Shown piece after piece: positions 1 to 64,000 of a stretch of DNA of 64,000 bases. How positions within the stretch are numbered: the stretch's first letter is position 1; each line of letters opens with the position of its first letter. The stretch is from Heliocidaris tuberculata (taxonomy: Eukaryota; Echinodermata; Echinoidea; Camarodonta; Echinometridae). The stretch spans positions 12,840,738 to 12,904,737 of the forward strand of contig CM046835.1 in NCBI GenBank assembly GCA_025618425.1. Reading direction: 5' to 3'. Below the pieces are notes generated by a model. That model saw only the letters and a program-made list of their open reading frames with translations. It ran no database searches and had not been told where the DNA came from. A program made the position numbers and the translations under genes.

Positions 1-129
1 CGCTCCGGTGACGGATTCGGAGTAGCGCGTAAAATACGGCCTTTTATTTTGCGGCTAAAATGCCCTGTATAGGTAATAATATAAATATATTGACTGCTAT
101 GTGAGGCATAGTTGTTTATATAGGCTCAA

Positions 130-195
130 GGGGACCTTACATCCTGCTATGACCCCGAGGCTCGCCGAGGGGTCATAGCAGGATGTAAGGTCCCC
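130..195. repeat. Perfect 27-bp inverted repeat, 12-base loop
   Basis: Arms 130-156 (GGGGACCTTACATCCTGCTA and on) and 169-195 are exact reverse complements. It is G/C-richer than its surroundings and would form a strong hairpin. Confidence 0.95.
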
Positions 196-1081
196 GAGAG
201 GTTTACAATCACAGTTGCTCCTACGCAGGGAGAAATATATTTTATTTTTCAACTAGGACTCAATAACAGCAATTATTTTTCGGCAAAAATGCTATGAAAT
301 ATAATTTGTAATGTAAAAGTATGAATATTTGTTCAGATATATGAAAAAAAGGAGTTTTGTTTTTTATTACTTTATTACGTAAAGTAGTTCCCTCTGAAAT
401 AATGGACGAGTTCTTCTCCAAACATGCAGCTCATTGGTCAGAATGCGTGAAGACAGCAAATCGCATATAATCTGTGACGCATCACTACCTTATTTTAATA
501 CTGCATATTTAATTAGGGGGCAAGTGAGTAGAGGCCTCTGCGCTGACGCGCCTCGTAGTCTCGTTGGCAGCCGTTCTCGTTGGCAGCCGTTTACAGGGGA
601 ATGCAGCAAGAGGCCTCGGCTAGAGGCTAAGATAAAACAGAGATAGATAAAATGAATTTAGCAACCAAATCGCACAGCGATTATGGTATCCGCGCTCGCG
701 CTCGCACAAAGTAATTTTTTTCACGTAAACCAATGGGGATCGCAGCAAAATTTAACTATGCCCGTGGGCATAGTTCATTTTTGCGGGCATAGTTAAAAAC
801 ACGACTTCACTTTCAACCAATCAGATGACAGGATTAGGAAAGATTCTTAAAGTAAGGTATATAATGAAACATATTGACTAAGAGGAACAGATTATGTTGT
901 TTTTACATTTTGTTCTCCCCGAATACACACTCAAAACAAACATTTCTTCCCCCCCCCCCCCCCATTGTCTGGATAATCATTTCGAGCATTGTATTCTTTT
1001 GAGAAATAATTTAAATCATCTTCCATGAATGACCTGTATCAGCATGATAAATGTATTTGTCCTTCCCCATTGACTACGCAG

Positions 1082-2568
1082 ATACTATGACCAGATGTGC
1101 CACGGATACAGGCTTCCGTAGGTCAGAAGCGCTTGGACACATGACTACCGATTCACTGTTTCATTCAGCTACCAATGATTTTCCTTTGGCATGTGTGGAG
1201 ACATGGTTTGGCGTGGACACGGATTGCAACGTTCCAGATAACGCAGATATGTACATCGCTCATGCAACTTCTGAAGGTATGATATGACTTGAACTATGAA
1301 GTCATACCTTTGGTGTTCACCCTATTGGAACATGACCCCACTCCTTGTTCTAATCCTTCGAAACCTCATACCTGATAAAAAAAGCTCGAAGTAAATCAAT
1401 TTTGTCTAGTGAAAACTTTACCCCAAAATTTTTCTTAGGCGTTGTTAAAAAGGGGGCGGATATAAACTCTCAGTACGTAGTATCATGAAGACGTCCCGAA
1501 AACACACGAAATTCATCATTTAATAAATTTACCATATTATCTCATGATTCCCATCTTCAAACGAGTTTTAAAAATCCCGTTATAATAGATGAACTGTACT
1601 GGCAACAAAACTTTCAAAAATTCCATTATCTAAGATTTCAATTATATTCAGATAAAAAAGCAAATTATGCCGAAGTTATTCATGTTAATACTATGTAGAC
1701 GTTTGTTTACAATGCCATATGTAATCATGTCAAATCTTCCGTCTTATCCAATGAATATATGTCGCTCGATATCAAGAAGTATGGCTGTTTTGGCCGAGTA
1801 TACACTAACATCTGAATAATGTAATACTGCCCCGCCATAATTTTATATTCCATGTCTCAACGCAGTATCTCTCTTTTTGTTTAATGTGTTTATATAACAC
1901 ATAATACTTTACAACTGTACAATGCAGGCTACTTTTCCATGAGGGACCGAGTGAATGGGTCTTGGTTTATCCAGGCTCTCTGTGAAGAACTTATCGCCGG
2001 GGCGCATCTTGTTGATCTTGACACTATCATGACTCGGGTAATAATAAATATTGCTGTGTTGTACTTAGGAGTGAAATATTATTTGGAATTGGAAGCTAAT
2101 TTATTGTTTTAAAAAAAAAACCCTTGAAAAAAATCTTAATCCGTAAAAAGTCAAGTCTGTTTTTTTTTTCTCAGCTAAAGTCCTGTGGTCGATACTGATA
2201 TAAATTATCATCCAGTGTTTTGTGAATTGGGTACTAAACAAGTTTATCAAATAGGACTACTATCAAAATATAATACAAAGACATGCTGATGATAATAAAA
2301 AAACAATTTACTTGAATAGGAGTACATAATGTAATGAAGTCTTCTTAATCTTTAACTGCAGGTCACAAGGAGAGTAAAAAGACGTGAGGCTAAAATCAAA
2401 GTGCAGGGGCAAGAGCACCGTGCCTTACAGACACCACAGACCATCAAACAAGGCATAGGAAAACAAATCTACTTCCTTCCAAAATATCCACCTACAGGTT
2501 CTGAAGAATTGATCAACTTTGGAGAGAACGTTCAAAATGGGAACGTTTGTGGAAATGGCAATATTTGA
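1082..2568 (+). CDS. Caspase, C-terminal part only (p20/p10 linker and p10 subunit; 5' end outside window)
   Basis: Three exons, 1082-1276, 1928-2037 and 2362-2568, each with AG before and GT after (the last ends in TGA), joined in phases 1, 1 and 0. The first encodes the interdomain linker and the start of p10 (VPDNADMYIAHATSEG). The second carries [22 protein letters not shown], the substrate-pocket region with the family-typical GSWFIQALC. The third is the p10 C-terminal part (VTRRVKRREAKIKVQ ... QIYFLPKYP) with a short unique tail. The catalytic His and Cys exons would lie upstream of base 1. Exon lengths and phases match the minus-strand caspase at 6729-8231, so the two are paralogues placed tail to tail. 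Whether this copy also has a membrane-bound ectodomain cannot be seen here. The family call is secure; the full architecture is not. Confidence 0.88.
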
Positions 2569-4159
2569 AGATTTGAATTTATTCAATAGATATTCACGTT
2601 CCCTTCAGAATACAAATCGTTAACAGTCAGGAAAGGGGTGGCGGTTATCTGTTGAGTAAGTTAGGATATTGTGACATGTAATTTAGGATTCTACCAACCT
2701 TATAATTTAGGAGGTAATCTTTAATCCACTCCTGTGGATTTTTTCAAGCAAAGTGATCTTCACGCATTTTCTTACTAAATAGGGGGTCTTGTTCATTATC
2801 ACCTATCTTAGCTCCAATGATCTTGAGGCACCAGACAGCAAGAAACTGTGTGAAGAATCACTTGACTTGAGAAAATCCACATGAGTGGATGAAAGCTTCC
2901 CTACTAAATTGTAAGGTAGGTAGAAGCCTTAACTACATGTTATAATTACGCCAATCAATGAAAGTTTTCTTTAGGATATTATGGTTTATATACAAGACCT
3001 CAGTATAAAACCTCAGTCACGCCGCGAGAGAGATTCAAAACCGATTCCACCTCGACCGATTCTTGGCCATTCGTGGTAATTTTTTGTTCGGTGGGTTGTT
3101 GGTGAGGCGTTGGTTTCGTCGGTTTGACTGCTAAATTAAAAAAACAGTATCTTTAACAGAATGGGGTCTTCTATGACATTGTTCCTAGAAGATATTATCC
3201 AACGTCTTTTTCACAAATGTACTTCCGAAAAATTTAGTTTGAAGACAAAAATACAGTTTTTAAGAAAAAGAGGTCTGTTTTTCTTTGTTCCCTGTAAAGG
3301 ATAAAACTGATATTCACCATGATGTGTAGCCGATTTTCGTAGTTTACATTTGTCATATTGGAAAATGCAAATAAAATAGTTTATCAAATATATTATTTTT
3401 ATTTCGGGAAATAAGGAAAAAGAATGAAGTGAAATACGTTAATATATAAGTTGCAAATAGGGTTTTTAAGGAAAGAGAGAGAGAGAGGGGGGGGGGGTGT
3501 ATGTGTGTGTTTGAGTGAATGTGACATGGGCTTGCTCAAGAAATTTTACTGTAGATTGCTATTTCCCTTGTGTGTTGTGAGAAAGATGTTACTTTTATTT
3601 GGCAAATTAGCTTCAGAACTTACAAGTAAAATCAGTACATTATACCACCGGTAAGTGATATTTCATACTACATTGATATTTCTATAACTTTTTAATTTTA
3701 TAAAGTGTAGTTTTGCTTTAAATGACGAATTTGAGATACGATAAAAATATAACTTTTTTTCACATTTTCTATCAAACGAAGTCTGTGAAAGAGACATTAT
3801 GTATCTATATGGATGATGTAATCATGTGCTTGTAAGTTGTTATGATTGAAGAAGAAAAAAGTCTTGTTCTGCTATTACCTAAAAGAAGAACCTATAGTAG
3901 AGAAGTGCACATTATGGTGAGCTGTATTAATCTACAAATTGAAACTGTGAATGATTGAAATTTATCAGACAAAGAAACTACATCATCATTTGTGAATTAA
4001 CTACTAGTATGTAATTGTCAGTTCTAAAACGAAATTTCGAGATGGAAGCGTGATATTATTTGTTTTTTTTTCATTTTGTGAGAGATTATAAAAACAATAT
4101 CAATATTCAGCTTGTTTCTGAAATTTGGACTTAGACCAGTTGAGAGGTCTTACCGGTTT

Positions 4160-4324
4160 CAGGGGCCGCGGAGCGTTTTTGAAAGTGGGGGGAGGGGGGA
4201 GGGGCTGATCTGATTTCACTCGTTTAAAGACAATTTTCGAGCCTTTCTCCCGACATATTTTAGTCTACTAAAAAAAGGTGGGGGGCTGCAGCCGCCGCCC
4301 CCCCCCCCGGTTCCGCGGCCCATG
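4160..4324 (+). mobile_element. Short MITE with CAGGGGCCGCGGA ends
   Basis: CAGGGGCCGCGGAGCG at the left and TTCCGCGGCCCATG at the right, enclosing poly-G and poly-C tracts. In the spacer between the two caspase genes. Confidence 0.65.
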
Positions 4325-5901
4325 CGCTTTACAAACAAAACTTAGAAGCACCGTTCGAAAAACCTGTACAAGATATTGATTAGTTGGATAAAATTATGAG
4401 TGTTTTTTTTTTTCATGTTTTCAGCTTTAATTAAGAGGATATCAAATCTGTAACAAAGAAATTCATGTTGACCGTTTCGAAATTTAATGTGGATATTTCA
4501 GATCCGCTTATATGGTACTAATGTACAAAATGTGTTGTGAGAAGAGTTTAAAATTGACTATGAGATAGAGGTTGATGGGAGTGATATTCGAGGTGAAGTA
4601 AGTGGACAGCTCAGGTCTGCTTTTCACATGAGACATGAGTGGTTGATTTATTTTTTTTAATAAAGATATACACAGTGGTCGATTGGAAATTAAAGTTTTG
4701 GTATTGAAATAAGCGGACAATTCAAGTCTGTTTATGTCACTGTAGGATGTACATGTAAATGATATAATTTGATATATTTCACAGATTTGTTATATGTACA
4801 TGTATATATATATTTAGACAATTTAGGTCTGTTTCTATAGGTTGATATTCATCTTGTTTACGAATATCGCGAACTGTTATAATAAGGGAGATTACTGAAC
4901 AATTTCGTTAGGAGTTAATCTTTATCAAGGTTTATACAATATAGTTGATTAATTGTAGAAGTTAGATATTATAAGGATTATGAGCAATGCATGACATATA
5001 ATACACTATCGCAAAGACTTTCGAGAAATCAACTTAATGGCAACTTCAATACCCTGTTGTATTACCTATAGAAATCATGTTCGGATTATGCAATATATGC
5101 AATGTTTGCACATTTCAAAAGGCGGCGCACACGGATTTTGAAATTACTTTAGATTTCTTTAAAACCCATTATGATTGTGTCAATATAGATAAAATCAAAG
5201 AAATGTAAAGGTCCAATTTAGCACCATTGTCCATTTATTAAACCACGCTTATGTTACTGCATTCGGAAATATGAAAATTAATAAATTTGAAATAGCAATA
5301 GAAAATCATTAATGATGCATAAAGTATAATTATTTCGCTCGCATTTACCCCAGTGTATGAATACTTGTGCATGAAGATGTGGAATATAAGTGGGTAATTT
5401 GAAAACTGGCGACAGATAAAAGTGCTTTCAGGTTAACAAAGATATGAAAGTAATTTTAAATGATTATTACTTGTCTTGGAATAAAAAAAATATCTATGCA
5501 AGTTTTAAGAAAAAATAACCAACATTTAACATTTGTAATAAAAAGAATTCATGTGGGGTTTTCAGTTTCAAATTTATTCATTGTGCGAAACGAATGACAT
5601 GGAATTTCGAGTTATCATCATTACGACAGGACCAAGGTGCTACCATTAATCTCCATATAATCTCCCAATAACCCTCTTATTTCATTTTTTCACATTTTAA
5701 AGCCAATCATTTTGTAACGACGTAGCGACAGAGCAAGAATTTTTCAACCTTTGAATAGTATAACTTTGCACTAAGCATCAGGGGAACCTGAGCAATGTGA
5801 TTTAGCCGTGACTTATCATTAACTGATTTCGAAAAGGATCTGTTCCCCCCCCCCCCCCCACCTCCCCCCGTTCCCAGTGTTGTACAGGGGTGGGTAGGCC
5901 A

Positions 5902-5939
5902 TAGGTGGATCCAGAGGGGTCACGTGGGTTCGGGCCCCT

Positions 5940-5973
<34 letters not shown>

Positions 5974-6122
5974 TATATTGTTTTTGGTGGTAAAATGGTA
6001 AGAAATGAATCAATGGCATGACCATTTTTTCTTACATTTCTATTTAACTATTAATTCAGTTTGCTAGTCATTTTTTGCCCGGAATTGTGTCACACCCCCT
6101 GAAAAAGTCCTGGATCCGCCAA
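5902..6122 (+). mobile_element. MITE with GGTGGATCCAG ends
   Basis: GGTGGATCCAGAGGGG and CCTGGATCCGCC form diverged terminal inverted repeats around a long poly-T tract. Lies 600 bases beyond the stop codon of the membrane caspase. Confidence 0.6.
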
Positions 6123-6549
6123 TGATACCCCGATGCTTTGGTCGTTTATTAAGGTTCATTTTAGCATGGCTCTCCTATATACGTGACGTCCATTATCTCC
6201 TAGCAGGATTTATGAGGGCATTATACAGTTTACAAACACATCGATAGTTTCATACTTTCCTTTATAATAATTATAATAATGCATTTACATAAGGCCAATA
6301 ATGTATTTCTCTTATCTAAAATATACTCAATTTCTTTTCAAAAAGTGTTTTAGGTCATCCTAATATACATACAAGTGGATGTTTCATACTGAAATTCAAA
6401 TGGAAATGTATAGAAACAAGACAATACGATAACATGTAAGTATAAAATTCACAAAAAGAACACGAATTCCATGATATTACCTTTGGAGTGTCCGTTTAAG
6501 TATATTAGATTGTTATTCAAGATAGTGAATTGAAATAAATTGAATTAAA

Positions 6550-6555
6550 TTTATT
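6550..6555 (-). promoter_or_regulatory. Candidate poly(A) signal of the membrane caspase gene
   Basis: AATAAA on the minus strand in an A/T-rich stretch 174 bases downstream of the caspase stop codon. Spacing is normal, but the hexamer is common by chance here. Confidence 0.4.
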
Positions 6556-6728
6556 GATTCACAATGAAGCTTACATTCAGCTACAAAGACTGCTTTTCAC
6601 CAAGTCTGTGTGATTAATGTAAAACAGATCAAACAGTAATCATTTAGAATATGAATACACATATAATACATAAATATTCTTTTTCAAACTCCCAGGTGAG
6701 TATTTTTGGAGAAATTATCTTTTTCTTT

Positions 6729-6899
6729 TTAATCCTCGGTACTTATTTCAGTTTGATGACAGTCTTTTGCTGGATATTTTGGTAGGAAGTAGATCAGTTT
6801 ACCGATTCCTTGTTTAACTGTCTGTGGCGTCTGCATCGCTCGATGATATTGGCCTTGCAGTTTGATTTTTGCCTCACGAGATTTCACACGTCTTGTAAC
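6729..6899 (-). CDS. Membrane caspase exon 14: p10 C-terminus and stop
   Basis: Starts in phase 0 after CTGTAG with [17 protein letters not shown], passes [18 protein letters not shown] and ends with a short tail and TAA at 6731-6729. The Q-T-P-Q ... K-L-I-Y-F ending resembles the C-terminal strands of caspase-8/9 type enzymes. A polyadenylation hexamer AATAAA lies 174 bases past the stop (6555-6550, minus strand). Confidence 0.93.
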   Translation of the reverse strand, partial: VTRRVKSREAKIKLQGQYHRAMQTPQTVKQGIGKLIYFLPKYPAKDCHQTEISTED

Positions 6900-9800
6900 C
6901 TACAGTATATGAAAAAGATAAGGATTCGATAAGCAGGCTCACTTTTTTATTTCCCATATTAAATGGTGAGGGACTACTTTAGACCTGGATGATAATGATA
7001 AATCACCAGGTTTTTAATTTGAATCAACAGATATAGATATTATAAGCAGGATGAAACCCTTTCTAACACGGAATTTGCCTTTTCGATTTGAAATGCAATA
7101 TTGTAGGACCAAATATTTTTGGACAGATTTTAGAAGTATGGATTTAAGAATCTCACAATTTTATCTCTCGTGAAAGGCCGTAAATTTGTTACTCCTACCA
7201 TGGTGGAAGGAAAATAGAAGACCGTATAGCTACTAGGTTGCCTATGACAAAATGCATCCCGTATCTTTGACCTGTGCATTTTCCTTGAAAGAATATCCTG
7301 TACATGTATTGACCCGCAAATACACACATTACTAATAAATACATGTAGATCCATGGCTAGAGAAGGTTCCGTCACCTTATCTCCTTTTACTTTCACGATT
7401 TCTGGTACGAAATAATACCTTTGTCATTATAGTGTCAAGATCGTCGAGATGGGCTCTCGCTATCAGTACTTCACAGAGAGCCTGAATAAACCAAGACCCG
7501 TTTACTCGATCCCTCATCGAAAAGTAGCCTTAATAAGAATATAAAGAAAACCACATAATGTTTATAAGAGGTAAAACGTTGATATACACAAAATAAATAA
7601 AGAAAAGGAAAAACAAATAATTGACTTAAGTGTTGTTGTTTTCATCAAGACGAACTTTCATTAAAAAGAATGAAATTCAATATCAATTCTGTCTTCGTAC
7701 AGATCGTCGTGATAGGCTGCATAGCCCTTTGACGATTACCAGAAGAAGAAGAAGAAGGAGGAGAAGAAGAAGAATGAGGAGGAGGAGGAGGAGGAGAACA
7801 TAGTTTTCATGGAATGAACCTAAATATAATCCTGCACTTCAAAACTTTGATTATAGAAGATCTGAAGATAATTACACCGAGGATTTTGCTTGCATTCACA
7901 TTGATAAAAACGCATGCTATCGCACAATGTGGGTCTTTGATAAAATAACTACGCTGTTCTCAAAAGTACCATTTCATAGTCTGCAGCAAACATGTTATTT
8001 TTTTTTCTTACATTGCTACTTTCAGTAATGTCATTGAAATAATGTTACCTTCAGAAGTTGCATATGCTATGTACACGTCTGCGTTGTCAGGGACACCAAA
8101 GTCGGTTTCAGCAACAACCTCCGATTTCACAGGTGCATCATGGGAAAAAGGCAGAAGCCATGATTTGTCATCGTCAATGGGAGGAGCTCCCCGCTTTGCA
8201 TTTTCATTTGATGCCCGCCTTGTCACATTTTCTATTCCGAGGTATCGTGATGGTGACAGGTGAGGAAACATGGAACCAAAAAGGTAAATGGCGAAAATGA
8301 AGATGTTTCTTTATAATTATTATTTGTTCGCAGAATAAGTCAATTTCAAATACTAAATGAATACGAATATTTTCACAATACAATTATAATATATAACTTT
8401 ATTTCAAAACACCTAGTACTTAATCAGAATTCTTTGTCAGGATGGCACAATTTTGAAAATATTTTCAGAAAAATTCATCACATATTTACCAGAAATGATT
8501 TTATATTATGTATCTGACATGACAAGAAAGAAAGAAAAAAAATCTGAACTGTGCGGGGGGGGGGGGGGGGGGGGGAGGGGGTGGACTTTTGTGTGCATAA
8601 AGTATAGCAGTTTTTGTTGGGTGCCCCTGTTTCACCTCCCTCGGCTTCCTCCCCGAAATTCGATTTTGATTTGAGAAGGACATGACTGTGTCAAATTCCG
8701 CTGACAGTTCAGACGCTTGACATCTCCAGATATTATTTGACTGTTATTTTCTAAAAATGTCTATCATAATCACGGGAATAAGGATGAACTTACTTCCACG
8801 GCACGCCTGCACAAAGATAATCTTCGGTTTAGCAATCAACGCGGGGCAATTGCTTCCAGAAAACGTGGCTTTAATTTCGGCCAGTAACCAGGCGTCCATC
8901 AATGCCAAGAATTCCCCTCTCTTCCCCGTGACTCATGAGCACTAGGACAACCGATGTATGCTTCCTCTCGATTCTCTTGGTCAGCTTTTGCAAGACATTT
9001 CGCACCATCTGAATCAAAATAGTAGAGAAGTATTATTTATTGATTCATTCATGTTTTCTTTTGTAAACAGCAGGGTAGTCCAAGTTAGAGTCACGAAGGG
9101 CCTGGTTTACAAGGGAGGCATTCCTGCATCGTTCTTCCGTTATGACTACATATTCATTAAATAGGACAAATAGGGTAGGGGTAAGTAAGCGCTCGTTTTG
9201 CTTTACACTTCTTTTGCCAGGAGGAACTTTCAAACGGAATGTCATGATAATCGAGATAAACTGTCTTAGCGTGTTGCGAGCAACACTTTATTTCCTTATT
9301 TGGATCACGAAATTGTGACACTTCTCTGTTTGATTGTTGCCCGTCTGTGGAGGGAGTACAGACACATCATTCCCGTTTAAAGATACTATTGGACGTTTGA
9401 AATACACGTTGAAAAATCAGCGAAAAAATGGAAAGTACGATTATATAGTCATGATAGATGGTTGCAACAATAATGAAATTCTATTGAAATTAATTTTCTG
9501 CATATGGTATGATTTCATTTAAAAATAATCCTTTAATACTCATATAGATCTAGTCCACATCACCACTGGTTGTTAAGAGCCACTTCATATGCAGAAAGTA
9601 GAACACTAAACGTTTTGATTAGAACATATTTCAGATTGGCGCGCATCGAAAATGCCCGCGATCCTTAAAGTTTAAATTACATGCTAAATTTGTCTATACA
9701 CAAAGCAAATTTACGATTGAGCCTATACAAATCTTTTAATTATCATTTTAACCTATCCTTGAAGTGCTTCGAATATACGAATAGTCCGTACTTACACTAG

Positions 9801-10190
9801 CAGTCAGGTCTTTGAATGTCATGGGCATGTAACCAATTTCCTCGAAGATGTGTTGTATATTACAAACATCTATCTCAGAGCCCTTCCTGAATCTTCCACA
9901 TGCAAAGTTGTTATTGTTCAAAATGAATACGAATCCCTTCTCTCTTGAATCCATGAGATAGTTCTGAAAAGGAGTGAGAAGGGAGACATCGCGAGAGAAT
10001 TAACGATAGGTGCAGGAATGTCTGTCTGATAAAAATGATAGACGATACAAATTTGTAATCCTAAGTGACCGTTTACAAATGACGATGAAAAGCGCCGCTG
10101 CAAGATAACAACGATTTAACGTAAAAATGTATCGCATTGCATTTATTTCCAAGAAAGTTGCCAAAGCTTATATATATGTTATTTCTTTCC

Positions 10191-10250
<60 letters not shown>

Positions 10251-13200
10251 AGAAATTGTTAATGATCCTGCTTTCACATCATAAACTAAAATTGAGATGC
10301 TTAAAGGGGACTATTGTATTCAAAAAGAAAATTAAGTTTTCAGGATATCAATCCTCTTTGACGTTGTTTGAAGGAAATTCATTATTTATTTGGTCTTAGA
10401 GCATACATGCACCAAGAAAAGATATTTTTATTAAACCAAATAATCTTAACCAGCATTTTTAAGAACTTTAACCATAACGAATGTGAAGGTAAAGGTATTA
10501 CGCTTTGAAATCTATTACCTCCTCTGGGTCGAGCTGTTTAGAGGTGGGTGTCGCCGGAATGATATGCGAATCCCGGTAGTAACCGTCCACGTCTGGAGTT
10601 ATCTCTGATGTTTGTATATAGATATAGCGATGTTATTCAAAAGTAATTGTTTGTGTTAATAATCTTAGGAATCATGTATTGTTATAACTCTACAATCATA
10701 TCATTATGTGATAAAGTTTTAAGGTAGGACATGCACTGTTCAGACACAAGCTAAAAGAGGAGACCTTCATTTGCTTATATACTCTAACGGCATTAACGGC
10801 ATTTCCACAGCTGCAAAGTTAATCATGCAGTAAGTTCAAAAGTTTCTGACATCTGGAGTTGTTGTTTTGCTCGCTGGAAAATTTTGTCTAACATCCGGCA
10901 CTCGTGGAAGAATTTAAAAATCATTGGACACATTTTTTACACTTGGCAGTAAAATTGATTAGCTGTGATTTTTTGTTTTAATTTTCTTGTTGCCAAATCT
11001 ATTACTGACCTGTTGCCCGATTTGTTCGGACCGCATCCCCTATTAATTTTTTTATAGCGATGATTCTTTTATTTGTATGTTTGACAGTGAGGTTACCTGA
11101 CATGCTTTATTCATATAAAGAAGTAAAATTGCTGAGGGGTAAAATGTTACATAAAAGATATCTTTGTTGTCGCTGATAAGAGACTGATACAGTAATGAAT
11201 TAAGGTTAGCAAATTATGGGGGAAATGGATCTACCCCACATATTGACAAAATGTGAGAGAAAATCGTGTAGTTTTACCTTCCAGTTGCGTACCACTGTGT
11301 GTTGTCAGAAATGGTTCACATTCTTCGTCAAAAGGGGGTTCGATTGCGTTGATCTGAGAGTGCATGCAGAAGATAGGACAATAAATCATAACAAATTCAA
11401 AATCATAACAGAATTCTACGGCTTCGTTCAAAATGGAATATTTTTGAGACCTCAGATTTTCAGATTTGCGGGTAATACTATTTTTTCGGACATTTTATTT
11501 TTTCGATGTGGAGCAGAAAAGGGTAGTTTCAAAGAGTTATTATTTTTTATACTTGTCCATAATGTTCGCAAAACTCAGAATCTAGAAAAATACTGCAGAG
11601 AAGCAGTGGCGTATCTACGGGGGCAGAGGGGGCACGTGCCCCGGGCGGCACTTGTTGGGGCACAAAAAACGCAAAAGAGAGAAAGAAAAGGGGGAGAAAT
11701 ACAAGAAATTTTATGGTCTTTGAGAATTATTTGCGCCCCAGTCAAGACAAAATGCGTAAGAAATGGTGTTTTACAGGGTTTGAAATGCGAAAATTTTCTA
11801 GAGTTCGGTCGCTTTGCTCCCTCGCATAATTATATTCAAGATCTAGCTATTTCGCGCCCTCAATGGCGCTTTTAAAGTGTTAACCACTAATTGATTCTAG
11901 TTGCTTTGCCCCCTCCCCTACATAATGCAGGACCTTGTTAAAATTTGCTCCCCCAGATGGGATATAAGTGCATAAAAAGCACTTTCAAAGTATAGAACAT
12001 TCGAAAGAAATCATAAATTTGCCTTGTAATACCTTACTAAATTCTTCAAATATATTTCTTCAGGGTTTTCATTCATTTTGCGCTAAAAAAGATCTATTGC
12101 TGGGTCGCTGTATTCCCTTGGATTTTTTTTTTTTTAAGGGTAAAATACATAAGAAATTTCAATTTGTGGGGTGAAAAGGAAAAAATAATCTGCCTCTCGG
12201 TCGCGTTGCTCCCTCGCTTACACAATAACTCATCAAGTTTGGGCTATCAACAAATCAAAACTCATTTTCACGTAGTGCCATCATTTCTAAATTAAAAACG
12301 CTCATTAATCTGAGTTTGAGCAGGGGGGGGGGGGGGGGGGGGGGTGGCGCGCACATTTGATAGTTTGTCCGGGCGCCAGAATACCTAGCTACGCCACTGC
12401 AGAGAAGTGTCACACTCCACAAATAAATCTTCATCATATTTTATCAAACGTTTATTAATATAGAAAGAGATTTTTGTAAAATGATACTGACCTTCGTAAT
12501 TCTCCTTTTTATTAGGTAGAATGAGATACCAAGAATGAAACCTGATAGCGGAACAACCAGAAATGCCAGGTAAGAGTTGGCTTCTAGTCCATTGGAAAGA
12601 TGGAAAAGATAGCATTATTCGAAATTAGCCCCAAAATATTGTATGGTATCTTCAAGGGGACAAATTGAAAAAGTGTCCATCTCAGTATTATTTTCCCTAT
12701 TTCAGGCTAAAAACGAACAGTAAGGGACGAAGGAAAACAAATCGAAAGATACAGAGAGATATGAAAGAAGGATAACGAGTAACATGATGAAAAAATGGAA
12801 GAGAAGATGATAGAAGGATAATGCAAAGAAAATCATAACAAAGGATTGAGGATAGAAGGGTAGGAAAGATGAAAGAGAAAATGATGGAAGGAAACAAAAA
12901 ATAATAACGAATGGAAAGATGTAAAGCAAAAAAAAAAAAATGATAGAAGGATAAAAACAGAATAGCATAACGAAAGATAGAGAGAGAAATCATAGAAGGA
13001 TAAATATAAACATGAGATGGATGAGAAGAATGATAAAAGAAAACAAAGAATAACATAGAGTAAAATAAACAGAAAAAATGATAGAAAGATAACCAAGGAA
13101 TAAAATAATGAAAAATAAACAGAGAGAGAAAGAGAGAGATGACAGAAGAATGAATTTAAAGAGCAACATGAGGAAAGATGGAAGAGAAGATGATAAAAGG

Positions 13201-15675
13201 AAACACAAAATTCATTTGATAATTAATTAAATCATTAATTAATCTCCCATCAGGTCACCCTCTTTCTCCTTTTTTTCCCCTTGCTGCTCAAAACAAAGAT
13301 ACTATATAATATAAAGATAATATTCCTGGAAAATGTTCGAAAAAATGTTCGCCGCGCCGAGACCCGACTGTAGATGTATTATAGCAAAAGCCGCGTCTCC
13401 TATATGCCTCCCCCTAAATTCCGTTAAGTTCATGGCTCAAACTCTTTTTGCAATATTGTGATAAGCAGAATAAAAAACCTATAATTACATTTAATTCATA
13501 GCCCGCTATTGTCGACCACTGTCACTTTCGGGTTCTCGCTTCTGTCGACGATCGTCGACAGAAATTGCGTACAAAAGATATAGCACTTTGAAATAATCCA
13601 GCAGCCATGGGTTTCATAATGCACAGGGCAAAGAGTTAATTGACCTCTTTGACCTTTGACCTACCAACCCAAAAGTCTGATCACTTTGTCTCCTCATTGT
13701 CATGTATATAACAAAACTAACAAATGTTTCATTTCATGTATATTGACCTCTATGACCTTTAACCTTTGACCGAGGTTCCCCGAAAATCTAATTAGATAAT
13801 CTTCCTATCGTCATGATCGTGATATAATTATACTACCACCAAGTTTGAAGTTTATACTTCAAACGGTTCTTCAGATATCGCGTTAACGAGGCTAAAACCT
13901 GAAATTTCAGAATTTGACCGCTGTGACCTTTGACCTTTGACTTACGTACTCCAAAATCTAATCAGATTTTATTCACATGGTGTCATATACTAGCACCAAG
14001 TTTGAAATTCTTACCTTTAATTGTTCTTGAGATATCGCGTTAATGAGCAAGGGGAAGGACTGACAACCCGAAAACATAATCACGATAAAAAATGAAGTGT
14101 AATTCCAGCAGAGGCATCTCTCTCTACGTCTCTCTACGCAATGCCATTTCATAAATATTCTGACCAAATGGTCATCATGATGATTGTGTTGTCCTTAAGT
14201 CACCTCAACTGCATAAAACGTAAAGATATAGCATCTGTGAGAAGTGCAACCTATCTGGTAACGAATACATCAGTTTGTATCGAACTGAGGTTGTTGCATT
14301 ATTCAAATAAAGAATATAATTAAATTTTAAAAAAGAATCCGTCGGTATAATTTAGTTGGTAAATGTAAACAAGATATGGCCGTACGTACAACTTCCATCA
14401 TATAAATTGTCTGATGTTCATTTCCTAAGCAAGGCAGGCAAGTGAAGCAAGAAATACAGCGTGAATACCCCTTTACGATAAGAATGCTGTATGCGAAAAT
14501 ATGTTTATAACATATGACACTTTCCAGCACCTGTTGAAAACATTGTTGGCTTATGTTTTCTGCTAAAACTAAAAACTAAACCTTAAAAGACCCCTGCAAC
14601 CCAAATGCAACCCAAAATGCAAGTTTATTGCTGTTGCTGTGCAGGGATGCATACAACTAATATTCTGTTATTCAAACATCTAGATATGTTTCATAGATTT
14701 TTTAATGTTTTGTGAAATATTTTTCCCAACCTCTTAAGCTCCACCCTAAAAAAAGCTCCAGATCTCATTCCTGCAATGACATCATCTGTCAATCATCAGT
14801 CAGCTACACTAACATTCCACAATAGACGGTGGAATGTAACTTCCCCCAGCCCAGCACATGCTTACTATCGAATTGCATGCTTTCAAACAATACCTCCTCA
14901 TTACCCTTCTTTTCCTGGTGATGCTACAGCATGTCTGACATAGCAACTCTTATGTCGGCATTGTATGGTCTATTAGAACAGATGGTCATCTCTGGCAAAG
15001 CTACATACCACTGTATCTCCTTAGCTGACTAATGATTGACAGATGATGTCATTGCAGGAATGAGATCTGGGGCATTTTTTTTTTTTTTTTTAGGGTGGAG
15101 CTTAGTACGTTTGAGAAGATGATTTTAAAAATATTTAAAAAATTTATGAAACATATTTAGATGTTTGAATAACAAAATATAAGTTGTATGCATACCTGAA
15201 CATCAACAGGAATCAACTTGTATTTGGGTTGCAGGGGACCTTTAAGGAAAGACAAATAGCTAAAATTGATCATTTATATGATCCCACAGAAATCGATTAC
15301 CTATAAAGACTGAAGTTTATTTGCAATCATGCATGCTAATCTAGCTAATGTATGAAGATAATATTCAAATTTGTCTCACTATTATCTTTGGGAGAACTTA
15401 AATCTCCCTTCGTCGTCCATTGCTTCCCCAGTGCACCGGGGGTGGTTGTGGCCTGTCTACTTCCCAGTAATCTGTGTAAAAGATTTTGGCGTCGTTGTTT
15501 GATTCTTGGTCACAGGCACTCCTGGACCGTGGGTCCCGTGAGTGGAAAGAGGGCCATCGCCTGCTAGTACAAGAACAACAGCTGCAGTAATAATAATGAT
15601 GATGATGATGATGAGGATGATGAGGATGATAATAGTAAAAAAAAATTAAAAAAATAAATAATGATAATAATAATA

Positions 15676-15706
<31 letters not shown>

Positions 15707-16661
15707 TCATCGTCATCATACTTATAATAACAATAATATTGATATTAATAATCATAATAATAATAGTTTTAGTAAGAGGAATAACAGTAATTATAATAAT
15801 AATAATAATGACAATAATGATAATAATAATGTCTCAAACCTGTGCAAGTGGGTAGATCTGCTGACAATGTACCATCACCAAGGCAGGAGACAACAGCACT
15901 GCCGTTGAGGGCGTAACTATCGTCGCATGTGAAAACACAGCCTGCTCTAAATGGAATCCTGAAACCAGGTCCACAATTTACGTCACAATTTCGTAGGTTT
16001 GGCGACAGCTGTAGGATGATACACTCAACAGCTAAAACAGATCAAGCAAAAAAATTGGTGACTAGTCATTCCTCAAAGACGTCGCTGCCGTACCTTAAGT
16101 ATCTTAAGTTGATCGAATCATTCTATGAAGTATTTGTGTTTGAGATCTTCTAAAATTCGAACAGAATACAGAATAGTCTGCCGCGCTGCCTCTATTTAAA
16201 TTCCCCTTCTTCTTCTAATTCTTATTTTTCTTTTTCTTTTTCTCATCTTCTATTCTTTTTTTTTTTTTACATGAAATCATCAAAGTAACGATAAATGGTA
16301 CATTTTATGTTATCAATTCGCTTGTTTTGTTGCTGTTTTTTGGGGGTGTGGGTGTGTTTGTTTGTTTCGTTTTGTTTGTTTGTTTTTGTTTTGTTTGTTT
16401 TTGTTTTTCGGGAGGAACTACTTTTCTGTCAAAGAAATTACAAGTTCCATGCTGGAAACAATTAGTATGAATTTAGTCGTCGGAACTTTAAAAATGACAC
16501 TGTTAAAAAAAAATAAAAATAGTGCTGAACATTACGTAGAAGAGTAAACTCCCTAAACAGTTATGCACACAAGGGACAAGACAGATAACGTTGCCACAAA
16601 ATACTTGGACGTATAAATAACTGTAATTATGTTGAAACTAGACGTCACATCATGGGTTGAT

Positions 16662-16738
<77 letters not shown>

Positions 16739-17082
16739 TTACAATGTATAACTGTATCTCAAAGCATTCGCTCAAAGCATGCGGCTTGTCATTGTCCAAA
16801 ACTCACCTGCCCCCGACAAAGGAATTAATTAATGAGGTTGAAGATTTGTCAGTCTGTCGGTTAATTGAATTTGGTGTCGCCGAAACCACTGGCCCGTCTC
16901 CGTGGTCTAGTGGTTAAGGCATTGGCATTCTAAGCCAACGACCCAGGTTCGATTCCCAGCGGAGCCATTTTTTCAACCTTTGCAAAAATTTGAAAAAGGG
17001 AGGACAGCACTGGGGAACTTTGAATTAAGCTACGCAACCATTATTCTCTCATTTCATTTCTCACAATATACATATACGTATA

Positions 17083-17173
<91 letters not shown>

Positions 17174-18000
17174 TTGGCGTATCTAGGTATTCTGGCGCCC
17201 GGGGCAAACTATTAAGTCTGCGCCCCCCCCCCTCTTGCCCAAACTCAGATTAATGAGCGTTTTTAATATAGAAATGATGACACCACGTGAAAATGAGTTT
17301 TGATTTGTTGATAGCCCAAACTTGATGAGTTATTGTATAAGCGAGGGAGCAACGCGACCGAGCGGCAGATTTTTTATTTTTTTTTCCTTTTCACCCCACA
17401 AATTGAAATATCTTATGTATTTTACCCTTCAAAAAAAAAATCCAAGGAAATACAGCGACCCAGCAAAAGATTTTTTTTATTTTTAATTTTGAACATTCCA
17501 ATTGGGGGGGGGGGGGCGCAAAATAAATGAAAACCCTGAACAAATATATTTGAGGAATTTAGTAAGGTATTACAAGGCAAATTTATGATTTCTTTCGAAT
17601 GTTCTATACTTTGAAAGTGCTTTTTATGCACTTATATCCCATCTGGGGGTGCAAAATTTAACAAGGTCCTGCCTTATGCAGGGGGGGGGGGGGCAAAGCA
17701 ACCAGAATCAATTAGTGGTTAACACTTTAAAAACGCCTTTGGGGGCGCGAAATAGCTAGATCTTGAATATAATTATGCGAGGGAGCAAAGCGACCGAGCT
17801 CTAGAAAATTTTCGCATTTCAAACCCTGTAAAACACCATTTCTTACGCATTTTGTCTTGACTGGGGCGCAAATAATCCTCAAAGACCATAAAAATTTCTT
17901 GTCTTTCTCCCCCTTTTCTTTCTCACTTTTGCGTCTTTGCGCCCCCTTCTAGTGCCGCCCGGGGCACGTGCCCCCTCTGCCCCCCGTAGATACGCCACTG

Positions 18001-18032
<32 letters not shown>

Positions 18033-21000
18033 GATTAAAGTCGTTGCAAGGCCTGACCTACAATTTTAAAAGAGGGAACGGTTGTAAAATCAACTGATTT
18101 TGAAATAGGTAAAAAATATAGTTTACCTCGACAACTTGGAAGTTCAGATGACAAGGATCCGTCCATCTGACACGTTACACTTGATTTGCCAACAAGACGG
18201 TAGCCAATTTGGTCACATTCGAAGGTGCATGTTTTCACATTAGACGACTTAGTACAGCTAATTTTAGATTGAGGTTTGCAGTCTCTTGATATCAAGTGTA
18301 CACCGAATGACGGCACATAGCAAGCTGAAAGCAAGAAGAGGCTTTCTTTGGATAAGTATGACGAAACTTTAAAGACATTTAAAATGTCGGAGCGGAGGAC
18401 ATTATGAACATAAAATTGTGTCAGAAAAAGGGTGAGGAGGTTGAATATAGTTTAAAATTTGGTTATTTTCACTCCTTCATTAAATGTAATTTTTGTTTTA
18501 ATCATAAAAAAATAATCATCTCACTATCAGAACCAATCTACATTCGCTTTAATAGTAAAACGGGAAATTCATATTCAATTCGTCTAACCCATCTTATATG
18601 GGTAAAAACGTCTATGGGAAACCTGTTTTGTTAAATTTTCATTGAATTCGTGTAAATTGGGGGGGGGGGATCTCCAGACTCGTTTTATCATAGTGTTTGA
18701 TATTTATTATCATTATTATTATAAGTAGTTGTTTTGTTTTTGTTTTTGTTTTTGTTTTTGTTTTTGTTTTTGTTTTTTTTTTGGGGGGGGGGTTGGGTGA
18801 GATCATTGAATAGTTACGGTTTAATATTTTTCTGAAATATTACGTAGCCGGAGGAAATAATACTTTATCCTACCATTCGGACATTATATACGATGTGTTG
18901 TAAAAATTATCAATATACATGCGAGAAATATTTTAGAAATTAAACACAATTGAACCCCTTTACCGTGTATGAGACCATCAGAGATCAACTTATCAGTGAG
19001 ACCATTAATCGCGTAGTCCCTTGTGTCTTCTCCGTTGTTTTCGTATCGCACAACAGCGCGGATTCCTGTCACTTCATCCTTCACCATTGCATCATATACG
19101 ATGGGATTCGATAATTTATTCAGTCGAGCGTAAGTGATGAAACTGATTTTTCGACAATATGTTTGTAATCTATGAGGTGGAATGAATGCCATGATATATC
19201 CATGGATATACTACTGAATATATTAATAAAATTATATATGATAATTATATTCAATCGACGAGAGTTTTTTATCTTATTCAATACTGCTGAAATAAATAAT
19301 ACAATTTTACAAATCAATGATTTCATGTAGTATTCAGGTACGAGAGGAAAGTAATATGAAAAGTAATATGATGCAGAGAGTTATAGACCTTTATGTCGAT
19401 TCTTTACATGTCGACTAGTTTAAGTGCTGACCTTGTTAGCTTCTGGACGCTTTACAGAAGGAAGATTGTGGGTAGACTCTAGAGAAATGCTATATTTCCT
19501 TTAAAATTCCAGACCATCGTATACTATTTATATATGATTAATATATATATTTTTAGAATATTGATTGTGATTGATTTCTTTCACACTTCCTTGGAATTTG
19601 TTGGAAATGTTAAACATTAAATGTTGATACCTTTATTTGTATTGATGACATAAGTAACATAAGTCTGTTTACTGTGAAAACATCGCAATTTCAGAAGAAC
19701 AGCTTCCTTGTCTATTGAGGTTTCCTTAATTGTATCTGACAGTTTGGACGTTCACACTAAGAACCGGAGCTTATTGATAGTAAACCACTTGCAAAGTTTC
19801 AGTTGAAATAAAGGAAACACCAAGAGCAAAAGTCAGTTATGATAGATATGAATTTACAATGAGACTATCAATTCACTTGATGAACGATAACTTTGATCTC
19901 AGGCCAAAAATAAGGGAATTGTAGCAAGATGATTTGGAAATCTATGAAAAGATTGTTTATTTCATACTTTTGTTATGGAGGATAGTAGTCCGTATGTTTG
20001 TATTATGGGTTTTAGCAATGGCAGTGACCTACCTCATTTTTAAAATATCGTTGTTATGAAGTTTAATTACTGGTAAAGGTGAAAATTACTTCGTGAGCTT
20101 CCTAGTTTTATTTTTTTGTTCTATGTGGAAGAATAATATGATAACAATGTAACAAATTTTGACATATTTGTCTTGTCGTATACATCCATATCTGTGCCCA
20201 GTGCTATATGATGAACTTCCAAAGATTGCAAAGCATCACAATACATAAATATTCACACTTACTTCATAATCAACTAAAATCATTCATTTGATACTTACGA
20301 CACCTGTTTTCCTATGAAGTGGAAAGAGGGCATCACCTTCCTCAAACTTCTGCACAGATTCTTGATCGCGCACATAGACGGGAAGGAAAAATACGGGGAA
20401 AATGCAAACTGAGGCTCATCAAATTTTCTGTCCACTTTATTGTCATCATGATTTCTTGATAACCCTTCTACAGACAACTGAAATTCTGTTCTTTTCTTTT
20501 GAACATGTTGAATGAAATACCGTGGACTCTGTTTAAAACTCCGATTTTTGCTTACTTTAATATGATATTCAAGCACAATGATTTTTTGTCTTCCTAACAA
20601 CAAATGCCGAAATGCGTGTATTCCAGAATGATTCGAAATCATCTGACCATGGAAGAACTCACTCGAGATTTTAGTCATGGCGGCTAGAATGGAGGCAAAC
20701 TAAATTATATTTATTTCTTTCAGATAATGCAAATGTAAATCCAGTATGAAAAATATCCACCTGCCGCCCTCTTAAATGTCTAAAAAAATGTGCTTCTGTT
20801 TAATGTATTGTCAACTTTTATTCACAATGTTTTTAATGTCGGGTAAAGTGTGTAGAAATAGTGTCTCAAGGATTTCAGGATTACAGGGCAACTATTTAAC
20901 CCATCTGACAACTACCCACAGGTCAGTTACCTCCTTTTTTTTTAATTTTGCCCTTATTCCCTGTAGAAAGCTGACAGCTCACCAAAACCCTATGTTTAGT

Positions 21001-22247
21001 ATTCATATTACTTTTCAGAACCTGAATAGGGTAGAATTCATGTGTTAAAATGCCAATATTTAATGCCAAAGCGATTTATTTCACAAATCGGATCGCAGAC
21101 CGATCGTAAGGTGTGCGGTGGCTTTAATGTATCTCCTTAATTTTTTTTTCTTCTCACTATTACTGTATAGCGGTGTGTCTGGAATATTCCTCTACATTAG
21201 TTTCAATGGTCTTATTGTCGGCAGCCGACATACTCTAAGCGTCATTACGAGGCCTACATTATAACAGCACACTCTATCTACAGTATCAGTTTTCTTAGGA
21301 AACAAAAAATATATTATTATATCAACAATTATCCAACAGATAAAGAACTTACCATGGTCAAAGTGAATTTGAACTGCATCGAGGAGTTTCCTTGAAGAAA
21401 AATGATATATTTTCCCCGGATTGAACATGTTGGTGATTGCTCGTCGCACTCGAAAGCTCTAAACTTTGTTTGGACCATACGTCACCTGCGAAACAAGCAT
21501 TATAGAATTGATTAAAAACGACTGAGTTTAGCCCACAGCCTTGTTGCCATTACTTTACATTTTATTAATTAAACAAATTAATGTACTGGTTATTCAACGT
21601 TTCTGAACAATGTCGATTTGAAATCCCCACACTGGGTTTGAGCAAAACAAAGAAACAAACGACAACAAAAAGCCATGACTGTAACCAGCCCTGTAGAGCT
21701 TGTCCCTTTGTTAAATGTGACTTTCACTGAGCTTTACAGAGAAAAGGTCTACAAAGATGTAAAATATGACGATATCTATCATGATATTTTTAATCCGGTT
21801 ACTTCATATTATCTGGTAAAGAATACAACATAATAAAAAACAGCAGAATTTGCCCAACATATATCTATTGGAGGCTAGAAAGGCTTCTTTGACTTTTTGA
21901 GATTTGCTTTCTTGAAATTACCAAAGTTTGACAACAAATACAATTGCATTCTAACCAAATGATATTTTTGAAACTATCTCCGAAAGTGAAGGGGCAAGGG
22001 CAAAGCGAAACCTGCCTGTATACTAATTGTATACAAAATAATAGTCTTCGAATAATTTCCTACAATTTTCTAAATCTTTATAAAAATAGATATATATGTT
22101 ATGTATTGTTATTTTACTTTCATGTTATTATCTTGCTTTTCTTCTCTGGACATAATAAGTATTCATAATGCATCATCGATCATTCTCACCTAACAAACAG
22201 CAAGAGAATAGATGCACCATGAAGAGTACTGCACTAGATGACAGCAT
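6729..22247 (-). CDS. Single-pass membrane caspase: signal peptide, unknown ectodomain, two sushi domains, TM helix, caspase p20/p10
   Basis: Exons in coding order (high to low coordinate): 22247-22190 signal peptide; 21485-21353, 20683-20299 and 19169-18964 unrecognised ectodomain; 18324-18127 sushi 1; 16031-15840 sushi 2; 12583-12492 TM; 11353-11278 and 10604-10519 cytosolic linker; 9963-9796 and 9008-8794 p20; 8231-8049, 7528-7419 and 6899-6729 linker and p10, TAA stop. From sushi 1 to the stop every junction has AG/GT ends and compatible phase. The product would be about 756 residues once two single-base frame lesions (exon 2; p20 exon) are discounted. There is no CARD or DED prodomain; a stop-transfer helix takes that place, putting the protease in the cytosol below an extracellular sushi stalk. 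I infer a receptor whose clustering could activate the caspase directly. Single-gene status is an inference from splice phase and needs a transcript. Confidence 0.72.
7419..7528 (-). CDS. Membrane caspase exon 13: p10 substrate pocket
   Basis: A 110-base exon, phase 1 in and phase 0 out at GTATTA, identical in length to its paralogue exon at 1928-2037. It encodes [19 protein letters not shown], the loop carrying the S1/S2 pocket Arg and the invariant GSW. It continues [18 protein letters not shown]. Confidence 0.93.
8049..8231 (-). CDS. Membrane caspase exon 12: interdomain linker and start of p10
   Basis: A phase 1-1 exon. It opens [18 protein letters not shown], passes an acidic IDDD, then reaches [18 protein letters not shown] and ends ATSEG. 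The AETD-F position aligns with VDTD-C in the plus-strand paralogue, immediately before the shared VPDNAD, which marks the likely activation cleavage between p20 and p10. Confidence 0.9.
8794..9008 (-). CDS. Membrane caspase exon 11: p20 active site (SHG and QACRG), interrupted by a +1 frame lesion
   Basis: Between a TTCAG acceptor and GTAAGT donor. The first half reads [19 protein letters not shown], then [19 protein letters not shown], containing the catalytic His and the I-x-G-x-D-G strand, then runs into TAA. The second half is open in the +1 frame: [16 protein letters not shown], then [12 protein letters not shown] with the catalytic Cys. The exon is 215 bases; phase 0 in and 1 out needs 214, so one extra base near 8900 explains both facts. 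Both catalytic residues are intact on either side. This is either a disabling mutation or a base-level assembly error. Confidence 0.85.
9796..9963 (-). CDS. Membrane caspase exon 10: p20 N-terminal half
   Basis: A phase 0-0 exon of 56 codons bounded by TTTTCAG and [26 protein letters not shown] corresponds to the first p20 strand (Y-x-M ... G-x-x-x-I-x-N-N-x-x-F). It is followed by [18 protein letters not shown] (R-x-G-S/T-x-x-D), then [16 protein letters not shown] (the L/I-G-Y/F ... D-L-T signature). The arginine in the RKGS motif is the expected P1-Asp binding residue of p20. Confidence 0.92.
10193..10246 (+). repeat. (TA)n microsatellite
   Basis: Uninterrupted TA run of about 26 units in the intron between exons 9 and 10 of the membrane caspase. 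Confidence 0.95.
10519..10604 (-). CDS. Membrane caspase exon 9: linker before the protease
   Basis: An 86-base exon, phase 1 in after CATCAG and phase 0 out at GTAATA. It reads [17 protein letters not shown], then [11 protein letters not shown]. The PDVD-G motif resembles a caspase cleavage site placed where effector caspases lose their prodomain, so it is a candidate for release of the protease from the membrane. That role is inferred from position and motif only. Confidence 0.75.
11278..11353 (-). CDS. Membrane caspase exon 8: cytosolic juxtamembrane linker
   Basis: A 76-base exon, phase 0 in after CTCTCAG and phase 1 out at GTAAAA. It encodes [18 protein letters not shown] and HSGTQLE, an acidic, Pro-rich, probably disordered segment just inside the membrane. 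It holds an aspartate after EPPF that could be an autoprocessing site, but nothing shows that directly. Confidence 0.7.
11604..12399 (+). mobile_element. hAT-type non-autonomous element in the intron between TM and linker exons
   Basis: Terminal inverted repeats CAGTGGCGTATCTACG and GTAGCTACGCCACTG (reading into the flank), bounded by an 8-bp target duplication CAGAGAAG (11596-11603 and 12400-12407). Eight-base duplications with CAGTGGCG ends are hAT-like. No transposase is encoded. A second copy lies inverted at 17172-18000. Confidence 0.85.
12492..12583 (-). CDS. Membrane caspase exon 7: transmembrane helix and stop-transfer
   Basis: The exon is entered in phase 1 after a CTAG acceptor with a pyrimidine tract and left in phase 0 at GTCAGT. 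It encodes EANSY, about 20 apolar residues ([20 protein letters not shown]) and then the basic stop-transfer KRRITK. With an N-terminal signal peptide this gives type I topology: sushi domains outside, caspase inside. It is the only hydrophobic segment of helix length between the sushi and caspase exons, and its phases match both neighbours. Confidence 0.82.
12700..13215 (+). repeat. Purine-rich degenerate tandem repeat upstream of the TM exon
   Basis: Repeats of ATGATAGAAGGATAA and AAAGATAGAGAGAGAAA with units of about 50-60 bases. Minus-strand open frames here are Phe/Leu/Ser low complexity. Intronic. Confidence 0.75.
13640..14060 (+). repeat. TGACCTTTGACCTTTGACC-type dispersed repeat
   Basis: Three diverged units, each with tandem TGACCTTT words followed by AATCTAAT or AAGTCTGAT, two of them also with ACCAAGTTTGAA and GATATCGCGTTAA. 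Located in the intron between the TM and sushi 2 exons. Confidence 0.7.
14581..15247 (+). mobile_element. Foldback element in the intron between the TM and sushi 2 exons
   Basis: CCTTAAAAGACCCCTGCAAC at the left is mirrored by GTTGCAGGGGACCTTTAAGG at the right. The arms extend more than 200 bases inward (CATTCCTGCAATGACATCAT with ATGATGTCATTGCAGGAATG). Non-coding. Confidence 0.8.
15585..15832 (+). repeat. GATGAT/AATAAT microsatellite beside the sushi 2 exon
   Basis: Imperfect (GAT)n, (AAT)n and (CAT)n runs end only about 8 bases from the sushi 2 donor site. The weak GTTTGA donor there may reflect repeat erosion. Confidence 0.9.
15840..16031 (-). CDS. Membrane caspase exon 6: sushi (CCP) domain 2
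   Basis: Phase 1-1 exon opening [13 protein letters not shown] and closing LSADLPTCT. The core [18 protein letters not shown] and the spaced Gly-x-Leu-Ser ... Pro-x-Cys ending are typical sushi features; there is an extra cysteine pair as in domain 1. The donor is GTTTGA, weaker than the others. Phase 1 out matches the TM exon, which begins with the last two bases of a split codon, so the domain sits immediately outside the membrane. Confidence 0.85.
16663..16733 (+). repeat. (CA)n(TA)n microsatellite
   Basis: About 19 CA units followed by about 15 TA units, intronic. Confidence 0.95.
16896..16967 (+). tRNA. tRNA-like head of a SINE (anticodon loop ATTCTAA)
   Basis: Cloverleaf is visible: acceptor GTCTCCG with CGGAGCC (one mismatch), A box TGGTCTAGTGG, anticodon stem TTGGC/GCCAA with loop ATTCTAA (formal anticodon TCT) and B box GGTTCGATTCC. 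A T6 run follows. A truncated copy at 24852 shares the sequence beyond the tRNA, so I favour a SINE head over a working tRNA gene. Confidence 0.55.
16896..17000 (+). mobile_element. tRNA-derived SINE, copy 1
   Basis: The tRNA-like head is followed by TTTTTTCAACCTTTGCAAAA and AGGGAGGACAGC. The same tail occurs at 24875-24925. Confidence 0.7.
17070..17171 (+). repeat. (TA)n tract hosting the inverted hAT-type element
   Basis: TA repeats with occasional TACATA steps; resumes at 18001-18031 after the element. Confidence 0.95.
17172..18000 (-). mobile_element. Second copy of the same hAT-type element, inverted, within a TA microsatellite
   Basis: Nearly full-length reverse complement of 11604-12399, ending TACGCCACTG at 18000, with TA repeats on both sides. 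It lies in the intron between sushi 1 and sushi 2. Differences are mostly in poly-G runs and one A/T-rich block. Confidence 0.85.
18127..18324 (-). CDS. Membrane caspase exon 5: sushi (CCP) domain 1
   Basis: A phase 1-1 exon, the classic class for sushi modules. It starts after a TTTCAG acceptor with [11 protein letters not shown] and ends SELPSCRG at a GTAAAC donor. It shows the framework C ... C-x-F-x-C ... Y-x-L-x-G ... C ... G-x-L-S-x-x-L-P-x-C, with two additional cysteines in the N-terminal half ([10 protein letters not shown]), a selectin-like arrangement. An extracellular adhesion or complement-type module. Confidence 0.85.
18964..19169 (-). CDS. Membrane caspase exon 4: unrecognised membrane-distal domain
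   Basis: Open frame reading [18 protein letters not shown], then [18 protein letters not shown] and [15 protein letters not shown], leaving in phase 1 at GTAAAG directly into sushi 1. Two acceptors are possible: CATAG at 19171-19170 behind a CATTCATTCCACCTC tract, or the tandem CAGTAG at 19212-19211, which adds 41 bases and changes the entry phase. The alternating polar/hydrophobic pattern suggests beta strands followed by a helix. I do not recognise the family. Confidence 0.55.
20299..20683 (-). CDS. Membrane caspase exon 3 (exact splicing uncertain): ectodomain
   Basis: One frame is open over the whole interval from a TAG acceptor (20685-20684) to a GTAAGT donor (20298-20293), 385 bases, phase 1 in and phase 2 out, fitting exon 4 at 19169. 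Residues such as [19 protein letters not shown] and [12 protein letters not shown] are plausible; the second half is oddly Arg/Ser/Phe rich. The alternative is two exons: 20683-20556 ending at a GTAAGC donor, then 20349-20299 in another frame ([17 protein letters not shown]). That joins exon 4 in phase 0 at 19210 and reads more naturally. The ATG at 20678 has a good Kozak context (GCCGCCATGA), so an internal start is a third possibility. No known domain seen. Confidence 0.4.
21353..21485 (-). CDS. Membrane caspase exon 2: ectodomain, with a +1 frame lesion
   Basis: The exon lies between a CAG acceptor (21487-21486) and a strong GTAAGT donor (21352-21347). Entered in phase 1 from the signal-peptide exon it reads [17 protein letters not shown] and on to [10 protein letters not shown], then meets TGA five codons short of the donor. 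Its length, 133, is one base more than a phase 1-1 exon allows. In the +1 frame the second half is open to the donor ([15 protein letters not shown]) in the phase the next exon needs. The switch is most simply placed in the T run of ISFF (about 21395-21400). This is either a homopolymer sequencing error or a real disabling change. No domain recognised. Confidence 0.45.
22190..22247 (-). CDS. Membrane caspase exon 1: signal peptide
   Basis: The ATG at 22247 is preceded in frame by TAA nine bases upstream, which fixes the start. The 19 codons read [19 protein letters not shown], a short hydrophobic leader, and end in phase 1 at a GTGAGA donor. The exon was found by looking for a leader upstream of the sushi exons. 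Its phase fits exon 2 (acceptor at 21486), whose first residues ([10 protein letters not shown]) look like a mature N-terminus. A chance hydrophobic ATG-to-donor stretch is the main alternative. Confidence 0.6.
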
Positions 22248-25200
22248 TGTCACTTAGGGCAAAAGATATCTGTCAATTAGTTAAAAAGAAAAATAAGAGA
22301 GAGTTTGAAACTGAAACTGAACAAAATTTAACACATGTTACGGCGACAATTAGTTCTAAAAAAACAAAAATCTGTTTTTGGGTATTAGAATCTGAATGTC
22401 CCTGTGTTGTTTAACAATGTTTCTCCCCCCCCCCCCCCCCCTTTAAAAAAAAAAATCTATGAATATATATATATATATATATTTTTTTTTTTTTAAAAGA
22501 GTTGTACGACACATGTCACGGCGACAATTTCTCAGGGGTAAATATCCAACATTTAAATATCGAATTCTTAACCCTGCACCAGACACGATACTGAGCCCTA
22601 ACACTAATATCACGTGATACCCAATTGCAACCCTATATCTTTGACGAAATAAAGCCCGGAGCAAATGTATTCGGAGCATATGTAAAAAAGCACCTATAAA
22701 CATTATTGTGGACTTACCGTTTTGCCAATGAATTTAATATTCAGTATGGTTTCGTCATAAACAGTTCTCTGAAGAGCCTGTATTCAAATCAAGAGCAGTG
22801 TACAAAATCTGAAAGGGATTGTTGCAAATTATATCACGCAATATTATTAAGATGGAGAATCTTATAAGACGTGGAAATATGAAGTCAACGCTTTGAAACA
22901 ACCGTAGCCACTGCTTTCTGATGGAGTGTGACAGAGTTTCAGTTCCTCTTGTTGTAATCGTACTAATTAGGCCCTCGTAATGTGTGTGTGAAGGGTTAAA
23001 TATCTTTCTGTTAATGAGTAATGGTATCCAAACTCTAACACTGATGGGGATGATGTAGTATACGCCTAAACGGAAGACTTAATGTAAAATAAATGTTTAT
23101 GAAACAGATTTGGGGAAGTTCCTATTTCGATGTATTTTTATGTTCAAGATGAACATGATGAAGTCCTCTCTGTGGGAACTTTTATATTTCTTTTGTTGTT
23201 TTCCTTAAATAAATACATATATAAAAATACCAAAAGGAATAATGAATAATAGTTACAAGTCCTTCCACCTTGCCGATGACCACTCTTATCACAAGAATTC
23301 ATTAGAAGATCCCTGTCCTTTCTTAAATCTCCATCTTTGCGTTTCTGGAAAAAAAATCCTATCTCTTATGACATCGATAGTTGATGCACGCATGCAAACC
23401 TCGTCATGGAAGCTGATGTCCCGTGCCTGAATATCAGCTTTTCAGTTTCTAAGTGCAGCCCCCCAACCCCCCCCCCCCCCCCCCACCCTTCCCGGGGCCC
23501 GGACTCATGGGAACGTATGAGTTAATAATTAAGTATATCATGCCATATGCATATAGCTACCAGCGGTGTAGGAAGTTGAGGTTACGCCAATATTATTTAT
23601 TTCGCGCGAGAAAAGGGAAATGGATATGGAGCAGAGGGTAAAAAATACGAGTTAGATCGATTGGGTCTTTGGAAGCAGGGCTAATTATTTTCGGTTCATT
23701 CATTCATGCTCTGACAAAAAAAAAGATGTGTCATCCGTTGTGTTTGTCAACGATCTCATCGATTCACCTAATCTGGCATTGAAGCATATTTCAATTGTAT
23801 GACACAATACTCCGTGGTCAATTTATTTTATTGACCGAATTCCTAACTCCAACCCTTGACCCAAAAACTATACCTACCCCTAACCCTAACCCTAACCTAG
23901 AATATTGCATCTTGTAAGCCACTTGTAAAGCGGATTCAGTCGCATTCACCTATTGATGATATTGTCCTGCCTTTATCAACAAACTTTCCTTGATCTATTC
24001 CCCAGGACAACCATACTTTGAACAAATAAACAAATGGGTAAACGTGTTTAAATTAAACAAAACAAAACAGAATAGGCAAGGAGTATTATTCCTTTTGAAA
24101 TGATTCATGTTAATCTTATTTTTAGTAGCAATAATTTTGATGTTGTGTCATCCATCAATATGAAATGCGCCATCTACGAAATACGCCAAGGTATACCATG
24201 TATACGGTATACGCAATCGAAGTAGAGTGATTGACAAACTTTTGAATGAGCTTATGTGCAGAGGACATTATGGACATATCGACATACTGATGCATTCTCT
24301 GAATATTGATTACGTAATTGTACATCAAAATTAGTTGTATTTTATGTATTTGCATATTACAAAGGTAATAGATATTTCATCAATTTAGTGAACACCAGGA
24401 AGAGGTTGCAATAATTGTAGTTCTTTTAGCTCTCAAACAAACAAAAGTGATATTAATTTTGATGCGAAAAAAAAAATTATGTTTTTGCATAATACGAAAT
24501 CTACCCATTAATCCATTCTTCCATATATTGCGGTATATTTCCAAAGGAAAGGAAAGGAAAAACATCGGAAATAGTTATACCAGAATACATCTTTCTTAAA
24601 TGTAATAAATTTATTGCAGTGAAACAAGTTCTTATACTATACATATTGATATATATTGATACATTCTGGGTAATATAATCTCGATCTGATATTACAATAA
24701 TGTGATAAAATCATTTCAAAGAGACTTATTTACATAAACATGACAATGAAAATAGAAGTTTATAGTACATCCCTCATGTTGTTATTTTACAAATGTGTTG
24801 TATTACGGGTAAAGAAATATATTTTATAAGTTCAATATATATACATATATAGGTTCGATTCCCGTCGGAGACAATTTTTCAACCTAAGCAAAAATTTCAT
24901 AAGGGAGGACAGCTCACTTTCGTGTAACAAAACGCAACATCATGAACATCATGTTAAGTTACTTGGAAACTTGGAAACTAAACAAGATTCTTACCTATCT
25001 AAACATATTTATTTCTGTAACATACATGTTTAGTATACATCTAAAAAGATTACTAGTACTACAAATCAAAGAATACCTTTCTAAACAACAACATATTGTA
25101 GCTTTTTGTCGTGAATTCATCAGTAGAGGCATGGCATTGAGGGGGGTGTTGGACCAAATCTCCCAACAAAAACCAAGAGATATTGTCATCAGAATTTCAA

Positions 25201-25907
25201 ATTTGGCAACGTTGGTATAAATTAGTCTTCAAAAAGAATTGAAATTTGCCGACACAGGTTTGAAAACTTCCTCGCAGTGAGCTCGCACAAGCCTTTTTTT
25301 TTTTAAATCACCTCTAGTGACCCCCCCCCCCCCCCCGCGTCTTTGAAATAAATGCAAGAGTGAAATAGCCGTAATTAAACAATCGGCCTTATTTGGAAAA
25401 CTGAGGGAAATAATAATTTTTCTTGACAATATTTGTACGGGTTTGACAAATATTTTCAACCTTAACTCCATATTTTTACGCTTCTCAAATCGTCAAAATT
25501 ACATTATGAGTACAAATCAATACGTTTCCCGGTAGGTATAGAAATCTAATGCCTTACTTTTGTTTTCTTTTGGTGCGTTCATTTTCAGACCCAAGACCTT
25601 TAAATACAGAAAAATGTCAGGGGAAATAATTATCACAAAAGCCAGTATTTATGAAGATTAGTATAGCAGATATTAACAAATGTTTTCAACATCATAGTGA
25701 ATGTGGCAAAAATATCTTGTTTAGACCACTTCCAGCAATTAGGAAAGAATCTTTTCTTGTAGATACCTCCTTTATGTCGCAAAAGGTTGTGTTTTCTGTC
25801 ATGTTTTCTCGATATTAGAGGCTACGTCCAAAACGTTAATGTGCATTACAGGTGTAATTTTCAGGTGGTGTGTTCCTGTTAGAGGACGAATGGTTTGGCC
25901 ACTTTTA
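22248..25907. other. Spacer between the membrane caspase start and the IgGFc-PAN gene end
   Basis: Promoter of the caspase gene should lie here. I see poly-C tracts, a three-unit CCCTAA stretch (23876-23896) and the truncated SINE, but no convincing exon. A 5' untranslated exon cannot be excluded. Confidence 0.5.
24852..24930 (+). mobile_element. tRNA-derived SINE, copy 2 (5' truncated)
   Basis: Begins at the B box (GGTTCGATTCCCGTCGGAG), continues AATTTTTCAACCTAAGCAAA and AGGGAGGACAGCTCAC. It is joined on its left to a TA-rich tract. Confidence 0.7.
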
Positions 25908-26161
25908 TCATGAACGAACAAAAACATGGACTCCAACTTCTTGGACCAGATCCGTAGGATCTTCAAGGGAACCACTTAGTACGCAGTAACGACCCGCTGC
26001 CACCCATGTAAATGCATCACAGTTTACGGTGCTCATGCATTGTTGTGCACATCTGATCTGGGTTGTTGGACCTTCAACTGTTTCAATGCGCTTGCTAGTG
26101 GCAACAGTCTTGTCGGTAAATCGGAGAGAGAAATTGCTCGATGTCTTCCGGGCAGGACCAA
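25908..26161 (-). CDS. IgGFc-PAN gene exon 5: terminal PAN/apple domain
   Basis: Phase 1 in after ATATTTAG, ending VHVFVRS and TGA at 25910-25908. The cysteine pattern IRCAQQCMSTVNCDAF then YCVLSG is the PAN core (C-x3-C ... C-x-A-F ... C-x-L). The exon ends the protein 20 or so residues after the domain. It parallels the terminal PAN exon at 54183-54472. Confidence 0.88.
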
Positions 26162-27450
26162 CTAAATATTCAAAGAAAGTTTTTTTAAAAATGATTATTT
26201 GCAGTACATTTAAACATGTAGACATATATGCACTTATGTATAATATCTGAACCCATATACCTCGTACAAAGACCGTTATGCAATAACTCATACAACAATT
26301 GTTTATTTGGGATCAATCTGGTTAAAACATGTAAAAGAAATTAAAACGCATGTGTTATATTCGTTTCATGTGGTTTGAGTGACAATACTTTACAGTTTTT
26401 GAAGAGAAATTATATTTATGAGCAGCAGATTGTTTGGTGATCAATATACAATAGACGACTTGATTTTTGAAGAATTTGCAATCCTGATAGGGATGTTCAT
26501 CCGAAATTGGCAACAATTAAGTTGCTTATGATGCAATGCAACATTTTTTTATTGGCATTACTAGACTACATACTCGGTTATAATTGAAAGATTAGAATTA
26601 GAATTGCTGATCTCCATTTCTTACCCATCTAAATTGTCACTCTTGCCTCACCGTGGATTAATCCATAATTATTGGAATTTAATACTGGAAAACGTTTGGG
26701 GACACATCAAAATTGTTCAAAATTTTTACTTTCTATTTGCGCTATCCATTTCAAACTTTTCTTTCTTTTTACTTTATTTTACCGGTTATTATCTTTGTTC
26801 CATTATGAGAATTTCCTCTATTTTCATTCGTAATTGTCGTATAGAACCACTGCATTTTTTTTTTACACAAACCGGTTTCCATTTTTACTATAATTTGACA
26901 GCAAGCTGCTTCCTTGTATCAGTAAAATGTTATGTTGGTAATCATTGTTTATTGTGATTTTATCAATAATCCAATTGTTATTATAATCGATTATATCAAA
27001 TGCTGTCATGGCAGAGGTCTGAACTTTAGTTGAACCACGCAGAGAAATAAATAATTTTACGCCTCAATTTCCTTACAAATCTTTCTTACCAAACAACTTA
27101 AATGAATGTTTGTTGTTGTTGTTTTTTTTCAGAGACGTAGGCACGTAGCTATACCTGAGTTAGTCGTAGCCAATGTGGTCATCACATTTGCAGTACTTGG
27201 TTCAGAAGTAGTAGTTTCTGTTGTTGGGGAGTCAGTGGATGTCGGTGTTGTGATCACCTGTGTTGTCGGACTAATCGTCGGTACTGGTGGTGGCTGTATT
27301 GTAGTTGTTGTCTGGGTGGTTGTTGGTTGGGAGGTTGTGGTTTCATCCCCACCTAAATTGAGGGAGACAAAATTATGCAAGAACGCTCATGCAAATGGTT
27401 ATAGAAGGCAAACGTTTATCTGTGTCTCGAAAATATGATAATAGTAATAG

Positions 27451-27496
<46 letters not shown>

Positions 27497-30400
27497 CAAC
27501 AATAATAATAATAGTAATGAAATAATAATGTATAATCTTTTTGGATTTCTAGATTTTTCTATATTTTTAAGCTTTTTTCTCATAAAAAGAAGCATTTTGT
27601 ATTGCGTATGACTAATTAATAAATGCCTCTGTTAGAGTTATGAAGGGTAATATCACTTCTGGATAAGTTTACACGTAAAAAGAGTGATGCGATTTTCTAG
27701 CTTTCATACTTACCGTAAATTATGGTTTGGTAGTCTGGGCATCTTTGTGTCTCGTATTTCTGACCGCCCACATATGCATATCCAGCTGAATTATCTTTTC
27801 CATAATTCACAACAAAAAAGGCTCCATTAGTATTAGACTGCGTTATAGTGTATGTAGCGGTCTGAGCTCCTTGGTAAGGGTAAGCACACATGGCGCCATT
27901 TGATGTTGGAGACGGCACCGTTGGCGTGTAAATAGCACTACCGGGAGCAGTGTAAGTAATATCTAAACCTGAACCGGACGCGCATGGGGCCACGATGGTA
28001 AAGTAGTGGGTTAAAGTAAAACCGAGGCTGTCTGCTCCTGTTATTCGTATGTATGTGGTCTTCAGTGTGTATTGTTCTTCGGGTGGTATGACAACCATTG
28101 ATGTGGCTCCCCTGAGGAATTGCACTACTTGAATGGGCTTATCACTGGTGATACGAAGCATGGTGTTCGTTGTCACTTCTCGACTTTCAGTTTGACCTTG
28201 GCTAAGGCTGACCGATGTACCATCGACGTTGATATTGGTGTTGTCTCTGCCTGCAGTAACCTGAATGTAGTAACCTGTCGAGCCATCTGCAAACGGTGGT
28301 ACGTGAAATGAGGTTCCCCATTTGTCATATGGCATCAGCTGTTCTATGGCATAATCGCAGGATCCGGCAGAAAGTCCAGGACTATAAGCACAGGCAGATC
28401 CACTAACTACCGAAATAGACTGGTTGGCCAGTATTCTCGACCCAGTAAAGTCGTTAGATGAAGTAGTGATAACCATCTGATACCAGGCCGGAATCTCCAC
28501 TTCCAAGTCTGAAAGTGGACTAGTATAGGTAACGCCGTCGTATATAAATGGACCATTGGGTGTAAGACGAACGAATGTTGTTTCACCGGTCGAAGAGATA
28601 ACCACTTGTCCAAGACCTGGACCCGCTCGAATTGATGCAAAATATTCCTGGCCTTGAAATTCAAGAGGAATTACACCCGTGGCGCCATATGTAAATTCCT
28701 GTAAAGGAATGAAGTTGCAATCTGCATATCATTAAACTCGACAGCTTAAGTACAATAATAGGGGGTCAAACAGCAAAGTTGCCTTGGATTATCACGTTGC
28801 CAAAAAAAGGAAAAAATAATTTGCCGATAAATTTTCGCTAAAAATCCCAAAACAAAGAAAAAGGAAACGTTATAACACTGTTAAAATTGCAGACTTAAGT
28901 TGAAAATGATACTTTGCACAGGCTTTGAGCACAGATGATTATAATGGGGATGTTTGGACTTCGGATCGATGGTATAATGAACAACTAAATGTCAGATTCC
29001 CACCTACCATAATTACAAGAAGTATGACCGAAATAAAGGCGATGATTTGCAAATGTATGATACTCCCTTCGAACATTGTTCAATGCAAAAGCTTCTCCAG
29101 CTCTATTGATACTTACTGCAGAGTTTGATCCATATAAGTACATCCTGAGATTGTTGTCAAGGCTGATTTGTAATGTCCCGTCTTGTAATCCGGTAGTTCT
29201 ATCAACTGTTGACTCTGCAGTGTATGTCAGCTTAAAATGCTCGGGCATTCCTAATACGGAGAAGTCTGCAGATGCAGCCTGGGCCGGTCGAGCTATGGTG
29301 AAAGAAGTACCCGATGATCGGTTGGTCTGAATGAAGCATCCGTAGTCTCCGATGTACGTACTGTACTGGCCGCTTGCAAAGAGACCGTAAACAAATTCAT
29401 CGCCAAATCTGGTTGAATCTGCATGATCTCCGACTGTCATGAAGAAAGTAGTTGAATTAAAGGTCAGGATTCATTTATATTATTAATCTTATATTGTCGA
29501 TCAAAAAGGGTATAAACTAATATAATAGCATATATCCAAGAAAAACACATACACCTACTTCTTCAAGTATGTCCAATAGGGAAAAACAAAGATTTCTCAT
29601 AGAGACCTACCAGGAAAAAAGATGAAAAGAAAGTATTAAAGAAAAACGTTACTTAAAAAAAAAAAATTAGCTATGTATGAAAATCTCCTGAACGAGGTCA
29701 TATACAGCTTTAAAAAAAATCAGAACGTTTGAATTATACTTGGCGTCTTTCAGTCTTTCAAATTTTGCCTAAATCCATAGTGATCTTATTTGAGAGTGAG
29801 AAGCACTCAAAAGAGCGTGAAATTCCACTCTCACAAGCAGTTAAATGAGGGACAACCCTTTTTCGAGTGAAAAAAAGTGGTCACTGTTTCACTCAGGAAA
29901 GAATGAAACACCAATCCTTTAAAGAGTGAAAATTTTCTCACTCATGTGGACAGAATGGAGATAACTCACTCCTTTCCGAGTGAAATCATCAACTCAAGAG
30001 TATTTTGACGGGCGCGGTTCGCCACGCCGGCTGACACGGCTATCTTGTCAGGATGTCCCCGTGCCTGGCCGAGCTCCCCGTCCGTCCAGTCAAAATGTAT
30101 GACCGCTGCTGATGGCTGGAGTAACTGGCACTTGACCGTCAGCTACTGCAAACCACCAGGTCTACCAGCAATCACTCAGCCGTCGATGGCAATCAGTCAC
30201 CTTTCTCGCCTCTTCACAACAGCAGACAATAATTGGTCATCCCTCGAACAATCAAACACCTTGATTTGAAGATCACTCACCAGCAATCTTTGTCTCTCAG
30301 ATCATGAGCCCGTTAATTAACTCAATTAATTACTCAGAAGATTTGTTTGTTGCTTAGATGTAAAGCATCTTTAATTATCATCTCCAAGCAACAAGGGATT

Positions 30401-30900
30401 GTAACATCTGATTACCAATTTTTATTAATCTGAAAACTCCTAATATTTATGATATAAATAAATTTCAAGTTGCAGTCTTAATGTTTAAGAAAATGAATAA
30501 TATGGTTCCTATCAATATTGCAAATCTGTTTACTGTGAATATGTTTGTACATGATTCACTCTAGTTGTAAATTACACTATGAAAAAGTTGGTTCGACTAA
30601 ATTGTTAAAGTGTGTTAGGAACGGGTCCGCTCGCTATTCATAAGAACCGCTATTCATTTAACACGCGCTATGAATAGTGGTCCTTATGAGTAGTTATGAA
30701 TAGTGGTCCTTATGAATGGATGTCCTTATGAATAGCGGGAAATTTGTCTATGGTTGGAATTCACTTGATAAAGATGTTACATCTTGTACAACCTTAAGTT
30801 CATTTAAAGCTAAGTTAAAGCCATGTCTTAATTCTTGCCAATTACAATGTAAAAGTCAGTTAATATCATAACATCACCTTATCCTGTACTACAACCCTTT

Positions 30901-30940
<40 letters not shown>

Positions 30941-33459
30941 GTTCTTATCCTTTCCCTTTCTACCTCTTTCCCTCTTTTTCGCTTGTTGCCTCTGTTTCCC
31001 TGTTCTTCTCTTTCTTACAGGATATATGGTGGTTGATCCAGTGTCCGAACACTTTTCAGAAAATCAACGATAGCAAATAAAATATGAAACGAATATCTGT
31101 CAAACTATACATATTGAATGCTCAAAGTCCTACAAAAAAAGAAGTTGATGGAATTTTAAAAAGACAACGTAGATTTAATACGATATTCCCTTCCGAGTGA
31201 ACCCCTTCCCAACGACGCGGCATTTTGGTCCCTTGAAAAAGGTACCGTAATTCCGAACGTGTGAAACCTATGGGAAAAAGACACAACCTTGGTATCAATA
31301 GTGTGGTTTTCATACGCGTAATCCCACGCGTATGAAAACCCATTTTAGGCGCTTAACTTTACACGTTCGGTAATACAATCTGTTCGGAGTTACAATACTT
31401 GACTATATGTGTATGTTTATGTACAACATAGTTCATGTGTGTGTTGTGTGTGTGTGTGGGTGTGTTTATGTGTATGTGTGGAGTAAATATTTGCATTTTC
31501 TTTGTAACTACATGTACTACTTGACTTATGACTGAACAATTATTTTCTTTGTACATTCATGCATTACTTATTGTGGAACTACAGCTTTTCAAGCTCATCG
31601 ATTCTTTGTAGTTTCCTTTTTCTTCATTATTATTTGTACAATGTCATTTATGTATTTAAAAGTAGTATTTTTATTTGATGATGAAATAAAATAAATTGAA
31701 GTGAAAAAAATGACTTGATTATTGATCAGCGTAACCCTCGGTGAGGTTCATCGGGCCATAATGGAGGCGGATACAGAGAAATAGATTGTTAGAAGCATAC
31801 ATTCCCACAATTCTCGTACACGAAGTAATGTACACTATCTACGCATTTAACAAATCATTGACGTAACAGTTGGTAAATTAATACTTTCTTTAAAACAACA
31901 TAGTCCTTACTGAATTATCAAATGTAACCACTGATTCTCGGCAAAACAACTTTATCAAAAAATAATCTATCAAAATGAGTCATGACAAAACGCCTATATC
32001 ATTTAAATATGCGAATTATATTAATTTTCCTGCCTGAAGCCCAACCAGTATCGATACGTTGTAATCTCTACTGGTTTGTACGTTATAACCGATGTGCTGT
32101 CACTTATACCTATCCCTCACTACAGCATAGTGCTAAAATATTTAGCACTCTTAATGTAGAGTGACAAATTCACTCCTTTACATTTAGAGAGTACATTGTA
32201 GTAATTTTAGGCTAAATTAGTTCAATTTTTTTGTAACGATTTGTTAACAATAAGTTAAGTCAACAGTAAAAATAGTTAAAATAATGTTGATGGTTGTTGA
32301 GAACAACAAATATTTTTAAAAGTGAATTCAAGGTTTGAGTTACAAGATCAGCTGGATAGTGGCAGGGGATAGGAATACAGAAGAAAGAGAGAACTACAGT
32401 TATTTAACCCTTTCGAGACAATTGACCACATTTTGTGGTTTGGCTCAATAACTTTTGATTCAGAGCTCTAAAAAATATACCAGATGCATGAGTAGAAAGA
32501 GCAAAAATTTCTGCACACACTAATGTATTTTTGTTTCATGACCACATTGCGTTTGATGCCAGGAATTTTTAAAACAAGAATAAGCTTTAAAATCCTTAAA
32601 TTGGCAACACATTGAGAGGTTTAAAATCATTGTTTTTCATCAAAATTGGCAATTTCTTTCAACTATTTAACAAATTTCTAACCATGTATATTGTTTTCAA
32701 AGACATTACACCATATTAGAACCATGTAGCACTAAAAGGAAAATATTATTGTTGCCAATTTGAAGAACAAAATGTGATCAATTTAGCCTTTAAATAATCC
32801 CTGTCCTGAAAGGGTTAAAAGGCAAAAAGAAAGATCAATAAGATCAATATTCACTCGCAGCCGCGTAGCCAGGATTTCATTTTAGGGGGGGGGGGCGGTT
32901 GTGAGCACGCGCAGTGTGCGAAAATGGTGATGAGCACACAAAGCGTGCTCCCCAGGGGGGGGGGGGTGCAGGGACGGGGGAGTTTTTTCCCTCCCGCGCG
33001 AAGCGCGAAAGCTCTGACATTTTATAGAAAATTTAAGACAAAAATAACGGCTCGTAGCAACTTTTTTTAGGCGGAAAGTTGGTTCGACGCCCGGACTGCT
33101 TTTCAATTATTTGGACGCAATACTGCTCTGTATGTAAAAGGGGTGGGTGCAGGGAGGGGGGGGGGGGAGTTTATCCCCTTCCCGCGCAAAGCTCGAAATC
33201 TCTGACGTTTTTATAGCAAATTTGTGAGAAAGATGACGGCTCGTAGCACCTTTTTAAAGGCGGAAAGTAGTAGTTCGACGCCCGAACTGCTTTTCAATTA
33301 TCTGGACGCAATACTGCACTGTATGTAACAGGGGTGGGTGCAGGAAAACTTTGACGTTTCTAGCAAATTTTGGAGATAAAAAAGATAACGGCTCGTAGCG
33401 CCTTTTTTAGGCTTTTTTTCTCTCACTTCCCCCCGCTTTTTCGCTCTCGCTTTTTTTTT

Positions 33460-33490
<31 letters not shown>

Positions 33491-35031
33491 GCGACCGCCC
33501 CATCGTCCCCCTGGCTACGCGCCTGTTCACTCGTACTCTCGTGAATTACCCGGAGGCAGTTTATTTTTTTAAACATACTCATGTATCATGATATGCGCTC
33601 TTTCAAGGTCACCCCCTAAACAAACAAAATGTGCTAATGGTAAAATTCATTATAAAACCGATAATCTGGTATACAGCGGTCGCTGATTTAGGGGGAAGGG
33701 CTGAACCTGAACGTGCCCCCTTACCCTATTTGAAAACCAATATGCATACATGGATTACAAAACAAAAACAAAAAACTACCCCACAGTTTTGTAATTATTT
33801 AGAATTGTGCCCCTTCTGTTTCTATTCTTTTTTTTTTACACCATCCTGGATCGGACCCTGAACATTACCATACTGTCATAGAAACTCATGAAATACCAGG
33901 ATGAAAACATGAAATGAAGAAAACGGTTTCAACAATAGTAGTCAGAAATAGATGTAATTATTGCTAACCACACGACTGACATGCCTACAGTTTGGAGCCC
34001 CATTTTAGGTTTGTTTTTTGTTTTTTTTTTTTTTGTTTTTTACATTCGGGTTCTTTAGTGTGATCCCTCACCCAGAATAAATCATGGTAGCCATAGAAAC
34101 GGCACTGAGGAAAAGGGACCTTTTTCCTGTTATATCGTTCAACGAATTACATTCAAACATTTGATCAAAGAAAAGCAAACATGATCGGAAACTGTAAATT
34201 TTTTGCATCCTCCTGTGTCTCCCGATCCTATAATCTACATTAATTAATAAGGGAGACTGGTGTGTTTGTCAGTTCGATTTGGGTTCTAAATGAGGAGCGT
34301 CCACGTGAAAAGACGAGGTGGTCTGTTCTATTTGTTGTTTAAGCTTGTGCGAACAGAAATAATGTTTTCCGGAGAGTTTGTAAAACTTAAGATATTTTAA
34401 ATGGAAGTATAAAGGTTTTGGGCAGATTTACAATTCAGATAATGCAAGATTATTTTATCGCCAAATTAGTAAACAAGGAGTTAACCTCCGCATAATGCAC
34501 ACCGCACACTATATTATCGACTGCGATCCGCTTTTGAAAATAAATCGTAATGACATAAGAGCATTTTAACAAATAAAATGTACCTGATTCAGGTTCTGAA
34601 CAATAATATGAATACTAAACATTTGATTTTGGGACGCTGTCGGCATTATACCGGGAATAAGAGCCAGGCTTGTTTCAAATCGCAGACAATCGTAGGACTC
34701 CTCTGACGTCACTGCGATTTGGAGCCAAATTGGCCTTTTCTCCGACAAGAAAGCTCGCTATATGCCATATTTCTTATTTTACTATGTATATGACTATTCA
34801 GAACCTCAATCAATGATATTTTATGTGTTTAAAGGTTGATATCAAATGCTATTTCATTTTCTTCCGAAATCGGATAGCAGACCGATCGTATAGTGTGCGG
34901 TGGGCTTTAACCCATTTTGCGACTGTCTTCCCCGACTTACCAGTGCAAGTCTGTGCCTTTGCAACACAAATGAGCCTTAAAGCAAATGTCATCAGTAAAG
35001 CGATAATCACTTGAGACATATTTCTTGCCAT
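25908..35031 (-). CDS. Secreted IgGFc-binding-domain protein with Thr-rich stalk and C-terminal PAN domain (complete)
   Basis: Five exons: 35031-34941, 29433-29117, 28698-27714, 27352-27155, 26161-25908. Phases 1, 0, 1, 1 match at every join, all ends are GT/AG, and the total is 1845 bases (614 residues). Residues 1-26 are a clear signal peptide (MARNMSQVIIALLMTFALRL, then VAKA before Gln). Residues about 31-464 are an IgGFc-binding-protein N-terminal type region. Residues about 465-530 are Thr/Pro-rich, and 531-614 are a PAN/apple domain ending at TGA. No TM helix or GPI signal is visible, so I predict a secreted, mucus- or matrix-type protein. It lies head to tail with the membrane caspase gene, 3.7 kb upstream of it. 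No lesions seen. Function beyond adhesion or mucosal binding is not known to me. Confidence 0.85.
27155..27352 (-). CDS. IgGFc-PAN gene exon 4: Thr/Pro-rich mucin-like stalk
   Basis: A phase 1-1 exon of 66 codons of low complexity (TTTSQPTTTQTTTTIQPP and similar), a likely O-glycosylated spacer. Its exon class and position match the much larger mucin exons of the CUB gene at 55549-60375. Confidence 0.88.
27714..28698 (-). CDS. IgGFc-PAN gene exon 3: IgGFc-binding protein N-terminal-type domain
   Basis: A 985-base exon, phase 0 in after TTTACAG, phase 1 out at GTAAGT. Diagnostic stretches are SISVVSGSACAYSPG, CDYAIEQLMPYDKWGTSF and GYYIQVTAGRDNTNINVDG, then TSDKPIQVVQFLRG, the pattern of the FCGBP N-terminal family. 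In vertebrate FCGBP this domain sits in a secreted mucus protein; here it is followed by a Thr-rich segment rather than VWD repeats. Confidence 0.9.
29117..29433 (-). CDS. IgGFc-PAN gene exon 2: N-terminal beta-rich region
   Basis: Phase 1 in after CATGACAG, phase 0 out at GTAAGT; 105 codons. Reads GDHADSTRFGDEFVYGLF, later TYIGDYGCFIQTNRSSG and GTLQISLDNNLRMYLYG. It has the composition of the head region of FCGBP-like proteins and continues without a break into the larger IgGFc-binding exon. I do not recognise a separate domain in it. Confidence 0.85.
30625..30745 (+). repeat. CTATTCATAAGGACC repeat cluster, copy 1
   Basis: Multiple copies, in both orientations, of CTATTCATAAGGACC/GGTCCTTATGAATAG, with edges GGGTCCGCTCG and AATTTGTCTATGGTT. 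The same family occurs at 48108-48300. Palindromic and non-coding. Confidence 0.8.
32404..32818 (+). mobile_element. MITE with TTAACCCTTTC ends
   Basis: Starts TTAACCCTTTCGAGACA and ends TGTCCTGAAAGGGTTAA, about 415 bases, A/T rich. Within intron 1 of the IgGFc-PAN gene. Confidence 0.65.
32858..33525 (+). mobile_element. hAT-type MITE with internal tandem subrepeats, in intron 1 of the IgGFc-PAN gene
   Basis: Ends CAGCCGCGTAGCCAGG and CCTGGCTACGCGCCTG, with target duplication TTCACTCG at 32850-32857 and 33526-33533. Inside, a unit of about 170 bases (CGCGAAGCGCGAAAGCTCTG ... GGCTCGTAGCA ... GACGCCCGGACTGC) occurs about three times. Confidence 0.85.
34941..35031 (-). CDS. IgGFc-PAN gene exon 1: signal peptide
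   Basis: The ATG at 35031 (AGGCATGGCA context) opens MARNMSQVIIALLMTF and on to LICVAKAQTCT, with a classical A-x-A cleavage site. It ends in phase 1 at GTAAGT. The next coding exon begins with TC, completing a Val codon. Confidence 0.85.
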
Positions 35032-35250
35032 GCCTTGACGGTTTAATGAATGACAGGAACAATTCTGGAATAAAAAGGGAGAAGGAGATGATGAATTCCT
35101 CTAATTTAAGAAGAACAAAGTAGGAATAGAAGAAAGAAAAACAAATATTTTGATTAATTTACCAGTAGGGTTGTTTTTTAACTGATGTACAGCCTAAATA
35201 ATATTGGAAATGAATGTATGTAATTCCACTAGTTATATCATATCAACTAT

Positions 35251-35387
35251 CAGGGGCGGATCCAGGATATTGTAAAAGGGGGCACACACAAATTTCCTGA
35301 CAAGGAAAAAAAAAAAAGGTTATCAGATTTTTGGGGTACAGTTGTCCGCCAGAATTCGGCCAATTCGGCCCCCCGGATCCGCCCCTG
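35251..35387 (+). mobile_element. Short MITE with CAGGGGCGGATCC ends
   Basis: 137 bases with inverted ends CAGGGGCGGATCC and GGATCCGCCCCTG and a probable 5-bp duplication ACTAT. It sits about 220 bases upstream of the IgGFc-PAN start codon, in its likely promoter region. Confidence 0.8.
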
Positions 35388-35825
35388 ACTATGAAACAAA
35401 ACAACAACAACAACAACAAAAAACCATGGTGAAAATTTCTTTTTCGACTAGTTCGTAATTTTCTCCAGTGATATCAATTATTGGTGTATATGATTCAATG
35501 TGGATAACTTTGAATGCACCATTCCTATTGATTCAGAATGATACATTCCTGTTGACAATCTATATACATTATTGTAGATACAAATTTATTTTTGCCAATA
35601 TTATGGTTGTCCGGATCTTTTACCTTCGTTGCAGGAGTTCTTTTAATTAAACTTTTTTTTAAAGTCAAATAATTAAAATTTTCATTAGTATTTCGGCACT
35701 CGTAATCAATTTTTATTTTGAAATAATTTCATTTTGATTAAAAAGCTACTATATGCATATAATTATATTCCTTTGACAATACGATGCTAGCGTTTTATTG
35801 CGCATTGCAAATAAATTGATTATGG

Positions 35826-36089
35826 CAGGGGCGGCGATACAGGGGGGCAGAGGGGGCGACCGCCCCCCCTATGATTTTTCAAGTAGTGAAAAAAGAAAAA
35901 AAAAGAAGAAAAAAGGAGAAAAAAAGGAAGAAAAGGGAATAAAAGGGAAGAAAGAAGAAAGAGGAGTATTAAAAAGAGAGGTCTTAAACATATAACTCTA
36001 TATTATCCCTTTTATTTAATGGAGAAAAATATGACGTCATCTTTTGGTCGTCTTGCCCCTCCTATCAAAATACCCTGGCGCCGCCCCTG
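35826..36089 (+). mobile_element. Small hAT-type MITE
   Basis: Inverted ends CAGGGGCGGCG and CGCCGCCCCTG, flanked by the 8-bp duplication GATTATGG (35818-35825 and 36090-36097). Lies just 5' of the IgGFc-PAN gene. Not coding. Confidence 0.85.
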
Positions 36090-37430
36090 GATTATGGTGT
36101 CAAATATGGATGTTTCGTTATTGAAAGCTACGGTTTATTTAATATTTTCTGCATTATAAAGCTCTGTTAGATGATTATAGTAATACAGTGACGGACAATG
36201 GCGAAGCCAGTGGCTTATTTGGGATTGAAACTAAATAATGCATTCATTTGTTCAATTTGACTCCATGATTTAGTTTCAGTGAGAGGCGTAATAATATTGG
36301 CCGCAGTCGACAAATAAATAAATAAACATAAATCCATCTCAATGGCAATGCTGCGTCAAAGTGGGATTGCGATTTAATCAGTGGCATTCGTAAAGAGGGA
36401 CAGTGCCATGGATTTGGGTAGAATAGACCTGTTCACAAATATATTAAAATTTTATGCATATTTCAAAACAAAGGTTGTTCTTGACAACCTGATAGCTTTT
36501 CAGAGGCTTGTCAGCCATAGCAACAAGTAATGTATGCAAACTGGATTCCAAGTATTCATTCATTCATTCATTAATAACAGGTTAATGGAATACCTCGTTA
36601 CTAGGTCCTCACGACCCCCAGGAAAGAAACATCAATAAATTTGAATAACTTTGTAAACAGGTCTATTACCATTCATATTTCATGATGAATAATGATGAAT
36701 GATAATGCTAAAGTTCCAAGGACATCATCCATATTAATTTGTGCAGATGAGTATAGGCCTAGGCATTAACAAATCCTAAGATTATTTTTTCCCCCAAAGG
36801 ATTATGCACTTTACCACACCTAGGAAAACTTGCAAATGATAGCAATACAGGCTTTCACACAATACCACGTCAACATCTTTCTCTCCAGGGGAATGCTAAA
36901 ACATGTCTCACATAGTAATGGCTATTATATTTCGAAAGTTAATGAGATGATGCCGTTGTACAAAAGGCCTGTGATGTTATTATTTGCATATGCAAGTAGG
37001 TGTGGTAAAATGCATGATCTTGTGCGTTGTTACGCTTATTTCACAAGCTGTGATGTACATGATGTCACAAAAAGCACAAGGTAATTTGCGTAAAAAAGGG
37101 ATTTTTTTTTTTAATATATCACGAAATATATTTAGATCAAACAGTTGATAATTTGTTGAAAGACTTGTTGATGTATTGACTACAGAATTCAATAAGGATT
37201 TGAATGTAATGAGACCTTTGATGCTCATATTTTATGCTAAACTGACCCAACGTTGTATCAAAGGAAAACGTAATAAAGATGAAGGAGTTAGCTATGACAG
37301 CCTGGATTGTCGTCGGACGTTATTTTTGCATTTTTAAAATCATTCTTTTTTATCTACTTTATTCTATACTTTATTCTACACTGCGCCTAAAGCACTCTAC
37401 AGAGTGGATTTGGCGCATTATAAATCATAT

Positions 37431-37484
37431 GTATTATTATCATTATTATTATTATTTTTATTACTATTATTATTATTATTATTA

Positions 37485-37521
<37 letters not shown>

Positions 37522-37526
37522 CATCA

Positions 37527-37560
<34 letters not shown>
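37431..37560 (+). repeat. (ATT)n tract with upstream GGCGCATTATAAAT tail
   Basis: A long ATT microsatellite preceded by TTTGGCGCATTATAAAT, a 3'-terminal motif of dispersed repeats. A related motif (ATTTATATGGCGCC) lies beside the (AAT)n tract ending near 53140. Confidence 0.8.
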
Positions 37561-37787
37561 CAGTTTGAAGAGACGTTGTCCCCCCCCCCCCCCCCCAACA
37601 AACAAACAAACAAAAAATATCAATAAAATGCTAAACATTGAGAACAATATTACAACGTTAGAAATTCTTAAATAATCACTAAATTTCATTCAAATGTATC
37701 CCTGATTTTGCCTAAAGTTATTATACTCTTGTAGTTATCCACCGATTGCCGTACCTATTTTCCATGACTGTTGGTGTGGCTGTTCCC

Positions 37788-37818
<31 letters not shown>

Positions 37819-39716
37819 CTTTTCTTCCTTCTCTTTGTTTTATCTGTTCGTTTGTTGTTGTTCTTTGTGTTGTTGTGGGATGGGGGGGGGGGGTGATGGT
37901 GTATGTTCTCTTAATTTTTTTTTCTCTCTCTCTCTTTATTCCTATCTTCTTCCTATCCTTTTTTTTTTTGTTGGTTATATTATATGAAATGTTTGAAATT
38001 ATGTTCAATTTTCTTTATGAGAGAAAATAATAAAAACTTATTAAAAAAAATTACTGCCCCCTCCCCCGTTCTTTACATACACTCTTTTATATGGACTGTA
38101 CATGGAGTCGGGGAAGGTACATTGCAAAAAATACTTCTGTCTCGTTTATACGACGTATAATATCTCGTTTTAATGACATAATTATCTCGTTTTAATGATA
38201 TAATTATTTCGTTGACAAGCGGGCCGCGCCGGGCCGGGCGGGGGCAGCTAATCGGTAGCTCGGCGAGGTGTGCAGCGAGACAGATTAGCTCGTTTTAATG
38301 ACACTAAAATCTGCTTTAGAGCTGATTAATTCATCAGCTTTAAACTAATCAGCTTTCGATACTACGAATTTTACTCTCGTGTGAAAAGGCCGATAGTTTT
38401 TAAAACGAGATATTATGTCGTTGCAAAGAGACAGAAATATTTTTTTCGCAATGGTAGGACTTATGACGTGATATCATGGTATTATTATGCAATTCATTTG
38501 TCTTTGATATTGACAAAGCACATGAATTTTTGTGCACCGAAAAAAGGAGGAACTAGACAACCGAAACCACATAAAATGGTGTTATATGATGTCGCGGATC
38601 GTATGCGGACGACTACCTATGGGACTATAACCTACCTACACAACTACGCCAATGAAAACAACCCCGGACAACTAACACCTGACAACAACTATTTTATCTA
38701 TTATTCTAGACATTAGAGTTAGTTTAAGGTTTTACCGTATTTCGTTGTTGTTGATACATCTCTCAAATGCTAAAGCGGGACAACAAAACACTAAACGAGA
38801 AATTTATTTGTAACTAAACAAGACTGATTTGATATGTATTTTACTGTATTAATTAAGAAAATGCGTACCTATAATTATGCTTTTCTCCGCTGTCGGTGGT
38901 GAAATATATTTTGTAGTTTTGTCACTTCCTTATCTCCTCTCATCTCCTTAAGAAATACACTCGTCTTCTCTTTTTTCCTCTTTTCTTCCCAGCTTGGTCT
39001 TACCCTGACCTGCTTTTTTTCATTTCTTCATTGTATGTGTTATATCCATGTGTTCTTTTTTCTCTATGGTTATGTTGGTATCAAAACACATATCGACTGG
39101 TAGCGAACTGTATAGTAGTCAATCAATTAATTGGCGCGTAATATTTTGATTATTCTATGAAGGTCGAGGTTATCTAGAAAGTTAAATGACGTGGGACAAA
39201 CCACGTAGGGAAAAATTATTTATTTGAAATCAATCGGTCATAATTATTTCTCTCAAACTCTAATGTTACTGCCGCTCTGCACGGTCATGATCATGGGTCA
39301 TGATAATGGACTTTAAAAATGTACAATTTGCAGTGTGTCCCAGAAATGGCATAATGAATAATTTATATGATTGTATTAAAACAATGGAAAGTGATGCTAC
39401 CAAAAATTTAATTCGCATGCACAAATAGCAAATTTGAGTGAGTTTTTAGGGTATTAAACCAAATTATTTGGGAAAAAATAAACATCACATAATTTTCTCT
39501 TTTAAATGACACCTCATGCGTAAAAGGAAAATTAAAACATGCTTCCTTTTTAAAAATGAGTGGATAATTGAGTAAGAATCCATTCAGATTTCCTGAACCT
39601 TGACCTAGCAGCTGATAATGGATTCAATGCTTGGGTGAATTTACAGAACATGGTGAATGAAAAGGAACATTAAAAATGGTTGGGGTATAGAAAGACTGAA
39701 AATTAAGCAAAATAGT

Positions 39717-40671
39717 CCGGGAGCCTGTCCCGAAAAAGTCACCCCATTTTACATATAAAATTTGACCCCTTAAAGTTACTTTGACCATCCATGTTATTCA
39801 CAAAAAGCTTGTCAGCTCGAACGAAGCAGCCGGGTTTGGCCCCCAAAGCCCCCAAGTCGGGTCGATTTCGACCCATCTAACATATGCGCCAAACTTTGTC
39901 AGAAGGAAAGTGTATGACTATACATTACCCAAACAAAAAAAAACTGACAAAATTTTCCGTCGGGATAGATTACTGATGCAGTAACATCAGCATGATCAGC
40001 AGGAAACTGGCTCATTATCTAAGATAAATGGCTTTGAAATTTTAGCACCGTTATTAACATGATTAACGGGCTAACTTCATTAGTTCGGTTCATCTGCTGA
40101 ATACAATACTATAGTACTCACTATAGCTGTGCTGTACGGCAAATTACTGCATAGCCAGGCAAGGCTGGGCATCTGCAACTGGCATTCCAACAAACAATGT
40201 CGGTTTCCGCTGGAGAAAAACTATTTTCCGGTCTTTATTTCAGCAAACCTTGGTAAACCAAACTACTCTTCCCATCCTAGTCGCCACTCGCCAATATTAT
40301 GTTTTCTCATATTCAATGTTAATATTCAATGTTAATATTCAGCTAAGAGGTGATGACAAACTTGTAACTTTGAACTTACATAGTTGTAGAGTGTCCTTAT
40401 TCGATCACGGCATTGATGGAAACTGCGCTTATATTGGGCAATGCGAATGCATGCAATATCATGTCAAGACATGAATAGTCTTAATTGAGACGTCATACAT
40501 CATGAACATATTATGGACCCTTGGGGGGAGGGCCTCTGGGGGCCAAGCACAGCGGTTTCGTTCGAGCTGACAAGCTTTTTGTGAATGACATGGATGGTCT
40601 AAATAACCCTGAGGGGTTAAATCTCATTATGTAAAAATAATGGGGTGACTATTTCAGGACAGGCTCCTGGC
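39717..40671 (+). mobile_element. Non-autonomous DNA element with long terminal inverted repeats
   Basis: Ends CCGGGAGCCTGTCC and GGACAGGCTCCTGG. The arms pair over about 150 bases (for example AAGCTTGTCAGCTCGAACGA with TCGTTCGAGCTGACAAGCTT). No recognisable transposase in the 650-base core. Confidence 0.8.
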
Positions 40672-41156
40672 CTAAAACCATCATTAGCTTGCATCTTCAT
40701 CAAATGGTCTTCATCATAACGGAATTGGCTCAATCTGGGGGCCTACGGCAAGTTGCTGCAGCCTTCCATGATAAATTTTCAAATTTTCATCCTTTTTATA
40801 TGACAACAAGCTCTAATATTAATACAAAATATTAATTTCAAAACCTCCTATCATCCGTAATATATTGATCCATATGGAGTTTCGATCATATTTAGGTCGG
40901 TTGCTTCCACAAAGATGCTAATTTTTTGTATCTCTGTTTTTTTTTCTGTTTTTTTTTTTTTTTCTTTTCTGGCTTGTCTAGTCTTGTCCTTGCTCATTTC
41001 CTTAACACGTTGCTTCTGACCGCGTCTGAAGGCGCATCCTCCGCAAAAGTGTTCAAAAGGCAAAATTTTTGTCGCCAGCCAGTCCGACCCATTCTGCGCC
41101 TTATTTTTTTGTGATTGTAATGAGTTTTATTAAACTAATTTATCTTCAGTAGTAAT

Positions 41157-41850
41157 GTGTTTAAAATATATGGGACTAGAGCCTGTGTCACTCCTAGAAA
41201 TTATCTTTCAGTTAGGCAAAAGATGGATAAACCTTGTTTTTCCCCCATGTCGCCAGCCAAGCTTTGTTTTTTAGTGATGTATCCAAGATCGGTAAATATG
41301 TACATAAACCTAAGATTTTTGCTATTCTCCTTTAACTTGCATCATGTCCCAGTGATTAAATGCATTAGAATGCGAAATCATGCTTTCATAATTTCATTTC
41401 TGCTGTTTAAAGGCATATCGCCAATATTGTGACCAGAATAGTGGAAAGTGGACTTTGCTGTTTCTGTCAGACATCCCTTGAAACTCCAATACATGTTTTC
41501 TATGACTGCAATGTTGTATCAAAGTTAAGACATGAGTTTGTGGACAAAATTGGATTAAAATTCCATGCTTCGTTTGAGGATTTTACTCACAGAAGAGTAT
41601 GTTGGGATTCATAAAAGACTGGAAAGGACCTCACAGGATGTTGTTGAACCATCTAGTATTGTCATATAAAAGATACATATAATAATCAGAAATGTAAAAA
41701 CTCGGTAGTCAATCTAGGTGGTCTTATTGCTCTTATTCAAAACATCAAATATACAGAATTAATTATTGCAAAAGGAAAGAATAAAGAACACCTTTATTAT
41801 AGAAAGTGGTCCCCTATTGAACATCTGTTGTAGACGGTCCTTGTAGTAAA
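41157..41850 (+). mobile_element. LINE-like remnant (C-terminal Cys/His region)
   Basis: 41429-41614 reads ESGLCCFCQTSLETPIHVFYDC, then LRHEFVDKI, the C-x-x-C ... H-x-x-x-x-x-C pattern found after the reverse transcriptase of many LINEs. Flanking sequence has only short open pieces. A dead fragment; assignment from one motif. Confidence 0.5.
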
Positions 41851-44574
41851 GTTGTTACCCACCATTAAATTGTTTTGTTGTTGTTGTTTTTTATTAATTT
41901 TTTTTTTAATTTTTATTTTTGCAAGATTGTTAATGTTCTTTATATGTCAATCATTGATTAGTTTGTTTGATTGTAATGTGATTTGTGTTGTTATGTAGAT
42001 CACGAAAACCAATAATAGTTGGAAAAGATTTTTTTTAAATATGTATTGTGACCAGATACGTTACAATTTTTCTGATCTGTGAAAAATAATGAAAACAGAG
42101 ATAAGAACGAATCAAGATATGCGAATGAATTACGGAAGTCCTATATACTATATACACACAAAATGAAATGTGATGATCTCTTTTGAACAGAGAAACATCA
42201 AGGCGCATTCTCACAAACCCCCTTTGTTGTGTTCAGATTGCGCCAGATACATAACGTACATTTCCCTCCCCTGAAAAACAACAATGAAGTATACAAAGTA
42301 AAATCGTATACTATTCCTTGGTATTGGTAGATACAACTTTGCGTTCAGATATATACATTTATCAATAACTACATTGTAAAGAAGAAGAAAAAAAAATAAC
42401 CAAGATACGTTAAGCCCGATACGTTACTTGTGCAAAAAATGAGCAATAAAACACGCATGGTCTCCAATGTCATCATGTAGTGATCGGTAGGAGTCTCTTC
42501 AATACTTTAAATATCCTCCATCTACCCAATGTATCATGAATTTGTCAATGTTGGGATGTCGTCAGATTTCTCAAATATTCTACATCAGATACGTTACGAC
42601 AGATAAGTTACCGACGAAACTGTTTTGTTTGGTCCTCTATGTAAGTTTATATATGAAAGGTAAACATGATAGAATTCAAGATTTTGGGCCGAGGAGTGTT
42701 GTATTTACCAAAATTGTAAACATATTTAATTATATTTCTTTAATTCAATTTTATATTTGCTGTTAATCTTAAACGAGATATTTAGTCAGATACGCTACCA
42801 TGATTCTTTAAATTATTTGTGCTAATAATCAACGTTATTTCTCCCTTTGCATTTTTTATCAGGCTTAGTTTTTAGCTATGCATCAGAAACTCTGCATGAC
42901 TTCACGATTTTCGATTGCAAAGCAAGAAAATTTGTTAATTGATATTCAACAAGTAAATCCTGTTCTTCATAGGATGACCTTTGAATGCAATTAGTAAGAA
43001 AGACCTGAAATAATTATGTCGACGACTCCATCTTTTTGATAAGGCAATATCATTTCAGGTTGATTAGTTTTAACCTTCTTTACTTATCAAATCGTTTGTA
43101 AACGTGATGATTATTCTACATAGTGTTACAAAGTCGATGACAATCCATTCCTGTTTGAAATGTAAACTTCACACATGAATCATGATAAATCAAACAATAT
43201 ATCGTTTGTTGTAGGCCTACAATTTCTTTAGATCTACACCTCTATCCGTAATCATAAAATACCACAATACAATTTGTGAAAATTAAATTTCTCCCTGTTT
43301 GCAACCTGTAAATCTAGCCGTTCTGTTACCCTTTTTTTTATTCTGCTCGCAGGCGATAAATTATGGATCTAAGTTAACCTAAAGTATATCGTTGCCGTTT
43401 CCCACTTCATTTGTGAATACAGACAAAACATATGGCACAAAAAATTCATGTATACAAAATAATAACAATATCTCAATAACTTACCTCCCTTTTGACGGGT
43501 GTAAATTCGTTGACAATTCCTGTAGTAGGAAAGAAACTTGAATACCATTCCTGCAAGTCAACGCATAGCTTTGATACGTGTATACAGAATCCACTATGAT
43601 ATTATTACGCTTCAACAATATTAATCAAACAGATACATGTACTACGCATGTGCAGATATATGATGCAGACGCATCCATTTTTCCATGTTTTTATACAGTT
43701 TATTACTCCTCATTAGAATGACGACAATGGCAGAAAATTGCCAGAAATAGAAAAATGGGAATATTTATCCTTTTAATGTTTGATCATTGTATATACTGTT
43801 TGCTTAAAATCCGTTTATAATGGGGCATTTGGTTTAAATAATCGTTACTTTGGTTTGTAAGATTTGATTGTATAAAAGATGCCCTGATCTCTTTCTTCCC
43901 TCAATATATCTCATAATTCGGATTTATTAATTACACCTGACATAATTACTACCATGACAACAGTATTACATAAAGGATGTTGGTAAGGAAATAATTTCTA
44001 GTGTCCTACCTAAAGTGAAAAGATCATTATGATTGTGTGAAGTGTAGAAAACCTGGGCAAATGAAATATTTATTAATGCAGAGTTAATTTTCCAGGAAAC
44101 TGTTATTTACGGGTGTTTGTACTTGCAACTCTAACACTATACCGTCCTAAACATCAGTGCTGTTATCAAGTTTGATAATCATTGATGCTATTAAGTTTGA
44201 TAATGAGGTTTCTTACTATAGTTATTGTAAACAGGACTTGATTGTATTTCAATGTTTTGTGGTCGTTGATAATTGAATTACCTCTATCTTGCTTTTCCTT
44301 GAATATAGAAAAGCAGCAGGAAGTACAGTGTTATACTGCTGAAGGCTCTTGACTTTCATATGACAGGACCTGGGTTTGAGCCTTGCAGCTGCATTGTACT
44401 TCTATCCTTTACCCACAGTTGTCCCTCTAGACGAGGTGTAAATGGGTACCTGGCAATTGCTGGGGGTAATAGTAACTGCAGGGCCCTTGATGAAGCTTTC
44501 CTGGGTAAATAAGACCATTACCATTATTACTATTAAATGTGAATTCCGGACCGAAACGCGGTCTCTAATGCTAT

Positions 44575-45014
44575 GGTCACAACTGACCGTGCCTGTTTTT
44601 TGCACGTGCGTGTCTGCAGCTCTTTGTGATGGTCACAACCAGCCCTGTACCTCTCTGTATCTCCTCCTTTGCGTCTCTTGAGGCGAACGAACAGCCCCGT
44701 ACAGGTACCGTGCAACCGACGTGCAACCAACGCACGCCATGCATGTCACGGCTCCGCATGGAGCCATGGGCTTCGTTACGCAAGGATCCCTTGCGATGGT
44801 CGCAAGAAGCACGTGCAGGAAGTAAGATGGCTGCGCGAGTCACACGTGCAGTCATCACAACACGTAGCCACTTGCAGAGATTGTTGGACATGTCCAACAG
44901 CTTCCTTTCGTGTCGGTCTTGCGTGCTCCTCCTACGTGCTAGGAAAAAACGTGTAGACCCGTGCGTGCGATGCAAGTATTTTCTGCGAAAAAAGGTGCAC
45001 GACCGGTTGTGACC
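44575..45014 (+). mobile_element. GC-rich MITE with GGTCACAAC ends
   Basis: Ends GGTCACAACTGACCGTGC and GCACGACCGGTTGTGACC are inverted copies with three mismatches. Base composition is much richer in G+C than the surroundings, and open frames on both strands are by-products of that. Confidence 0.7.
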
Positions 45015-45510
45015 AACCTTTAAGATATCAAACACTATAAAGTTAGTGACGCACGTCCGACCATTTCACTTTGCAGTTATTATTTTCTAACATTAACAGG
45101 TAGACTCATCAACAGACAGTATTGATTGGATTGCTGCATGACAACCGAATGATCTTTTGGATGGTGATGGAAAGCGCTCACGGGGGAACCCCCCCCCCCC
45201 CCCCCCTTACCAGTCACGTATGTTTGTTCTTCTAGAATACTAAGTTCACTGAAAATCGGTGTTCTCTGTCTCTTCATCTGATTCATTTTTTTCTCCCCCT
45301 CTCCTTCTCCATTTTTGGCCTATCCCCCTCTGTCTCCCTTTATTTGATTTTCATATTCTTTCCTTTCACGTGATTAAGTTTTATTTGTCTAACTACATAA
45401 CTTATCATTTGTTTATTTATAATGTTTATCTTCACCTCTTCTCTCTCTCTTTCTCTGTCTCTGCTCTATTATGTATGTCCTTATTTTTATGAATTATTAT
45501 TTCTTCCTTT

Positions 45511-46193
45511 GTTTATGTCGCTAATATTATTATCCTTCCTCTATTAACTCTCTCCCTTTCCCTCTCTCAGTTCATCATTGTTTCTGCATTCTTTTTTTTT
45601 TCTTCAAAATTAAGACAACCACAAAAATTAATCAACCCCTCCAACGCCAGGACACCAGTGAACACTAACCCCCTGTAATTGTCACATACCTAAAAATGAC
45701 CTTTCATATACCTTATTCATATAGGGAGCTTTGCGGAAACTGGTTATCTCACATGATTAGATAGTTAACTTGAATTTAATGAACAGTTCGATCGATCTAT
45801 TATGTCCAAGCAATTATTGGATTGGCCTCAGTGTTAGAAAGGACGATTTACTGTAGTTTATGTCGCTAATATTATTATCCTTCCTCTATTAACTCTCTCC
45901 CTTTCCCTCTCTCAGTTCATCATTGTTTCTGCATTCTTTTTTTTTTTTTCAATTAAGACAACCACAAAAATTAATCAACCCCTCCAACGCCAGGACACCA
46001 GTGAACACTAACCCCCTGTAATTGTCACATACCTAAAAATGACCTTTCATATACCTTATTCATATAGGGAGCTTTGCGGAAACTGGTTATCTCACATGAT
46101 TAGATAGTTAACTTGAATTTAATGAACAGTTCGATCGATCTATTATGTCCAAGCAATTATTGGATTGGCCTCAGTGTTAGAAAGGACGATTTT
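45511..46193 (+). repeat. Tandem duplication, unit 345 bases, two near-identical copies
   Basis: 45511-45855 and 45856-46193 both begin GTTTATGTCGCTAATATTAT and carry the same order of landmarks (TCATCATTGTTTCTGC, CCAACGCCAGGACACC, CAGTTCGATCGATC). The main difference is a poly-T length change, so the duplication is recent. No coding signal. Confidence 0.95.
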
Positions 46194-46819
46194 ATCGATG
46201 TGCCTTTATTTCGGGGATCAGCCTATTATGCGTGTATAGTGGGAGTTTAAAAAATGCGCTCTCCTTGTTAATTAGAGTGCGTGCAATGGATTACTGTAAT
46301 TTGGCGCTCTTTCAAACATACTCTGACGTAAAACATGAAAAATAAAGTAGGTCATGCATTGTGTCAGTTCTCCTCACTCCTTGACATGCTTTCTCACTTA
46401 CTATCTCTCCCCTCCCCCCCCCCCCCTCTCTCTCTCTCTCTCTTTCTCTCATACGCAAACACACACGCGCACACAAAACACGCACATATGAACTCATATT
46501 ATATTTTACTCATACTGTTATATCATCTGACAGCCTACCTCCCTTTGTCGTTCTATCATTTGGGGGGAAACGCATTCAATAATACCTGTCATTCGGGCTT
46601 ACATAAACATGAAGTAATTATGTTAATGTGAATGTTTAATATAATACACCCAAGATCCGCCCCGCCACCTGATTAAATGAGACACGCTAAAGCAGTATAA
46701 TACTTTGTTTCGTCAATGATAAAGTATCATTTCTGGAGGGGAGGATAGGGTAATGCCCTCCACTGTTCCGCCACAAATGGATCGGACCATGTATTAGGCC
46801 CGGAACGTAAATTCGTATT

Positions 46820-46824
46820 ATGTG

Positions 46825-46890
<66 letters not shown>

Positions 46891-46900
46891 TATATATATT
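46820..46900 (+). repeat. (TA)n microsatellite
   Basis: TA run of about 35 units, flanked by GTATATGTATATG steps. Confidence 0.95.
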
Positions 46901-47276
46901 AAGATTTAAATTTCACTTTCAGTTTCAGTTTCAGTTTTATTTCATATTTCAAATGACATAATATTGGAACACAAACAATGACCATTGCATTATTGCAATA
47001 ATATAGGAACATATCTTCAAAAATTTCATCAAAAGAAGAAAAAAAAATACAAGTAAACATACAAAGACACAGATCAATATTTCAATCATTTTAAAGTTGG
47101 GATAAGACAAAATAGTTTGGCGTGAAATATGAGGGAATCTATTAAGAAGCTAGGCACTGTAGATTCCTTTAAGAATAAAAAACAGTCTTTGAGATTATAA
47201 CATGTGTGTGAGAGATGATCTTGATAAAACATTAAAAAAGAAATAAAATGGGGGAGACGAGGAATACGATACATTA

Positions 47277-48965
47277 CTAGGAAGCCATAGGATGGATTGC
47301 GTAATTATTTAAGAGGGATATTTTGAATTTGGGTTTAAATGTATACAGTGAGCCGGTATTAGTTAAGTCTGGAGGGAGGTCATTCCACAGTTTTGGTCCT
47401 GTAAATATAATTGTATTTTGTGCAAAAGCTGTTCGAGTACGTGGAAGGTGATAAGAATGGCTTTGTCTGGTTGGATAGGAGTGAAGTGAATAATTCATAA
47501 CGAACATAGAAGATACAGGGTTAGGAAGTTCATGCTTTGCAAGTTTAAACATGAATATTCCTAGATTATATGTAAATAGTTCGTGAATCACTAGTGGAAG
47601 AGTGGGGTTGTGAGGGTACGAAAAGATGTAGTATTATTATTCTAATAGCCCGTTTTTTCTTTACTCTTCACATCAACATTTACTATCCTTGTATTTCTCT
47701 CTTCCCTTGCTTTATTTTATGTTGTCTTTATATTCGTTTTATTATGTTCACCATACTATATACGTGTCGTAACAAGTTTTCAAATTACGGATTCATAATT
47801 GTATTATTATTCTGCCACTTTTTGGTAATCTGTGTATATTTATATTTTTCTGGTCAATATATTTACATGTTAAAAAAAATACGTTTGTCATTTTTTCGAG
47901 GGATCCACAAGCTTTGCTTTTCAGTGGATTCCTCCATTTCCACAGGTCTAACTTAAAAAAAAAAACAACAACAAAAATACTTTTATACTGGATGTCTGTG
48001 TATACTTTCCATTTTATAACTTTAAACCATGTAAAATGAATTTTGTTATTGAATATTGAATTGTATATTTGATTTCTTGTTAAAATCACTGTTCTGTTGG
48101 AAACGCGTGGCTAAATGAATAGCGGTTTTGTATGAATAGCGGTCCTTCTACACAGCGAGCAAACCATAGACAAATTACCTCGCTATTCATAAGGACCACT
48201 ATTCATAACTATTCATAAGGACCGCTATACATAACACATGTTAAATGAATAGCGGTTTTCTATGAATAGTGGTCCTTATGAATAACGAGTGGACCCGGTT
48301 TAAGTATGGTAGGATTAGTGTAGAATATAAAGAAAGTAAGACATGAGTAGGAAATGAAGCTTTAAGCTTGCCAATGACTCCTGTATTTCTCGATATGATT
48401 TTACTTATGTTATTTATGTGTGTTTTCCAAGTTAATTTGTTGTCGATGTATATTCCTAAGAATTTGGTTGTTTTAACTTGAACAAGAATTATGTCGTTTA
48501 GTAAAACTGGTCCTGGTAGATGTTCAGTTGATTTGCTGAATAAAATGAAGTTTGATTTGTTTATATCAAGTGACAGTTTGTTTGCTGGATCCAGTTTAAT
48601 ACAAAGATTAATTCGTAATTTACAGTAATCGGGAGGATTTCAGGATTACGGTTTGAGAGAAAAATGTTGGAGTCATCAGCAAATTAAAAAAAAAGAAAGT
48701 TTATTAGAACAATTTTGAAAATCATTGATGTAGAGTATGAATAACAGTAGACCAAGTAATGATCCCTGCGGCACTCCGCATGTAACACTTTTCATTTGAG
48801 ATTCATTACCATTTATATTAACATACTGCTTACGGTCTGAAGGTAATTCCTGAACCACTCCAAGGCCTTCCCACGAATTCCATAGTAGGAAAGTTTATAT
48901 AGAAGAACGTTGTGATCGATGGTATCGAAGGCCTTGGAGAAGTCCAGATTTACATTTGAGCGCTA
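47277..48965 (-). mobile_element. Degraded non-LTR retrotransposon (reverse transcriptase), with an insertion
   Basis: On the minus strand 48960-48306 shows reverse transcriptase motifs in order: [45 protein letters not shown] (the YADD-type catalytic box) and FLGIYIDNKLTW. The frame breaks at an A/T run near 48690. A C-terminal piece lies at 47591-47277 (HSYHLPRTRTAF ... TGPKLWNDLPPDL ... FKPKFK). The roughly 700 bases between are unrelated and contain a palindromic repeat (48108-48300), so the element was split by a later insertion. Jockey/CR1-like type; inactive. Confidence 0.85.
48108..48300 (-). repeat. CTATTCATAAGGACC repeat cluster, copy 2, inside the split LINE
   Basis: Contains the same 15-base word in both orientations and the same edge words (AACCATAGACAAATT; GAGTGGACCCG). 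Lies within the insertion that separates the two LINE pieces. Confidence 0.8.
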
Positions 48966-49296
48966 AAGCAAATAAGTATTACTACTGCATTTTATAAGGG
49001 CTAATCGGCATTGCAATGGAATACGTAATTCAGATGACTTAATTTGATATGTTGTCACCATTATCGAATAAAATCTATTTGATATCATTTGATTTGATTT
49101 GATATCTTTATTTATACACGGATAAAAAGCCCAAACAGTTACAAGACTGGTTTCCATTGGGGCAGTGCGAAACAATGCAAATACATCAATAAAGATTATA
49201 AATCTGATAAAATAAAATCACAAAAAACGGCAAAGGAATATCAATCGACAAATTTAAAACGAATAACAATGAATAAGAAGAAGCATCAATGTATAT

Positions 49297-49518
49297 ACAC
49301 TCTTAAAAGGTTGGGTAAATTTAGTTGGGCAACTGATGGTTGGTTAAATATGGCCCAACGTTGTGTAACTCTTGCCCAAATCTCATAATGAATTGACCAA
49401 TTTGTGTAACAACCCTACATCAGTTGGGCAGATTTTAACCAATAGTTGTGTGGACAGTATGTTGCCCAGTGTTGGTTAAAAGTTGGACATTTTTTTGCCC
49501 AATTATTTTAAGAGTGTA
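49297..49518 (+). mobile_element. MITE with ACACTCTTAAAA ends
   Basis: Begins ACACTCTTAAAAGG and ends ATTTTAAGAGTGTA. The body repeats the words TTGGGCA and GCCCAA in both orientations. Directly abuts the next element. Confidence 0.75.
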
Positions 49519-49705
49519 CAGTGAAACCTGTCTATAAAGACCACTCAAGGGAGACAAGAAAAGCGGTCTTTATGAGCAGGTGGTCTTTATGGACAGGTTC
49601 CTTTAATACATGTTTCAATGAGAAACACTTTTCAAGGGAAACAAAAATTGTGGTCTTTATAGACAGGTGGTCTTTCTATACAGGTGGTCGCTAAAGCAGG
49701 TTTGA

Positions 49706-49710
<5 letters not shown>
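49517..49710 (+). mobile_element. MITE with TACAGTGAAACCTG ends
   Basis: Begins TACAGTGAAACCTGTC and ends GCAGGTTTGACTGTA. The core carries several copies of GTGGTCTTTAT. It abuts a TA microsatellite on its right. Confidence 0.75.
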
Positions 49711-49744
<34 letters not shown>

Positions 49745-49746
<2 letters not shown>

Positions 49747-50496
49747 AAAAAGGTAACTCCCCCCTTAATCAAAGTGGTGTAACTTCTTAACGAAATGGTT
49801 GTGAGCAAAATAACTTGGCAAGAATATTCTTACCTTTCTTGACTAACTTCCCTGTATAAATGAGATTGATCCATCCAGTCATGCATGAGTGGGCAAACAT
49901 TAAAGGCAAAAATGTCACTTTTCAAAAGTCACAAGGGTCATTTTTTATGCTGTATTAACAGTACATTTTAGCATTTCTTGCGCGATTTTTAAAGTGTGCT
50001 CACTTAACCATGACACGATGACAACCTCTTACAACCTCTGTTCACACAACATGTGATGATACATTTTGGTAAAAATATCTGGAGTTATTTTTTTTTTCAA
50101 TAAGCTGAGTGGATTTTGCAATTTCAAATTCACGAGGGTTGATTTTTTTTAAATTGTGCTCACCCAACCATAATAATGAAAAAAAGTGTCGGGATAGGTG
50201 TGAGGGGGTCAAGCTATGGATAATAAACAACAACAACACATAAATATGTACCAGAAACCGAATTCGCTAGAATCTCGTCTCAAAGAATGCCAAAAATGGC
50301 TCTTGTGACTTCTGAAAAGTGACAACTTTGCATTTAATGTTTGCTCACTCATGCATGACTCAATGGATCAATCTCATTTTCACAGAAAAGTTAATCAATA
50401 AGTGTAGAAAGACCCCTGCCAAGTTATTTTGCTCAAAACCTTTTCGTTAAAAACTTACGCCATTTTGATTAAGGGGGAGTTACTTTTTTGGTTGCC

Positions 50497-50501
<5 letters not shown>
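49745..50501 (+). mobile_element. Long inverted-repeat element flanked by TA microsatellites
   Basis: AAAAAAGGTAACTCCCCCCT at the left is mirrored by AGGGGGAGTTACTTTTTTGG at the right. Arms of about 220 bases share CATGCATGAGTGGGCAAACA. (TA)n tracts stand at 49711-49744 and 50502-50537, which suggests insertion into, or duplication of, a TA target. Confidence 0.75.
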
Positions 50502-50541
<40 letters not shown>

Positions 50542-50699
50542 AGCATGGAATTTTACTACCGTGGAGGACTCGTGGAGGAATAAAATTATAACAAGATACA
50601 GCTCAAATACTCAAAATCTAAAGTTACATATCATTGTTATCTTCTCAGTTAATTGATTTTCTCCATGCATAGATTTTTGTGTTTCCTATCAGCCACGAC

Positions 50700-51075
50700 T
50701 GAGGCACGGTATTGTCCAACATCCCTATCTCCCCGTCTATCCTTTCTCTCTTTCCCCTTAATTTCCTGCTCTCATTGTCTCTCCTTCACTCTCCCTTATT
50801 CTCCAGCATTCACCGTCTCTCTATTTTCTTTCCTTATTTCAAGCTCTCACCGTCTTTCTCTATCTCTCTCACTTATTGTCCATCACTCACCGACTCTCTC
50901 CTTCTCTCTCCCTTATTCTCCAGCACTCACCGGCTCTATCTCACCCTTATTCTCCTACACTCCCAGAGTCTCTCTTTCCCTCTCATTCTCCACCAAACGC
51001 CGTCTCTCTCTCTCTCTCTGTCCCTTTTATAGTCTCCAACACTCACCGACTCTCTCTTGCTCTCTCATTCTCTAG
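50700..51075 (+). repeat. Pyrimidine-rich minisatellite
   Basis: About nine to ten diverged units of roughly 36 bases built on CTCTCTCCCTTATTCTCCAG and CACTCACCG. Open frames here encode only Ser/Leu/Pro-rich low complexity. Confidence 0.8.
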
Positions 51076-52224
51076 CACCTGGCCATTTCTCCCCCCCCCC
51101 CCCATTATAGCAGCGTATCCTAAAAGGGTATCTGTGTACCCCCACAGAAACAAAACTATTTTACCTTCTTTATAATATGCTTTAAGAAAATCAAAGTGTT
51201 ATTAAACCAAAAAAAGATGGTCCCATTTCGAGAAAATCGAAATAGTCTCCTTTTTTACCTTTTTCATATTTAACCGTATTTTTGTATGATTCTCAGATTT
51301 TGATATAGCATGGCCATCTTGTTGGGGACGATATTGTCGCACGCTTTACTAACAAATGTATGTGTATTTAACTTTGTGTAAATTTCATTTAATTTTATTT
51401 GTTCGTATGAATACATTTAAAACATGAGAAATGTGTAAAGTGAAATGAAACATAACTATAAGTCAACCATTTATAGGAGTACAAACATTAAGTGTTGTAT
51501 AACCTTCTTTTTCAATTTGGTGAATTTTTGTGCAAATGTTTTTTTCTTTATCAGAAACCACCTTCACGTTTAAAAGTGTTTCTGAGTATTGCATCGGCGT
51601 AAATCCGTTTCAAGGAGTGGGGAATGATCGAAATTGTGTTGCTGAATTTTACGAGCGTGATTACACACACGAGCACCCCCCCCCCCCCCCCATACACACA
51701 CACACACACACCCATACATACTTTGTGATTTTCTAATCCTATCTTTGGATTTTACTACTATAACCGTCGGGTATAATAGATTTATAAAAAATGTCAACAA
51801 CTGATTTATTAAAATATAATTTCTTCTTTGAAAAGTGGGGGTGGGGGGGGGGGGTATATTTGTACAGGCCACCCCCCCCCCTTAAAAATGGGACATTTAT
51901 TTCCCCCCTCCCCCGGGATTTACACCAGTGGAGTGTTGACAAGTCCAATACTTCCGCTCTTGTGTGGCGATGAGAAAATATATTTGCAAATACGTCTGGT
52001 TATCATCGATTGCAAGAATTCGACATTGAGTCGTTGTAACTATTGATTGCAACATATATTTGCTGGATTAAATTTGCTCTGTTTTATGTAAACAAGTCAT
52101 CTCGTCAAATTCAGTAGAATTTAAGTGGGTTTTTCTATCTGCATTCACTTCAAATCTCATTAATTCCTGTTAGAAATGAATGCAATCTGCTCTTGTTTTT
52201 TTATTTTTGTTGATTTGGTTTTTG

Positions 52225-52272
52225 GTGGTGGTGGTGGTGGTGGGTGGTGGTGGTGGTGGTGGTGGTGGTGGT

Positions 52273-52312
<40 letters not shown>
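52225..52312 (+). repeat. (GGT)n(GT)n microsatellite
   Basis: About 16 GGT units followed by about 19 GT units. No coding signal around it. Confidence 0.95.
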
Positions 52313-52315
<3 letters not shown>

Positions 52316-52954
52316 ACAGAGAAAAAGAGTGGGGTAGCAAAGTAGCAATCTACTGACAAAGGGCAAGGTTCAGTGTAATCGACTGTAATGTATTTCTCCT
52401 CCCTGTTAATGAAATCACTTATATTGAATTATTACAAACTTATCAAAATAATTTTTGCTGCTCCTAATTTCACGGCTTGTGTCTAACACTGACCACTGTC
52501 AGTAATAGTACACTGTTTCCATGATTTGTTCATCATGATTTTCATGATCATCGGCATGTCGTTGATCATGGTGAAATATAAATTTAAGACAATATATAGC
52601 CAATCGATCACATCGATCATACTGCACACTGGCTGGCCTGTGCCGTGGGATATTTCATTAGTACGCCTCCGTGTTTCTTATTAATCTACATGTAAGTCGC
52701 CTGCCCATTGTATCGGTGAAAATGTACGTTTGTTTGATCTTCATATTACCGCAACTAGAAATATAATTCAAAAAATTTCCCAGCTTGTTTTTCATCTTTT
52801 TCATTTTATCAGCTTCCCTATCATATTTCAAATGAAAGAGGAAAATGAGAAAGAGATGAAACATGTAGGAAATACAACAGTAATCATGGTAGTGGCAACT
52901 CCATATTGTCGATGTGTTATTTCAAATAATTTGGTAAAAATTGATGTAACGCAC

Positions 52955-52967
52955 AATAATAATAATG

Positions 52968-53006
<39 letters not shown>

Positions 53007-53084
53007 GTAATAACAACAATAATAAACATAATAAACATAATAATAATAATAATAATAACAATAATAATAATGATAATAATAATG

Positions 53085-53141
<57 letters not shown>

Positions 53142-53160
53142 TCTGCATTTATATGGCGCC
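52955..53160 (+). repeat. (AAT)n tract with ATTTATATGGCGCC tail
   Basis: About 185 bases of AAT repeats, followed by CTGCATTTATATGGCGCCTT. Open frames of poly-Asn, poly-Ile and poly-Leu across it are artefacts. Confidence 0.9.
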
Positions 53161-54182
53161 TTTCCATTAGTAACTGATCAAAGTGCTTTACAGTGTATTA
53201 TTACTACTAGCAACACATAATTAGTTTGCAGATATATATCATGTAATTGGGTTTTGTCGACAAAAATTAGGTCATAAAGTAATAATGTGAGATGCATGAA
53301 CCGTTTAGAAGCTAGATAAATATCGTACAATATTAGCATTTATATAGCGCTCTTACAGTAAATGTACATGTATCACAGCGCTTAACAACATCAAATAAAT
53401 GTAAATAAGTAACTTAACATAGGGGGGGGGATTATAACACTACAGGAACACAGAATAAATAATTCAACTGTTAAAGAGAAAGGTCTTCAGGCACCGTTTG
53501 AAAATTAGAAGGGATGGTGATGCCCGTATATTCTGGGGGAGATCATTATCACGACCATTATTAAATGGTACCTCCTGTGTTTATATTGATTTTTAAAAAT
53601 GGTCCAAGGCCATGATATTCAGTGTATGATATTTTTAATCATACCAGAGGTGTGTTTTTGTGCTTTTGTGTGGTCCTATCGGAGTGAAGATTAATTCGTC
53701 TTGTGCATGGCATAAGAGCGCAATCTGAAAAGTTTCCTCAAAATTCTAAACTGGTACTATACAGTACTGAAGTACATATCACTGAAAAGCATCTGGTCGA
53801 TGTATGGACCACAATGTGTATAGTAAAGAACAAAAATACAAACAAAAACATTAAAAAAAACATTTATAATAAGTTTGTTTTTTTTCTCTCTAAATGTAGA
53901 TTTGAAGTCCGCACATCCATGACGAATATACCACACTTTTCTGCCACACGATTATTTTTTCTTCATAATCTCTAGAAATATGTAAAACTTTCTTTCCAAT
54001 ACATTTAACTGTAGATCTGGCAAAACAAACAACCATACACCATTCAGGCTATTCATCTTTCATATGTTTCACTTGTCTTGCCTGTCATCTTCCTATACTG
54101 TTCACGTAGGATTTTATAAAATATCCTGTATAATAAAGTACCCTCGGGCAAAAAGCGGTTATCAAAGCAAAAAAATTAAGGA

Positions 54183-54472
54183 CTACTTGATGGTTGCCAC
54201 ATACATGACATAAACGTCTGAATTCATATTTACAACAAGGTGTCCAACGATAGAGGCACGCCTACTCAGCAAGCATTTGCTCATCTCTCGGTTAAAGGTA
54301 AAAGAGTCGCACATTGGGTGGGGTAAGCATTCTTTGCCACATTTTATAGCTGACTTGATGTTATAGAGAACTGATATACAGTAGGACTCGCTGACTGACT
54401 TGTGTGCGTACTCGAGTTTGAACTTCGAAGTCCTGCTCTTACTCAAAGATGAAGTTATGGGTGACGTCACAT
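54183..54472 (-). CDS. Terminal PAN/apple domain of the CUB-mucin gene
   Basis: Entered in phase 1 after TACAACAG. Cysteines follow the PAN plan: SYCISVLYNIKSAIKCGKEC, then MCDSFTF and KCLLS. It ends YVATIK and TAG, about 35 residues past the last cysteine, with no TM or GPI-like tail. Confidence 0.85.
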
Positions 54473-57400
54473 CTGTTGTAAAAATACATGGGATAAGAAA
54501 ATTATGAACTGTAATACATTTAATGATCAATTTCTGATTTGTTCAATTAGCTTCCTAGTTTTTGTTCTTTAGAACCCCATCGTCCGCTGATTAATTAAGC
54601 TACGGCAATATTACAAATGAATACCTTCCACAGGTCTAGCTCTTTGGTTTTAGTTCCATGCAGTAATTATAACCTGACTTTTCTATCATTTGATAGTAAT
54701 TTCAATGTTTCATGTTTCATACCGGTTCGAAACTGGGGAGCTTGAAATACATCATTATAACCCCGTCAAAATATTATACAGTGTGTTCATACTGAACCAT
54801 TACCAGACAAATTATTAACATAGCGAGATACACAAATAAAGAGGTGGTAATATATAAACCAAAACTGATACCGAAATATTTATACCAATCTGTAAGGTTG
54901 ACGGCTTTGATGATATATGGGAGTAGATATGTATGGAAAGGTCATGAAGATGGTGTCGGCTGACGCTGATGGGGTTATTGAAAATGAGGATGGTGTTAGA
55001 TATGAAGTGGAATTGTTGTTGCAAGAGAATACCTGTCAACCTGTCATGGTGTTTATATCCTATTAATTCATTTTAGATATACAATTGAGGATACGCCAAA
55101 CTTTCTACTTTAAAGATCCTAGATTACCTAATAATTAACTTTGTGTATATTTGTCGATTCTCGAATACATCAGTTTTAATGATTGTATAAATAAGTTAAT
55201 CCAATAGCTATATATTACTTAATAAATGCATTTTGCCTCAAAATGTACTTATTAGCTGCAATTTAATGCAAGACTGAAAATGGGCATGATTGTAAAACTA
55301 GTTGTTTTGGAAACTGTAAATTGCAAGTATAAGCATCGTAAAAATATGCTCAAAGTCTAAAGACTAAAATTAGCACGGACTATAGCACTAAAGAGGAAAT
55401 GCCCGTCCACTATTGTTTTAATATATATATATATATATAATCCTCACTAAACACTTGTCAATTAATATGAATAAAACAGCATCATTGTAATGATTTGAGC
55501 GGTCTACACAATTTCTCCAATAATATATATACATGTAGGAAGACTAACCGTATTCGGTTGAAGACGTTGAGTCAAACAACGAAGGTGTGGTAGCAACAGT
55601 TGAGGAGGACCAAGTCGGCATTTCAGGAGTTCCTGAGTAGAATGTCTTTGTTGGCATATCTGACGTCTGCGTAGGGAAAGATTTGCTAACCATTGCATTT
55701 AACGGTACAGTTGACTCATGTTGTGTGGTAGCAACATCAGAGGTCATCTGGGTCGACTGTTCTGTAGTTTTTACAGCGAATGTTTGCGATGGGATGGACG
55801 TTCTTTTCATCGTTGTCGGAAATTCAGTGCTCACTGATACGGTTGACTCAGATGGTGTGGTAGCAACATTTGAGGTTGACTCAATCGAATCTTCAGTCAT
55901 GTGTACATTGGATGTCTGCGATGAGATTGACGTTTCTGTCGTTGTAGAAAAAGCTATCTCTAAGAATTCGGATGACGTTGACTGGAATGACTCCTCAAAA
56001 GTGACTACATTGTTTGCCATCGTTGGAATATCTGATGTCTGCTCACGGTATAATTGGCTTTGCATTGTTGTCGCAGAATCTGGATTCAACTGTGATGATG
56101 TGGTAGCAACATATGAATTCGACTTGATCGACTCTTCCGTAGTGTGTACATCGAATGTCTGCAATGGGGTGGACGTGCCAGTCATTGTTGTCGGAAAGAC
56201 TGACTTTAACATATCGGGTAACTCGTAAAATGTCGAGGAAACATCTGACGTTGACTGGGGTGAATCCTCAGAAGTAAGTATATCGTTTGTCTTTATTAGA
56301 GTATCTAAGGTCGGCTTAGCGAATGAGGTGCTCTGCACGGTTATTAAATAATCTTCGATAAACGGGGAGGTTGTTGAAGCAAATATTGAGGATGACTCGA
56401 TTGACTCTACAGTAGTGTATACATCGGATGTCTTTGATGGAATATCTGAGGTATCAAGTTTCTGCGTTGTGTCACTTGTAGTTTGCATCGTTGTGAAAGA
56501 TGTTGATGTACTCATAACGGTTGACTCATCAGATGTGGAAGTAATCATTGGGATTGACTGTGTTATCTCTTGAGTATTGTAGACATCAGTTGTCTGCAAT
56601 TGGATGGATGTGCTTTCCATATTTGACAAAGAAGCTGAGTTAAACGATACTGTCGATTTAGGTGAAGCTGTGGTATTACCAGACGATGACTGGGTTGACT
56701 GGTCAAAAGTCATGACATCGGACATTTGTGTCGTGATTGTGTCGACTTTCATTGTAATTAAATCATTTGATTCTGTTGCAATATCTGAGGTCTGTTTAGC
56801 AAACAATGTGTTTTCCACTGTTGTTGGAAAATCTGCTTTAAAAGGTGATGATGTGGTAGCAACAAGTGAAGTTGATTCGATCGACTTTTCAGCAGTGTAC
56901 GCATCAGATGTCAGCGAAATGATTGACGTACCTGTCACTGTTGTCGAAAAGGCTGACCTTAACGATTCCGACGACTCGGATAATGTTGCAGCAACATTTG
57001 ATGTCGAATGGGATGACTCTTCAGAAGTGAGTATATCATTTATCTTTGTTAGGGTATCTGAGGCCTGCTGTGCTAATGGTGTGCTTTTCACTGTTGTTGA
57101 AAAATATTGATTAAACGGGAAGGTTGAGGATGACTCGGTCGTCTCTTCAGTGGTGTTGTTTACACTTGAGGTAATATGGGTCGATTCTTCAGGAATTTGT
57201 ACATCAGAAATCTGCGATGTGCTTTCCATCCTTGGAAACACTGAGTTCATTGTCTCGGTGGATTCAGATGATGTAGTAGGAACAATTAAAGTTGAATGGC
57301 TAGACTCTTCGCTAGCGTCAAATTCGAATTTCTGCGTTGTGTCAGGTATAATTTCCATGAAAGATGAAGAGGTAGGCGCTTCGGTTGACTCCTCCGTAGT

Positions 57401-60400
57401 GGTAGTAAATATCGGGGCTATAATCTCCTGAGTATTATGAACATCGGATATTTGCCAAGGAATGGATGTGCTTCTCATGTTTGCTAAAGAGGCTGGGTTT
57501 GACGATACTGTTGACTCAAATGATGTTGTAGAAACAATTGGTATTGTCGGGGTTGGCTCTTCACTGGTATGTTCACTGGATACCTGCGTTGGGATGTCTG
57601 ACGCCGGTGCTACTTGGATAGATGTGCTTCCAATTAACGTCGAATAACCAGAGTTCATTGCAGCGGTTGACTCAAATGATGTCAATTCTTGAGTCGTTTC
57701 ATAATCTGATGTGTGCGTTCTGATAGAAGGGCTATTTATCGTTGTCAATTCATAAAAAGAAGTTGAAGAGGAAGTTGAATACTGAGTTGCTAGGATGTTG
57801 TTCTCCGTTACCAGAGAATCAGTTGTTTGTGTTGTAATATCTGTTGGTGTCTGTGAAGACATCAAGTTATCTTCAGCCCTAGTTGTCCGTGATGTGTATG
57901 CAGTTGTTTGGGTATCTGGAAAGGATATATTTATAAAGAAAGGCTCAAGCAAACATAAACAAGAAAAGATTGCAACAGTCTAACATGTGCGATATATGAT
58001 TCAAAGTCATTTTCTGCAGTGTTGAGTTGTGCTGTTGTCTAATTACTAGTTTTAAATAGAAGTTTAGCATCGGCTACATCCACAATTAATTTCATTAACT
58101 TTTCCCCCAACAGTTGTAGCTTATAGATTCAGATGATTTTTTTTTTGAGAGAGAAATTATTTGATATTGGAATTATTCAAATGAGGGAATGGAAAAGGGA
58201 TAGGAAAATGCTGAGGCAATATACAATTTCTCAATATACATATTGCAACATCTTGCAATATACAATGTCTGATAATCTTAAGTCTTAAAATATGATTTTC
58301 CTCCTAAGAGTAATCACGTTATCCTTACCTTTTGAACGCATTAAGTTTGTTTTTAAGCCATCTTTAATATACCATGAACTATATGTACTCGAGTGTAAAA
58401 TTACTAAAACGCGACTTGTCATACCAGTTGTTGCAATGGCAGTGATGTTAATTGAAAACCCAGTTCTCGTGACGCTGTAGTCTGTGGTAAAACGAATCCA
58501 TAAGTTGTTCACAGGAGATACTAGTGTAGACGGATAATAAGTCCCGGTAAGATTGGCTAGTAGGGTACGACTACTAGAACCACTAGTGGATTCATACTCG
58601 AACCAAAGAAAGTCATAGCTGCAGAAGGTAATCGGTAAGAAAAGGAAAACGAAAATATTGAGCTAAATCATACTCGAACCAAAGCAAGTCATAACTGCAG
58701 AAGGGAATCGGTAAGAAAAGGAAAACGAAAATATTGAGCTAAATCATATAGAATGTTATTAAATTTCATATTATGGTATAACACGAGAGCGTCTCATTCA
58801 TTTGCCATTAGTTCATTCTTAGCTGTTCTTATTTTTACTACCCCTATGAAGATTTTTTTTTTATTCATACCTCATCATGAGAAGAGTCATTCAAAGTGAT
58901 TTTTGCGTTTTTGTTCAACACTTTTCAGTGACATTTTTCTTTTGTCTTCTATGTAATGCTACATCGTGTTTTTCCCCCATTTATTGGCACGTTTAGATTA
59001 TGTATAGGGTATGCATATGTGTATATAACAAAATCTTACCTTGTTTCAAGACTAAAATGTTGAAATTTCACGTTTATCGTGTGGTCCAATGTGGCGATGA
59101 TATACCAGAAATAATTCAGATTATTGTCGTAGTTGGATGGATAATTCAGAGACTGAATTATCTGAGAACCTCCCGATGGGAGGTAAAAACTGATTTCTGT
59201 TAACATGGTTAAAAGAGACAAAACATTAACAAATTGTTAATATTTTCTTATCATTGATAGAACAATTATTATTACAATCATCTTATTAACGTTTTATAAT
59301 TATTTCATTATATCACTTTCAACATTTCGATTTTCATCAATTATCCTGGAAAACATTCATGAATACTATAATCTAATACTGGTAATGATATTTCTTAAAT
59401 GACTTTTCTCTAAAATTTACGGTTTATATTCTGTTAATTAAAAGAAAAGAATATGGAAAGACTAACCCGACGGATCAGTTGTGGTGAGCAAAATAGATTC
59501 AGAGTCAGTGGTGTGAACATCTGATATCATGGTTGAGATTGATAGGCTTTCCGTCGTTGTCGGAGAATCCGAGTTCAATGAAACACTTGACTCCCAAGGT
59601 GTAGCAGTAACCAAGGTTGAATGTGTCTTCTCTTGATTGGTGCTGGCATCGGACGTCTGCGATTGGACTGACGTACCTGCCATTGTTGTCGAAAAAGCTG
59701 ACCTTAACGATTTCCATGACTCGGGGAATGTTGTAGCAATATCTGATATTGACTTGGTCCACTCTTCACTGGCGTCCAAATCGAAGGTCTGAGTCGTGTC
59801 GGGTTTACTTTCCATTGCTGACGTACTGACATCGGTTGATTCATCGGAAGTGGTAGTAAACCTTGAGGTTGTAATCTGATGAGTGGTAGAAACATCGGTC
59901 GTCTGCGATGGAATGGAAGTGCTTCCAATATTTGCCAAAGAAACTGAGTTTACGAATACTGTTGACTCAGATGATGTTGTAGAAACCCCTAAGATTGATG
60001 GGTTCGACTCGTCAGTGGTATGTCCATCGGATGCCTGCGCTGGGATACCCGACGTTTGAGTTTGGGCAGATATGCTTCCCACTGTTGTCGAGAAGTCCGA
60101 GTTCATTGGAACAATTGACTCAGATGATGTCCAAGCAACAGCTGAATTCACCTGGATTGAATCTTCAGTCGTGGCAGTATCTGATGTTTGCGTTTGGATG
60201 GGAGGGCTATTTTTCGTTGTCGAAGCATACAAAGATGTTGAACCTGAAGTTCCTAGGATGTTGTCCTCCGTTACGTGTGAATCAGCTGTTACTGATGTAT
60301 TATCTGATGGTGTCTGTGAAGACATCGAGCTATCTTTAGTCATAGTTGTACGTGATGTGTATGTTGTTGTTGAGGTGTCTGGAGAAGAATGACCATAATA

Positions 60401-61693
60401 ATACAGCAAACATCAAGAAAGTTGAAACGAGAAAAGATTGCAAAAAAATCTAAGATATGCCACTTGAATCGAAATCATTTTTCTGTTGTGTTATCTTGTA
60501 TTTTGTAATACAGTTTTGAATAGACGATTAGCATTGGCCATATTCACATGAATGTCATCAACATTTCCTCTCCAGCTTCAATTAATACATTTAAAAATGC
60601 ACATAAAGATTAAACCGTAATTTAGCGCAGGGACCATGATCTAAAATAAAGATTAATACCCTAGTAAATCAATCAATATTAGACAAAATGCCATTCCGTG
60701 TCAAAAGCGAGACCTAAACTTAGATGTGAAATTATTCTATATGATGACACTTTTTGTGTTGAGAGTATTCATCTGAATATATAAAAGAGATTCTGAGGCT
60801 ATTCATAATGTATAATAATGTGTATAGTATCTTATGATAATTTTCTCCTCTAAAGTTTATCTTGTTATCTCAATGTCATTTACCACAATACATTTATCGA
60901 ATCTTTTTGGATCCATCTTTGATATACCATGATCTCTGGTATAGTCCAATGTAATTCCACTAAAAAGGTGACTTGTCATACCAGTTGTTGTAATGGCAGT
61001 GATGTTAATTGAAAACCCAGTTCTTGTGACGCTGTAGTCTGTGGTAAAGCGAATCCATAAGTTATTCACAGGAGATGCTAGTGTAGACGGATACGATGTT
61101 CCAGTGAGATTGGCCAGTAGGGTACCACTAGAAGTCGATTCATACTCGAACCAAAGAAAGTCATAACTGCAGAAAGGACGAGAATGTAAATGAAAATATG
61201 GAACTAAATCTTGCTTCCAAAACAATTATTATGTATATTTTGAAATATATCCATTATTATAATATATTGCCAAAAAGTAAGAGAAAGTTTCGCATTCATT
61301 AGGCATGCGCTTTTCAATCTTTGCTATTCTACATTTTTTTTCAATCAACTAATTTGACAAGAGTCATCAGGAGGTATTGCTGGTTTCAGTTAATAGTTTG
61401 TAGACAGTAATTCTCAGTGACTTGTTGTTCTTTTTTGTTTCAAATATGATATCAAATTAGATATCCACTATTTTAATTACCCATGTAGAGTTACATGAAT
61501 AGAGGTATACATCTGTATATACACAAACCATCTTACCGTGTTTCAAGATTAAAATCATCAAATTTCACATTTAGTTTGTGGTCCCCTGGGGCGATGATGT
61601 ACCAGGAATAATCTAGATTATTGTCGTAGTTGGATGGATAATTTGGGGACTGAATTATCTTAGAACCTCCCGATGCGAGGAAAAGATTAATTT
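54183..61693 (-). CDS. CUB-mucin-CUB-mucin-PAN surface or secreted protein (5' end not identified)
   Basis: Seven linked exons in coding order: 61693-61537 and 61166-60982 (CUB A); 60375-59467 (mucin A); 59196-59040 and 58618-58425 (CUB B); 57915-55549 (mucin B); 54472-54183 (PAN, TAG stop). Phases 1-2, 2-1, 1-1, 1-2, 2-1, 1-1, 1-stop all match, giving about 1,420 residues with no internal lesion. No signal peptide was found in the window; exon 61693 needs a phase 1 exon upstream, and the nearest upstream coding-like DNA is a decayed mucin segment. The product is probably a heavily O-glycosylated extracellular protein with adhesive CUB heads and a PAN tail. It shares its 3' plan with the IgGFc-PAN gene. 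Confidence 0.82.
55549..57915 (-). CDS. Mucin segment B (large Ser/Thr repeat exon)
   Basis: An uninterrupted 2,367-base phase 1-1 exon (788 codons) from a CCAG acceptor to GTTAGT. It has on the order of 18 diverged copies of the same 40-45 residue unit as mucin A, with motifs QTSDV, TTEES and VATTSSEST. Its opening DTQTTAYTSRTT matches mucin A, showing that CUB and mucin were duplicated together. Long antisense open frames over it are by-products of the repeat composition. Confidence 0.92.
58425..59196 (-). CDS. CUB domain B (two exons, 59196-59040 and 58618-58425)
   Basis: Near-copy of CUB A: YLPSGGSQIIQSLNYPSNYD, then FWYIIATLDHTINVKF, the second exon YDFLWFEYESTSGSSSRTL and ending SINITAIATT. 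It has a three-residue insertion relative to CUB A and again no cysteine. A 76-base tandem duplication covers the 5' end of the second exon and its acceptor (58592-58743). Confidence 0.85.
58592..58743 (-). repeat. 76-base tandem duplication over the acceptor of CUB B exon 2
   Basis: Units 58592-58667 and 58668-58743 both contain TCATACTCGAACCAAAG, the CTGCAG acceptor (on the minus strand) and GGTAAGAAAAGGAAAACG. The upstream copy supplies a second potential acceptor at 58695. Confidence 0.9.
59467..60375 (-). CDS. Mucin segment A (Ser/Thr repeats)
   Basis: A single phase 1-1 exon of 303 codons, acceptor CTCCAG, donor GTTAGT, opening DTSTTTYTSRTT. It holds several degenerate copies of a roughly 40-45 residue unit built around STSI-x-x-QTSDVHTTEES and TTSSESTV. 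The region is likely densely O-glycosylated. Confidence 0.88.
60982..61693 (-). CDS. CUB domain A (two exons, 61693-61537 and 61166-60982)
   Basis: The first exon reads FLASGGSKIIQSPNYPSNYD, then YSWYIIAPGDHKLNVKF and ends in LETR; the second continues YDFLWFEYESTSSGTLLANL and closes FTTDYSVTRTGFSINITAI. These are the CUB signatures G-x-I-x-S-P-N-Y-P, W-x-I, F-x-x-F-x-L-E and R-x-G-F. No cysteine occurs in either exon, although most CUB domains have four. Confidence 0.85.
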
Positions 61694-61993
61694 CTGAAAA
61701 GGAATACAAAATTAAGAAAGAAAAAAATACGTATCAGTTTTATTCTTGTTACTGATGTTATTATCAATGCTATCATCATTTTAGCGTAGTTATCATTGTC
61801 ATTATATAATATCTATCATTTTATACATATCAACTTTTATCATTTTAATAATTGTTTAAAATATTATGATTATCATTACTATGATTTAACACGGACAATG
61901 GTATTTGATGAGATGTGTTTTAAGACGGTATGTACATCTGTAGACGAATTTTAGTTTCAAATCTTAAGTTTTGAAAATAGTAAAATAAAATGC

Positions 61994-62636
61994 TTAACCG
62001 ACGGATCAGTTGTGGTAGGTTTAACAGTTTCTGTCTCAGTGTTGTAAACATTTAATACCATGGTTGAGACTGACATGCTCTTCTGAGAAGCCGAGTTCAG
62101 TGAAACATTGAACTGCGAAGACGTATTAGTTATTGAGGCTGACTGTGTCATCTCTTGAGTGGTGTGAACATCAGATGTCTAGGCTGAGAACGATGTGTTG
62201 TCCATGCTTGTCAAGTAAGCTGCATTTAACAATACAATTGACTCGGAGAATGCTGTAGCAACACTAGAGGTTATCTGGGTCGATTCTTCAGGAGTTTTTA
62301 CATCGGAAGTCTGGGATAGTCTGGGTGTGCTTTTCATCGTTGTTGGAAACCGTGAGTTCTCTGGCACGGTTGACTGTGGTGATGTAGTAGCAACAACTGA
62401 AGTTGCCATGATCGGTTCTTCACTTGTATCTAAATTGAACTCCTGCGTCTTGTCACGTGTATGTTCAATCGTTGTGGAAGATAGTGAGGAACTGATAACG
62501 GTTGACTCATCAGGTGTGGTAGTAAAATTTAAGTTGGCAGTGTCTCTTGAGTGGTGTGGGCATCGGATGTTTGCGATTGGATGGATGTGATTTCCATATT
62601 TGCTTTTCAGTTGATTTGATCTCAGGAAACTTGTCC
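61994..62636 (-). pseudogene. Decayed mucin exon of a further CUB-mucin unit
   Basis: Homologous to mucin A and B (NMEITSIQSQTSDAHTTQE; later DESTVISSSLSSTT; VVATTSPQSTVPEN). It is broken by TAA and a frame change near 62540, an in-frame TAG at 62180 where the repeat unit normally has a Gln codon (a C-to-T change would do it), and loss of one G at the 3' donor that shifts the exit phase relative to the intact copies. The 5' end is also truncated. As the exon class is 1-1, skipping it would leave the downstream gene readable. Confidence 0.7.
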
Positions 62637-62649
62637 TTAGTTTATTCAT

Positions 62650-64000
62650 ATTTTGCTTATCTACTGCATGATAAACGATTCATAATTGCATTGACTCAGC
62701 TTCTCTCAAAATGGAAATCCAATAGCAGATCTGAAGACACGATATCGATTGTGATAAGGTGTCGTGTATACAAAGTTCCGAAGGATACATACTATTATCT
62801 TATTACATTGTTTTCCTTACACTTTATATTACATAACTGTATTATACCTAAACCTATTTCAATACCATTTTAATGTATGATTTTACCTGAATCGAACTCA
62901 ATATGTAATTTTCAATTTCATTATTGGTTATTATAAATATTTGCATTTAATGTATAAATATATTAATGAATGTACTTTTTGAAACTAGACTGGACACTAG
63001 TACTTTATGTATACATTATGTATATCATTATGAATTAAGGCTAAATATTTCCGGCTGTATATATTAATATTAATTTTACATACCACAAAAACCCAGAGAC
63101 AGATATGTTTTAGATATGTCAGTATGTCCATCTCTCATAACTTAGTGTCGACCAGTTGCAATACTTATTTCAATTCTAATAATTGGACATGTCTTGTATA
63201 ATTTTGTATCATAATGAACATATTCATCGATGATCTACTTCACTATTCTAAATTTTTATTTATGATTCCGCACTTCTACCTCATTTATGCATAAACATAA
63301 ACCACTAATGACATCGAATCTTGTATACCTAACTGCAATCTTATCTTGATTCTGACGTTTGTATTAATATTCATGTGAATTTATTATTTGATGTCCTCAC
63401 CTACATTGTAAAAAATAACTGTAAAACTACAGGTTTTTTGGCCCTTGAAATTACAAGTAATTCAATTTTACAATCTTTTTCCTGTAAAACAACAGCAAAT
63501 TTGTTGGTTTACCGAAAATCAGCATATATTTACAATCGCCTGACATAGATTTATGTTGGGGGATTGTAGATATGTGCTGATTTTCGGTAAAAAAAAAAAA
63601 GAACTGTCGAAAAACGGGCATTCCCGTCATCCTGACTGCCAGGATATTTCCCGTGAAAAAACGGCATTTTTTTTTTTTTACAGTGTAGTTCCTCTTCTTT
63701 TTTTTTTATCTACCCCTGTGTAGTCTATCCTTTTCATTTTCCCTGCTATTTTTTTCGTTCCATGATATTTCTATTCTACATATCACTGTGTTTTATAGAA
63801 TCTATGACTATTTATAATGCATTTTTATGGATGTGCTATATATATATATTTTTTTAAATATTTTTTTTGTAAATTCAATTTGTTTCAGCCTTATGGCTGC
63901 TATTTTGAATGTGTTTTTTTAAAAATCAATTAACAAGATTCAAATCTTAGCAACTCATGAAATAACGAGGATTAATGTAAGATAATTTTATACTACAATC
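62650..64000. other. AT-rich DNA upstream of the decayed mucin exon
   Basis: Only the MITE at 63401-63688 is recognisable. No signal peptide exon for the CUB-mucin gene was found on the minus strand here. Confidence 0.55.
63401..63688 (+). mobile_element. MITE with CTACATTGTAAAA ends
   Basis: CTACATTGTAAAAAATAACT at the left and TTTTTACAGTGTAG at the right, with an internal inverted pair around ACCGAAAATCAGCA and TGCTGATTTTCGGT. Confidence 0.7.

Follow-up and report, generated by a model that had tools for sequence, protein, structure and literature searches.

Extrinsic cell death is taught as a sequence of receptor, adaptor and caspase, in which death receptors recruit caspase-8 via FADD. 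To our knowledge, the known animal caspases are soluble proteins, and the initiators among them carry a CARD or a DED. A stretch of 64,000 nucleotides from the sea urchin Heliocidaris tuberculata (contig CM046835.1, positions 12,840,738 to 12,904,737, hereafter the window) raises the question of whether sensor and protease can be joined in a single molecule. An earlier note on this DNA had proposed such a protein, with sushi domains outside the cell, one membrane helix and a caspase inside. The reading favored here, at a probability of roughly three in four, is that the gene in the window belongs to a family of echinoderm membrane caspases in which clustering of the receptor activates the cytosolic caspase, which then cleaves itself. 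The exon order and phases of the family, its conservation, its predicted caspase fold and its catalytic residues are documented at several loci and in several species.

The copy in the window, here called gene B, lies on the reverse (-) strand, where splice sites and phase were calculated for each of its exons in turn. A candidate signal-peptide exon (22190–22247) is open from an ATG, has a GT donor and ends in phase 1. An exon of 206 nt (18964–19169) encodes an N-terminal domain (N-domain), identified by a predicted β-β-β-α fold and by alignment to relatives. Two sushi exons, both of phase 1-1 and defined by splice ends and profile, come next (198 nt at 18127–18324 and 192 nt at 15840–16031), followed by a transmembrane (TM) exon of 92 nt and phase 1-0 (12492–12583), whose hydrophobic stretch (hydropathy 2.21) runs into the basic sequence KRRITK. 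Two juxtamembrane linker exons (76 nt, phase 0-1, at 11278–11353; 86 nt, phase 1-0, with PDVDG inside, at 10519–10604) lead to five caspase exons: C1 (168 nt, phase 0-0, 9796–9963), the catalytic exon C2 (215 nt, 8794–9008), C3 (183 nt, phase 1-1, 8049–8231), which holds the inter-subunit linker with ETD before FGVPDNAD, C4 (110 nt, phase 1-0, 7419–7528), which reads GSWFIQALC, and C5 (171 nt, 6729–6899), which ends in a stop codon.

The sushi, transmembrane, linker and caspase exons were thus all recovered with AG/GT ends where they had first been placed. Nine of the ten phase pairs given for them also held; the catalytic exon (9008–8794), which had been assigned 0-1, instead runs 0-2 over its 215 nt. 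When the spliced product, with an X placed at the frame break in C2, was compared with Pfam, Peptidase_C14 scored 164 bits and Sushi 38.4 bits over two stretches, the latter above the curated cut-off of 20.7. These were the only families matched at E up to 0.1, with no TNFR, CARD, DED or death domain.

The 5' end of the gene is less complete. The signal-peptide exon at 22247 is plausible in itself, but the N-domain exon (19169–18964), absent from the original gene model, sits between it and the first sushi exon, so that a direct joint from 22190 to 18324 is unlikely. No phase-matched joint was found between the candidate signal peptide (22247–22190) and the N-domain exon. At least one extra exon would be needed between the two, and a search for it there found none. 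A stricter scan for a phase-compatible Thr/Ser/Pro-rich stalk exon in gene B found none, and a looser one gave 19 candidates, of which five were phase-compatible; none of these five was longer than 21 residues, and none was convincing.

The same architecture is found elsewhere in this genome. Gene A lies next to the window on the opposite strand, tail-to-tail with gene B, and shares its exon order. Its last three exons fall inside the window on the (+) strand: C3 (1082–1276), C4 (1928–2037) and C5 with the stop codon (2362–2568). Outside the window (L022) are its N-domain, two sushi exons, a Thr/Ser/Pro-rich stalk exon, the TM exon, two linkers, the first being the best among several candidates and the second holding PDVDG, and C1. 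Its catalytic exon is expected within L022:7501–10000, which is all N and reaches the left edge of the window. Gene K, on contig C11 (39492981–39508285), has the N-domain, one sushi exon, a stalk, the TM exon, linker 2 and C1 to C5, and all ten of these traced exons are open. Exon lengths modulo 3 agree among A, B and K, except for the N-domain exon and C2 of gene B.

Two loci on contig C7 and one near 27.82 Mb on C11, from a cluster around 27.8 Mb in which three regions were examined, were partly traced, and all three have caspase exons together with the N-domain and a sushi-like stretch. The P-D-x-x-G linker is present at the C11 locus and at one of the two C7 loci. For two family caspases on C19, the 60 kb examined contained neither an N-domain nor a sushi stretch, and one of the two has PDVDG. 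Across the whole genome (897 Mb, 69 contigs), a Peptidase_C14 profile search gave 58 matches, which count exons and not family loci.

The TM exon was the subject of a separate scan. The interval between the sushi exons and the first cytosolic exon was searched for stop-free exons running from phase 1 to phase 0, with a pyrimidine-rich acceptor, a hydropathy above 1.8 and a basic tail. Exactly one match was found in five of six loci (B, A, K, one C7 copy and C11 near 27.82 Mb); the scan found none in the second C7 copy, and the opposite strand of the same six stretches gave no match in any of the six controls. The filters were fixed after the exons of A, B and K were known, and the independent part of this result is the match at two of the three other loci (C7 and C11). 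When gene A had been scanned by itself beforehand with looser filters, one low-complexity candidate had come through as well. With five of six loci against none of six controls, a chance hydrophobic open frame was rejected as an explanation.

The TM exons are alike in place, phase and character, with a hydrophobic core that includes Pro and is followed by Lys/Arg, although their sequence identity is low (14% between A and B over 29 codons, 21% between A and K, and 32% between B and K). A single helix with a basic cytosolic flank between ectodomain and effector is the layout of a type I membrane receptor. In the predicted model of the relative P0003, a helix spans residues 368–388, with low confidence there.

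Gene B itself looks damaged. In exon C2, MSHG falls in frame 0 and QACRG falls in frame 1, with no single frame that stays open over the two motifs. The counterpart of C2 in gene K, 217 nt long and of phase 0-1, is open over its full length. Because the reading frame shifts between the two residues of the active site (His and Cys), gene B as assembled cannot encode an active protease, and the first description finds no support on this point. There are two further phase anomalies. The N-domain exon of gene B, at 206 nt against 205 in gene A and 208 in gene K, has a different start phase. The only long stalk-like stretch of the gene, a Thr/Pro-rich open stretch with AG/GT ends at 15560–15461 (-), resembles the stalk exon of A and K and is out of phase because of its 100 nt; it is possibly a decayed stalk exon.

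The frame break in C2 and the out-of-phase stalk-like exon together indicate that gene B is probably decaying, a family member damaged recently. The low ratio of Ka to Ks between A and B (0.15 for 473 codons and 0.11 for 208 codons of the caspase, with C2 left out, both rough because synonymous sites are saturated) shows that the gene was under selection for most of its history. For the TM exon alone, the ratio is 0.50 over 29 codons. That the animal carries an intact gene B, with frame problems that are errors of assembly, is rather unlikely. The gene was seen in one assembled haplotype only, its remaining caspase exons are open, and the divergence between A and B speaks for strong constraint, all of which would suit such errors. 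However, no frame break is seen in the exons traced for A and K from this assembly, a comparison that the unread catalytic exon of gene A does not enter, whereas gene B has three phase anomalies. Damage to the gene is therefore the preferred reading, and assembly error is its main rival.

Relatives are found in other echinoderms. A first protein search (E up to 0.001) gave 39 proteins, led by four from Diadema (P0001–P0004) to which the database assigns the Pfam families Sushi and Peptidase_C14, followed by proteins of Lytechinus and Strongylocentrotus. A second, profile-based search, in which only the 7994 candidates sharing most words were scored, gave 42, including P0041 (Strongylocentrotus), P0046 (Diadema) and P0051 (from the starfish Acanthaster planci). 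Receptor-type proteins are predicted in five urchin species, Diadema antillarum, D. setosum, Lytechinus variegatus, L. pictus and Strongylocentrotus purpuratus, all under the name “uncharacterized”. These proteins are gene predictions, and the genomic DNA described here is a second line of evidence. The proposal that sushi domains, a membrane helix and a cytosolic caspase belong to one molecule is well supported by A and K, traced exon by exon, by the three partly traced loci and by the gene models of five other echinoid species.

In each of the 11 receptor-type echinoid proteins examined, a single strongly hydrophobic segment separates the ectodomain from the caspase, and P0002, P0005 and P0041 also have hydrophobic N-termini. 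Their Sushi scores straddle the cut-off of 20.7, with P0003 (65.4) and P0046 (26.8) above it and P0005 (20.3) and P0041 (13.2) below. Despite these low scores, the sushi stretch of P0005 and P0041 aligns with the same Cys pattern. No CARD or DED was detected in the nine relatives scanned.

The ectodomain of the family combines the small conserved N-domain with sushi repeats, which number from one to four in echinoids, and in many cases with a stalk rich in Thr, Ser and Pro. A search with the ectodomain alone returned four proteins, all from Lytechinus and the query among them. Genes A and K have the N-domain too, and that of gene B could be aligned to each of the nine relatives compared. The domain has 68 residues and a predicted β-β-β-α fold, for which the dsRNA-binding and the anti-lipopolysaccharide-factor folds are candidates; a search for a sequence family to which it belongs found none. 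The starfish protein P0051 (634 aa) shares the N-domain and has a long hydrophobic stretch ahead of its caspase but no sushi repeat, so that membrane caspases bearing the N-domain may be older than the divergence of urchins and starfish.

A few other predicted proteins depart from this plan. P0009 (Strongylocentrotus) and P0017 (Lytechinus pictus) have four hydrophobic segments ahead of a PDVDG linker and then a caspase, and may represent a second type of membrane caspase in urchins. The single model P0040 (Diadema antillarum, 769 aa) runs from a caspase through an N-domain and a sushi-like stretch to another caspase and is probably two tandem genes fused by annotation. In P0058 (Mytilus coruscus, 735 aa), the large and small caspase subunits are far apart, the database lists several Ig families, and hydropathy gives no TM segment.

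The caspase domain of the family is recognized by profile and by predicted fold and has the His/Cys dyad. The catalytic His and Cys are in one frame in 30 of the 31 rows of the caspase alignment, and the gene K exon is open over both. The family shares this predicted fold, the dyad and the inter-subunit Asp with caspases of family C14A, such as CED-3, caspase-3 and caspase-9, but has an ectodomain and a membrane helix in the place of the prodomain.

In a tree of 30 caspase domains, in which X stands at the break of gene B and for the unread exon of gene A and the midpoint root serves for drawing only, the echinoderm proteins other than a CARD-bearing one from Strongylocentrotus form a group (99/97), as do the echinoid proteins (97/97). 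Gene K groups with the receptors of Strongylocentrotus and Lytechinus (100/99). A, B, P0046 and the group with four TM segments have no settled place, and deep joins are unsure because several branches are long.

How would such a protein work? In the favored reading, the N-domain, the sushi repeats and often a stalk lie outside the cell, followed by the helix with its basic stop-transfer tail. Inside are a short linker, usually ending in P-D-x-x-G, and a caspase without a detected CARD or DED. Binding of a ligand or of a microbial surface would cluster the receptor and bring the caspase domains together, as adaptors do for caspase-8, and the caspase would then cut itself at the conserved inter-subunit Asp. 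In members with a juxtamembrane D|G, it could also free itself into the cytosol, where it might start cell death or immune signaling, perhaps in coelomocytes. The likeness to the pathway from death receptor through FADD to caspase-8 is that clustering at the surface would join caspase domains; the difference is that here all of it would be one molecule, and the spliced reading of gene B has no death domain or DED.

The juxtamembrane D|G is present in 18 of the 19 echinoid proteins aligned. It is missing, though, at two loci of this genome, which read PDGRG (C7) and PDRNG (C11, 27.82 Mb), and in three non-echinoid alignment rows that have letters there, and PDVDG occurs at a C19 locus that lacks the N-domain and sushi repeats. 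Release by a cut at this site is therefore not a family-wide rule.

One alternative, to which we give clearly less weight, is that the membrane caspase is an effector held at the plasma membrane and switched on by the cut of another caspase, with the ectodomain serving for location or adhesion. Mammalian executioner caspases are switched on by cleavage and not by clustering. Among the best 60 of the 219 solved chains nearest to P0005 by sequence, caspase-3 comes out on top, with CED-3 and caspase-6 further down. The absence of CARD and DED matches from the spliced reading of gene B and from the nine relatives is consistent with such an effector, as is the inter-subunit Asp, which is kept in 27 of 27 echinoid rows.

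Activation by clustering, which is still the preferred reading, can be extended to a whole pathway from microbe to cell death in one echinoid protein. The N-domain, if it has the fold of a lipopolysaccharide-binding factor, would sense microbes together with the sushi repeats, clustering would activate the caspase, a cut at D|G would release it, and catalytically dead sister proteins such as P0046 would act as brakes. This extended version is improbable as a whole. The braking principle is that of c-FLIP, a catalytically dead relative of caspase-8. P0046 (Diadema antillarum, 681 aa) keeps the order of sushi, TM and caspase and has both catalytic residues replaced, which makes it a possible pseudo-caspase at the receptor level. 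Unlike c-FLIP, it is itself predicted to be a membrane receptor; by analogy, it may have an inhibitory role.

The weakest alternative, that a sushi-TM gene and a caspase gene are separate neighbors and the predicted fusions annotation artefacts, could appeal to evidence made up of DNA and gene models, to P0040 with its two apparently fused tandem genes and to relatives without an ectodomain, which include P0012, P0013 and P0016, but it is very improbable and was rejected, since equal order and phases are kept at three loci read from DNA, A and K among them, and in gene models of five other species, and the phase-matched TM exon is found at five of six loci and in none of the six controls.

A receptor with a built-in caspase is not without precedent. 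The TNFR-caspase of amphioxus (Zhang et al. 2008, PMC2575513) is a predicted transmembrane protein with an extracellular TNFR, an intracellular caspase and reported cDNA support. It has in common with the urchin family a receptor ectodomain outside and a caspase inside on one chain, but its ectodomain is of the TNFR type, whereas the urchin proteins have the N-domain and sushi repeats instead. No amphioxus name is found among the 39 and 42 relatives (five and two rows, respectively, are nameless), so that a separate origin of the two kinds of receptor-caspase is likely, judging from these sequence matches. A wholly new principle was rejected, given the amphioxus protein already in print.

The earlier note knew of no described family with this domain order. 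That stands for the sushi-TM-caspase order, as titles and abstract openings among the literature matches listed describe no such protein and no echinoid membrane caspase, but not for the general idea of a receptor with its own caspase. The echinoid family with N-domain, sushi, TM and caspase is thus undescribed as far as could be seen, and the receptor-caspase kind is already known. According to PMC3196919, the sea urchin genome has five ICE-like genes, none of them linked to a CARD; the Strongylocentrotus caspase P0054, however, does bear a CARD in the domain column of the database. The apoptosis genes of Strongylocentrotus were the subject of Robertson et al. 2006, as cited in PMC6394757.

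A conserved animal family with receptor and caspase in one chain would mean that the wiring has been short-cut in echinoderms, as in amphioxus. It would make the minimal requirement for activating a membrane caspase directly testable, and it would open a way to study how the immune cells of urchins might link recognition at the surface with caspases.

Several other features are found in the window. A tRNA-Arg (TCT) is predicted at 16896–16967 (+), inside the intron between the two sushi exons of gene B. Similar copies of a repeat were seen by eye on the (-) strand in two introns of the gene, at about 18000–17180, before the second sushi exon, and at 12400–11600, after the TM exon. Also on the (-) strand, two long open frames of 343 and 161 aa (27697–29470) look extracellular, with repeats of the IgGFc-binding type by eye, and Cys-bearing open frames at 25908–26312 and 54183–54542 are PAN/apple-like by eye. 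Thr/Ser-rich open frames of 811 and 316 aa (55544–57979 and 59462–60412, (-)) are mucin-like, and open frames at 47277–48639 (-) appear by eye to be pieces of a non-LTR retrotransposon reverse transcriptase.
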